Assembly: GCA_020152595.1 (NCBI GenBank)
Contig: JAIGNY010001856.1
Location: 1,688,501 to 1,752,500 of the forward strand
Length of the DNA: 64,000 nucleotides
Source of the DNA: Chiridota heheva
Taxonomy: Eukaryota; Echinodermata; Holothuroidea; Apodida; Chiridotidae
Direction of reading: 5' to 3'
Position numbers and translations under genes: made by a program. Shown one piece after another: positions 1 to 64,000 of the stretch. The number at the start of each line of letters is the position of its first letter. Position 1 is the stretch's first letter. The notes under the pieces are model-generated. The model made no database searches, was not told where the DNA came from, and saw nothing but the letters and a program-made list of their open reading frames with translations.

Positions 1-116
1 GAATCAGAAAACTTTATCCCGTCGTGGTGCTAAATACAGTAGGTAAAGATTTAAGAGAAGCTTTTTGGAAAAGTGTATTAGTTAGACTAATTGGTATAAG
101 AATATCCAAAAAGTAA
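1..116 (+). other. possible partial exon at window edge
   Basis: A frame is open from the window edge (base 3) for 37 codons to TAA at 114. The sequence contains VLNTVGKDLREAFWKS. A strong donor-like gtaagt begins at 113. I do not recognise the product. It could be the end of an exon of an upstream gene, or chance. The stretch 117-434 shows nothing recognisable. Confidence 0.2.
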
Positions 117-434
117 GTTATTTTTCAATCATTAATTTTCTAGTCTGTGAATTAAAAAAAAACTGTACCTAATTTATAAGAAATCCGTACGGCAATCCCA
201 AAGTCAACCCGTACTGAGTGAGGAATGTGTATAATAACTAGGCCTATACAAGCTCCAAAATTACATTGGATTTTGCGATTACTGCACAAAAGAAATGTTA
301 AAGACTAATGGGCTTAATTGTAGAATCCAATGCATTTTTTTAAACTCTCTCAGATGTTGGAGGCTCAGTCGCAGTGATATCGTATATCTTTATGATGTGT
401 CGTTTTGTAATTAAATAATATATTAGTTCGACTT

Positions 435-645
435 ATGTACTTGTCAGTTGTATGACTCACCCCTACTACCCCCGGCAATGTCAGTCAAAGATGAGTCATT
501 GACATATGCTATAGTGACTCACATGTGTGTCATTGTAGTAAATTGTCAGTCACCAGAGTGACTCTGGAGTGGGTCAATTTACTTCAGACCCATTAATTTT
601 GTACAGAGGTAATTAATTTCGAGTAAGTCATTTCACAAACCAGAA
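435..645. mobile_element. MITE-like repeat, copy 1 (partial)
   Basis: Its sequence is closely similar, in reverse orientation, to 57970-58155. It shares TTGTATGACTCACCCCTACT at one end, an internal CACCAGAGTGACTCTGG, and the stretch ending near ACAGAGG. The second end seen in copy 2 is missing or diverged. 646-1495 shows nothing I can name. Confidence 0.7.
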
Positions 646-1495
646 CATCAATGATGTTAAAGCTCAACAATATTTTGATGTGGCATATGTCAGGAGGGGT
701 GGGTGGTGGTTGTTTTAGTCGCTGAAACAGGTTTTATTATTTTTATCCTCTTCAGCAGGTTTACCAGCATGTTGTGAGCGTTGATTCTCTTAGGTGGGTT
801 GCTGCCAGGTATGATGAATTCAGGGGTGGGGTGGGACAAAGGCAGCAGTCTAACAGTGAGGTTATACTTCACATCACAATATGAATGTTAAATTTTGGGA
901 CCTTTCTTTCTGCCTTCAAATATTTTTAGAAATCAATACATATATAAAAATTAATGTTTCCTGATATTCACTTTAGAGCAATGCCTGAAAAATTATGCTT
1001 CTAACAAGAAGTTATAAGCCTTTTTGTATAAATTATAATGTGTGTTCCAAGTGGTGGTGCCATCATGTATTGGTCGATTACTGATGTTTTGCGAGCACAA
1101 AGGTTTATTCCACCACAAGCTATGGTGAGGACACACATTTTGTGATCACTACCAAATTTTGAAAATTTACACATTAATAAAATCTAAAGTAACCCTCCTT
1201 CGTTGCATATTTTTCAATACATTCAAACAAAAAAGGAGAAAAAAAGATTACCAGCTAAATTATTACAAAAAAGTATTCCTACTTGTTGTTGTTTCCCTCA
1301 AACTAGCCTTTGAACATTTTATAAACAATAATAATTGAATATAATACCATCACTTTAAACTTCATTACCAAATCAACTTTCCAATTGGCTGACAAGAGTA
1401 TAACAACACATTATGTCATACGATACGTCATGAATAACATGATTCAACATGACTATCATATCCCATGGCAGTTTGCTGCATATGGCGACCCGCAC

Positions 1496-2510
1496 CCTGA
1501 CAGTTCGGGTGAACCCCTGAAAGGAGTCTTTCATGCTAATCCCTGCTTCCAGGGTTTGACCATTGCGCAATTCAGCAACCAGTCGACAGTTCAAACATAC
1601 GAATCGCACACACATCTCAGCTGCTTACTATCTTCAATTCGGTCTATTTCAAGTATGCATTATGCGATCAACTACTGACTGACCGATCGTAAAGGAATAA
1701 ACAGTGCAATTTAAGATTAACTAAACTAACTGCTTAAGTTTTATTCATGATTTGATTAGGCCCTAACGTCTGAACGTTACTCGCCAGTACAGACAATGGG
1801 TGAAACAGAGTGACACGAATGACAATATATATTACACACAAGCCTGCAATGCAAACAGTCCAACGTACACTCTACGCACATGATGGCTGTAACTTAGCAT
1901 TAAATACGGTCAATAGGCCTACGTTAGAATACGTTCACTGTTTAGACAGAACATCACATACGAAAGTCATAAAGGAACTGATATTTCACTGCAGTAAAAT
2001 GATTTAAATGAACGCGTTCTCCAAGAGGTTACGTAAATAACAACAAAATTTACGCGAAGAACAAATTTAATGTAAGAATACATATAAAATAACCCTTTTA
2101 ATTTGTAATTTATTGAACACTGACAATCGCAGTCAAAGAAGAAAAGTCGATGCTTAGTCAACACAACGCAGATGTTAGCACAGTACAGATTATTCGCAAC
2201 AAATCTAAGCAGGTCAAACATAGGTTATGCCATATATTGGCTCTCTTTTTCTTCAAAATCGGACTGGTAAACATATCAAAAGGTACTGGATAAAAGGTAG
2301 CTAAAATGTTTCCCCATAATTCCATGTACCTCTCACACTTCAGCAAACGCCGTCGTAGTTCACAAAATGATTTTACTTCGACACTCTGTACAAAGTGTAT
2401 GGACGAAGGAAATTGCATGATGGGTAATGGCTGCCTCCATGGCCTAAGAAAGCCCTCCTTCGAGGGGTTTTATCGAAGACTAAAAGGAGGGGTTCACCCG
2501 AACTGCCTGA
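1496..2510. mobile_element. candidate DNA transposon, 18-bp TIRs, 5-bp TSD
   Basis: CAGTTCGGGTGAACCCCT at 1501-1518 is perfectly inverted at 2488-2505. Both ends are flanked by CCTGA (1496-1500 and 2506-2510), a probable 5-bp target duplication. The 970-bp interior has no convincing ORF, so the element would be non-autonomous. A second internal hairpin pairs CCCTCCTT (2454-2461) with AAGGAGGG (2484-2491). Confidence 0.6.
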
Positions 2511-2723
2511 CCGCAGTAACAGATTTCCAATTTATCTGTGAAATTGAGACCAATCTTGCCTTTTATGGTATGGCCATGTGTATATGTTAAACCATGGAGC
2601 TATTGACTGAAATAGCTCCATGTTTAAATAGACACATGCAGTGAAATTTATGTTACGTTAGGTCTAGTACAAACTTCACAGAGCAATTCATCTAATCTCA
2701 TACCCCCCACAAAGCTCCATAAA

Positions 2724-3660
2724 CTAGAGGTGGGGGAGGTGGGGTAGGAGGTGGGGGTAGGAGGTGGGGGTAGGAGGTGGGGGAGGTGGGGAGGAGGTGG
2801 GGGAGGAGGTGGGGGAGGAGAGGTGGGGAGGAGGTGGGGGAGGAGGTGGGGGAGGAGGTGGGGAGGAGGTAGGGGGAGGAGGTAGGGGAGGTGGGGGAGG
2901 TGTGGGAGGAGGTGTGGGAGAAAGTGGCGGGAGGTGGTGGGGAGGTGGTGGAGTTAGTTGGGGAGGTGGTAGGGTGGTGGGGGAGGTGGAGAGGAGGTGG
3001 GAGGAGGTGGGGAGAGGTGTGGGAGGTGTGGGAGGAGGTGTGGGAGAAAGTGGCGGGAGGTGGTGGGGAGGTGGTGGAGTTAGTTGGGGAGGTGGTAGGG
3101 TGGTGGGGGAGGTGGAGAGGAGGTGGGGAGGAGGTGGGGAGAGGTGGGAGGAGGTGTGGGAGAAAGTGGTGGGAGGTGGTGGGGAGGTGGTGGAGTTAGT
3201 TGGGGAGGTGGTAGGGTGGTGGGGGAGGTGGAGAGGAGGTGGGGAGGTGGGGAGGGGTGGAGGAGGTGGGGGGAGAAGGTGGGGGAAGGAGGTGGGGAGA
3301 AGGTGAGGGAGGAGGTGGGGAGGAAGAGGTGGGGAGAAGGTGGGGAGAAGGTGGGGAGAAGGTGGGGAGAAGGTGGGGAGAAGGTGGGGAGAAGGTGGGG
3401 AAGGAGGTGGGAAGGAGGTGGGGAGGAGGTGGGGGAGGTGGGGAAGGAGGTGGGGAGGAGGTGGGGAGGAGGTTGGGGCAAGGTGGGGAGGAGATTGGGG
3501 AGGTGGGGAGAGGGTGGGGAGGTGGGGAGAGGGTGGGGAGGTGGGGGGACAAAGTGGGGGGAAGAAGTGGAGGAGAAGGTGGGGAGTAGGTGAAGGGAGG
3601 TGGGGTGGTGCTGGGAGGTGGGGGATTGGGGAGAGATCGGGTGAGGGGAATAGGGGGGAG
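2724..3660. repeat. G-rich minisatellite (GGTGGGGAGGA-type)
   Basis: About 940 bp of almost pure purine/T on the plus strand, built from GGTGGGGAGG and GGTGGGGGAGG variants. A longer unit containing GAGAAAGTGG...GGAGTTAGTTGGGGAGGTGG recurs three times, with AAAG at 2921, 3047 and 3163 (spacings 126 and 116 bp). Dense G-runs predict G-quadruplexes. The open frames on both strands are composition artefacts. Confidence 0.95.
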
Positions 3661-5509
3661 AGTAGTGGTTCCCAATTGCATTTTAAAATCATAATCACCG
3701 ATTTACACACAAAATGTATTTGATGTGGAGAGGCAAGTAACACTAAGGCAAATTATTGGAGGCCATTCTCATAATTTCTTTTGTATACTGAAGCTGTACA
3801 ATTCTCAATCAGGGCGTGACCTCTAGTACTTTTTTTTATCATTTCGTGTTTTAGTCCATATTCAATCAAAAAACATAAGTAAATTACCATGAAAATTCAC
3901 AGTAAATCAAACAGTAATGTCCACTTCATCATAGTTTTGGCGAGATCTTCCACACAAGTTAGCTCCTTGGCCATAGAATAGCAGTTTTTGTAAAAATTAC
4001 CCCGCAAGCGCCGGAACTGTTCACTGTATTATATTACAGTACCCTGTACAGCTGTACTATACTATGCTGAAAAAGCTGGACCACTCGCCCTTCTTCAGAA
4101 TTTTGATTCAGAAAATTGTTGCTATTGTTCTTAAATTTGCATTTTCAACCTTTCAAAAATGTTTTTAGGTGACACCATCAGCACATATCATGAATATATA
4201 ACCATCCATAACAAAAACTTCATCATATTTTCAGACTAAATCATTATGTCGTAACATTATAATGTTTCAGCGGTAAAAAAACCAGCCATGAGGGTCCGAA
4301 TAGCGAAGACAGCTTTCTATACAAACTTCAAAATTCAGTAAGACATATGATTACGCCTTTTAAACTTTGAATCCCATATTTTGGTAGAAAACATTATGAA
4401 TTATAATTTGATGTAAGTTTCTTCTCGAGTGAAATTGTATTTACCTCAAATATTATGATTTATGAAGATAAAGAATAAGGGCCTACCTTCCTAATCATAG
4501 ACATGATTTTGGGAGCAATGATGGGCTCCCTCCCCCCCATCTACCCATTTTTCCCTTTTAGAATTTATATCTCTGTACATTTTTGTATCTTAGCCTGATT
4601 CCCCACTACTATTGACTTCTCTTTTTTGTGGCGTAGCCTGGGGGGCGGGGGGACCCCACTTTTTAGAATATTTTTGAAAATAAGGATGATCTTTTTTGCT
4701 TAAAAAATAAACAAAATTTCCCCCAAAGTGAGCTAAATATGAACACTTCGTTTTGGGAGGGGGGTGGGGGGAGGATCCAGGACTTCATCAGACCACCTTA
4801 ATTTTCTAATGCTGGCTAAGTCACTGCCGCCCCGCCACCCACACTTTCTGTCCGATATAAATCAGTTTAAAATTTGTACATAGAAAAGGCATCATTATTA
4901 GGCCTACTGGGGTTGCCGAAAGAAGAGTCAGGCCCGAGAAAACTAACATTTGGGTCCTTCATATCTCAAAATATTTTAAGGACAAAGAATTAAGGCAATC
5001 TTTGTCCAATTTCTACTAATGTAAAGCATGGGTTTAGCTGGAGGTTTTCGCCACTGTGGTTATTTTTTGTTGTTGTTATGGTCATTAATCCTTTTAACCT
5101 GCTTTCAACCCCTTCCGTCATCAACAAATATATATACTCATATATATTTGGGTTTTCCCGGGGCTCGGGCCTCCTCTTGGCGGCATCAATTATTAATGGG
5201 GTGGGTGTGGGGGAGGGGGAGGGAGGGGGAATGTGCCGTTTTTCCTGTAACCTTTTTAACCAATGTAATTCTTGCAAATGAGAAGTGGTAATAGGGTGGT
5301 ACCAAATTTCTTATGCACGTTGGTTGCATAAAGACTTATGTTCGATCAACTTCTTATAAAGAATGGTGTCATATTACAATTCACTGCTACTATGCTGCAT
5401 GCAGTCTTTGTATTAATGGAAATAATTATTTACACATCAGCTCATATTTTCCGGTTTATATTTAGGTGAAACAAAAATTGGGGCAAAATACTGATTTATT
5501 ATTTCCTCA
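3661..5509. other. no recognisable feature
   Basis: AT-rich single-copy-looking sequence with short G/C homopolymer patches (4530-4560, 4635-4660, 4755-4775, 5200-5235). The short open frames here have no recognisable domains. Confidence 0.6.
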
Positions 5510-5697
5510 TACTGACGAATGTCTTTGAAGCTTCATGAAATAAGATTTTGCCGAAATTCTAAGTTAAAATATCTTGGTTTTAAATAAAATTTTCAAAAGA
5601 TTAGCATTTTCTGTTTCCAATGATATATAAAGCTGTATAATACGTTTATCAACTTTTATTTCATGGAGCTTCAAAAATTTCCGAACATTCGTCAGTA
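5510..5697. mobile_element. short TA-flanked fold-back MITE
   Basis: TACTGACGAATGT at 5510 is inverted at 5685-5697. Imperfect pairing continues inward (GAAGCTTCATGAAATAA against TTATTTCATGGAGCTTC). The terminal TA dinucleotides would fit a TA target duplication as in Tc1/mariner-type elements. It is non-coding. Confidence 0.6.
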
Positions 5698-8695
5698 GGC
5701 TATGCGGAATTACTAATTTCAATTTTGACATTCCGTTCGTCACTAACGTTACACAAATGACATTCGTCACTACGCGAAAAGAGGGATGATCTGATCTAGT
5801 GAGCCCACACCTCAATACAATGCTGTTGCAATATTATGCAACATCACCGAAACAACAAACTTTTACTTCCAATGGCTACCAACTTCTCTCCTTACCTTAT
5901 AAACACGAGAGAAAATCTGATTCAAATGATGATGTCATCGAGCAAAACTTACTGCTAGAAATGTAGTTTTGGATACGTTGTCATTTACAGTGAAATTCCT
6001 GAGTAGAACTTAATTTCCTACGCTGAGCATGTAACGCGTATGCGAGTATACACAAATTAGAGAAAGAACAACACGGGCGAGGAACTTTCACAGGCTTTCT
6101 TCACGGGGGAATAAAAAGCGTTTTACCGGCGTTTTACAAGCGCTTTACCGGCGAGTTTGAAAATGACAAAATCGGGAGATATTTTGTTCAGTTTCACAAG
6201 CCATCGCCACTGCGAAATAAATTATAATAGTGTCGTTATAGCATCAAAATATTGCCGTAACCATTCAGTTAAGTAATCAATGAAAGGTCTGAATTGAGTG
6301 AAAACGTTCGACAAAATCAGAAACGCAATGGGAGTTTAAAACATCATATCGAAGTATTATTTGGGCCTACATCAATTGTATGTGAACATCACATCGGATT
6401 AATCAGATCGGAATATTAGAACATCACATCAAAATAATTAAATTTATTCATGAATCTAATAACGACAAGTCGTAGCTGGAAATAAAGTTTCTACTCTCCT
6501 TAGAGTTTAGTGTTTTCCTTTTCAATGTGCAGATTATTTTTAGTCGCTAGTGCAATATTGCTTGTACTTTTTTCCTTTTGTTATTTTGAATTCCAACATT
6601 TTGTATCCTACAGTACATGTGTATGTAAATTCAATCTCGGTGAAATAGATACATGTATAACCAACAATTGTTAGCAAATATTTTTGCCATATAATTGATC
6701 CATGGAATATTTCGAAAGCATGTCAAGTTAAAAAAGGTTAGCAAAACTGTCTTCCAACCTCAAAAAATGCAATTCCTTAGACGATACAGAAAAAGCTGCG
6801 CATGTTTATTGCAGCGAACGGCAACTTGTTAGGACTCTAAAATTGCGAGAAGGACTTTGTACAAAAACTATGTACAAATAGCACTTGAAAAAAGTATGGG
6901 AGAATACACAACAAAATTAACAACATCAACTTACTCAGATATTTATATTCCGAATATTAAAGTCTTGGCCAAAAAAAAATGTTTAAAACTTAAACAAAAC
7001 AAGTTTCCAAAGATAAAGAAAATTTTATTGAAACTTCTCCATCATAGAAAATAAAAGAAAACAAAAATATACAAGCTATAAAACTGCAAACAAATGCTAT
7101 TTCCTTGTTTTGGAAATGTATGTTTTACTTCCATCTTTGCACATAACAAAGAATGAAAATAACTTCCATAAACCAGTGGTACATTCCTTCCGAGCAGAGA
7201 GCTGTCGCCTCAGTTAATGGCCGCCAAGTCAATGTATAGCAAATTATTACCACACATCACATCAGTATAAATTCTACTTTTTAACACAAAATCATTAAAA
7301 GAGTGCCAGAAAAACAACAAAACATCTCGTTCAATGATATGCCGCCTGCGTCCCCCTTCACGTGTAACTACTTCTGGGTGGTTTAAAACCTGGCGACAGG
7401 TTTCCTCAAACTCCTTGGCCACACTGCGCTAAGTTGTTGAAAGACATACTGCAGGCATAACACTTTTATGTAAACATTCAAAATGGAGGAAAGCCGTCAA
7501 AAAAAAAGAAGGAAAAAAAAAAAAAAAGACAATACCAAAACCGGGAGGGGGAGTGGACATCTTGCATTTTGTGAAGCGAGAAATATTAGGAAATTCACGG
7601 GAGGGGGATGATGGAAGCATCACCTTATCTTTATTCGGGAAAACAAATACCAAGTATGTTTTCACAGTAAAAAGAAGTCCCCCACCTCATGTTTGTTGAT
7701 CAAATTTGCCGTTTAAAACCTGAAACGGGGAGATGTTAATAAAGAACCATGGCACTGCATGGCAATCTTCGTAAGTTTCCGGGTAAGAATTAAAATATAT
7801 CTGTTGGAAGGAAAGACATTTTCGCACGATCTAATTTATAAAGAAATAATTTTGCAACTGGGCTTATCAAATAGTGGAAGCAAGATGTATGTTTTTGTTT
7901 ACTTACGTCACTGATTTCGAACTTTCGGACGTAGATTTTGATGCATTCTTTTCAACATGAAGGTCTACACTAAGCAAAGAGTGCTTAGTTCAGAATTTTA
8001 TTTGTTCTCATTTTATTATTTTTTCTATTACTTTCACTTTGACTTTTTATGAAACTACATTTTAAAAAGTTTTTGACAACCGTTTCTTAATATTTTGGTT
8101 GAAATATTTCACAGGTTAAAATTTTACTCGACTATTTGGAATACTATATATTTCGGAAAAAAACTTGGAAATCTCAGTAAGTTTAACTTGTTTATTTTTA
8201 TTGCGCCGATCCTTTTTATTTCGCTTATCGTTTTAGTTGATATTATTTTATTCAATTTTCATTTTATGATGTATACAAAAAATGGCCGTGCCCGCCCTGA
8301 TAGTGCAGACACAAGTTGCGTAGCCACGTTTCCTTACTTTGCAGGTTGTAATTTTTTTTTGAACTTATTGAAAATAAAAATGATCGTAAATCTCTGTGGT
8401 ACACTCTGCATTGCCGTTACCAATTTATTGTGAGATGATCTGTGTCTTTGAAAGGACACGGGAAATGAAATACTTAATTTTCTTTAAAACAGCAATTGGC
8501 ATCAGTTTAAACGTATCTAAACTAAAGAAATTTGCAGGTTCGGTACATGTGCTGATGTTAAATATTACACACAGTACTGTCAGAGGACTTTCCTCGCTGA
8601 AAGAAATAAGAGTTGTGATTGGAAAATAGTGCTCGTGATAGTATCTTTGTAAATCGCAAGTTGCATGAAAACTAATACCACATTTTTGGCTTCGA
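5698..8695. other. no recognisable gene; one odd minus-strand frame
   Basis: Mostly AT-rich. At 7210-7434 on the minus strand a frame opens after acceptor-like gcag and reads VAKEFEETCRQVLNHPEVV, ending IDLAAIN and a stop. It has protein-like composition but I do not recognise it. 6108-6160 contains GCGTTTTACCGGCG-like motifs that recur at 8710-8795. Confidence 0.4.
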
Positions 8696-8704
8696 GAATG
8701 TTTT

Positions 8705-8800
8705 TTTTTTGCGCTTTATCGGCGGCATTACCAGCGTTTTACCGACGCTTCACCGGCGGATTACCAGCGCTTTCCCTGCGCTAAAATTACCAGCGCAATT
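8705..8800. repeat. degenerate GCG-rich short repeat
   Basis: Variants of ACCAGCGTTTTACCGGCG repeat about five times with drift. Related motifs lie at 6108-6160. The two are probably relics of the same family. Confidence 0.5.
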
Positions 8801-8829
8801 GTCAAACTGCTCGCATCAGTACTGTAGTA

Positions 8830-9030
8830 CAACATCGATCCTTACTATGGACTCCATGACCTTGCACACAACACTAGTAAGACTCACTGGCCTATACTGT
8901 AGTTACAAGGCAAACTGTGGTCACCCTTTTTAAAAATAGGAGTGACATTAGCAATTCTCCAATCACAAGGAACAACACCAACATCAAAGCACTTTGAAAA
9001 GATAAGAAAAGATAGACTTTTCATATAAGT
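8830..9030 (-). pseudogene. LINE reverse-transcriptase fragment
   Basis: The reverse strand reads continuously through SFLIFSKCFDVGVVPCDWRI, then ANVTPIFKKGDHSL and NYRPVSLTSVVCKVMESI. These are the conserved fingers/palm-approach motifs of non-LTR reverse transcriptases (CR1/Jockey/RTE-like). Only about 65 codons remain; the catalytic YADD box is absent. It differs from both longer LINE types in this window. Confidence 0.85.
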
Positions 9031-9984
9031 TGAAAACAGGGTTCTAGCTAGACAAGTTTGAGTGCTGGGCTCCAGTGATAATCCAAGGTGACCTCCTAGA
9101 TCCCCCTCCTATGAAGAACTGTTCAAATTTAGTCCACTTATATTGACAAATTGTCAACAATTTTTTTTTTTAATCGGAATGGTAGAATGATTCACAAAAT
9201 ATTTGTTATGTACAATGGATATTCAAAATACAATGGATATTCAACTGTCAAAGTCCCCTCCCCCTCCACCCCAATAAAAAGTACAAACATATGCCGGAAA
9301 CTCTTCTCTCAATTCCCATTGTTATGCATCTTGCCCAAACTTTTTACCGCTTTTATTTTTGTCCCAGCATCGTGCGACGAAAGCCAAGCGGCACATGTTC
9401 CTTTAAATTACGCAACAACTTTATCAATATAAAATCCCCCACAAGTCATAAGAATATCGATCAGTCCGTTATAATGTTAAGTACATATGGGGTTTATAAC
9501 AAATGTGATTGGTTACTTACATTTGGACCGGTCTATAAGCACGCCTTGGGCCTTTGGAAGTGTAATTTTTACCTTGTTAAAGTTTGTTTGTATGGCAAGT
9601 GACGGACTTGGCAAGCTGCCAGCAGTGATTCACAAGGATTAAAACGTGAACGTACCTGAACTGTGTGCACATACGTACGTTTATGCTAAGAGCTTCGTGT
9701 ATAAAAGATTTTATGATAATACAGTATTGCGTTAAATTCCTATAGTTCAGTTGTTTTAATCGGAATTTAATGTGCATAATGTATGTTATGTTATGTGTGT
9801 AAATCAGCGGATGACATAAATAGAGCGAGATTAAAAGGAGATCTGTTTAAACACTAAATTATGTAACCGAATTGAACTTTTGAGTGCTGGGCGCAAGGGT
9901 GAATCTTAGAGCCGAGTGGTGGGCGGGAACTGCTAGTCCTGGGCGGGCTCGCCCAGCGCGGCCAAGCGTAGCTGGAACCCTGGT

Positions 9985-10305
9985 TGAAAACTATTATCTA
10001 ATGCACATAATATTTGAAGAAAAATTAATTCTGTGCAGTATTTGTTGAAAATGACAACAACAACAAAATTCTCCCATTGACTGCAATTCTTGAGGTCGGA
10101 CATCAGCAAATGTTGTGGTGCACGGCGACGTAACAATTCTTTTTTTGGACGATCTCAAACTTCAGTCAAAGGGAAAAATAAACAGTCAGTTATCATTGCA
10201 GTCAATGGGAGAAAAACATATTTATTGCCATTTTTTAACAAATACTGGACAGAATTCATTTTTCTTCACAAATGTTGTGTATTAGACAATAGTTTCCAAC
10301 ATAAA
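9985..10305. repeat. imperfect palindrome with ~100-bp arms
   Basis: 9985-10083 is the approximate reverse complement of 10195-10305 (shared ATTGCAGTCAATGGGAGA and TTGTCTAATACACA-like ends). The centre carries the GTGCACGGCGACGTAACAA sequence. The whole overlaps the left end of the inverted-end element at 10087-10908. Confidence 0.7.
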
Positions 10306-10908
10306 AGAAGAGAACCATTATTTTTTGCTGACTGGCTGAGGCGACACAAGTATTCATTTAAAAAAAACATTGACTGCATGATAAAATAACTATCCTTATG
10401 AAGAATGGTCCATCAATTATTCTTGAGTTTTGCACTAAGTCCTCCCAAGCATATTATAATGTACATTTTTATTTAGGCTCCACCAAGGACTAATCTGATT
10501 CGTATCACTGAACAGCAGCTCTGTAGCAAGCTACATATTGTGTACAGTGTAGCAGTAGCTGGTTGCTAACAAGTGAACTGTGAATAGACCATGAAGATGT
10601 TGTCAGATAAGAAGGTATAGAATACCCCTGTTTGTATTGTGTAACAATAGCTGGATGCTAGTCAATGAAGTGTGAAGAGTCTCTTTGGTTGAATGGTATG
10701 GATTACCGCTGATTTTGAGAAAATCGGAGAGGGAGGGGGGGGGGAGGGGGGAGGTGGAGGGGGCTTGTACACGGTTATGTCAACTCCGACCTTGAGAATG
10801 ATGAAAGACTGTTTGTTTTCCGCTTTTACTGAAGTTTGAGATCGTCAAAAAAGCTTTGTTACGTCGCCGTGCAACACAGCATTCCCGGATGTCCAACCTC
10901 AAGAATGT
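10087..10908. mobile_element. element with ~100-bp inverted ends (GCACGGCGACGTAACAA family)
   Basis: The left end (10087-10195) starts ATTCTTGAGGTCGGACATC and contains GTGCACGGCGACGTAACAA. The right end (10783-10908) is the same sequence inverted. A third copy of the end is at 58985-59097 and of the right flank at 63037-63215. The interior has no ORF. It is probably a non-autonomous DNA element; a G-rich run lies at 10728-10762. Confidence 0.6.
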
Positions 10909-10915
10909 ATTGTTA

Positions 10916-11790
10916 AGAGCATTTCACAATTTTGAAGAAAACTAATGACAAAAAATTGCTGCTTTTTTTTTTCTTATTTTGACCATTTATCGTTGTTGTT
11001 TCCTCCTTTAAATTTTACAACTGGAACTGAAAACAAACTGAAATAAGTGTGTTTAAATTTTCAGTGAGAAGGTTGATTTTGATTTCGGAAATAATGGCTC
11101 CCAGAAAAATCTGGGAATTTTTTTTTTGAGACTTGTTAAATCCCATTGACTTTTGATTAGTGTGTAGCGCCACTTTTTCAATGGACACGGGCACATAGTA
11201 CCTACCCAAATCGGTAGATTTGGATATCTGTTCTATTTGGGTATGTGGACGCGTACTAGATCTGATCTTATGGCAGAATATATCAAACAAAAATAAGACA
11301 CTACGAGTAGGCTAGGCTCTCAAATGTTACAGGGGTAGGCATAGCTTCGACGTTGCGTTAGATTTCGCAGTTACACCGACTGAACTTAAAAGTATTAAGT
11401 GGCTTTGGCAGCTCCCTGGTTTAAGTTTGTGAACATCATTCTCACAACATGAAAATCTTAAACAAATTAAAAAATGAAATTACCTTGTCGCGCGATAACC
11501 ATAACTTTATCTCGGAATCCAGCTCTGGATCTCCAGTATCGACAGTCATTGTTGTTGTCATTTTAATTCAGAATGCTGAGCTAACGATTCATAGTAGAAC
11601 CCTGGATCACAGTAAGTTTCATGTCGTTAGGCTTGCATAACGCAATAATATTTAACGTTTGCAGCATACTGCATGACACACACACACAGGACACGTTGGA
11701 CTTAATCAGTCCAAGGTTACGTATTCAGTACGATCTGACGTCATTAGTTGCGCGACTTTGGTCTCACTTTTCGTGCATGCATACTGTGCA
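10916..11790. other. no recognisable feature
   Basis: Mixed sequence with short open frames that have no recognisable domains, e.g. 11015-11290 on the minus strand and 11449-11640 on the plus strand. Confidence 0.5.
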
Positions 11791-11794
11791 AGAA

Positions 11795-11872
11795 TCTACC
11801 TACTGTGGTGTAGCGGTTATCATACCTGTCTACAGACCACGAGGCCCCGGGTTCAATCCTGGGGTGGGCAGA
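11795..11872 (+). tRNA. tRNA-like sequence (pseudo-tRNA or SINE head)
   Basis: An A box TGGTGTAGCGG (11806-11816) and a B box GGTTCAATCCT (11850-11860) are present. The acceptor arms TCTACCT (11795-11801) and GGGCAGA (11866-11872) pair with one mismatch. The T stem has a mismatch and the anticodon stem is poor. A tRNA-derived SINE or pseudogene is therefore more likely than a working Val/Glu-type tRNA. Confidence 0.5.
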
Positions 11873-12054
11873 CACGCTAGTGCACCACAATTGGTTATCA
11901 AAGGCCGTGGATATTGACTTAATTGTTGATGTTATGTCTGTCCCTACGTCGTACCTGTGTTCTCGTCCGGGTCGTATTGAGCGTTTCGTGATAGCATTTG
12001 TACTATCCTAACTGAATACGCAGACGACGACCGCGTCATTGAAATTGTGTGTTC

Positions 12055-12080
12055 AACCAGGGAGTTCCAACTCCCTGGTT
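12055..12080. other. perfect 12-bp inverted repeat
   Basis: AACCAGGGAGTT, 2-nt spacer, AACTCCCTGGTT, followed directly by a third CAACCAGGGAG. This may be a local duplication or a short fold-back insertion. Confidence 0.6.
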
Positions 12081-12124
12081 CAACCAGGGAGCTGTTACTT
12101 CAACTCTCTCTCTCACTTTGCAAG

Positions 12125-12320
12125 ACAGACTTTCTGCAGTGGTGACAAATTTCCATCATTTTCGGGAGATTTACGATTAGTTTTCTTCAATTTTCTTCAT
12201 TTTCGTGAAACTTGCTTAAATCAAGTAACTATACTACACATGAAATTCCCTTCATTGTCGGATCATTTTCGAGAGGTTTTTTTTTTAATATTTGGGAAAT
12301 GTTGCCAAATTTTATCATTT
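12125..12320. repeat. degenerate ~30-bp TTTTCGGGAA repeat, locus 1
   Basis: Drifting copies of CTTCATTTTCGGGAA-like words. It ends with ATTTGGGAAATGTTGCCAAA, which recurs at 15302-15321. Confidence 0.5.
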
Positions 12321-12803
12321 CCAATACTTTTACGAAGTCTCCCTCCCCCTTTACAAATGGCTTTTGGACCGTGGTAAAAATTAAATTTGCACTGAGATCA
12401 TATTTCTTATGATTTTATTCACGTGGCTCCCACTTCTCCCCCTTGCTCCGCGGCTCATGTTTAGTGGGTACTTGAGGGTTTTATACAATGCTTGTCATTA
12501 TATTCTTAAAATGGAGGATCTGTATCTCCAGTACCAGGGGCGTAGCGACTGGGGGTGTGAGGGGGTGTCATACCCCCAAACGCGATTTTTGTCGGGAAAA
12601 TTATCATCCTGTCGGAAAATTTTCAACGAAATAAACAATTGGAAATGAAAGCCATGTAAAACAAAACAAAAAGTAGTTGTCTGGGAAATTTGAACTTTGT
12701 CGGGAAATTTGAATATTTTATAACCTTAAGCACGAAATTTCATCCACTCATGTTCATCGCTAATCAATGCACATTGAAATTTCTTCGTTCTCATTGCACA
12801 TAC

Positions 12804-13208
<405 letters not shown>

Positions 13209-13575
13209 CATGATTAAACACACTCACACTCACCCACACACACATCAACCAACTCCTTGTCTGTGTACAAGACTGCAGATCTTGTTTTCAACATGTTGAA
13301 TTGAATCACACCAGTGAGGCCACTGATAAGAGATCAGATAACACCCTCGTCCCTTATAACCATGGCAACTTGTGGCTGAATCTTAATCTGAATCGGTTAA
13401 GTCGGCAAAAATCCTTCGAGAGGTCATGAACGCCAACCGAGGCTGCTGCAAGTTGGTAGACTGATCAGAGTCACACTTTTCATCAACTACGTAAATTTCG
13501 TTTATTCGAATGGTATAATCATAATAAAATCCCCGGTATAACAATTACGAGAAAGCAAGTTTTGTCACGGTCAGG

Positions 13576-14070
13576 ATGGAGAAAAAACGCAAAAAACCTG
13601 TCAGAACTAAGTTACAATGTGGACTGTGTAACCGACAATTTGATGATGACTATCGGAAAAACCAGAAGTGAAATTTCATAAGGATCTTTTTTCAAAAGGA
13701 GTGCATATACCACTTGAAACTGTCAATTAATCCGTTTGTGGCAGCTGCAGCTGCATCAAGATTTGGAAAGAGCGCGAAAGTTACGGAAGTCAGTACCGAT
13801 GAAGCTCATCATTATATTCTTGTAGGCCTACCAGGTACAAACGGGAAATGGACTGGGGATGCTGAGGCAGAAATCCCTACTGAAGCAAGATAGGATCCTC
13901 CCAGAAAATCTCAAACTGATGTCCGGAACGAGGTGTTGCTATTATTTGATTAAGATTTTCATACATACACCAATGGCTTCCATCATCAATTGTTAACAAG
14001 CTGACTGGTACAAGATAAAGTCAACAAGAGTGTCTGTAGAGATGACCCATATTACCAAGAAAAATAATTG
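13576..14070 (+). pseudogene. decayed zinc-finger ORF, probably transposon-derived
   Basis: An ATG at 13576 opens MEKKRKKPVRTKLQCGLCNR then QFDDDYRKNQ, a C-x2-C start of a zinc finger, and stops at TGA 13669. In a shifted frame it continues VKFHKDLFSKGVHIPLETVN. After another shift come NPFVAAAAASRFGKSAKV and DVRNEVLLLFD, with further stops. The layout resembles uncharacterised zinc-finger proteins linked to hAT-like elements; that link is inference. At least two frameshifts and several stops make it non-functional as read. Confidence 0.5.
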
Positions 14071-14084
14071 TGGGTCAATAGTGA

Positions 14085-14690
14085 TGAGAAAAACAATTAA
14101 AAAATGTATTTTGTGTTTTTTCTTCTTCAGTAGTTCATAACAAATGGTACCTAAATGAACACAGGTGTTTCAGTTTTAAAATAAAAAGTCCCCAAGAAAA
14201 ATGGGAACGTATTAGAGCCTAATTAGTTTCTACGCTGTTTTGGGGTGATATTACCGTGTAAATCTGTGTTGATTTTAGATCAATATCAGCCATAAAATAG
14301 TAGAGCTTCCAGGGGCGATCCCCCTGGATCCCTACCGGTGCTTCGCCCCTGGGCCCACTAGGGGCCCTAAGGCGGGCCCCCTAGACCCCACACCGTTTGG
14401 GGAAAACAATTAAAAAAATGTATTTTCCGTTTTTTTTCTTCTTCTGTTCATAACAAATGGTACCTAAATAAACGCTGATATTTCAGTTTTAAAACAAAAA
14501 GTCCCAATGAAAAACGTATAGGGCCTAAATAGTTCAGTTTCCATGCTGTTTTGGGGTGATATTACCGTGTAAATCTGTGTTGATTTTAGATAAGATATCA
14601 GCCATTAAAAATCGTAGAGCTTCGCTCCTGGACCCCACTAGGGCCCTAAGGCAGACCCCTATACCCCACGCCGTTTCGGCTAGTGCTTTG
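14085..14690. repeat. two tandem ~310-bp repeats
   Basis: 14085-14397 and 14398-14690 share ACAATTAAAAAAATGTATTTT, TTTGGGGTGATATTACCGTG and a GC-rich end (GGGCCCTAAGGC...CCCCACRCCGTTT). They have diverged by small indels. Confidence 0.8.
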
Positions 14691-14924
14691 CGTTAGCATT
14701 GACGCCTACGGCCTCAAAGATTTTGTCGGGAAATATTCCTTCATTTCTCAATAAAATTTAGTATCTATGCCCCTGCCCAGGACCCCCCTCCCAGGCACAT
14801 ATGAAAAATCCTCTCTCAGACGGTTACAAGCTAAAATAAAGTTGCACTGATAAATTAAGTTTCTATTAGTTAAAGTTGTTCCTAATCGGAAAATCTCCAG
14901 TTGTCAGAAAGAACCAGGCTTAAA

Positions 14925-15325
14925 TTTTTCTCACTTTTCAGGAACTTTTCTTCATTTGCGAGCAATTTTCTTTGAATATCGAAAAAATTCCTTCATTTTC
15001 CTCTAATTATCGGGATTTTTTTCTCATATTTGGGAATGTTTTGGCCAATTTCAGGAACTTTTTTCTATTTTCGGACACTTTTCTTTGATTTTGGGAACAT
15101 TTTTTTCCAATATCCTTAAATTTTCAAGAAATGAATTTAATTCTTTTACGAAATTTTCTTCCTTTTCTATTCTTAGTTTTTCGGAACATTTGCTTCCATT
15201 TTAGGAAAATTTCCTTAATTCTTAGGCAGATTTTTTCTATTTTTGAGAAATTGCCTCTAATTATGGGGAAAATTTGCCAAATTTTGGAAAGTTTTCTTCA
15301 ACATTTGGGAAATGTTGCCAAAATT
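14925..15325. repeat. degenerate ~30-bp TTTTCGGGAA repeat, locus 2
   Basis: Around thirteen drifting copies of a T-rich word with GGGAA/GGAAA steps. The last, CATTTGGGAAATGTTGCCAA, matches locus 1 at 12287-12310. Confidence 0.55.
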
Positions 15326-15589
15326 CCATGTTGCTTCCCAACCGGGCAGGAAGCATGTGCCCAGGAAGGTAAAATCTTCTCCGGGGGAGGAAACTGCCTT
15401 TCCTGACTCGCTTCCTATGCCTCTGCCCCCTCCTGTCAACCAACCTATCAATTGGACCACCAGTGGAAATTCCTTTGAAAGAGCCCTATCTCACTATACC
15501 CTCCAATAAGTGTTTAATAAGTGCGATAATTTTAGACCCATAAAGGGTTAAAATGCAACAACTTCCGGGGGCTTTCCCCTGGCTGGATT

Positions 15590-16390
15590 CCTAGGGGGTA
15601 GAGCACGTTTAGGGATTTCAGTAAACGTGTACACGCCAAAAAAAAAAAGCGAGCATGTATCGTGTACACGCGTTTAGTACTGTAATTTTCGGAAATACAC
15701 CAAAATTGCTCCAAAACTAGGAGACAAAGTAAAATAAATCGCGCAACCAGTATGGAAAAAGTACTGACTCCATTGCCCAAATAGACGCTGAGTTTTGCTT
15801 TCCAAATCGTCAAAAGTTTACTTCTACTGTATAAATCATCATTTTTATGGGAAATATGCATAATAATTCAGTTTAAAAAGAACAGATAACTTCCTTCCAA
15901 TACCATGTAAACTCAACATCGCGTAACTTTGTTGACCTATGATTCGCTACGGCTTTCAAAATTCTTCTGTGAAAATCTTGCATACTAAGCCTATGATATA
16001 CCTCGCCGTAAAACATTTCAAAACTACGCCACCACAGCGAGGAAGTTTTGAAATATCAGTCCTCTCGAAAAAATGGCCGCCATCTTTCCGACGCATGCAG
16101 AGTTTCAGCTCTGTTAAAACCTTTTTCTGTTTGTTTATTTTGCACTATTTTTTTTCTTTCTTGCAAAATCTATTTGACTCATCAGGTAATATTTACATTG
16201 AAATGTACTGATTGTCACGGTTCCAGTATTTTTCAAGTGTTTTTCGTTTCACTGTGTACTGCTGCACATTCGTGGTGCATTTTACAAGTTAAATTAGGCA
16301 TTTAGTAAACGTTTATAAGATTTGTGAGCGTGTACACGCTAAACGGTCACAGCTCTACTAGGGGGGATTTTCCCCCTGGATCCCTAGCGG
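15590..16390. mobile_element. possible element with GTGTACACGC inverted ends
   Basis: Left: GTAGAGCACGTTTAG...CGTGTACACGC (15600-15680). Right, inverted: GCGTGTACACGCTAAACGGT then AGCTCTAC (16329-16358), followed by a GGATCC-containing flank also mirrored on the left. Pairing is imperfect and no transposase frame is visible. Confidence 0.4.
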
Positions 16391-16514
16391 GGCTTCCCCT
16401 TGGACCCTACCTGTTAAAAAACGCACTATAAACTTTCAGCAAATGGTAATTCAGCTCCCCCTCCCCAATATCAAATACCTACTGATAGAACTGTAACGAG
16501 AGGGTATGTTTATA

Positions 16515-16655
16515 AACGTATCAACCCGATAAAGAGGGGAGGTGGGGGAGTGAGGAGGGGGGGGGAGTGAGGAGGGGGGGAGTGAGGAGGGGGGGGGAGG
16601 AGGGGGGGAGGAGGGGGGGGTGAGGAGGGGGAGGAGGAGGGGGAGGAGGAGGGGG
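16515..16655. repeat. G-rich minisatellite (GGGGGAGTGAGGA)
   Basis: Tandem GAGTGAGGAGGGGGGG and GGAGGA variants, about 140 bp, strand-asymmetric like the 2724-3660 array but with a different unit. Confidence 0.9.
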
Positions 16656-16908
16656 TTGAATTAATTCCAAATGCGGAAAAGACAAATTGGACAAAATCTG
16701 CCTCTCAAAAGCATAAAAGGTGATCAGCATAAAAACTGTTACCAATATGACAAAAGTTTGCAAAAAATCAGCATTCTTGCCTCAGAAAGTGTTCACACCG
16801 TAATTCCTCGTGCTTGGGTTACATGTCTCTCTACCTATAAGCATTTCCTCCGCTTTTAATTTCTTTTATGCGATTAAAAGCTTGTATAGAGGATGATCTT
16901 CTTAGTAA

Positions 16909-18104
16909 AAACATTGAGATTCATAATGAGGGGGAGGGGAGAACATTGAGATTTATGGGGAGAACATTGAGATTCATGGGGAGAAACATTGAGATTCATG
17001 GGGAGAACAATGAGATTCATGGGGAGAACAATGAGATTCATGGCGGGGGAGAACAATGAGATTCATGGCGGGGGGGAGAACAATGAGATTCATGGCGGGG
17101 GAGAACAATGAGATTCATGGCGGGGGAGAACAATGAGATTCATGGCGGGGGATTATTGAGATTCATGGGAGAGAGAACATTGAGATTCATGGGAGAGAGA
17201 ACATTGAGATTCATGGTGAAGGGGGAGAACATTGAGATTCATGGTGAAGGGGGAGAACATTGAGATTCATGGTGAAGGGGGAGAACATTGAGATTCATGG
17301 GGGAGAACATTGAGATTCATGGGGGGGAGAACAATGAGATTCATGGGAGGAACATTGAGATTCATGGGGGGGAACATTGAGATTCATGGGGAGAACATTG
17401 AGATTCATGGTGAAGGGGGAAATTGAGATTCATGGGGGGGAGAACATTGAGATTCATGGGGGGGAGAACATTGAGATTCATGGTGAAAGGGTGAGAACAT
17501 TGAGATTCATGAGGGGGAGAACATTGAGATTCATGGGGGAAACATTGAGATTCATGGGGGAACAATGAGATTCATGGGGAGAACATTGAGATTCATGGGG
17601 GAACAATGAGATTCATGGGGGAACATTGAGATTCATGGGGAGAACATTGAGATTCATGGGGAGAACATTGAGATTCATGGTGAAGGGGGACATTGAGATT
17701 CATGGGGGAGAACATTGAGATTCATGGGGGAGAACATTGAGATTCATGGGGGAACAATGAGATTCATGGGGAGAACATTGAGATTCATGGGGGAACATTG
17801 AGATTCATGGGGGAACATTGAGATTCATGGGGGAGAACATTGAGATTCATGGTGAAGGGGGACATTGAGATTCATGGGGGAGAACATTGAGATTCATGGG
17901 GGAGAACATTGAGATTCATGGTGAAAGGGTGAGAACATTGAGATTCATGAGGGGGAGAACATTGAGATTCATGGGGAAACATTGAGATTCATGGGGGAAC
18001 AATGAGATTCATGGGGGAAACATTGAGATTCATGGGGGGAAAACATTGAGATTCATGGGGGAGAACATTGAGATTCATGGTGAAGGGGGTGGGACACTGA
18101 GATT
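16909..18104. repeat. minisatellite with core CATTGAGATTCATGG
   Basis: About 1.2 kb. The conserved core (ACATTGAGATTCATGG) is separated by variable G-rich linkers (GGGAGA, GGGGGAGA, TGAAGGGGGAGA), so the unit ranges from about 20 to 30 bp. A block containing the TGAAAGGGTGAG variant recurs at 17480 and 17922, indicating duplication of a larger segment. Confidence 0.95.
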
Positions 18105-18361
18105 AAACTAGAAGATTCAAAACTGGGCTACCAAATAAGCAACAGAAACACAACCATGTTATTCTTTGAATTGGCTTCAAGCCTAGATCCTACAGCATAT
18201 TGAAGACAGTTGCCTAGGGGAGGGATGTAAATACATTTTTCCATTTTTCACTGTCTTAACCACGGAAGCCAGAAATGGGGGCGCCGAACTCCTCTAGAAA
18301 TATTCAAGTGCAGTTAAGCCTCGACTTCAACAGTTTTTGACTCGTACTGGAATATAACCAC

Positions 18362-18470
18362 TTAACCCTTACTCTACCAGCACTTTTTTGAAAACGCTCT
18401 TAGGAGGCGGAGTCAAAGATGGGGCACCCAAAACTGTGATATTATCACTGCGTGGTAGAGTAAGGGTTAA
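18362..18470. mobile_element. 109-bp TTAA palindromic MITE, copy 1
   Basis: It starts TTAACCCTTACTCTACCA and ends with the exact inverse TGGTAGAGTAAGGGTTAA. TTAA at both ends suggests a TTAA target duplication (piggyBac/Kolobok-like). A second copy is at 40877-40985. Confidence 0.8.
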
Positions 18471-18945
18471 GGGAGACAGTCATGGCTTTTTCTTTATCAA
18501 ATATGATACAAATAATAATTATGAGTCTTCTGAAGAAATTTGACATCAGATAAAACTATTTAGTATACATTTTAAGTTATTAAAACATTAATGCTGTCAA
18601 TCTCAACTTACATGAGAGCGGCCATACACCCGCTAAAAATGTCATAAACCCAGTACAGATTGGAACATTTATGTATTTCTTTATAATCTATTTCAAACTT
18701 TCTACCTTCTGAGATATCATTTTTCCTTTGCATAGGTCTATGAACTTTTCTTTGTTTATCTTATTAATGATTCAAGCCCTTAGAACTACATGTAAAAGCA
18801 TTTTGGAAAGAAACTCTTAAAGAAAATTCTTCAGAAATACATTATGTATGGGAAAACATTGGGCGAATTATGTCATCGTTGGCATCAACACAAAATTAGA
18901 CAACTTCAAAGTTGATAATGGAATGAGATTTCATGATGAGGTTTT
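18471..18945. repeat. dispersed ~450-bp repeat, copy 1
   Basis: Collinear with 38815-39838 (shared CACCCAGTACA, TATTTCTTTATAATCTATTT, TTCAAGCCCTTAGAACT, ACACAAAATTAGACAA). At 18864-18890 it has a single copy of the sequence that is a 20-copy array in the other copy. A more diverged relative lies around 56,990-57,190. 18946-19685 has nothing recognisable. Confidence 0.8.
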
Positions 18946-19685
18946 TGGTAGTTGGTTTATTTTAATACACCTAGAAAAAATACATTATAGTATCTTCTGA
19001 CACACAAACAGGGTATATAACATGCAAGTTTGTGATATATCATTTTTCTATTTAGAGGTTGAAATCTTATCTTCTAAGCAGAGTCGTCTTCAAATTCCGA
19101 TTATCGAAGTTTCAAAAGTTTCTACGATGAATGTAAAAGTTGTGATGTATGAAAGAGAGGACAGCTTCAAATCTTTTAGGTACGTCTTTAAAATTCTGTC
19201 CTAAATTTCAGTCACCCAAAATCATGAGACTTATTTCTTCTGTTATATAGAGGGAGGTCTGGAATTCACAATATCATTCAACATATTCAAGGTGAAGAAT
19301 TGAAAAACAATACGTTAACATAAGGGAATTCCTAAGCTTTTTTTGTTGAGGTGTCACAAAATTACAATACAATTTGCATAATGTATCATTTTTAGGCTCT
19401 AAAATTCAAGATGCTGTAAAAATGGTAAAATTTGATTTGATTTTGATGAAATTTGTTGCTAGTTGCATAATTTATATCTTATTTGCATAATTTATAAGGG
19501 TTGATAACATGGTATTGATCTTAACAATGTCCAACGCAAATAATTCTGACAAATTTAACACAGATTCAAATACTCATTTTATTATTTCAAGAGACAACTT
19601 AATCTAATTTCAATGTTATCAAAAAACATTTATTTTCCTTTTTCCACTTAAAACTTCATATTACTTCCCTGATCATTCCTCTAAA

Positions 19686-20703
19686 TGCTGCACGCCAGCA
19701 ACAGGTACCATTTATGCTGCATGCCAGTAACAGGTACCATTTATGCTGCATGCCAGCAACAGGTACCATTAATGCTGCATGCCAGCAACAGGTACCATTT
19801 ATGCTGCATGCCAGTAACAGGTACCATTTATGCTGCATGCCAGCAACAGGTACCATTAATGCTGCATGCCAGCAACAGGTGCCATTTATGCTGCACGCCA
19901 GCAACAGGTACCATTTATGCTGCATGCCAGCAACAGGTACCATTTATGCTGCACGCCAGCAACAGGTACCATGTATGCTACACACCAGTAACAGGTACCA
20001 TGTATGCTGCATGCCAGCAATAGGTACCATTAATGCTGCATGCCAGCAACAGGTACCATTAATGTTGCATGCCAACAACAGGTACCATTTATGCTGCACG
20101 CCAGCAACAGGTACCATGTATGCTGCACGCCAGCAACAGGTACCATTTATGTTGCACGCCAGCAGCAGGTACCATTTATGCTGCACGCCAGCAGCAGGTA
20201 CCATTTACGCTGCACGCCAGCAACAGGTACCATTTATGCTGCACGCCAGCAACAGGTACCATGTATGCTGCACGGCAGCAACAGGTACCATTTATCTTGC
20301 ACGCAAGCAGCAGGTACCATTCATGCTGCACGCCAGCAGCAGGTACCATTTATGCTGCACGCCAGCAACAGGTACCATGTATGATGCACGCCAGCAACAG
20401 GTACCATTTTAACTGTATAATATGCTCCTGGATTGGCAACAAGTATAATTTCAATAGTATAATACGCTCCTGAATTGGCAACAGGTACCATTTAAGCTGC
20501 ACACCAGGCAACAGGTACCATTTATGCAGCACGCAAGCAACAGGTACCATTTTAACAGTATAATACGCTCTTGGATTGGCAACAAGTACCATTTTAATAG
20601 TATAATACACTCCTGGATTGGCAACAGGTACCATTTTAACAGTATATTACGCTCCTGGATTGGCAACAGGTACCATTTTAACAGTACAATATGTTCCTGG
20701 ATT
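19686..20703. repeat. 29-bp minisatellite (CCAGCAACAGGTACCATT)
   Basis: About 25 units of 29 bp run to 20410. Longer variant units follow, in which the GCTGCACG part is replaced by a stretch containing TATAATACGCTCCTGGATTG. It lies about 0.8 kb past the FRG1 stop codon. 20704-21322 has no recognisable feature. Confidence 0.95.
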
Positions 20704-21322
20704 GAACACGGGTTTCCTGGCGAAAAAGCAGATATTCTACCAATAAGCCAACCAGTCAGTCATAATAAACCTTGCCATGCAAATCAGATGGTGATAACAG
20801 CAGCATGAGATCCTATAGAGCTTGACCTGTCCAATCATGCATCAGTATTGATCTCAGCATGTTCAGAAAGGTAGTTAGCTGTAGCAGAATATTACAGCCT
20901 AAATAACTGCGCTTTCCACTTGGACCATGCTCTACCCACTTGATACCAGTTATATCCAGCTCAAAACTTGCTCTAAACACTTGCATTAGTAAAGGCACTG
21001 CTTAAAAATTTGGCCTGCAATTTTGAAGCAACAAATTAACCACATCATTTCACAAGATTCACTTTGCATCATAACATTGAGGTATAAATAGTTCTATGCT
21101 CATAGTTCATTTCACCTTTCCCCAGCAGCAAAGACAAACAATGCCAGCATTGATTACGGTTACTACTTATATTACAAAGGATGATTATATTCAGATGTGT
21201 GTCACTAAAAATACCATGTAACACCAGTGGGAGTAGTTGTTATCTTGAAGTAGCTTTGGAGAGGTGAAACTGTATACAGTTTTGTGGTTTGGGAAACAAT
21301 GTAATATATAACTTTTACTCCG

Positions 21323-21350
21323 ACCGGCCCTGCTCCATTTGAGGGCCGGT
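21323..21350 (-). other. hairpin in probable FRG1 3' UTR
   Basis: ACCGGCCCT (21323-21331) and AGGGCCGGT (21342-21350) form a perfect 9-bp stem with a 10-nt loop. It lies about 157 nt past the FRG1 stop codon, so it would be present in the mRNA if the 3' UTR reaches that far. Function unknown. Confidence 0.5.
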
Positions 21351-21506
21351 TGAGATGTTCCTGGTTTTAAGCGAAGTCAGTTGTAATGGATACCAGTTTA
21401 TCTGCTCCAGCCAACATCTACATGGCTACAATCCCTTCCAGCATGGCACAGCAACATACCCAGTCTTCATCACTGTCATCCAATCCAAACAGAAGACGGT
21501 GGTACC

Positions 21507-21543
21507 CTATTTGCAGTATCTATCAGCTTTCATTTTCTCCCTC
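21507..21543 (-). CDS. FRG1: FRG1 exon 8 (terminal, stop codon)
   Basis: The acceptor is cttttgcag. One base completes the split Arg codon, followed by [11 protein letters not shown] and TAG (21507-21509). It matches the human C-terminus RAKLKADRYCK. The 3' untranslated region extends below 21507; its end was not determined. Confidence 0.95.
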
Positions 21544-24500
21544 CTGCAAAAGATGGAAACTAATTGAATTGATGTGAAACTAAATGTTTTGATATATCAA
21601 GGTATTTACTGTATTCCACATAATAAGATCCCCCCCCCCTCCCCCTCCTGCGGGGCACTTACGGAAATAGAATTGCACCACTTTTTAGGGCCCAATTTTC
21701 TTCCTAATTAAGCGCTCATGATCCGGGGCCGCGTACAGTCAGTGTGCTATTCAAACCGCATTGTGTGAACTGGTTGTATACTACCCCACAATAACCACCA
21801 CAAGGCGCGTACAGTCAGTGTGCTATTTAAACTGCTTGTGTGAACTGGTTGTATACTACCCCACAATAACCACCACAAGGCGCGTACAATCAGTGTGCTA
21901 TTTAAACTGCATTGTGTGAACTGGTCCTATACTAGCCCCACAATAACCACCACAAAAACATTGTGACACAAAATAATGTAACAAAACTTATTTACACTCT
22001 TCAAATTAATCAAATAAATTATATTATCAGTCAATTTTTTTTAGGTGGGTGCTTATTACATCAGGGGCGTTGAATACGTTGAATACACGGTGATTGTGTA
22101 TTTTGTTTTCTTTCTGCAGAAAGTATATTTGAAATGGTGAACCATATCAGACCTTCATCTTGATAATAATCAAACACTTGAAAGAAATCTGGGATCACCT
22201 TCCAGGTGTGCACCTTCCAGGTGTGCACCTTCCAGGTGTGCACCTTCCAGGTGTGCACCTTCCAGGTGTGCACCTTCCAGGTGTGCACCTTCCAGGTGTG
22301 CACCTTCCAGGTGTGCACCTTCCAGGTGTGCACCTTCCAGGTGTGCACCTTCCAGGTGTGCACCTTCCAGGTGTGCACCTTCCAGGTGTGCACCTTCCAG
22401 GTGTGCACCTTCCAGGTGTGCACCTTCCAGGTGTGCACCTTCCAGTGTGCACCTTCCAGGTGTGCACCTTCCAGGTGTGCACCTTCCAGGTGTGCACCTT
22501 CCAGGTGTGCACCTTCCAGGTGTGCACCTTCCAGGTGTGCACCTTCCAGGTGTGCACCTTCCAGGTGTGCACCTTCCAGGTGTGCACCTTCCAGGTGTGC
22601 ACCTTCCAGGTGTGCACCTTCCAGGTGTGCACCTTCCAGTGTGCACCTTCCAGGTGTGCACCTTCCAGGTGTGCACCTTCCAGGTGTGCACCTTCCAGGT
22701 GTGCACCTTCCAGGTGTGCACCTTCCAGGTGTGCACCTTCCAGGTGTGCACCTTCCAGGTGTGCACCTTCCAGGTGTGCACCTTCCAGGTGTGCACCTTC
22801 CAGGTGTGCACCTTCCAGGTGTGCACCTTCCAGGTGTGCACCTTCCAGGTGTGCACCTTCCAGGTGTGCACCTTCCAGGTGTGCACCTTCCAGGTGTGCA
22901 CCTTCCAGGTGTGCACCTTCCAGGTGTGCACCTTCCAGGTGTGCACCTTCCAGGTGTGCACCTTCCAGGTGTGCACCTTCCAGGTGTGCACCTTCCAGGT
23001 GTGCACCTTCCAGGTGTGCACCTTCCAGGTGTGCACCTTCCAGGTGTGCACCTTCCAGGTGTGCACCTTCCAGGTGTGCACCTTCCAGGTGTGCACCTTC
23101 CAGGTGTGCACCTTCCAGGTGTGCACCTTCCAGGTGTGCACCTTCCAGGTGTGCACCTTCCAGGTGTGCACCTTCCAGGTGTGCACCTTACAGGTGCGCA
23201 CCTTACAGGTGCGCACCTTACAGGTGCGCACCTTACAGGTGCGCACCTTACAGGTGCGCACCTTACAGGTGCGCACCTTCCAGGTGTGCACCTTCCATAT
23301 GTTACTGCCATTTACCATCTCCACCCACTTAGTGTTGAGGGGAAGTAACAAAAGCTGTCAGAACAAGAGGTGGAAAATACTTAATGTAATAACATATACC
23401 GTATTCGACGTAATCAGTGCCCAGGGCGCTTACGAAAATAGAATTGCACCCCTTTTTAGGCCCAAAGTTTTTTCCTATTGCCTGTGTACAGTGCGCTATT
23501 CGAACTGCATTGTGTGAACTAGCTTTATTGCCCCACAACAACCACCACAAAACATTGTGAGCATCGGACACAAAATAAGCAAACAAGAGGGAGAAATCCC
23601 ACATGGTTTTGATGCTAACTTTGGGATTAAGAACATTTTTTTTTAATCGTATATCTATAAAGATTGTGTTCCTACACATTTAGTATCTGACATGAATAAT
23701 GATGAAGTCAACAACTCAATATTCGATGGTATCCTGTACAATCTTTTCTTTTAACAGCACCATACCAAGTTTGATTTCAATCTGACATGGGTTTGTGGAA
23801 ATATGAGCATAAACAGAATTTCAGTTAGTCCTGCCTCCTCATTAATATTTATAACATCAGCACCAAAATTAATGGGGATCATCTGCAGACCACAACACAC
23901 CCATATACCAAGTATGGCATGTATCCACCTTCATAATTTTGAGATATTGTGTTTACGAGCTTGTTGACAGAATTTTACATTTACCCCGCCTACTAATTAA
24001 TATTCACGATATCAGCACCAAAAACAATAGGGATCATCTACAGACCACAACACATCCATACGCCAAGTATGACATAAATCCACCACACGGTTCTAGAGAT
24101 ATCATACATACATGCATACATACATACATACATACATACATATACACACCAGCATGACTACACAGGTTCCTTATGCTATCACATCGGAACCAAAAATTGG
24201 AATAGGGATCATCTACAGACCACAACACATCCATACGCCAAGTAAGACATAAATCCACCACACGGTTCTAGAGATATCATACATACATACATGCATACAT
24301 ACATACATACATACATATACACACCAGCATGACTACATAGGTTCCTTATGCTATCACATCGGAACCAAAAATTGGAATAGGGATCATCTACAGACCACAA
24401 CACATCCATACGCCAAGTATGACATAAATCCACCACACTGTTCTAGAGATATCATACATACATACATGCATACATACATACATACATACATATACACACC

Positions 24501-27500
24501 AGCATGACTACATAGGTTCCTTATGCTATCACATCGGAACCAAAAATTGTACAAAACTGAGAGCAATTGAAGTCTTCAAATTAATCAAATAAATTATATC
24601 ATCAGTCAAATGGATGCTTATTAGAGAAAGACGCTTAATACATCGAATACGGTATTAATTTACTTAACATTTGATTTATATGCAGAGAAATAACATGTGC
24701 TTGTAATCATGGGGGAAATGTTACAGAATGCAAGACTGTAACAAGATTACAGGTCAAAACTTAAGAACAGTCTGTTCCAGTATTGTGAAGGACAGTCAGA
24801 ATACATAGTATTGGTTATTCATTTCCCGCTATATGTGATTCCAAGGTAAATCTAATGGTCAGGTAGCAGGAACACGACCTAATTTGTGTGTAAGCCATGT
24901 ATATAGCTACATTCATGACTGTCCTTTAAAGGACCTTTTATTGTTCAATCAAATTTTGAGCAACCATACACCTTTAAGACTCACCTGTCCAGCAAAGCCT
25001 CATGAAGCTTTCCCGTCTCCCTGGACTTCTCCAGAGTCGTCCTATCATTTGGATTGACCTTCAACCTTCTGTCTTCAAAACTCTGGAATTGTTTCCTATC
25101 AGAGACAAAAAAGTCATTTAACTTTATGACTCCTTGTTTAATATTTGCTATTTCTTCAAAATTGTCCTATTTATACAATAACAAGAGAACTTCCAAGTTT
25201 TTGCTACGAATGCTTGGTTTAGGACCTTATTGTTTAACATGCTGACGAATGCTTGGTTTAGGACGTTATTGTCTAACATGCTGACGAATGCTTGGTTTAG
25301 GACATTATTGTCTAACATGCTGACGAATGCTTGGTTTAGGACCTTATTGTCTAACATGCTAACGAATGCTTGGTTTAGGACCTTATTGTCTAACGCTACG
25401 AATGCTTGGTTTAGGACCTTATTGTCTAACATGCTGGACAATAACAAGAGATCTTCCAAGTTTTTGCTACGAATGCTTGGTTTAGGACCGTATTGTTTAA
25501 CATGCTGGACAATAACAAGAGAACTTCCAAGTTTTTGCTACGAATGCTTGGTTTAGGACCTTATTGTCTAACATGCTGTACAATAACAAGAGAACTTCCA
25601 AGTTTTTGCTACGAATGCTTGGTTTAGGACCGTATTGTTTAACATGCTGGACAATAACAAGAGAACTTCCAAGTTTTTGCTACGAATGCTTGGTTTAGGA
25701 CCTTATTGTCTAACATGCTGGACAATAACAAGAAAACTTCCAAGTTTTTGCTACGAATGCTTGGTTTAGGACCTTATTGTCTAACATGCTGATGAATGCT
25801 TGGTTTAGGACCTTATTGTCTAACATGCTGGACAATAACAAGAGAACTTCCAAGTTTTTGCTACGATGCTTGGTTTAGGACCTTATTGTCTAACATGCTG
25901 GACAATAACAAGAGAACTTCCAAGTTTTTGCTACGAATGCTTGGTTTAGGACCGTATTGTCTAACATGCTGACGAATGCTTGGTTTAGGACCTTATTGTC
26001 TAACATGCTGACGAATGCTTGGTTTAGGACCTTATTGTCTAACGCTACGATGCTTGGTTTAGGACCTTATTGTCTAACATGCTGACGAATGCTTGGTTTA
26101 GGACCTTATTGTCTAACATGCTGACGAATGCTTGGTTTAGGACCTTATTGTCTAACATGCTACGAATGCTTGGTTTAGGACCTTATTGTCTAACATGCTG
26201 ACGAATGCTTGGTTTAGGACGTTATTGTCTAACATGCTGACGAATGCTTGGTTTAGGACCTTATTGTCTAACATGCTGACGAATGCTTGGTTTAGGACCT
26301 TATTGTCTAACATGCTGACGAATGCTTGGCTTAGGACGTTATTGTCTAACATGCTGACGAATGCTTGGTTTAGGACCTTATTGTCTAACATGCTGACGAA
26401 TGCTTGGTTTAGGACCTTATTGTCTAACATGCTGACGAATGCTTGGTTTAGGACCTTATTGTCTAACATGCTGACGAATGCTTGGTTTAGGACCGTATTG
26501 TTTAACATGCTGACGAATGCTTGGTTTAGGACCTTATTGTCTAACATGCTGACGAATGCTTGGTTTAGGACCGTATTGTTTAACATGCTGACGAATGCTT
26601 GGTTTAGGACCGTATTGTTTAACATGCTGACGAATGCTTGGTTTAGGACGTTATTGTCTAACATGCTGACGAATGCTTGGTTTAGGACCTTATTGTCTAA
26701 CATGCTGACGAATGCTTGGTTTAGGACCTTATTGTCTAACATGCTGACGAATGCTTGGTTTAGGACCGTATTGTTTAACATGCTGACGAATGCTTGGTTT
26801 AGGACGTTATTGTCTAACATGCTGACGAATGCTTGGTTTAGGACCTTATTGTCTAACATGCTGACGAATGCTTGGTTTAGGACCTTATTGTCTAACATGC
26901 TGACGAATGCTTGGTTTAGGACCTTATTGTCTAACATGCTGACGAATGCTTGGTTTAGGACCTTATTGTCTAACATGCTGACGAATGCTTGGTTTAGGAC
27001 CTTATTGTCTAACATGCTGACGAATGCTTGGTTTAGGACCTTATTGTCTAACATGCTGACGAATGCTTGGTTTAGGACCTTATTGTCTAACGCTACGATG
27101 CTTGGTTTAGGACCGTATTGTCTAACATGCTGACGAATGCTTGGTTTAGGACCGTATTGTCTAACATGCTGACGAATGCTTGGTTTAGGACCGTATTGTT
27201 TAACATGCTGACGAATGCTTGGTTTAGGACCGTATTGTCTAACATGCTGACGAATGCTTGGTTTAGGACCTTATTGTCTAACATGCTGACGAATGCTTGG
27301 TTTAGGACCTTATTGTCTAACATGCTGACGAATGCTTGGTTTAGGACCTTATTGTCTAACGCTACAAATGCTTGGTTTAGGACCTTATTGTCTAACATGC
27401 TGGACAATAACAAGAGAACTTCCAAGTTTTTGCTACGAATGCTTGGTTTAGGACCTTATTGTCTAACATGCTGACGAATGCTTGGTTTAGGACCTTATTG

Positions 27501-30500
27501 TCTAACATGCTGACGAATGCTTGGTTTAGGACCTTATTGTCTAACGCTACGATGCTTGGTTTAGGACCGTATTGTCTAACATGCTGACGAATGCTTGGTT
27601 TAGGACCGTATTGTCTAACATGCTGACGAATGCTTGGTTTAGGACCTTATTGTCTAACATGCTGACGAATGCTTGGTTTAGGACCTTATTGTCTAACATG
27701 CTGACGAATGCTTGGTTTAGGACCTTATTGTCTAACATGCTGACGAATGCTTGGTTTAGGACCTTATTGTCTAACGCTACGATGCTTGGTTTAGGACCGT
27801 ATTGTCTAACATGCTGACGAATGCTTGGTTTAGGACCGTATTGTCTAACATGCTGACGAATGCTTGGTTTAGGACCGTATTGTTTAACATGCTGACGAAT
27901 GCTTGGTTTAGGACCTTATTGTCTAACATGCTGACGAATGCTTGGTTTAGGACGTTATTGTCTAACATGCTGACGAATGCTTGGTTTAGGACCTTATTGT
28001 CTAACGCTACGATGCTTGGTTTAGGACCTTATTGTCTAACGCTACGATGCTTGGTTTAGGACCTTATGGTCTAACGCTACGAATGCTTGGTTTAGGACCT
28101 TATTGTCTAACATGCTGGACAACAACAAGAGAACTTCCAAGTTTTTGCTACGAATGCTTGGTTTAGGACCTTATTGTCTAACATGCTGACGAATGCTTGG
28201 TTTAGGACCTTATTGTCTAACATGCTGACGAATGCTTGGTTTAGGACCTTATTGTCTAACATGCTGACGAATGCTTGGTTTAGGACCTTATTGTCTAACA
28301 TGCTGACGAATGCTTGGTTTAGGACCTTATTGTCTAACATGCTGACGAATGCTTGGTTTAGGACCTTATTGTCTAACATGCTGACGAATGCTTGGTTTAG
28401 GACCTTATTGTCTAACATGCTGACGAATGCTTGGTTTAGGACCTTATGGTTTAGGACCTTATTGTCTAACATGCTGACGAATGCTTGGTTTAGGACCTTA
28501 TTGTCTAACATGCTGACGAATGCTTGGTTTAGGACCTTATTGTCTAACATGCTGACGAATGCTTGGTTTAGGACCTTATGGTTTAGGACCTTATTGTCTA
28601 ACATGCTGACGAATGCTTGGTTTAGGACCTTATTGTCTAACATGCTGACGAATGCTTGGTTTAGGACCTTATTGTCTAACATGCTGACGAATGCTTGGTT
28701 TAGGACCTTATTGTCTAACGCTACGAATGCTTGGTTTAGGACCTTATTGTCTAACATGCTGACGAATGCTTGGTTTAGGACCTTATTGTCTAACATGCTG
28801 ACGAATGCTTGGTTTAGGACCTTATTGTCTAACATGCTGACGAATGCTTGGTTTAGGACCTTATTGTCTAACATGCTGACGAATGCTTGGTTTAGGACCT
28901 TATTGTCTAACATGCTGTAATGCTTGGTTTAGGACCTTATGGTTTAGGACCTTATTGTCTAACATGCTGACGAATGCTTGGTTTAGGACCTTATTGTCTA
29001 ACATGCTGACGAATGCTTGGTTTAGGACCTTATTGTCTAACATGCTGACGAATGCTTGGTTTAGGACCTTATGGTTTAGGACCTTATTGTCTAACATGCT
29101 GACGAATGCTTGGTTTAGGACCTTGTTGTCTAACATGCTGACGAATGCTTGGTTTAGGACCTTATTGTCTAACATGCTGACGAATGCTTGGTTTAGGACC
29201 GTATTGTCTAACATGCTACGAATGCTTGGTTTAGGACCGTATTGTCTAACATGCTACGAATGCTTGGTTTAGGACCTTATGGTTTAGGACCGTATTGTCT
29301 AACACTACGATGCTTGGTTTAGGACCTTATTGTCTAACATGCTGACGAATGCTTGGTTTAGGACCTTATTGTTTAACATGCTGACGAATGCTTGGTTTAG
29401 GACCTTATTGTCTAACATGCTGACGAATGCTTGGTTTAGGACCGTATTGTCTAACATGCTGACGAATGCTTGGTTTAGGACCTTATTGTCTAACATGCTG
29501 ACGAATGCTTGGTTTAGGACCTTATTGTCTAACATGCTGACGAATGCTTGGTTTAGGACCTTATTGTCTAACGCTACAAATGCTTGGTTTAGGACCTTAT
29601 TGTCTAACGCTACGATGCTTGGTTTAGGACCTTATTGTCTAACGCTACGATGCTTGGTTTAGGACCTTATGGTCTAACGCTACGAATGCTTGGTTTAGGA
29701 CCTTATGGTTTAGGACCTTATGGTTTAGGACCTTATGGTCTAACATGCTGACAAATGCTTGGTTTAGGACCTTATGGTTTAGGACCTTATGGTTTAGGAC
29801 GTTATTGTCTAACATGCTGGTATGGTTTAGGACCGTATTGTCTAACATGCTGGCGAATGCTTGGTTTAGGACCGTATTGTCTAACATGCTGACGAATGCT
29901 TGGTTTAGGACCGTATTGTCTAACATGCTGACGAATGCTTGGTTTAGGACCGTATTGTCTAACATGCTGACGAATGCTTGGTTTAGGACCGTATTGTCTA
30001 ACATGCTGACGAATGCTTGGTTTAGGACCTTATTGTCTAACATGCTGACGAATGCTTGGTTTAGGACCTTATTGTCTAACATGCTACAAATGCTTGGTTT
30101 AGGACCTTATGGTTTAGGACCTTATGGTTTATGGTTTAGGACCTTATTGTCTAACATGCTGACAAATGCTTGGTTTAGGACCTTATGGTTTAGGACCTTA
30201 TTGTCCAACATGCTGGTATGGTTTAGGACCTTATTGTCTAACATGCTACGATGCTTGGTTTAGGACCTTATTGTCTAACATGCTGACGAATGCTTGGTTT
30301 AGGACCTTATGGTTTAGGACCTTATGGTTTAGGACCTTATTGTCTAACATGCTGGTATGGTTTAGGACCGTATTGTCTAACATGCTGGTATGGTTTAGGA
30401 CCGTATTGTCTAACATGCTGGTATGGTTCAGGACCGTATTGTCTAACATGCTGGTATGGTTTAGGACCTTATTGTCTAACATGCTGGTATGGTTTAGGAC

Positions 30501-33500
30501 CGTATTGTCTAACATGCTGGTATGGTTTAGGACCGTATTGTCTAACATGCTGGTATTTCTACAGTAATACTATATGTGACACAAGAACATTCCTAACTGT
30601 GAGTAAGATTAAATCAAAGCTTTCAGAAGTTTATAAAATATTGTTAGAAGGGAGTAAATTATAAGAGGTTTGCTTTCAATTATTTTTCTTCAATTCATTG
30701 GAGCCAAAAATAACTCTAAAGAACCGATATCAACCACTCTTATTCCAAAAAAAGTCAAAATGCATTTTGGTGCAATATTTCTAACAATTTGGTGGCTTTT
30801 ACGAACAGAAAATATAAGCACAATATAGAATCGTTGTTTTGCTCCTTGAAGTTTCAAACAGTCAGACCCGACCTCATAAATAACCAGGTCGGGTCATATT
30901 TTTCCTCTTTATTTTCTTTATTATAAAAACCTTAGTTGATGTGGAAGTTGGTGCTGAATATCATATTAGCAATGGATGAAGTCCTTATTGTGTGGTTATT
31001 TTAATTAAGATAAAGTGGTCTCACTATTTGCTACAGTAAGTTTGTGGTTATGATTTGCTGGAACAAATTTTTAAGGAGAAGGACAAGTCATGATAGATTC
31101 TGATTATTGTAACAAAATTACAATCTGAAACATCTTGTGTATCGATCTTTGCACATGAAATAAATCTTTGACAATAAGACACAGTAAGTACTGAGTACAA
31201 GGAAGGAGTCCACGATGCCACTTCCTTTCTTGAAAAAAGTCTTTTTAAAAAATGACTGATTATAACTCTTACATTCCCTTGAACTTAAAAGACGCATAAA
31301 CGGTTTGGGTCAGAGGATTGGAAAAGGAAAACTAAAGGGTAAGTTTGTAGGATAGATGCTTAGAGATCAACAATTTGAGCAAAATTGAAAAAAAAAAGCT
31401 ATAACCCATAAAAATGGCAAAAACCTGATTCAAAATTGCTTAAATTTGGAACATTCTCCAGCATATTTGATTCTAAGGCCCATTATAGTAAATTATGTCG
31501 AATTTATTAAAATTTTGTGACATTACAACAAGAAAACCTTGAATTTTCTTAAGTTATATTCAAAGTTCTTCAAATTTTGATTAACTCGGAAACAATAGCT
31601 TCTATTGCAGCAATTTAAAGACTGTTCAGAATTAAAATCTCTTTCTGGTGAATCATAAATCTCAGAGACGGAAGGACAAGGTTATGCTTTTATCATCTGA
31701 GGATACTCACACATAGCTGACTTCAGCATCTTTTAGATCTCCCTTGTCCACCTCTGGTGTGTCATCCTTCAGTTTCTTCACCAGGGGTGCATTGCACCTC
31801 ATCTATGAATAAAGGTGAGTCTCATTCAAATGGTATTTCAAGAACATGTTTAAATGCTTGTTTATGAAACAGACGTTTCCAGATTGCTGTTGCAACCTCT
31901 GAAACCAATTTTCCCTTGTTATTGATTCATGTAATAATTTGGACCATTCTAATACTTCCTGGCATGTCAACGCTTAAATGCGCTATTAACCAAAGTAATA
32001 CTTCCTGGCATGTCAGCGTTATTAACCAAAGTAATACTGCCTTGCATGTCAGCGCTTTAATGCGCTATTAACCAAAGTAATACTTCCTGGCATGTCAACG
32101 CTTTAATGCGCTATTAACCAAAGTAATACTTCCTGGCATGTCAGCGCTTTAATGCGCTATTAACCAAAGTAAAACTTCCTGGCTTGTCAGCGCTTTAATG
32201 CGCTATTAACCAAAGTAAAACTTCCTGGCATGTCAGCGCTTCAATGTGCTATTAACCAAAGTAATACTTCCTGGCATGTCAGCGCTTTAATGCGCTATTA
32301 ATCAAAGTAAAACTTCCTGGCATGTCAGCGCTTTAATGCGCTATTAACTAAAGTAATACTTCCTGGCATGTCAGCGTTATTAACCAAAGTAATACCTCTT
32401 GGCATGTCAGTGCTTCAATGCGCTATTAACCAAAGTAATACTTCCTGGCATGTCAGTGCTTCAATGCGCTATTAACTAAAGTAATACTTCCTGGCATGTC
32501 AGCATTATTAACCAAAGTAATACTTCCTGGCATGTCAGTGCTTCAATGCGCTATTACCCAAAGTAATATAATACTTCCTGGCATGTCAGTGCTTCAATGT
32601 GCTAATAACCAAAGTAATACTTCCTGGCATGTCAGCGCTTTAATGCGCTATTAACTAAAGTAATACTTCCTGGCATGTCAGCGCTTCAATGCGCTATTAA
32701 CCAAAGTAAAGCATGTCAGCACTTTAATGCGCTATTAACCAAAGTAATACTTCCTGGCATGTCAGCGCTTTAATGCGCTATTAAGCAAAGTAATACTTCC
32801 TGGCATGTCAGCGCTTCAATGCCCTACTACCCAAAGTAATACTTCCTGGCATGTCAGCGCTTTAATGCGCTACTACCCAAAGTAATACTTCTTGGCATGT
32901 CAGCACTTTAATGCGCTATTACCCAAAGTAATACTTCCTGGCATGTCAGCGCTTTAATGCGCTATAAACCGAAGTAATACTGCCTGGCATGTCAGTGCTT
33001 AAATGCACTATTAACTAAAGTAATACTTCCTGGCATGTCAGTGCTTCAATGCGCTATTACCCAAAGTAATACTTCCTGGCATGTCAATGCTTAAATGCAC
33101 TATTACCTAAAGTAATACTTCCTGGCACGTCATCGCTTTAATGCGCTATTAACCAAAGTAATACTTCCTGGCATGTCAGCGCTTTAATGCACTATTAACC
33201 AAAGTAACACTTTCTGGCATGTCAGCGTTATTAACCAAAGTAATACTCTCTGGCATGTCAGTGCTTCAATGCGCTATTAGCCAAAGTAATACTTCCTGGC
33301 ATGTCAGCGCTTTAATGCGCTATTAACCAAAGTAATACTTCCTGGCATGTCGGTGCTTCTATGCGCTTTTAATCAAAGTAATACTTCCTTGCATGTCAGC
33401 GCTTTAATGCGCTATTAACCAAAGTTTGTTTGTTTGTTTGTTTGATGATGTCTTAACAGCACCACGACAACGAAGGTCAAATTGTGCCTGAGAGGTCAGA

Positions 33501-36500
33501 TCATTTTAGAGGTAGGAAGGAAAGAAACCAGGGGGAGAATGAGAGAAATTCAAGAACAAAAGCCAGAAAGCTGTGATCGAGAGAGGAGGTGCATGGGTAA
33601 AACAAAAACAAAGTAGAGAGGGGGTGGAAGAGGAGAATTAAATATGGTTGTGGAGGGATGCATGATGAAGGAAGGAGATTATTTTATGCGGAGGAGTTTT
33701 CTTGAAGAACTCAGCAATTGAGTTGTGGGGAGCGAGGGAAGCTCTGGGAAGGTTGTACAGGGGGCAAGCAAGGAGAACGTGTTGGATTGTGAGGATGCAG
33801 TGGCAATTGTTACAGAGGGGTTGGGGGGAACCAATAAGGAGGTGGGAGTGAGTGAGGTGGGTGTGACCAATTCTAAGACGGGTAATATGAACGTTGTCGA
33901 TACGAGAAAGGTTGTTGATGGTGGATTTGATCGGGATTGTGGGCTGGATGACATGGAGTTTGGGAGTTCCATGAGGTTTGCCAGCGGTCACGAACAAGGG
34001 AAGCGATAAGCGGTTTGATGTCAGAGAGGGTTTTGGGAAAAGGAGAAGGGAGGAGGTTAAGGGCAAGCTTAGCGGCTGTATCAGCCGTCATTGCCAGGGA
34101 TGCCAACATGGCTGGGTATCCAGACGAAAAGAACACTTTTCCTGCAGAGGGTGGGAGAAAAGAGTTTCCGGAGGAGGAGGTGGCAGGTGAGGTTATCCCA
34201 TTTAAGATTGAGTAATGAAGTAAGAACAGCCTTTGAGTCAGAGAAAATGGCAAAGTGACTAAGAGGAGAGTACTCAATAAAGTTGAGGGCGAGGAGAATG
34301 GCCTTAGCCTCGGCTGAAAAAATGGATGAGTAGTCAGGAAGTCTGCTACTGAGGGTGATGTCTTGGATGATGGCAGCAGCAGCTGTCTTGTTGCCTTCCT
34401 TGGAGCCATCAGTATAAATGGAGGTGTAATTTGAGAGTTGGTCTTTGATTTGGTTGTGGAGATTGATGAAGAGGTTAGGGTGAGTTTGAGTTTTGTGATA
34501 AGTGGAGAGGTCTAGGTGGACAGAAGGGAGGGGGGTGGCCCAAGGAGGAAAAGTGGGCCAGGAGTAGGTGCCGAGAGTGGCGGGGTTGATGCCAAGATGG
34601 AAGAGGTCTGATTTAATGCGTAAGCTGAAGGGAGGGGATATGGTTTTAGTCCTATCAAAGAGGGTGGAGAAATTGGGGTACCTAATGAGGTTGTAAACAG
34701 GGTTTTGGGTGTTGGTGAGGACTCTAAAAGCATAGGAGAGGCTAAGCTTTTTACATCTAAGTAGAAAGGGGGGTTCGTTGGCTTCAACATGAGGGCTAGT
34801 TATTGGGGAGGTCCTGTAGGCTCCTAGACAAAGCCTGAGGGCTTCATTTTGGATGGTGTTAATGCGGTTGAGGTATAAATTGTGAGCAACACAGTAGACA
34901 ATATTGCCATAGTCAAGCTTGGCACGAATGGTGAGCCTGAAAATTTTGAGGAGAACATAGCGGTTCGCTCCCCAAGTGTTGTTGGAGAGCAGTCGCAGGA
35001 TGTTGAGGGAGCTATTGCATTTTAGTTTCAGGTTGGTGATGTGTGGTTTGTAGGTGAGCTTGGGGTCTAGAGTTAGACCAAGGAACTTTGTGTTTTCAAC
35101 TTTAGGGATGCGATTCCCATTGAGCACAAAGTTCGGGTTGGGGTGGAGGTTGTTGAAATGACAAAAGTGCATGCAGACTGTCTTGTCTTTGGAGAATTTA
35201 AAACCGTCATTGTTGCTCCAGACTTGCAGCTGGTTGAGGCTGGTTTGGAGCCTATTTTTAACAATAGAAAAGCTAGGGGAGGAGTAGAAAATGGTGAAGT
35301 CATCCACGTAGAGGGTACGTTTGATGCTGGGGCCAAGGTTATTGGCCATGTCATTAATGCTCAGGTTGAAGAGAGTGGGGGAGAGGATGCTGCCTTGGGG
35401 GACGCCCTCTTTTTGGGGGTACGGGTTGGAGAGGGTGTGGCCAATACGAACTTGGAACTGCCTGGGTGAGAGGAAGTTTTGAATAAAGATAGGGAGGTGG
35501 CCTCTGAGGCCGATGGTGTGAAGTTTTCGGGTAATGCCGTATTTCCAAGTAGTGTCGAAAGCTTTCTCGAGGTCAAAAAATATGGCAATGAGGTGTTCCT
35601 TTTTTGCAAAGGATTCCCAGATAGCGGTGTCGAGCGTAATTAACTGGTCTAGGGTATTGCAACGTTTTCGGAAGCCGCTTTGATGAGGAGAGAGGATTCT
35701 GTTGGTCTCCAGGAACCAGTTTAGTCTCTGATTAATGATCTTTTCCATGATTTTACAGAGACAGCAAGTAAGGGCGATGGGTCGGTAGCTGGTGGGGTCA
35801 ATACCATCCTTCCCCGGTTTAAGGACGGGAATGACAATAGCTGTCCTCCAGATAGGGGGAAAGGAGTGTGAGGACCAAATGTGGTTGAAGATGGTGAGTA
35901 GGGTAGTGCTGGCCTTGATGGGGAGGTGTTTCAGAAACTGATAGGGGATGTTATCTGGGCCCTTGGAGGTGCAGCCAGCGTCGTTGATGGCTTGGTTTAA
36001 TTCAGAAAGGGTGAGAGGGGTGTTGTAGCTTTCGGAGTTGTCGGAGGGAAAAGTGATTCTCCGGGCTTCATCGCAAGCTTTTTTGATTTTGAAAGCATTG
36101 GAGTAGTCGGTCGAGGACGTGATGTTGCTGAAAGAGGCGGCGAGGTGGTTAACAATGTCCTTTTTTGCGGTGAGAAGGTCTCCATTCCAAGAGAGATGGG
36201 AGATGGAAGATTTGCCTACTCTGCCGTGAAAGCTGTTATCCATTCTCCAAATCTTCTTAGTGGGGGTGTTGGTGGTGAGAGAAGAGATAAAGTTGTTCCA
36301 AGTGTTGGTTTCATTGTCCTTGATAGTGCGTCTGGCCTTGTCACGGCTGATGCGAAAGAGGTTAAGGTTATGGGTGGTCGGGTTAGTTTTAAAGTTCCTG
36401 AGGGCTCTTTTCCTGTTCTTGATGGCGGTTTTGCAGTCATCCGAGAACCAGGGGTTGGGGGGATGATTTGGGGGTTTGGAGGTTTAGGGAATTGAGCAGG

Positions 36501-39500
36501 TGGCGATGTTGATAAGGATATTACTGAAGTTAGACATGGGATCCTTATTCTCGAGGAGATGGGGGGAGAGGTGTGAGTCACAGAGGGTTTCAAAAAGGGG
36601 CCAGTCAGCCTTGTCGAGGTTCCAATTGGGGGTGTGCTCAGTGGGGATTTGAAGATTGGAGTGTATAGGAAGAGGGTAATGATCACTACCACAGAGGTCA
36701 GCAGTGACTCTCCATCTAAAATCAGGGAGGAGGTTACGGGAACAGATAGACAGGTCAATACAGGTGAGAGAGTCTGTGGCAGGATAAAGGTAGGTCGGGG
36801 AGTTAGTGTTCAGTAAGGACAGGCTGTGCTGACGAAGAGCGTTTTCGATGAGCTTGCCTCTAGGGGTGGTGGTATTAGAGCCCCACAGAGGGTTGTGAGC
36901 GTTGAAGTCACCAAGAAGGATGAAGGGGGTGGGAAGCTGAGAGATGAGGTTGTTAAGGCTGGTTGGTTGAATGTTGGTGTTGGGAGGGAGATAGATATAC
37001 TTCCTGGCATGTCAGCGCTTTAATGTGCTATAAACCAAAGTAATACAGCCTGGCATGTCAGCGCTTTAATGCGCTATTACCCAAGTAATACTTCCTGGCA
37101 TGTCAGCGTTATTAACCAAAGTAATACTTCCTGGCATGTCAGTGCTTCAATGCGCTATTAACCGAAGTAATACTTCCTGGCATCTCAGTGCTTTAATGCG
37201 CTATTAACCAAAGTAATACTTCCTGGCATGTCAGCGCTTCAATGCGCTATTAACCAAAGTAATACTTCCTGGCATGTCAGCGCTTCAATGCGCTATTAAC
37301 CAAAGTAATACTGCCTGGCATGTCAGCGCTTTAATGCGCTATTAACCAAAGTAAAACTTCCTAGCATGTCAGCGCTTTAATGTGCTATTAACCAAAGTAA
37401 TACTTCCTGGCATGTCAGCGCTTTAATGCGCTATTAACCAAAGTAATACTTCCTGGCCTGTCAGCGCATTAATGCTCTATTAACCAAAATAATACTTCCT
37501 GGCATGTCAGCACTTTAATGCGCTATTAACCAAAGTAATACTTCCTGGCATGTCAGCGCTTTAATGCGCTATTAACCAAAGTAATACTTCCTGGCATGTC
37601 AGAGCTTCAATGCGCTATTAACCAAAGTAATACTTCCTGGCATGTCAGCGCTTCAATGCGCTATTAACCAAAGTAATACTGCCTGCCATGTCAGCGCTTT
37701 AATACCTATTAACCAAAGTAAAACTTCATGGCATGTCAGCGCTTTAATGTGCTATTAACCAAAGTAATACTTCCTGGCATGTCAGCGCTTTAATGCGCTA
37801 TTAACCAAAGTAATACTTCCTGGCCTGTCAGCGCATTAATGCTCTATTAACCAAAGTAATACTTCCTGGCATGTCAGCACTTTAATGCGCTATTAACCAA
37901 AGTAATACTTCCTGGCATGTCAGCGCTTTAATGCGTAATTAACCAAAGTAATACTTCCTGGCATGTCAGTGCTTCAATGCGCTATTAACCAAAGTAATAC
38001 TTCCTGGCATGTCAGTGCTTTAATGCGCTATTAAACAAAGTAATACTCCCTGGCATGTCAGCGCTTCAATGCGCTATTAACCAAAGTAATACTTCCTGGC
38101 ATGTCAGCGCTTCAATGCGCTATTAACCAAAGTAATACTGCCTGGCATGTAGGTGCTTTAATGCGCTATTAACCAAAGTAATACCTCCTGGCATGTCAGC
38201 GCTTTAATGCGCTATTACCAAAGTATTACTTCCTGGAATGTCAGCACTTGAATGCGCTATTACCCAAAGTAATATAATACTTCCTTCCTGGCATGTCAGC
38301 GCTTTAATGCGCTATTACCAAAGTAATACTTCCTGGCATGTCAGCGCTTTAATGCGCTGTTAACCAAAGTAATACTTTCTGGCATGTGAGCGCTTAAATG
38401 CGCTATTAACCAAAGTAATACTTCTTGGCATGTGAGCGCTTAAATGCGCAATTAACAAAAGTAATACTTCCTGGCATGTGAGGGCTTAAATGCACTATTA
38501 ATCAAAGTACTCACAAGAATCAATCCTCCACACATCAAAACTAAACTAAAGTCCCCGGGAACTGATCTGGGTCGTGTCAATCCCCTGGAGCAGCCACAAC
38601 ACCTCACTAAATGTCTTAAGTTATTAATTTCCTGTACATGTTTAGTCAGAAGGTGATACTTTCTAGTCTTTGGTATGACCTGACCCAGGTATGACCTGAC
38701 CCAGGATTGAGCCTGGCCTCCCAGCTAAAATATGGACATTTCACCTCCGAGCCAACCAGTCAATTTAAGAACATACAAAGCCTCATCTTTTGAAACTTAA
38801 AGAGACACAAAGTCTTGACTTTTTTTTTTAATTAATGTGACAGAAATATTAATAATAAGTCATCTAAAGAAATTTCACATTGTACAAAACAATTTAGCAT
38901 ATATTTTCTAATTTATTAAAACAAAATTAACTCTGTCAATACAAACTTACATGGGAACAGCAATTTTGTTCATACGTCCTTTAAAAACTGATGTCATACA
39001 CCCAGTACAAATTGGAATATTAATATATTTCTTTATAATCTATTTCAAATTGTCTAACTTCTAAGAAATCATTTTTCATTTGTATGATAAATGAATTTTA
39101 TTTGTATTATGATATTAAGATTCAAGCCCTTAGAACTTCATGGCAAACAATTTTGGAAAGAAACTTTCAAAGAAAATTCTAAAGAAATACATGTGTGTTA
39201 GCACATAGGACAAATGATGTCATCATTGGCATGATTCCAAATGATGTCATCATTGGCATGATTCCAAATGATGTCATCATTGGCATGATTCCAAATGATG
39301 TCATCATTGGCATGATTCCAAATGATGTCATCATTGGCATGATTCCAAATGATGTCATCATTGGCATGATTCCAAATGATGTCATCATTGGCATGATTTC
39401 AAATGATGTCATCATTGGCATGATTTCAAATGATGTCATCATTGGCATGATTCCAAATGATGTCATCATTGGCATGATTTCAAATGATGTCATCATTGGC

Positions 39501-42500
39501 ATGATTCCAAATGATGTCATCATTGGCATGATTCCAAATGATGTCATCATTGGCATGATTCCAAATGATGTCATCATTGGCATGATTCCAAATGATGTCA
39601 TCATTGGCATGATTCCAAATGATGTCATCATTGGCATGATTCCAAATGATGTCATCATTGGCATGATTTCAAATGATGTCATCATTGGCATGATTCCAAA
39701 TGATGTCATCATTGGCATGATTTCAAATGATGTCATCATTGGCATGAATTCAACACAAAATTAGACAAAAAGGCAGCGTCCATGTTACAACTTCAAACTT
39801 GGATGACTTGAAAATGGAATAAGATATTATGATGGGTTTGTGATATATTTGTAATTCTCTATTATAAATCAAGCGGCATTTGTTCCAGTGTTACCTCCAT
39901 GTCAATGTCGTGTACTTTGCAAGAGAGTAGGGAGGCCCTGAAGGGGATTCATTCTTACTACTTTTGGCCACAATTGTAGCTTACTTGGATTCAACACTAC
40001 AACAATTTCTTCAGTTTTCTATTTATTGCCTTATTTCTAAATTTCTTCAGTGCTGTAAAAAATATGGCCTAAAACAAAATGGCATACTCAAACGAAATGT
40101 TGTGAGCTTTACCTTGATTATCTCCTCTGTTCCAGCTATAGTGCTAGATGCAACGATGTCTCCGCTCTGATTGTAGGATAGGAAGCAGCTATTGTAAGCT
40201 TGTAGGGCTACTTTTCCCTGGAAATCAATTACAAAATTAATTGTTTTATATAATTTTTCATTTTGAATTTGAAAATAATAAAAGTAATACAAAATATATT
40301 TTCAAAATGCACAATGCCTCAAATCACAACTTATAAACAAACACAAAGAATACTCTTTGAAACATGTGTCATTTAAAAAGGAAAGTTGTCTTCGAATTTG
40401 AATCCCTGAAAAATGATTCTATATTTGTTTAGTGCTTTAGGATGAGAGATCCTGGTGCTTCAGGATAGGAGATCCTGGTGCGTCAGGATGGGAGATCCTG
40501 GTGCTTCAGGATGGGAGATCCTGGTGCTTCAGAGTGGGAGATCCCGGTGCTTCAGAATGGGAGATCCCGGTGCTTCAGGATGGGAGATCCCGGTGCTTCA
40601 GGATGGAAGATCCCAGTGCTTCAGAATGGGAGATCCCGGTGCTTCATAATGGGAGATCCCAGTGCTTTACAATGAGAGATCCCGGTGCTTTACAATGGGA
40701 GATCCCTGTGCTTTACAATGAGAGGGATAATAGCCTACTTAATCATTCAATGTCACAGAAACATATCAAGTAAAAACTAAAACTAAACCATGACTTCATC
40801 ATCTGAATGGAACTTAAAACTTTTGGGCTGACTAACTGAGAGAGATTTCATGCGACACGCCAAACTGAATCAAGACTTAACCCTTACTCTACCAGCACTT
40901 TTTTGAAAACATGCTTGGAAGGCGGAGTCAAAGATGGGACACCCAAAACGGCGATGATATCGCCGCGTGGTAGAGTAATGGTTGATATAAGATCTTATAT
41001 TCTTTAAAGAAAAGAAATAATTAAAATTGACACTGTTAGTCAATTTCTCTTCAAAATGTACATTGCTTTTATTAAAAGAGGATGTCAGAATTAAATCTTG
41101 TCAGAAACACTGTTCTCATGTGAAACAAACACTAAATATTTGATTCTTTAAATTGTATGTGCCAGACGATTAGGAAATGAATGATTACGGTGTTACAGAT
41201 AAAAAGGTTGTTAGCAAGTAAGATTTCAGTGTGTGTGATGAAAATCTTTACATCTAGGGTAATGATCTACTTTTCTTACGAATGAAATCTAGTTAATAAG
41301 GTATGGAACGCCAAAAGGACCACCAAATATGTTCACAAAACATGTTCGAAAACAATGTGGTCACAGAATATAAGTCCGGAAAACTAATATGCTCGTAAAA
41401 CTAACGTTCGGATTTAATATAATAACTAATATGCTCGGAAAATGTATGTTCAATCATAAATGTTTGAAACATACATGTTCGGAAACAAATAAGTTCAGTA
41501 AATAAATGTTCACAATCTTAAATGTTTGCAAAAGATATGTTTGCAATTTGTATGCTCGCTAAAAATACGCTTGTAATATCTACCTTCACTTGAGTAAAGT
41601 TTGCAATTTGTATGCTCGCAAAAGATAGTTTATCGCAAAATGTGCTCGGAAATAGTAGCATATGCATATTTATGTCTCAATGATACATGAAATCCCTGGG
41701 TGGTGTTTTAGGTTTCTCTGGTATAATCTTGGGAGTTATTGATCGTTTAATGTCATGAGGAACCTGGACCAATTACCCTCTATTTATGGATGTTAAAAAT
41801 GAAATGAGATATAAAATAGTTATCAAAAATACAGTCTGATTTATTAAATAAAGTCTGAATTTCAGTCGTGTCTCCACAAAAGACACCAAACTTTAAACTG
41901 AAATATCTCCTTTAATGAAGATTTTTTTAACTCTTACTTTGCCATTTTTGTTTCTATTGATTCTCTAATTCTATCATATAACATGGACTTGTTTGACCCC
42001 TAAACTAATTATTCAACAAGGGCAACAGTGTTCAAATTATGGGGAAGGGTGGGGAGGGGGAATTGGAGCCATGAAGGTGCTTGTGGGTTGAAGGGCTAAA
42101 CCATAGTTGGGGCCAGAGGAAAATCACCTTGGAAGCTCTGTGATTTTAAAATTCCTCAGGCTTACAATCATGTCTGAAATTGCAGTCCACTCGCTTTAAC
42201 CAGTACATTTGTTTTGATGTGGTGATACCCCAAAATACATTAAATTGTATACATTTTGGAACACACTTTTGGGAGCTAAGCTTAAGCCCTCTCCCCACAC
42301 ACACACACGCACTTTTTTCATTGAAAAACATATATACTATGTTGCGGTTGTAGTGAAGTGGCGTAACAAAAGGAGTTGCAGGCCCCCTACCTCTCCCTTC
42401 AACCACCAAGCCTCAGTTAAAGTTGTTTATTGGAAAATCTAAACAATTTTGGTGGATTTTCGGCTAGAGGGCAATTTTTGTTCAAATAAGAAATATATTC

Positions 42501-45500
42501 ATTTGAGTTCGTCTGTTCATCATACACACCTACCCCGTCCTCTCAGTCTACTAAAGCACCTGGAGAAGTCAGAGGCTGAAACTAAGTAAAGGGCTCATTT
42601 GAATGGCTGCTCTGGGCCGAGATGCCCTTGGACAAGGGGCTTAAAGTGAGGGGGAAGGCAAAGGAGTCATCAGTCAATGTTGGACCAATTTTCTTGTTGG
42701 GGTGCCTAAATACTGATCCCTGGTGCCAGAGGCATAACTAGACTTTAAGCGTGGGAGGCGGGAGGGGGGGGGGGGGGGGTGCTGGTGTACCACAAACTTG
42801 CCCCAAAAAAATTGCACTTGCCTGACTTATCTATAAACGGTATGTTTCTACAATCACATAATATAGAACAGACCCCCACCCCCACCCCACAACCAGCGAC
42901 ATCAGCAGACAATATTTGTTTGGGACAGAGTACTTAAGTACCAACCGCGGCAATGCGAAAACAGAATGTACCCACTTAAGGGCTCTTGCAGGCCTTGAAA
43001 GACATTGAAAGCTCTGTAGATTTCTAGTTTTTTATGCTTTAGAATGGCCCAAGATCATTGGGCTCAGGATTTTACTCGTACAGCCATGAAGATAACAACA
43101 AAAACTATGGTATGTTCAGAACATTTTCAAAAGTAATTTGTTTAACAATTTTTCCTCAGAATTGGGCCATCTTTTTGTAACACACCTGACCCCTTAAAGT
43201 TACGCCCCTGCCTGTTGCCTATATACAGATTTGATGATACTAATCTGCCGTCCTTGCCCCACCAAAATATTATAGTTTTACGTTACTGCTGGGGAACTTT
43301 CATAGTACAATTTGGTCAGGCCCTGAAAATGCAAGTATATGCCAACGTTGGACTGGCCATTGCTCCAAGGGCCCCTCGCCTCCCTGGGCTATCTCCAGCT
43401 ATTTAATGGCACCAAAAATCAGGCTTCCTAAAGCATCCCAGTTCAACTCTGCTAAATATTAGGAGGCCTTTATAATTAAACACCGCCATGCGGTATAAAC
43501 CATTCCCGTCTCCATGATACAATTACACGGAAATGAACCCGTTCTTATTTGCACTGTCTGCTTTATTTTCCTGTGGCAACACCAACTTTACTGTTGCATT
43601 ACGTACCCTAGCTATTACCAGTGATCAGCTAAAAAATTACCCCCAAGTTTGAATAAGCCGAGCTATCCAAAGGGAACATGTTCTTATAAAGGAGAACAAC
43701 CCTGGAAGGCCACGCCTTCAGAACAAATGACTCATACATATGCATACGCCACTGTTTGCGAACTCACTTTGCAAAATACTTTGCGACGAACGTTTCATAA
43801 CCGAGCTTACGCCAAAAAGCTCACGAAATACGTTTGTTACCCGAGCATACGCCAAAAGGCTCACAAAATATGTTTGCAATTGCAAACTGCAAGCATAACT
43901 GTAGCGAAGGTAGTGATTGCGAGTGAATGTTTTGTGAACTTGCAAATCGAGAACATACCTTTTTCGCAAAGATGTTGTAAGACGAGCATATTTGATTCCG
44001 GAACGTATATTTTACAAACATAATGATTTTCGAACATATATTTTGCGAGCTTATTAGTTTTCGAACATATTTTCTGGGAACATTTGATGAGGGCTTAACG
44101 TCACCATGACAGTGAGGGTCAAATTAAGCCTGAGAGGTTAGATCATTCCACAGGTAGCAAGGAAAGAAAACAGGGGGAGATTAAAAGAAACAAGAGAATT
44201 ACCAACAGTGAAAAAAACAAAGTAGAGAAAGGGGGTGGGAGAGGAGGACTAAATATGGTTGTAGAGGGAAGCATGATGAAGGAAGGAGATAATGTTATTC
44301 AGAGGTTTTTTTTGGAAGAGCTCAGCTATTGAGTTGTAGGGAGCGAGGGAAGCTCTGGGAAGGTTGTACAGGGGCAAGCAAGGAGAATGTGATGGACTGT
44401 GAGGGTGCAATGGCAATTGTTGCAGAGACGTGGGGTGAACCAGTAAGGAGGTGGGAGAGAGTGAGTTGGGTGTAACCTACTCTAAGACGAGTAATGTGAA
44501 GGTTGTCGACACGGGAGAGGTTGTGGACGGTGGGTTTGATCAGAATGGTGGGCTGGATGACATGGAGTTTGTTATCAATTTGAGAGTACCATGAGGTTTG
44601 TCAGTGGTCACAAACAAGGAAAGCGATAAGAGGTTTGATGTCAGAAAGGGTTTTGGAAATGGGGTAGCGGGAGGTTGAGGGCAAGCTTAGCAGCTGCATC
44701 AGCTCTGTCACTGCCAGGGATGCCAACATGGCTGAGTATCCAGAAGAAAAAAAAACTTTTCCTACAGAGAGGGGCAAAAGGGGTTTTCGGGGAGGAGGTG
44801 GGATTATCCCATTTAAGATTGAGTAGAGAAGGACAGCCTTGGAGTCAGAGAAGATGGCAAAGTGGCTGAGCGGGGAGTACTCAATAAACTTAAGGGTGAG
44901 GGGGATGGCCTTGACCTCGGCCAAGAAGATGGATGAGTATTGGGGAAGCCTGCTACTGAGAGTGGTATCTTGGATGACAGCAGCAGCAGCTGTCTTGTCG
45001 CCTTCCTTTGAGCCATCAATATAGACGGAGGTGTAGTTTTGAGAGTTGGGTCTTTGACTTGGTTGTGGAGGTTGATGAAGAGTTAGGGTGGGTTTGGGCT
45101 TTGTGATAAGTGGAGAGGCCCAGGTGGATAGAAGAAAGGGGGTGGCTCAGGGAGGAAAACTTGGCCAGGAGAAGGTGCCAAGAGTGGCGGGGTTGATGTC
45201 GAGATGGAGGTCTGATTTGATGTGCAAGCTGAAAGGAGGGGCTAGGGTTTTAGTCCTATCAAAGAGGGTGGAGAAATTGGGGTACCTAATGAGGTTGCAA
45301 ACAGGGTTCTAGGTGTTGGTGAGGGCTCTAAAAGCATTGGAGAGGCTAAGCTTTCTACACCTTAGCAGAAAGGGGGTTCGTTGGCTTCAACATAAAGGCT
45401 GGTGATCGGGGAGGTCCTGTAGGAACCCAGACAAAGCCCAAGGTCTTCATTTTGGATGGTGTTGATGTGGTTGAGGTAAGAGTTGTGAGCGACACAGTAG

Positions 45501-48500
45501 ATAATATTGCCATAGACGAGCTTGGTACAAATGGTGAACCTGAAGGTTTTTAGGAGAGCATGGCAATTTGTACCCCATGTGGTGTTGGAGAGGCAGAGAA
45601 TGTTGAAGGAACTGTTGCATTTCGGTTTCAGGTTGGCGACGTTCCTTGTAGGAGACCTTGGGGTCTAAAGTTAAACCCAGAAACTTAGTGTTTAACTTTA
45701 GTGATGCGATTGCCATTGAGCACGAGGTTCAGATTGGGGTGGAGGTTGTTGAAATGGCAAAAGTGCATGCAGATTGTCTTGTCTTTGGAGAATTTAAAAC
45801 TGATATTGTTGCACCAGTCTTGAAGCCGGTTGAGGCTAAGTTGAAGCCTATTTTCGACAAGAGGAAAGCTAGGGGAGGAGTAGAAAATGGTGAAGTCGTC
45901 CACGCAAATACATTTGATGTTGGGGGCCAAGGTTATCCGCGATATCGTAATACTTAGGTTGAAGAGAGTGGGGGAGAGGATGCTGCCTTGGGGGACGCCC
46001 TTTTTTTTGGAGATAGGTTGGAGAGGGTGTGGCCAATACAATCTTGGAACTGCCTGGGTGAGAGGAAGTTTTATATAAAGATGGGGGAGGTGGCTTGGGA
46101 GGCCGATGGTGTGAAGTTTGCGGATAATGCCGTGTTTCCAAGCGGTGCCAAAAGGTATCTCGAGGTCAAAAAAGATGGCAATGAGGTCTTCCTTTTTTGC
46201 AAAGGATTCTCAGATAGCTCAAATCAAGGAGGAGCTTGGAGGAACAGATAGACAGGTGAGAGAGTTGGACAAGAAGTATGTTTGTTGTGTTCGGTAATTG
46301 AACAATCCATGTTCTCTTCAGTGTCATATGTGTGGGTTTGGATGGTGGGCTGTTTGTTGATTGGTTGTTCGTTGGTTAGTTTAATGTTTGTTAGCCAAGT
46401 TGGCTTCAGTTTGATGGCATTAGAGGTGTTGGAATAGGGGACGGCAGGGGTTTTAGAAAAGGAAGGAAGGTTGGGGAGAGAAGTGGTGGTGGAGGTGGTT
46501 TGGATAATGGGTGTAGCTGGGTTGTTGGCAATGGTGATGGGCTTAAGACAGGGTAAGAAGAGCCAGGTAAAGTCGGTTTGGGCATGTGAGTCAGTTTTAG
46601 TTGTGTTAAGGAGGATGGTATTAGTGTTAGAGGAGACTGCGCGCTTGAGTAGGAAGGTTTGGTATGGAGGAAAGTAAGAAATTGCTTCCTGGCCTCCGGG
46701 TAAGTGATGTTGGGATTAAGGGTTTTCAGTTTGGTTATCTGCTTTTTCTAAAGCCAGGTGGGGCAGTCTTTTGAGAAGGAGGGATGGTTGGCTGGGTGAG
46801 CACTGTCGCAATTGGTGCAGAGTGGGGTGTTGGTGCAAGAGGCGCTGTCAAGGTCTGGGGTTCCACAGCTGCCACAGCGCGCTTGGCTGCAGCAGGAGTT
46901 TTTTTCATGGCCATACCTCTGGCACTTATGACAACGGAGGGGATTGGGAAGGTAAGGGACGACTGGGATTCTCAGGTAACCAGAAATGATGTGGGAGGGG
47001 AGAGTTGGGTGTGGCAAAAGTCAGGAAGATGGTATTGGTGGGTGCTTCAGCACTGTCTTTCTTGATAACAAGACGACGGGCTTCAGTAACGTGTTGGCTG
47101 GCAAGTTCCTCAATGAGGTCTTCATCGGTCAAGTGGGCAAGGTCTCTAGTTCTGATAACACCTTTGCTGGAGATCAGCGAATGGTGGGGGGTGACTGTAA
47201 CGTCAATACCAGTATTAGCTAGGGTTTTGGTGGTGGGAGGGGTGGTGGCCTGAGTATCCCTGGTGCAGTGTAGTGCACCAGGAGATCGCCAGATCTGAGG
47301 GGTAAATATATATCAAACATTGCAACAAGTTTCAATTTGTGTGTTGAAAATAAAGATTTGACCTACATCCTGGAAGACCGGTTCAAACTGTTCTTTAGGT
47401 CCCATAGCATCGGATCTCCCAACCAGTCTCTTCTGATTGTCCACAGCGAGATACTTGCCATAACCAGACTTGAAAGCGAGTTTAGAGTCGGAAATTGGGA
47501 TAACAATCAGCTGCTCTGGTGGAGCTGGGCCTTCAGAGGCTAAAACACATCAAAAGGAATTGAAAGGAGTATTGCACATTATAATGCTGAATTTAATTAT
47601 CTTTTGATAGATTGAATCTTGACAACTGTGGGTATCACCAAACAATAGATTTACTAGAGTTCATACTGGAGACATTAAGAACAAACAAACAATGAAAAGA
47701 ATAAAAACAATTGTAATGGGACAGGGAAAAGACCCTAAAGATAAAACTGAGAGGAAAAGAAGGGGATAAAAGTGGTTTTGGACAACCTTAAGTCCAATTT
47801 TGTAGGGCATTTTTCAATGAAATTCAGATAATTTAAATAATGGCAACATTAGTGTTTGCTGCTGACAGTTTTCTAATCACTATTTGAGTATTCCATGAAA
47901 CCTTGGAAACCCTGGCCATGGGCCAAAAACTTGTTTACTTCATAAGTAAGCATCATTCTATCCTATGGCATACATTATCACAGAAGATCCAATTTTAAGC
48001 ATGATCAGATGAGTTTATGCCATCTTTATGACAATATCTAAGTGACATTTTACATAGCATTATTATGCAAGAAATTTGGTGTCAGCAATTTATATACTCT
48101 TAGTTTTCTGTTCAATATTTCACAAAGTTGTTCACATTTATTTAGAAAAATGCTATTGGCTTGAAACATTCAATTTTCTTTTTGACCTGCTAGTAATTTT
48201 GTGTCATTTTGACATTTTTTCTATTTGTAGTAAAATACCCACAGATTTCACATACTGTATCTGCACTTAGGAAAGAAAGTGTTCCTAAAGGCTGACAGAG
48301 CTATACGACACCATTGAACTCATATAAACAGGCTGCTTCTGATTTCTTTCAGTAATATATGGACTGTAGCATCTTTGACCAAATCTCAGCAGCCTTGATG
48401 GTCTGTTCTCCTTCCATATTTCTTTTGTTACACAAGATTTAAATTTTCAAAGGTACATGCACTGTACGACTAGGGGCAACATTATTGCTTTAAAATCTAT

Positions 48501-51500
48501 CAAATTCCATCATAGTACCGTATTCTGTTAAATAATGACCATTTTACAGCCTTTTCAAATCTTAGGCATCAATTTACATATTGAATGCAAATTTAATTTG
48601 CATACTGTATGTGAATTGTATGCACATTTTTTGATGAATTACAGACAAACTGGGTATTTCCTTTTATAAATCCTTTAATTTTGAAATATCTATCAACACT
48701 CTTTGAAGTGGTACACCAAGAAATTTGAAGTCTTTGCCATGCCACCAGATATAGACTTTCCTAATATTTTCAGTAACTAAAATTTAGGAAAGAATTACAT
48801 AATGAGCTGTCTGCCCCGTCACATGAATATTCCAGACTGTCCCACATTCCATCCCAACCTGTCCCAAATGTCATCCCATGCCTATACTCCATGCAATCAC
48901 ACCTGGAAACCAGATACTGTATGTCATTCCACCACTTGCATGACCCACATGTTATCATAACTAAAATCCAGATGACACCCTACCACATGCCAACCCACCC
49001 TGTTCCACATGCCAACCCACCCTGTTCCACATGCCAACCCACCCTGTTCCACATGCCAACCCACCCTGTTCCACATGCCAACCCACCCTGTTCCACATGC
49101 CAACCCACCCTGTTCCACATGCCAACCCACCCTGTTCCACATGCCAACCCACCCTGTTCCACATGCCAACCCACCCTCTTCCACATGCCATCCTACCCTG
49201 TTCTACATGCCAACCCACCCTGTCCAACATGCCAACGCATCATGGCCAACATCCCATCCACTCTGCTGCCCTACATACAATTCCACCCTGTCCCACATGA
49301 AATCCCAACCTCATCCTAATTCCTTCATTAATTTAAAATGCTTTAGCAGAAGGAAACTTTTATTTGCTTCTCTATTCAAGGCAAGACAAACATTTTGATT
49401 GCTATTCATGTCAGGAATGTGAATATCACAACAAAACTAGAAATGTGAAGTTAGTAAGTCTTGCTTACCATATACTTTTAATCTCAGGTCAAACATTTTG
49501 CAGCAGTCTATTTTATGCATATAACCTAATTAATATGCACATTATACTTCATATCATTAAGTATGAACAATGCTCTACACATATACTGTATCATCATTTG
49601 TTCAAGCAAAATCACCACACCCACTTTAGTTCAAGACAAACTGTACAACAGATACAAATATTTTCATTGCTATGCAAATAAGCTAACTAGTAAGCACACA
49701 CAACCCCCCCCCCCCCTCCCCCTTTAAACCTTCTTTCCCTTCCCAATCATGCTCAACTGAACAATGCCCTCTACCACTGAACCAAATTATTATTTCAGGT
49801 CAAATATTTTTAAGAAAGTCTTTTGTTATGCAAATACCTAATCAATATGCACACTACACCTCACCAATGCTCTTCACATATATGATCATTTGTGTGAAAA
49901 AAATCCCCACTCCCACTTTAATCTAAGAGATATCATAGATACAAAAAATATCATTGTTATGCAAACAAGCAAATTATTATCCACACACAACCCCCAATCA
50001 TGCTCATTTGAACAGTACCCATGTCCTCTATCCCTAAACCAAGTTATTATCTCAGGTTGAATATTCTATATGAAAGTTTGTTATACAAATAACCTAATTA
50101 ATATGCACATTACACCTCACCATTAACTGTAGACAATGCTTTTCACATATATGATCATTTGTGTATACAAAATCCACACATCCCACTTTGATTTAAGAGA
50201 TATTATAGATACAAATATTTGCATTGCTATGCAAATAAGCTAATTAGTATACACATTCAACCCCCCAATCATGCTCAACTGAACAGTACTAATGCCATCT
50301 ACCACGGTACCAAGTTATTATCTCAGGTTAAATATTTCATATGAAAGTCAATTGCTATGCAAATAACCTAATTAATATGCACATTACACCTCACCATTAA
50401 GTGTATACAATGCTCTCCTACTTCACATATGATCATTTGTGCAAACAAAATCCCCACATCCACTTTAATTTAAGAGATGTCATAGATACAAAATATTTTC
50501 ATTGTTATGCAAATAAGCTAATTAGTATGCACACGCAACCCTCACAATCATGTTCAATTGAACAGTACCTACTGTATGTCCTCTACCCCTATGCCAAGTA
50601 ACATGAATGTACACCATTCATAACTTTAATAAGTTATGAAAACTTTTGAGTAAAACCTTTAAACTTAAACTTTAACCAACCAGAACCAAAAGGTTTTGTG
50701 GTTCTGATGCTTTTTTCATCAGCTGATTGATTTGCAAAATTTGTATTAACTGTCATGTCATTGCATATCATAAAATATTTGTTCCAGGATATTTATTCAT
50801 AAGCCGCACCCACCATGCAGATCAATAAAAATGTTGACAACATTAGCATATGTACAATAATTAACAACATTATCAAAGCAAGTATGAAGCAAAAATGGCT
50901 GCTCATTTATTATATATCAAGAATTTTTCAGTAAGCCTTGCCTACTCATTAATATTCATGACATCACTACCACAACATTAGAACATATGTACAGATCATC
51001 ACCCATTTGTGTACCTGATATAGCATAAATCTAATGATAGCATAAATCTGATACACAGTATTGTTCATGAGATATGGTATGGTGTTTACATTATTTGCCA
51101 CTTTCAGATTAAGTCCCACCCACCATGCATATGAGTGACATCTGCTGATAACATAAGAGTGAACACAATAACCAACAAAATTATCATGCCTAATATGACA
51201 CAAAAGGGTATACAGTTGCTTATTTATCGCTTTTTCAAAATTTTCACTTTAAGCCCACCCACTTTAGTGTGCATGCTATCACCACCAAAAACAATAGGGC
51301 ACATCTACAGACCATGGGTTATTTGTGTACCAAATATGACATGAATTTAGTTTACCCTTCTTGAGATACCATGTTTACAAGTCTCTCTTCAGCAAAATCA
51401 TATGAAGTCTCACCCACTATGCATATTAATGAAAGTCAAAATTTTTACATTCATCATGAATACCAGCTAAGTACACCAAATATGAAACAAAACAGACATG

Positions 51501-54500
51501 GGGTTGTTAAAATATAAACATTTCAAGATTTTAACATTAAGGCCCGGCTACTCATTAATATGAATGACATCACCATCAAAAAAAATAGGGCACAGCTATG
51601 GACCATGAGCTATCTGTGTATCACATACAACATGATTCCAGTGTATCGTTCTTGAGATATCGTGTTTACGAGTTGGCCATCACAAACATACATACATACA
51701 TACACACATACATACACGCCATCATGACCACATAGGAACCAAAAACTGCCATAACCCAGAACCTAAAAATTCAAAGACTGATCTTACCATCATCATGAGG
51801 TGCTCCAAGGGTGAATAGGCCATTGTCCATGGCATAGACGAAACTATTTTCTCCCATCTCAATGGCAATGCTGCCCTCTATCTCTGAGAATGCTGAGACC
51901 TCCCACCAACCCCCTGCAATTGAAGAGTGAAATACATGAACAATGACATAGGCACAATGTTATAGGCACAATGTCCTAGGCACAATGTCATAGGCACAAT
52001 GTCATAGGCACAATGTCATAGGCACAATGTCATAGGCACAATGTCATAGGCACAATGTCATAGGCACAATGTCATAGGCACAATGTCATAATAATAATAA
52101 TAATAATAATCGTAATGCTTATATAGCGCTTTATACTGTCATAGACTGTATCAAAGCGCTTTACGCTTTTCATAGGCACAATAAAACTACAAGGACAATG
52201 GCATAGGCATAATGTACTACAAGAACAATGACATAGGCATAATGCACTACAAGAACAATGAAATAGGCTCAATGTACTACAGGGACAATGACATAGGCAT
52301 AATGTACTACCAGAACAATGACATAGGCATAATGTACTACAAGAGCAATGACATAGACATAATACACTACAAGAACAATGACATAGACATAATGTACTAC
52401 AAGAACAATGACAAAGGCATAATAACTACAAGAACAATGGCATAGATATAATGTACTACAAGAACAATGACAAAGGCATGTACTACAAGAACAATGACAT
52501 AGACATAATGTACTACAAGAACAATAATGCACTACAAGAACAATGACATAGACATAATGTACTACAAGAACAATGACAAAGGCATAATGTACTACAAGAA
52601 CAATTACATAGACATAATGTACTACAAGAACAATGACAAAGGCATAATGTACTACAAGAACAATGACAAAGGCATAATGTACTACAAGAACAATGACATA
52701 GGCACAATGTACTACAAGAACAATGACATAGGCATAATGTACTACAAAAACAATAACATAGGCATAATGTACTACAAGAACAATGACATACTGTAGGCAC
52801 AATGTACTACCGGACAATGACATAGGCATAATGTACTACAAGAACAATGACATAGGCATAATGTACTACAAGAACAATGACATAGGCATAATGTACTACA
52901 AGAACAATGACATAGGCATAATGTACTACAAGGACACTGACATAGGCATAATGCACTACAAGAACAATAACATAGGCATAATGTACTACAAGAACAATGA
53001 CAAAGGCATAATGTACTACAAGAACAATGACATAATGTACTACAAGAACAATGACATAGGCATAATGTACTACAAGAACAATGACATAGGCATAATGTAC
53101 TACAAGAACAATGACATAGGCATAATGCACTACAAGAACAATGACAAAGGCATAATGTACTACAAGAACAATGACATAGACATATTGTACTACAAGAACA
53201 ATGGAATAGGCATAATGCACTACAAGAACACTGACAAAGGCATAATGTACTACAAGGACAATGACATAGGCATAATGTACTACAAGAACAATGACATAGA
53301 CATAATGTACTACAAGGACAATAACATAGGCACAATGTATTACAAGAACAATGACATAGGCATAATGTATTACAAGAACAATGACAAAGGCATAATGCAC
53401 TACAAGAACAATAACTTAGGCATAATGTACTACAAGGACAATGGCATAGGCACAATGTACTACAAGAACAATGACATAGGCACAATGCATTACAAGAACA
53501 ATGACATAGGCATAATGTACTACAAGGACAATGACATAGGCATAATGTACTACAAGAACAATGACATTGGCATAATGTACTACAAGAACAATGACATAGG
53601 CATAATGTACTACCAGAACAATGACATAATGTACTACAAGGACAATGACATAGGCATAATGTACTAGCAGGACAATGACATAGGCATAATGTACTACAAG
53701 AACAATGACATACTGTAGGCACAATGTACTACAATGATACTAGTTACTCTGTTATCAAAATCAGCATTTGGTTTGTTGATGTTTAACGCATGACAGTCAG
53801 TCAAATGTGCCAAGAGGGTGTTAATAAATAATGATGTAAGAGTTAGGATAGTGAGGAGATGGAAGGTTTGTAAGGGACAGATCCCTAGCTTTGCTGATTT
53901 ACAGGGGCTGCCCACCCTGCCCCTCCGTGGGCCCGCCCTGCCCCCTAGGGGTCCGCCTTGCCCCTCATAAGAATTTGTTTTCTTTTTTAAAGATTTTTGT
54001 ATATATTTTGTTAATTAACCTCATAAATAAAATACCTTACATGGATACAAAACACAGAATGAGAGTAAGTAAGCAATTGTCCTGTTTGGCTCATGAATGG
54101 TCCTTATCAATCAGAATAGTTTGATTCTGAGGTATGATTATAGCTAAAATCCCAGAGCTTATTCACCATGGAATTGAGCCCCTGGACTCCATGCCGAAAA
54201 GATGCAGCACTTCGCGCGCGCAATAATGTGCCCCTCAACAAGTCTAGCACCATGCCCCTTTTTAAATCAAGCTGCGGGTCTGAGGGAGATAAAGGGGAAA
54301 GGCTGAATGTGGGAGAAAAAATTATGTGAAAAGAAAGGGGTGTGTAAGGTTAGGTGTTGAAAGGGAGGGGAGGAGATTATATGTTATCAAAATTAACAAA
54401 CATAAAAACCTAATGATTTGGACAAAAAATAACTGAATGAAAAACCAAGGAAAGGAAAACAGAGAGTAATACCATGGACAGGTAGCAACAATTTGAGGTT

Positions 54501-57500
54501 TATTGATAGACAATGTGGTAGAAACCACATACCACACATTAAAACAATGTGCTACAAACCACATACCACACATTATGACAATGTGCTACAAACCACATAC
54601 CACACATTATGACAATGTGCTACAAACCACATACCACACATTATGACAATGTGCTACAAACCACATACCACACATTAGGACAATGTGCTACAAACCACAT
54701 ACAGTACCACACATTATGCCAATGCGCTACAAACCACATACCACACATTATGACAATGTGTTACATACCACACAATGTGCCAATGAGCTACAAACCACAT
54801 ACCACACATTATGACAATGTGCTACAAAGCACAAACCACACATTATGACAATAAGCTACAAACCACATACAGTACCACACATTATGCCAATGTGCTACAA
54901 ACCACATACTACACATTATGACAATGTGCTACAAACCACATACAGTACCACACATTATGATAATGTGATACAAACCACACATTATGATAATGTGATACAA
55001 ACCACACATTATGATAATGTGATACAAACCACACATTATGATAATGTGATACAAACCACACATTATGCCAGCTGCAAAGTAGGCTATCACAATTTGTATT
55101 GTAAATTTGTAAATTAAACACAAATTTTTTGGAAACAGAAATTAATATCATGAATATGGTAATCCCTATTAAACGAAGCCAAAAGGCGGTAAAGTCTTCC
55201 TGACAGGGGATACCCCTAAACTACCAAACAATCCCAGAAGGGTATTGGTGGAGGAAGGGGGGGCTCTGTTATCCAGACTGACAACATATTTGTGTAGAAA
55301 TGACTAATATCAGACAAAATTACAGTCACAAATCATAGTTCTTGAGATTCAGTGGTTGCTGTCTATCACACCCAAAGCGACAAATGCTGTGGATGTGCAC
55401 AATACAATAACATCAATGTCATTAGCAAAGTTTGTAAGGATGAGGGCAGGATGAGTCCTTGCTGAAAACTTTTTGCGGAATGAAATATTGAAGTAGTTTG
55501 TTTCTTTTAAAGTCCTTATTCATATAAGATGATCTGAAGTCCTCGCTGCTTTGCTACGAAGCTTTACCTAGTTCTTTACAAGGATTAATCTCATACCATG
55601 CTGCTCTGCATCAGTCTGCCTCGAGTCTTTTTCATCTGCTTCTCTTTCTCTCTTCTTTTTCTTGTGTTTCTTTGACTTGCTATAAACATAAAGAGACAGA
55701 CAATACTATTACTTTCTTTAATATTATTGTTACTCTACAGCAATTAAATCTTCTATGGCTTCTATGCCATAATCATACTAATTGTAAATATTCAAACACT
55801 TACTGTATCTTGTAAATAACTCAGTTATTTAGTTTTATTGCCAGAAACTCATTTACAAATTCCAATGCTATGCTAGGATTTCACCAGATATTTGAGCAAG
55901 AGAACACTTAAGATTATCTTCTAGCCCTCAATGTAATTGTACGTTAATTATGTGCACTATGTTTTCTTTGTGCTCACTGCTTTATCATCTTCTTCTTCCA
56001 ATTTACATTTCAAATATCAACTGGCTCTAGAAACGGAACTTGATAGTTCAAACCGGGACAGAAAATAAATGAACATCGCGTTTGCATGCTTCTCTTCTTG
56101 AATAGTGTTTGGAGAAGCAGGCAGGGGATGACTTTCCTGCTGTCAGGACCTCCATTTAATGTCCTCATCCGAGGGATGGGGAGCGCTTTCATCTAAGGGA
56201 CAGGAAGCGCCCTCATCTGAGGGACAGGGAGCGCCCTCATCTGAGGGACGGGGAGCCCCATTCAACCATTGTTCACATCTCCCAAATCGCTGAATGAGGA
56301 GCAGGAGTTGCAGACGGCGTACTTCTGCTTTGATGTTCGGCGTATCTGACTGCATATTGTAGCTGTGAGAAATCAAGTGAGACTTGCGAGAGCCCCGAAC
56401 CTGGGACCTCCAGCATCTGTTGTGCACTCTACCAACTGAGCTACCTGGCTACTGACCTTAAAATAGACACCTCCGTGGCAGAGCAGTTGATTTGAGTTAA
56501 AGAATGCCAGAAACCACATCTTACAAGCTTCTCAAGTTATACATATCTAACCTCATATCATGGCGGCTGCTACTTTGTGTCAGTATATAATAACATCATT
56601 TGCCATCAGCACACAGTGATGTAATTTTTCAGTCTTGTATCAAAATATTATGTACAAATAAAACTTCATAGACCACTGAAAAAGAAAACTATATTTTACC
56701 AGTATACTGTAGGTTGAAAATTTCAAATAGATTACTTTGTTTTATCAAGAACTGTGTTGATGATGTTGGAAAAGATGTAAGATTGCTGCAAAGATGTAAC
56801 ATTTAGGCAAATGACTAATTTATAATCATAGCTTCTAGCAGTCTTTATATGTCTACCTTAAAATTAAAGATTTAGCTGGACATTCTTGGGTACTATTGAA
56901 GGAGACATAGTCTGACATAATCCTTATTTCATATGATAGAATTAAAAATAACAAATTCTTCTGATCCAGTTTCATACCCCCTTAAGCAATCTAACACAAT
57001 TTGTATGATTATTAAAAACTTTAATTCTACTACTAAATAGTACTATGGGAGCCACCATTTTGATGTCAAAACATGCAGATTATGATGTCATTAGCCCAGC
57101 AGGATGTTGGAATGCTTTTTATCTCTTTATAATCTACCTCAAGATTTCTAGGTTATGGGAAAAAAATGTTCTTTTGTGTACATTCTGTTCAAACTTTGTG
57201 TCACATCATTTTGAAATAATTTTTTTAATCACATTTAAAAGAAATACATAAAATTCCTTATGTCCCTATTAGGGTGTTTCAGCTGACTTCATGAGGTCAC
57301 GTGACTTTGTTTACATCGCCATTTATTGGGCAAGAATGATCGTCTGCTGTACACTTATCTAGACTTACAAAAGCTTGCATGTTGTTATATAAGATAATTT
57401 TTGTAAGATAATTATGCCAGAATCTTGCTGTGCCATTGCTTGCACTAATAGACGTGTGCCGGGGAATAAAAAGACGATTTCCATCTGATCCTGATCAACG

Positions 57501-60500
57501 CTCAAAGTGGGTTTCTGCTGTACAACGCAACGTCTTTCAATCTTCGGTATAGGATTTGCAGTAAGCATTTTATGCCAGGTATGTAGGCTTTGTCTGCGTA
57601 TAACGAACAACAATCAGATGGCGTTCACATAATAGTTACTCTTGGTATACCTGGTTTTACGTTAACTGTTTTACTACGCCTATGCAATCAGTAGCAGGCC
57701 CACTGCTAGTAAACACGATCACTAAATACATAACTTCTCAGGACTACAGTACAGTGGTCACAAAAGAGCATGAAAATTAATACCCACACCCTTTACTTTT
57801 GACTAAGGTAACCACAAAAACATAAAGCTGAACAATTTATGCACTTGTTAATTGTGTGACTCACCCCTACACCCCCAGACAAGGTGAGTTATTGCATTAA
57901 AGTGGGTGGACAAAATTTGTACATTGACACACCTCTCAGTTACTTAGGTGACTGACAATTTGTGTGAAATAACTTACCACAAATCAATCACCTCTGTAAA
58001 TAAATTGAAGTAAATTGACCCACCCCAGAGTCACTCTGGTGACTGACAATTTGATACAATGACTCACATGTAGGTCACTATTTCATATGTCAATGACTCA
58101 CCTTTGACTGACATTGTCGGGGGTAGTAGGGGTGAGTCATACAACTGGTAAATGCATTACGTTTTGGTCAATTTCCCAAATTCACTGTAAAAAAAGGTAA
58201 AATGGTCAACTCTCTAAAAGAAATTCAGTGCCTTGTGCACAGGATGATAGCATTGCAAATAATGTTGCAAATGCACGCGTACAACTTGAAAAAGGGAGGG
58301 GCCAAAACGGGCACAGATACAATAAAAATCACACAGCGCGTTCGTTTAAAAATGTGACAATTGCATTGTTGCGCACTATCAAAATTCATTCGCATTTGAC
58401 TCGCATTTGACTACAACTCCAGTTTTATTAATACATACAAGCTGTATGCGTCGTACATAAGTAACACGCACATAGGACGCACAATGGTATGTTCATATGG
58501 TCAAGGCTGTACAGAGGATTCAGATACGCACTCAAAATATGTCAATAATTTCTTTATGCAAGCGCCCTATTTTCTTATTCAGTTATTGGTTGCAAAAAAT
58601 GCTTACATGCATGTTACATTTTTGTCAAGACGCTCGCAGTAAATGTGGAAACTTTTCATTAAAAAATGTGTAATGTTAGGCTATCCTTTTAGGATAGTAT
58701 TCACGTTAGGTAGTAATTGACCTAATTAAAGTTAACGTGTGTTGATTTTCTGCTTAAAATAAGGAAGTCTATCAAAAACCGAGTTGCCAAAAATTTCTGG
58801 GCAACATATTTTGAAAACACACATTGAACTTAGCCCATTAACTTTGCTTAAGCGTGTACATTTTGTATGTAACATTAGGCGTAACATTAGTCCTAATCGT
58901 TCGTAATGTTAGGCCTAACTTTAGTCTTAAAAATCACAAGATTCAGAGTGAAGGAGTTGGTGTCCTTAGGGCCTACTCTCGCGTCAGACATCCGGGAATG
59001 TTGTGGTGCACGGCGACGTAACAATGCTTTTTTGACAATCTCAAACTTCAGTCAAAGGGGAAAACAAACAGTCAGTTCATGAGTTATCATTGCAGTCATG
59101 AGTAAGTTTATTGTTTGCCTTCTTAAATCATTTCATTCATTTTCATTTCCTTATCTTCCTATTATAGTATTAGTGTCCATTGCAGCCTTTAGCTGTTGTT
59201 TTTCCTGTTGTCAAGTAAAGGGCCTATATTTAGTAACATTAGGCCTAGGCCTATATCATTTGTTTAAGAGATTTGTCAATCATGTTTATTCTAACTCACA
59301 ACCTCTTTTTCCCTGTATTGTTCTTGGTAACATACTCTAGAGCCTCCGACTCTTTGGACTCCTCACGTTCGTCACAACCCCACTTGTCTCAGGCCTCAAA
59401 TTTGCCTCTAAATGCCCCACAAACTGGCTACCTTGTCTTGTTTGGTCTGAGTGATTATTCAAATCACACACTCACAACTTATCTATGTGCATCGATGGGC
59501 AATTACATTTGTACAGATCAAGTTGAAAATTGTCAAAATTCAAATCACACAAGAAAAAATTACTCCTCTTATTCCTTACCCTTTCTGGTGATATCGAAAG
59601 CAACCCTGGACCCTCCCAAAAATTTCCTTGCAAACAATGCAACAAATCTGTCAAAAATAACCAGAAAGGTATTTATTGTGATGATTGTGACTCGTGGGTT
59701 CATAGTAAGTGTGCAGGCATTAGTAATGCAGCTTACAACACCCTTGCATCATCAGCCCATGATTTGTTTGGTTCGGACTGTTCCACTCCTTGTGGCCTGT
59801 GTGGACTCCAGTGTAGATTTGATAAAGCAGTACAGTGTGACAATTGTGATCAATGGATTCACACTAAGTGCTGCAACATTGATGACTCAAAATACAGCGA
59901 CCTCCTGCATTCTAGCTGTACCTGGATATGTGATACTTGTGACTTCATGAACTTCTCAGATTCTTTCTTCTCAACTAACAATTCCATCAATTGTACTAAC
60001 TCATATGAGCACTTCAAAGTTATTCTTCCGGCCTTGACTCAGGGTCCAACCACCATCCTGATGTCAAATTGAAAACTAATCAAAAAAAGGTAAAAAGGAA
60101 GGTTTTAAAATTTCTTGTTATCAACTTTCAAAATGTTCGAAACGAGAAAGCCTCCATTGAAAGTCTCATAAAAGACAAAGACCCATATGTCATTATTGGC
60201 ACTGAAACCTGGCTAAATTCCGAAATCAACAACTCTGAAATTTTTCCCGACAACTATACAGTCATTTACAAAGATAGAAGTACAAATGGTAATGGTGGTG
60301 TATTACAGGCAATAAAAAATGACCTGATTTTCACTGAGCTCACTAAACTAGACTCTGACTGTGAGATCATCTGAACCAAATTCCAATTTCCTAAGGAAAA
60401 GAGCATGTATGTAGGAACTTTTTACAGGCCCAGTCACAATGACCTTACTAGCCTTCTTGAGTTGAGAAAATCACTACAAAATTTTGGGGAAAATTCTGAC

Positions 60501-63500
60501 AAAAACAATGTTATTCTTGCTGGTGATTTCAACCAACCTAACATTGACAGGAGCCAAAACATTATTTCAGGCACTAACGCTTTCTCCGAAGCAGTCAAAA
60601 TGCTTCTTCAAGTGGCCTATTCATTCAACCTCACTCAAATGGTGCAGTCACCTACCAGAGATAACAACATTCTTGATTTTGTATTTACTTACAACTCACC
60701 AGCTGTTAACTCAGCTAACGTCATACCCAGTATAAGTGACTATGATATTGTTGAACTGACCCTAAACATCTCCCCTCCTCGTAAAAAGTTGCCTAAACGT
60801 AAAATCTATTTAAGAAAAAAAAAGCTAACACAGAACGCATAAAAGAAGACCTGTCTAAACTTAAACTGCGATATTATTCTAAATTCAATAGCTCATCCAT
60901 TATTGTTGATGAAAAATGGAATTTCTTTAAAAAGGAAATTAAAGTGATTATTAAAGAAAAACACACCTCACAAATTCACCTCAACTAAACTAAATCTACC
61001 TTGGTTCACCCACATCCAACACCGTCTCTGCAGAAAAAAAGAGATAAACTCTTCAAGAAAGCTAAGAAAACTCAACAAATCCATGACTGGGATACATATA
61101 AAAGCTTTAGGAAATCTGTCTGTAAAAACATCAAATAAGCTAGAAACAACTTTATCTGTAATAAACTTAAAAATTCCCTAACTGAAAACCCTAAGGCAAT
61201 TTGGTCCTACATAAAAAGACTTACAAATAATTCCATAGGTGTGTCAGACCTTATGAACAACGGTAAACTTTGTAATGACAGTATGACTAAAGCTAACATT
61301 CTAAACAACCAGTTTTTCAGCGTTTTCACAGAAAATACCTCTTAAATTCCTGTAACTAAACCACTCACCACCAACAAAATAAACCAACTTATAATCACTC
61401 CAGAAGGTGTCAAAAAGCAACTGCAAAAGCTAAACCCCAAAAAAGCCTCAGGTCCCGACCATATACCACCATGGTTCTTAAAAACACATGCAGAAGACCT
61501 TTGTGAAATCCTAACTGATTTCTTCCAAATCTCTGTAGATAACGGTTCTATCCCAAACAAATGGAAAGAAGCAAACATATGTAGCATTTCTAAAAAAGGT
61601 GATAAACAAAACCCAGCTAATTATAGACCTATTTCCCTCACCTGCATTTGTAGTAAAATCCTTGAGCATATAATCCACTCACATGTGATGAAATTCCTTG
61701 ATGAGCATAATATCTTAACTGATCTCCAACATGGCTTTCGAGCAAAAAGATCAAATAAAACACAACTTCTCTTAACAATAAATAATATTTCTAAACAAAT
61801 TGACCAAAACAGTACCATCTCTATGGCTATACTCGACTCCTTAAAAGCGTTCAATAAAGTCCCACACCAACGTCTGTTATCGACACTTTCCGCATATGGC
61901 ATTGATGAAAATCTACTGGCCTGGTTTGCATCCTTCCTCAGCAACCGCATTCAGCGTGTTGTCTGTGATGGCAAAATCTCAAATCCTAAACAAGTTCAAT
62001 CTGGTGTACCACTAGGTACCGTTTTAGGTCCTTTACTCTTCCTTTTATATGTCAATGACATCCCAGATAATATAAACAGCACGGTTAGACTGTTTGCTGA
62101 TGATTGTCTTGTGTATAGAACAACTGATAAACCCTCTGGCTAACAAATCCTCCAAGATGATCTAAATAAACTTGAACAATGGCAAAATAAATGGCAAATG
62201 AATTTTAACCCCTCTAAATGCTACATCCTCACACTATCTCCTAGAAAATGCTATAAATCACCAGTTTATACCTTGTGCAACCAGCCGCTAAAACATGTCA
62301 ACTCCCACCCATACCTAGGTGTTAAAATTGATAATAAACTCAGATGGGATAAACATATACACAACATCACCAACAGAGCAAACTCTGTACTTGGCCTATT
62401 AAGGCGTACTGTAACCTCTCAAACTGTCCCACTGACGTTAAAACCACTGCATATAAAGCTCTAGTGAGGCCAGTACTTGAGTATGCATCAGCAGTTTGGG
62501 ACCCCCATCACCAGTGCAATGTAGTTAAGCTTAAATCAATTCAATGGAGAGCAGAAAGGTTCTGTATGGCAGACTACTCTTATAAATCCAGTGTCACTAG
62601 CGTGCTTCATAAATTAGATTGGCCCCTGCTAATAACAAGAAGGAACACCTGACTAAAAATGCTATATAAAATTAATAAGAGTCTTGTCGCCATTGATAAT
62701 GATAACCTGATCCCAAAAATTAATACAAGAAATAACCATGATCTAAATTTCAACATTCCTTATGTTAAAAAGAATGTTTATAATTGTCAATAGGCTAGGC
62801 CTACTCCTTCTTTCCTCAAACACTAAAAGATTGGAATGCTTTACCATCAGACATTGTATATGCACCAAGTCTAAACTGTTTTAAAGGTAATCCTGCTAAG
62901 TTTGTTAGCCTAGGCCTAATTGATTTTTTATTTTATTATTATAAAAAAGATATTCTTCTCATATTTTTGCTACGCTCGGTTGGTGTTCATGTCCTCTAGA
63001 AGGATTTTTGCCAACTTTACCTATTCAGATTCAGATAGGAGAAAAACATTTTTTTTTTCTTTCAACAAATAACTTCCAGTACTAGGCCTAGGCCCCTACT
63101 GGACAATTCATTTTTCTTCAAATGGGCCTAGGGCATAGATTCCAACATAGGCCTAGCCTATATGATTACCATTAATTTCCCCTGACTGGCTGAAGCGACA
63201 TAAGTATTGATAAAGTTTCTCCTCCATCATGGCAAAACCATACTGAGCTCGTACACAGTTAGCCTAACTTAAGGCCTAGGCTACCACAAAAATGAAGAGC
63301 CTAGGCCTAGGCCCTACTAACGTTACTAGGCCTAGGGGCCTATATTAGGCCAGGCCTAGTGCGTAGCATGTAGGACATAGGCTACAGAGGGAGATGTTAT
63401 CTCACTAATATTGCAGTAGCCTAGCCCACTGGCAGTATTAATATTCGCGTCTTCAGACGAAACCTGAAACAAATCATTCAAACCTGGAACTTAAGGATCC

Positions 63501-63545
63501 CTTCAGTTTCAGTTTTCCACTTTTAACAAAGCTGTATTCTGCCAT
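21507..63545 (-). CDS. FRG1: FRG1 homologue, complete 8-exon gene
   Basis: The coding sequence is the complement of 63484-63545, 55597-55679, 51788-51913, 47367-47539, 40113-40217, 31711-31802, 24985-25095 and 21507-21543. It totals 789 nt (262 residues plus TAG), close to the 258 residues of human FRG1. Every intron is GT-AG and the codon phases close exactly. The N-terminus [16 protein letters not shown], the basic tract [12 protein letters not shown] (about residues 22-33), the fascin-like beta-trefoil (about 48-190, with [19 protein letters not shown]-like FKSGYGKYL and VGRSDAMGP) and the C-terminus [12 protein letters not shown] all match the family. FRG1 is a nuclear/nucleolar, actin- and RNA-associated protein linked to pre-mRNA splicing; the basic tract fits a nuclear localisation signal. 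I see no stops or frameshifts, so the gene is probably functional. Identity is from remembered family similarity; the introns (41,250 bp) are almost all repeats. Confidence 0.96.
21607..22091. mobile_element. inverted-end element A (TACYGTATTC family)
   Basis: The left end TACTGTATTCCACATAATAAG is mirrored at the right (GCTTATTACATC...GAATACACGGTG). Inside, a ~78-bp unit (GCGTACAGTCAGTGTGCTAT... ACAATAACCACCACAA) occurs three times, 21731-21956. It is related to element B at 23396-24652; the shared internal sequence TTCAAATTAATCAAATAAAT confirms homology. Confidence 0.65.
22196..23298. repeat. 15-bp minisatellite (GTGTGCACCTTCCAG), ~73 copies
   Basis: Extremely homogeneous, in FRG1 intron 7 between elements A and B. 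Two units lack one G (CCAGTGTG at 22443 and 22637, 194 bp apart). A block of seven variant units (CCTTACAGGTGCGCA) lies at 23186-23275. All six frames stay open because 15 is a multiple of three. Each unit boundary carries an E-box (CAGGTG). Confidence 0.98.
23396..24652. mobile_element. inverted-end element B (TACYGTATTC family)
   Basis: The left end TACCGTATTCGACGTAATCA is mirrored at the right by GCTTAATACATCGAATACGG. It matches element A at both ends. Its interior is enlarged by about 960 bp containing the 175-bp triplication and TACA microsatellites. Confidence 0.65.
24024..24548. repeat. three tandem 175-bp units with TACA microsatellite
   Basis: Each unit runs from ATAGGGATCATCTACAGACC through (CATA)n to TCACATCGGAACCAAAAATT, with starts near 24029, 24204 and 24379. 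It is related to single copies in 50,800-51,760. Confidence 0.9.
24985..25095 (-). CDS. FRG1: FRG1 exon 7
   Basis: The acceptor is ctctgatag and the donor gtgagtc. It encodes [20 protein letters not shown] then [16 protein letters not shown] plus two bases of Arg. It aligns with the human KKFQSFQDHKLKISKED...HETLLDR segment. The 5.3-kb 39-bp array starts only about 100 bp upstream of the acceptor. Confidence 0.96.
25198..30556. repeat. 39-bp minisatellite, 5.3 kb (GAATGCTTGGTTTAGGACC)
   Basis: The 39-bp unit contains GAATGCTTGGTTTAGGACC and TTATTGTCTAACATGC. Longer 71-bp units, with an extra 32 bp containing ACAAGAGAACTTCCAAG, cluster at the left edge (25165-25935) and recur at 27402 and 28113. 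Shorter derivatives (TATGGTTTAGGACC) dominate the right end (29700-30550). It fills most of FRG1 intron 6. Frames on both strands are multiple-of-three artefacts. Confidence 0.98.
30557..31710. other. FRG1 intron 6 remainder with one hairpin
   Basis: AT-rich intron. GACCCGACCT (30865-30874) and AGGTCGGGTC (30886-30895) form a perfect 10-bp stem with an 11-nt loop. Nothing else is recognisable. Confidence 0.6.
31711..31802 (-). CDS. FRG1: FRG1 exon 6
   Basis: The acceptor is ttcatag and the donor gtgagt (rc of 31705-31710). It encodes [20 protein letters not shown] then [10 protein letters not shown] plus two bases of the next Val codon. It matches human [21 protein letters not shown]. Confidence 0.95.
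31950..33425. repeat. 46-bp minisatellite, left part
   Basis: The unit reads TAATACTTCCTGGCATGTCA then GCGCTTTAATGCGC then TATTAACCAAAG. About 32 units. AGCGC...GCGCT forms a small stem. Several units lack about 10 bp of that stem (GTCAGCGTTATTAACC). The array resumes at 36998 on the far side of a LINE. Confidence 0.97.
33426..36997 (-). mobile_element. I/Nimb-type LINE, 5'-truncated, copy 1
   Basis: It is inserted in the 46-bp array: the array stops at 33425 and resumes at 36998 in the same register, within a few bases. The 3' end (left) carries a (CAAA)n tail (33426-33446 on the plus strand as TTTG repeats). It contains the C-terminal half of the endonuclease, reverse transcriptase, RNase H and a C-terminal cysteine motif; ORF1 is absent. 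Confidence 0.92.
34081..36243 (-). pseudogene. I/Nimb-type LINE ORF2: reverse transcriptase and RNase H
   Basis: An uninterrupted 720-codon stretch. The reverse transcriptase shows [12 protein letters not shown] (about 95-106), [16 protein letters not shown] (153-168), [12 protein letters not shown] (222-233, catalytic Asp224), [15 protein letters not shown] (279-293) and YVDD (312-315). RNase H shows YTDGSKEG (Asp612), [11 protein letters not shown] (Glu645), FSDSKAVL (Asp669) and [12 protein letters not shown]. The frame then breaks at 34081; coding continues in a shifted frame as [16 protein letters not shown] and again as [18 protein letters not shown] with CNNC...H...C (33660-33870). Upstream it continues in the same frame to 36997 past one TAA (36484-36486), including [13 protein letters not shown] and GSDHYPLPI of the endonuclease. 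Catalytic residues look intact, so it is fairly young. Confidence 0.93.
36998..38509. repeat. 46-bp minisatellite, right part
   Basis: Same unit and orientation as 31950-33425, about 33 units. It ends in diverged copies (GGCATGTGAGCGCTTAAATG). The block 37140-37480 recurs with the same variants at 37500-37850, showing a duplication of several units at once. Confidence 0.97.
38815..39838. repeat. dispersed ~450-bp repeat, copy 2, expanded inside
   Basis: Same family as 18471-18945, interrupted by the 27-bp array at 39212-39751. It lies in FRG1 intron 5. Confidence 0.8.
39212..39751. repeat. 27-bp minisatellite, 20 copies
   Basis: The unit contains ATGATGTCATCATTGGCATG followed by ATTCCAA or ATTTCAA. 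It is nearly homogeneous. Because 27 is a multiple of three, both strands stay open, but nothing suggests translation. TGATGTCATCA is itself a palindrome resembling an AP-1/CRE-type site. Confidence 0.97.
40113..40217 (-). CDS. FRG1: FRG1 exon 5
   Basis: The acceptor is gatttccag and the donor gtaaag. It is 35 codons, phase 0 at both ends: [19 protein letters not shown], then [16 protein letters not shown]. It matches human GKMALLASNSCFIRCNEAGD and the following AGEEEMIK. Confidence 0.96.
40438..40727. repeat. 23-bp minisatellite (GGGAGATCCCGGTGCTTCAG)
   Basis: About 12 units with gradual drift from CCTGGTGCTTCAGG on the left to CCCGGTGCTTTACAA on the right. GGGATCTCCC-like symmetry within the unit. 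In FRG1 intron 4, about 220 bp upstream of the exon 5 acceptor. Confidence 0.95.
40877..40985. mobile_element. 109-bp TTAA palindromic MITE, copy 2
   Basis: Same length and orientation as copy 1 (18362-18470). It shares TTAACCCTTACTCTACCAGC and GGCGGAGTCAAAGATGGG. The right end is mutated (GGTTGA instead of GGTTAA). It lies in FRG1 intron 4. Confidence 0.8.
41320..44088. mobile_element. candidate fold-back element with repetitive inverted arms
   Basis: The left arm (41320-41670) and right arm (43735-44088) consist of drifting AATATGTTCGNAAAAC words and are mutual reverse complements overall (e.g. ATGTTCGAAAAC and TGCTCGCAAAA on the left, GTTTTCGAACAT and TTTTGCGAGC on the right). The 2-kb interior has no intact ORF. 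A LINE copy begins directly at the right arm's end. Confidence 0.55.
44087..47290 (-). mobile_element. I/Nimb-type LINE copy 2, internally deleted, with ORF1
   Basis: 44087-46215 aligns with the 3' part of copy 1 (33445 to about 35620). At about 46217 it jumps to sequence matching copy 1 near 36735, so about 1.1 kb of endonuclease and reverse transcriptase is missing. It then continues through ORF1 to about 47290. Many frameshifts. The FRG1 exon 4 donor is only about 75 bp beyond its 5' end. A 9-bp hairpin, CCTGGTGCA/TGCACCAGG (47259-47282), marks the 5' end. Confidence 0.88.
46300..47250 (-). pseudogene. I/Nimb-type LINE ORF1 (gag-like, zinc knuckles)
   Basis: It reads [20 protein letters not shown] and TNTIFLTF (from 47130). 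After a frameshift it reads [21 protein letters not shown]...C and [19 protein letters not shown] (46750-46940), three cysteine knuckles typical of ORF1 in I-clade LINEs. A stop follows CPTWL. The ORF2 start ATG appears near 46312. The ORF1 product would bind LINE RNA; this copy cannot make it intact. Confidence 0.85.
47367..47539 (-). CDS. FRG1: FRG1 exon 4 (beta-trefoil core)
   Basis: The acceptor is gtgttttag and the donor gtaggt (47361-47366). The 57 whole codons include [39 protein letters not shown], the most conserved part of the family. The 5' end of an I-type LINE copy lies only about 70-80 bp beyond the donor. Confidence 0.97.
48975..49243. repeat. 22-bp minisatellite (CCAACCCACCCTGTTCCACATG)
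   Basis: About 12 units, nearly identical in the middle and drifting at the right end, C-rich on the plus strand. In FRG1 intron 3. Confidence 0.95.
49470..50590. repeat. four degenerate ~280-bp tandem units
   Basis: Each unit has TGCTATGCAAATAAGCTAAT, a C-run, AATCATGCTCAACTGAACAG, ACCAAGTTATTATCTCAGGT and CACTTTAATTTAAGAGAT. The AAGCTAATTA landmark lies at about 49681, 49969, 50238 and 50516. A C-run at 49705 is a likely assembly weak point. Confidence 0.85.
50800..51760. repeat. diverged dispersed repeats ending in TACA microsatellite
   Basis: Four drifting ~210-bp units share CCCACTCATTAATATTCATG-like starts and TTCTTGAGATATCATGTTTAC-like ends. The last closes with (ATAC)n at 51690-51718. 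They are related to 23820-24548. Confidence 0.75.
51788..51913 (-). CDS. FRG1: FRG1 exon 3 (start of beta-trefoil)
   Basis: The acceptor is aattgcag and the donor gtaaga. It encodes [20 protein letters not shown] followed by a segment ending [12 protein letters not shown], which aligns with the human GIWWTVTNFGEISGTIAIEM region. The split glycine codon joins exon 2 in phase. Confidence 0.96.
51940..52088. repeat. 14-bp minisatellite (CATAGGCACAATGT)
   Basis: About ten near-perfect units. The 14-mer is also contained in the 30-bp unit that follows. Confidence 0.93.
52089..52175. mobile_element. short AAT-tailed repeat with TATAGCGCTTT motif
   Basis: (AAT)n at 52089-52110, then GCTTATATAGCGCTTTATAC and CAAAGCGCTTTACGC. 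This motif is a widespread invertebrate short repeat (SINE-like or LINE 3' end). It sits exactly between the 14-bp and 30-bp arrays. Confidence 0.6.
52176..53737. repeat. 30-bp minisatellite (CTACAAGAACAATGACATAG), ~50 copies
   Basis: The unit continues GCATAATGTA after the words in the title. Single-base variants (AAAGGC, TAGACA, AAGGACA) recur in clusters. Open frames on both strands arise because 30 is a multiple of three. In FRG1 intron 2. Confidence 0.97.
53738..54499. other. FRG1 intron 2, no specific feature
   Basis: It includes a GC-rich patch at 53905-53970 (GTGGGCCCGCCCTGCCCC and a diverged repeat of it). No gene seen. Confidence 0.5.
54500..55072. repeat. 34-bp minisatellite with 27-bp derivative
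   Basis: The unit reads ACAATGTGCTACAAACCACA then TACCACACATTATG (34 bp). Five or six 27-bp units (ATAATGTGATACAAACCACA plus CATTATG) at 54957-55072 lack an internal TACCACA block. Confidence 0.95.
55597..55679 (-). CDS. FRG1: FRG1 exon 2 (basic, lysine-rich)
   Basis: The acceptor is tttatag just above 55679 and the donor gtatgag lies just below 55597. It encodes 27 whole codons, beginning [13 protein letters not shown] and ending AEQH, with one split base at each end. The lysine/arginine cluster is the expected nuclear-localisation segment of FRG1. Confidence 0.95.
56162..56257. repeat. four 24-bp tandem units
   Basis: CTCATCTGAGGGACAGGGAG followed by CGCC, four copies with drift, next to the tRNA-like sequence in FRG1 intron 1. 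Confidence 0.85.
56387..56452 (-). tRNA. tRNA-derived sequence (SINE head or pseudo-tRNA)
   Basis: The minus strand reads TAGCTCAGTTGGTAGAGTGC (A box) and GGTCCCAGGTTCGGGGCT (degenerate B box) at normal spacing. The 3' acceptor arm does not pair with the 5' arm, so a functional tRNA is unlikely. Downstream sequence to about 56265 may be the SINE body. Confidence 0.55.
57414..57577 (+). pseudogene. THAP-domain relic
   Basis: An ATG at 57414 reads [14 protein letters not shown], then in a shifted frame [18 protein letters not shown], then in the third frame [10 protein letters not shown] before a donor-like ggtatg. These are the C2CH zinc signature (C-x3/4-C, then C-x2-H) and the DPxxRxKW core of THAP domains. 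Two frameshifts within 165 bp make it non-functional. It may be the first exon of a P-element/THAP9-like transposase or a THAP gene fragment. A palindromic GTCACGTGAC lies 110 bp upstream (57296-57305). Confidence 0.8.
57838..58155. mobile_element. MITE-like inverted-end repeat, copy 2
   Basis: About 315 bp with imperfect terminal inverted repeats. The left end reads TGTGTGACTCACCCCTAC and the right end is its approximate reverse complement (GTAGGGGTGAGTCATACAA). There is no coding potential. A second, truncated copy lies at 435-645 in the opposite orientation. It is a non-autonomous DNA transposon by structure; the superfamily is not determined. Confidence 0.7.
59530..60072 (+). pseudogene. 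LINE ORF1: 2A-like peptide plus two PHD-type fingers
   Basis: The open frame gives 180 residues. Residues 11-28 are [18 protein letters not shown], the canonical 2A ribosome-skipping motif (D-I-E-x-N-P-G|P), with cleavage predicted between Gly27 and Pro28 (59608-59613). Two cysteine/histidine clusters follow: CKQC...[12 protein letters not shown] and CGLC...[12 protein letters not shown]...WICDTC, matching PHD zinc fingers. The frame opens at a TTG with an in-frame TGA six bases upstream (59524-59526) and no ATG before the 2A, so the true start is lost or lies upstream in a broken frame (open frame 59282-59950 overlaps). ORF1 proteins of this kind bind LINE RNA/chromatin; 2A motifs in CR1/L2-like elements are known from sea urchin. 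Confidence 0.85.
60073..62910 (+). pseudogene. LINE ORF2: AP endonuclease and reverse transcriptase
   Basis: Endonuclease motifs in order: [18 protein letters not shown] (about 60205), [11 protein letters not shown] (60408), [12 protein letters not shown] (60510), ILDFVF (60670) and SISDYDIV (60730), where the usual catalytic His of SDH is Tyr. A TGA at 60372-60374 sits where Trp is expected, and an A-run near 60818 shifts the frame. The reverse transcriptase runs 61380-62460: [55 protein letters not shown] and FADD (62095). A stop at 62141 and a frameshift near 62460 follow. The C-terminal [19 protein letters not shown] (about 62825) is typical of CR1/L2. No RNase H. Confidence 0.9.
63240..63365. 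repeat. TAGGCC-rich cluster
   Basis: CTAGGCCTAGGCCC, CTAGGCCTAGGGGCC and AGGCCAGGCCTAG occur within 130 bp. Further copies at 59240-59255, 62800, 62905, 63085-63100, 63125, 63150 and 63959. The motif TAGGCCTA is palindromic. Confidence 0.8.
63484..63545 (-). CDS. FRG1: FRG1 exon 1 (start codon)
   Basis: It encodes residues 1-20 plus two bases of codon 21. It begins ATG GCA GAA TAC and ends TCC AG before the donor gtttga at 63479-63483. Exon 2 supplies the missing C, giving Ser21. Family similarity (MAEYSxVKSxKLxLKG) fixes the start. The 5' untranslated region must lie above 63545; I could not locate a TATA box or transcription start. Confidence 0.94.
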
Positions 63546-63657
63546 TTGAGATCTGGCTGTTGTTTAGAGCCAACCTAACGTCAGAGAAGGGTCTACAGCG
63601 CTTACAATTACATAAGTCAAAGCCTTGGAAAAAGAAATCTGTTTCAAATGCCCAAAT

Positions 63658-64000
63658 AGGTTGCTACTTTCGGCGCCCCTCACGGGCCTGGGACGATATG
63701 TGTAACCCATTCCCCTATTTTAACATATTGTACTATGTACATATAATGTAATAACATAAAAATATTGGATGGATTTGATAAATTAATGAATTTATAGCCA
63801 GTTTTATCATCAAAAATCGGGAAAATACCCCCATGGAGTTACGCATCAACTGTGTAGAAGGCTCCTTGCTCAAACCACCCTACTAGGTTGCTACTTTCGG
63901 CGCCCCTCTGGAACCATATGTGTAACCCCTTCCCTATTCTAACATATTGTGCTATGTAGGCCTACATATAATGTAATAAGATAAAAATATTGGATGGATT
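63658..64000. repeat. tandem ~227-bp duplication, second copy running off the window
   Basis: AGGTTGCTACTTTCGGCGCC at about 63658 and 63885, ATATGTGTAACCC, and AAAATATTGGATGGATT at 63757 and 63984. It lies just upstream of FRG1 exon 1, so may contribute to its promoter or 5' UTR. Copy 2 has an extra GGCCTA at 63959-63964. Confidence 0.85.

Follow-up and report, generated by a model that had tools for sequence, protein, structure and literature searches.

TA-flanked GGCC insertions in the genome of Chiridota heheva and their reading as probable excision footprints of TA-targeting transposons

The window (the whole 64,000-nucleotide stretch of Chiridota heheva DNA analysed here) carries many long minisatellites for a single 64 kb piece, with periods of about 11 to 46 bases and multiples of these (2727-3605, 16936-18080, 19685-20704, 22196-23297, 25202-30552, 32016-33425, 36997-38509 and 52171-53712), and on the minus strand an open frame of 800 residues with reverse transcriptase and RNase H (34081-36483), which is Jockey-like by eye. 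Its right end holds a cluster of short palindromic motifs at 59-64 kb, located in a LINE with PHD finger and reverse transcriptase frames and then in a satellite-like unit. The LINE (59099-63034) sits inside a copy of an abundant short element, where it makes a gap in the alignment with locus L038; the same short element is also present at about 10125-10370 of the window and in loci L003, L024, L036 and L038.

The window ends in a tandem duplication with a period of about 225 bases, in which copy 1 occupies 63651-63775 and copy 2 occupies 63878-64000, both on the plus strand, the latter being truncated by the window end. The duplication proved to be genuine, as the initial annotation had stated, with blocks that are 94%, 89% and 97% identical at offsets of 227, 220 and 225. 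Past the window end (L001, position 501 onwards) it meets 2,500 bases of N in the assembly, and more copies of the unit may be missing there. Direct reading of the sequence agreed with the annotation that copy 1 is CTATGTACATATAATG at 63733-63748, and its counterpart in copy 2 is CTATGTAGGCCTACATATAATG; an insert of six bases is indeed the sole difference inside this 16-base stretch, while a substitution, TGTAC/TGTGC, lies just upstream of it. The resulting word, TAGGCCTA, stands at 63957-63964, i.e., one base further left than the 63958-63965 first reported. When the two copies are aligned, copy 1 has just one TA at the matching empty site (63738-63739, TATG-TA-CATA). Both states are palindromic, over 10 bases before the insertion (TATGTACATA) and over 16 bases when filled (TATGTAGGCCTACATA). 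Four further copies of the tandem unit, 76-78% identical to copy 2, are found in locus L004, none of which has the insert (at this spot one reads TA and three read TG). Therefore, since copy 1 and all four of the more distant L004 copies are without the insert, it was copy 2 that gained six bases, rather than copy 1 that lost them.

Several neighbouring sites behave in a similar way. TAGGCTA at 63378-63384, a 5-base insert of the GGC type, corresponds to GGGCATACAGAGGGAG in L036 and GGGCATACGGAAAGAG in L016. TAGGCCTAGCCTA at 63148-63160, a compound 11-base insert (GGCC + GCC), has five empty sisters, the three shown reading ACATATATGAG; it is also missing in L003 and in the window copy at about 10.3 kb, but the flank differs there. 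In the LINE copy, the compound 11-base insert of TAGCCTAGGCCTA (62906-62918) faces TTGTTAATTGATT in L024 and is also missing in L008 and L009, which are poorly aligned here. Another compound run in this LINE copy, TAGGCTAGGCCTA at 62791-62803, is missing in L008 and L009 too, with an empty site that is not clean because the flank of L008/L009 differs as well, and it is not among the empty-sister sites counted below. TACTGTA, a putative CAG-type scar in the same LINE copy (62407-62413), corresponds to AAGACGTAACC in L008. As the sites at 62906, 63148, 63378 and 63957 were filled only here among the sister copies compared, this place was hit more than once, with at least some of the hits later than the arrival of the repeats. 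The double motif TAGGCCTAGGCCTA in the 5' region of the LINE (59240-59253) is common to the LINE copies L031 and L037, and judging from these copies it is a case of hitch-hiking, which came with the LINE and would need no new event at 59240. Further members of the cluster are TAGGCCTA at 58910-58917 (no alignable sister listed), at 63083-63090 (within TAGGCCTAGGCCCCTA), at 63302-63309 (within GCCTAGGCCTAGGCCCTA) and at 63327-63334, the last being one base from TAACGTTA at 63318-63325 (TAACGTTACTAGGCCTA); TAGCCTA at 63260-63266, with CAGTTACTTCAAC at the homologous place of L003 by eye, and at 63417-63423; and TAGGCTA at 63277-63283, within AAGGCCTAGGCTA. Elsewhere in the window, TAGGCTA at 5696-5702 has a sister near 5496 with a single TA.

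The word TAGGCCTA is far more frequent than expected by chance. There are 14 in the window against 0.78 expected from 100 dinucleotide shuffles (largest value 3), and ten of these 14 lie at 58.9-64.0 kb, where the base-context model expects 0.04, so that both the excess over shuffled sequence and the clustering that had been pointed out are borne out. In the 1.1 Gb assembly (3,744 contigs), 97,026 copies were counted vs. 6,418-7,044 expected, which is 13.8-15.1 times expectation, the expectation being that of a second-/third-order model built on 216 kb from which tandem repeats had been masked (L001-L021 plus the part of the window below 58.8 kb). Under the same model, the counts of four short control words were 0.71-1.29 times expectation. 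The back-to-back arrangement noticed at the window end is likewise a feature of the genome, with 2,037 copies of TAGGCCTAGGCCTA vs. about 0.5-0.6 expected, while its reversed control was found twice (0.1-0.2 expected). A sample of 190 kb, taken at even spacing from one contig, has eight TAGGCCTA sites, i.e., a two-strand count of 16 vs. 2.7. The density varies from 42 per Mb in this sample and 88 per Mb genome-wide to about 1,900 per Mb in the stretch of 5.2 kb at 58.8-64.0 kb of the window, which has 10. TAGGCC, which had also been said to be in excess, counts 48 in the window vs. 21.7 expected. Outside the full palindrome the 190-kb sample is, by subtraction, at expectation both for TAGGCC (35 vs. 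37) and for TAGGCCT (10 vs. 9.6). In the sampled sequence the excess of GGCC is limited to the full TA-GGCC-TA, with no clear excess for other flanks under the 216-kb model (AT..AT 5 vs. 3.5, CA..TG 1 vs. 1.7, TG..CA 2 vs. 2.6). Among the matches listed in literature searches with sequence strings, judged by title, a genome-wide excess of TAGGCCTA is the subject of none. If the reading of these words as excision scars is right, it accounts for this strong and otherwise puzzling excess of an 8-base word.

Other cores between two TAs were ranked in the 216 kb. By z-score, the best 3-base cores of TA-X-TA were CAG (90 vs. 37.1), GCC (25 vs. 12.8) and TCA (78 vs. 54.3), and the best 4-base cores were GGCC (12 vs. 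1.4), the microsatellite core TATA, ACGT (7 vs. 1.7) and TGCA (17 vs. 6.6), followed by GGAC, CATG and TCGA; with a Poisson ranking instead, TCA comes ahead of GCC, and TGCA ahead of ACGT. GGCC and CAG stand out clearly, and ACGT less so in this sample. Like TGCA, the palindromic cores CATG (17 vs. 7.6) and TCGA (6 vs. 1.7) are beyond expectation between TAs, and ACGT exceeds its expected count with the flanks TG..CA too (8 vs. 1.3); the excesses of TGCA, CATG, TCGA, TCA and TG..CA ACGT must come either from an artefact of the Markov model or from further families. Genome-wide, TAACGTTA is at 4.6-4.8 times expectation, TAGGCTA (60,219 and 60,486 on the two strands) at 1.85-1.98 times, and TAACGTA (38,543 and 38,925) at 1.12-1.24 times, the last being within the range of the control words. 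The 2-base core GG/CC has no excess between TAs (74 vs. 83.8 in the 216 kb). Two other words were also found in excess, TGACGTCA (7 vs. 0.9 in the 190 kb, and 9 vs. 0.2 in 20 target loci; L002-L021, L022-L041) and CGCCGGCG (12 vs. 0.04 in the 190 kb).

For the empty-site test, the flanks of each motif run were joined and then searched in 82 sequences (the window and L001-L081, 338 kb), with the first 3,000 bases of L001 dropped before the counts (window overlap and N), tandem-masked sites left out, and runs near a locus end scored as having no sister. The 163 GGCC/GGC/GCC runs comprised 145 without a sister or too close to an end, 12 whose sisters were all filled and six whose sisters were all empty, with a single TA; the corresponding numbers for 122 CAG/CTG runs were 106, 10 and 5, plus one with both kinds, and for 21 ACGT-containing runs 18, 2 and 1. 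The 2,580 control sites, drawn from the remaining 3-4-base cores that contain G or C, gave 2,234 without a sister, 337 filled, 8 empty and 1 with both. The expected alternation of filled sites with plain TA is therefore seen in 6 of 18 GGCC/GGC/GCC runs vs. 9 of 346 controls (Fisher P 2e-5), in 5 of 17 when 63957 is set aside (P 2e-4), in 6 of 16 CAG/CTG runs (P 1e-5 against the same controls) and in one of three ACGT-containing runs, which is one site only; in these counts several filled-only runs are copies of each other, and some runs are counted in two classes. An earlier version with other limits, from which 63957 was excluded for its short flank and in which a TA was not required in the sister, gave 6/17, 6/16 and, for controls, 13/347.

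Among the six GGCC/GGC/GCC sites with an empty sister, the only lone TAGGCCTA is 63957; 5696 and 63378 are TAGGCTA, and 62906, 63148 and a site in L038 are compound runs. The L038 sisters shown read CTGGACAG or CTGTACAG, with a joint without TA, and this locus, one of 20 picked for holding the double motif, is doubtful as an empty-sister site. With this reservation, the pre-insertion state is a single TA at 63957 and at five more GGC/GGCC-type runs, and the inserts are 5, 6 and 11 bases long. The 40 loci fetched around listed sites of contig C1 contribute none of the empty-sister sites. A screen per core of TA-X-TA, with X of 2-8 bases, covered 14,204 sites, 2,783 with a sister and 71 with an empty sister; it was led by low-complexity TA runs and one repeat family (ATGAG, 6/10), followed by CAG 4/26, GCC 2/9, ACA 2/26 and CA 2/47, with single cases of ACGT (1/3) and GGCC (1/32), and since it strips one core at a time, compound runs are missed by it. 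TACATGTTA at 7507 of L009, with the scar-like core CATGT, is matched by one TA only in the copy that the window has near 16292.

The motifs also occur next to each other. Mixed runs in which different cores share a TA include TAACGTTAGGCCTA, TAGGCCTACTGTA, TACAGTACAGTAGCCTA, TAACGTTACTGTA and TAGCCTAACGTTA. In the first 1.46 Mb of C1, 5 of 39 TAACGTTA share a TA with TAGGCCTA (0.04 expected) and 11 of 39 are within 300 bases of one (1.3 expected), while 12 of 84 TAGGCCTA have another within 300 bases (2.8 expected); 16 TAGGCCTA of the L053 array were dropped from these neighbour counts. This locus (G000:C1:287400-289000) is a tandem array with units of about 41/48 bases, many with TAGGCCTA, where the motif was multiplied inside a satellite. 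The 58 plus-strand TAGGCTA listed on the C1 stretch show seven within 300 bases of TAGGCCTA or TAACGTTA (2.7 expected), and none within 6 bases of a listed one. In a set of 53 runs, 49 are lone TAGGCCTA with flanks that differ by eye, except for three that are alike (L049, L050 and L064). The flanks of these 53 are non-random, with G at -1 in 0.38 vs. 0.19 (P 9e-6) and with C before TA scarce (0.08 vs. 0.15). Compound runs place C just before TA and are in great excess; since this base is rare at the mostly lone runs, re-hitting does not simply obey the same target rule as lone sites.

We consider it somewhat better than an even bet that TAGGCCTA at 63957 is the healed scar of a TA-inserting cut-and-paste transposon that later left, and that there were many such events throughout the genome. 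The fossil footprints proposed in the initial annotation thus hold with regard to the gain at TA, the sisters with a single TA and the excess limited to TA flanks, but not in their detail. A two-base GG overhang, as suggested there, would also give TAGGTA/TACCTA, and these have no excess; the two-base model is disfavoured by this null result, although a join that keeps both overhangs could still give GGCC. As GG/CC is not in excess while GGC/GCC is, we prefer overhangs of three bases, GGC, with a pairing that is shifted by one base.

In this mechanism a transposon would insert at TA, duplicating it, and its transposase would later cut three bases inside each end, in the fashion of Sleeping Beauty/mariner, so that the vacated chromosome ends would keep three-base 3' overhangs, which are the terminal bases of the transposon. 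With GGC ends, out-of-register pairing of GC with GC, with no mismatch, would lead to TA-GGCC-TA, and in-register pairing with one G-G mismatch to TA-GGC-TA or TA-GCC-TA. With ACG ends, only the out-of-register pairing of CG with CG would be available, leading to TA-ACGT-TA, and with CAG ends only the in-register pairing with one A-A mismatch, leading to TA-CAG-TA or TA-CTG-TA. Of this scheme, the transposon itself, the stagger of three bases and the route of repair are what we infer. The prediction fixed beforehand, namely TAGGCTA/TAGCCTA in excess and TAACGTA/TACGTTA not, agreed with what was found; only its ACG half was blind, as the GGC half had already been glimpsed in samples.

PMC7827188 describes that the nicks of the Sleeping Beauty and mariner transposases lie three bases within the transposon, with three-base 3' overhangs as a result, and that end joining after Sleeping Beauty excision gives footprints identical to the overhangs. 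According to part of PMC3770610, excision footprints vary with cell type and repair, and a single joining rule is therefore not guaranteed. The sites described here resemble these systems in the duplicated TA target and in a short scar, presumably of terminal bases, with a TA on either side, but they differ in their cores (GGCC, GGC/GCC and ACGT instead of CAG/CTG), in their genome-wide numbers, and in being known from scars alone. The CAG/CTG runs match the known scar of the Sleeping Beauty type. Tc1 of C. elegans has been reported to leave TACATGTA as a rare footprint (a passage of PMC3520976, citing Eide and Anderson 1988), which has two bases from each end and shares with our sites the palindromic form of TA, four bases and TA; unlike this, the 2-base core GG/CC is without excess here, which argues for three-base overhangs.

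A search of the 294 kb that tandem masking left over yielded no element with GGC...GCC ends and flanking TA. These 294 kb are less than 0.03% of the genome, some of it in short pieces, so that by our estimate elements below roughly 11,000 copies could escape. Several candidates were rejected: the GGC matches in L035 and L036 are the motif runs themselves, the match at 4771-7032 of L005 (ends GGTGCACTCTG...) was judged to be chance, its terminal match being short and its frames not exceeding 109 residues, the one at 1154-1616 of L018 is a long fold-back whose arms run past the TA by eye, and two GGC matches in the set of L001-L021 and the window have the same start in L011, in an apparent tandem region. 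A 678-base insertion in L025 (198-875) has a flanking 8-base duplication, CAATCAGT, and CCAG...CTGG ends, and is hAT-like by eye.

That the source element was not seen in the masked sequence would also suit a different process, which we regard as unlikely but as the strongest competitor, i.e., a TA-targeted micro-insertion other than excision (a signature of end joining, of a nuclease or of repair) that adds GGCC, ACGT or CAG at broken TAs, repeatedly at the same places. The great excess of compound runs sharing a TA (those 5 of 39 TAACGTTA that abut TAGGCCTA, vs. 0.04), the several further palindromic cores beyond expectation and a flank rule at mostly lone sites unlike that inside compound runs are in favour of it as well. 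However, the cores are specific, the CAG/CTG of Sleeping Beauty type included, and the 3- and 4-base cores that are present match overhang pairing; to our knowledge, no TA-targeted micro-insertion process of such a kind has been described.

Improbable, although with some points in its favour, is that the motif expanded or hitch-hiked, TAGGCC being a slippage-prone hexamer or having been multiplied within amplified repeats. The L053 array has TAGGCCTA in its unit, the double motif is common to LINE copies (L031, L037 and 59240 of the window), and 12 of the 18 alignable GGCC/GGC/GCC runs have filled sisters only; with a hexamer microsatellite (TAGGCC)n our motifs share the back-to-back copies. 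On the other hand, the excess here needs both TAs, with TAGGCC and TAGGCCT at expectation outside the full palindrome, and the inserts arise without a seed: the empty sites consist of one TA, and the empty sisters of 63957, 63148, 62906 and 63378 hold no unit of a simple tandem repeat. In addition, 49 of 53 runs are lone with differing flanks (save the three alike), and TAGGCCTA mixes with the unrelated ACGT and CAG cores. The simple motif expansion that had been offered as an alternative does not account for the limitation of the excess to TA-GGCC-TA or for the mixing of cores via a shared TA.

It is very improbable that TAGGCCTA is a putative protein-binding palindrome under selection, even though palindromes suit dimeric proteins and an excess of TACATGTA in Phytophthora is read in this way in a passage of PMC3520976, because the gains compared are X plus TA inserted at TA, not substitutions, in repeats and satellite-like DNA. 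Finally, the loss of the hexamer from copy 1, also considered at first, is hardly credible, whether the deletion ran from one TA repeat to the other or fell inside the palindrome: 16-base palindromes ending in TA on both sides are deletion-prone, but the insert is missing from all four of the more distant L004 copies, which contradicts the loss, and none of the six GGCC/GGC/GCC sites with an empty sister showed a filled one in the 82 sequences.

Footprints of TA-targeting transposons are therefore, in our opinion, the best explanation and a slight favourite over the other readings together, while their three-base GGC/ACG version goes one step further. About 9e4 events would be implied for GGCC alone if most of them are independent, and a share of the TAGGCCTA sites was copied by LINEs and a tandem array. 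If each base had undergone about half a substitution in the time that gave a few hundred scars per Mb, our guess would be about one scar per thousand substitutions, which is high but not absurd. We would put forward only tentatively, at rather less than even chances, that on the order of 100,000 scars can be read in the genome, left by three or more sets of TA-targeting transposons with different ends (CAG, GGC and ACG), each set with a spectrum that depends on the self-complementarity of the last two bases of the overhang.

Were this true, scars alone would be enough to recognise and to count transposons that are rare or have died out, and compound runs with one shared TA would be vacated or occupied TA sites that were hit repeatedly. 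Excision footprints are usually studied singly, in laboratory assays. If the excision reading is right, a whole genome keeps them in bulk, from which it would be possible to estimate how frequently cut-and-paste elements come and go, to deduce the ends of elements that have vanished, and to learn in what way the germ line joins breaks that have short 3' overhangs.
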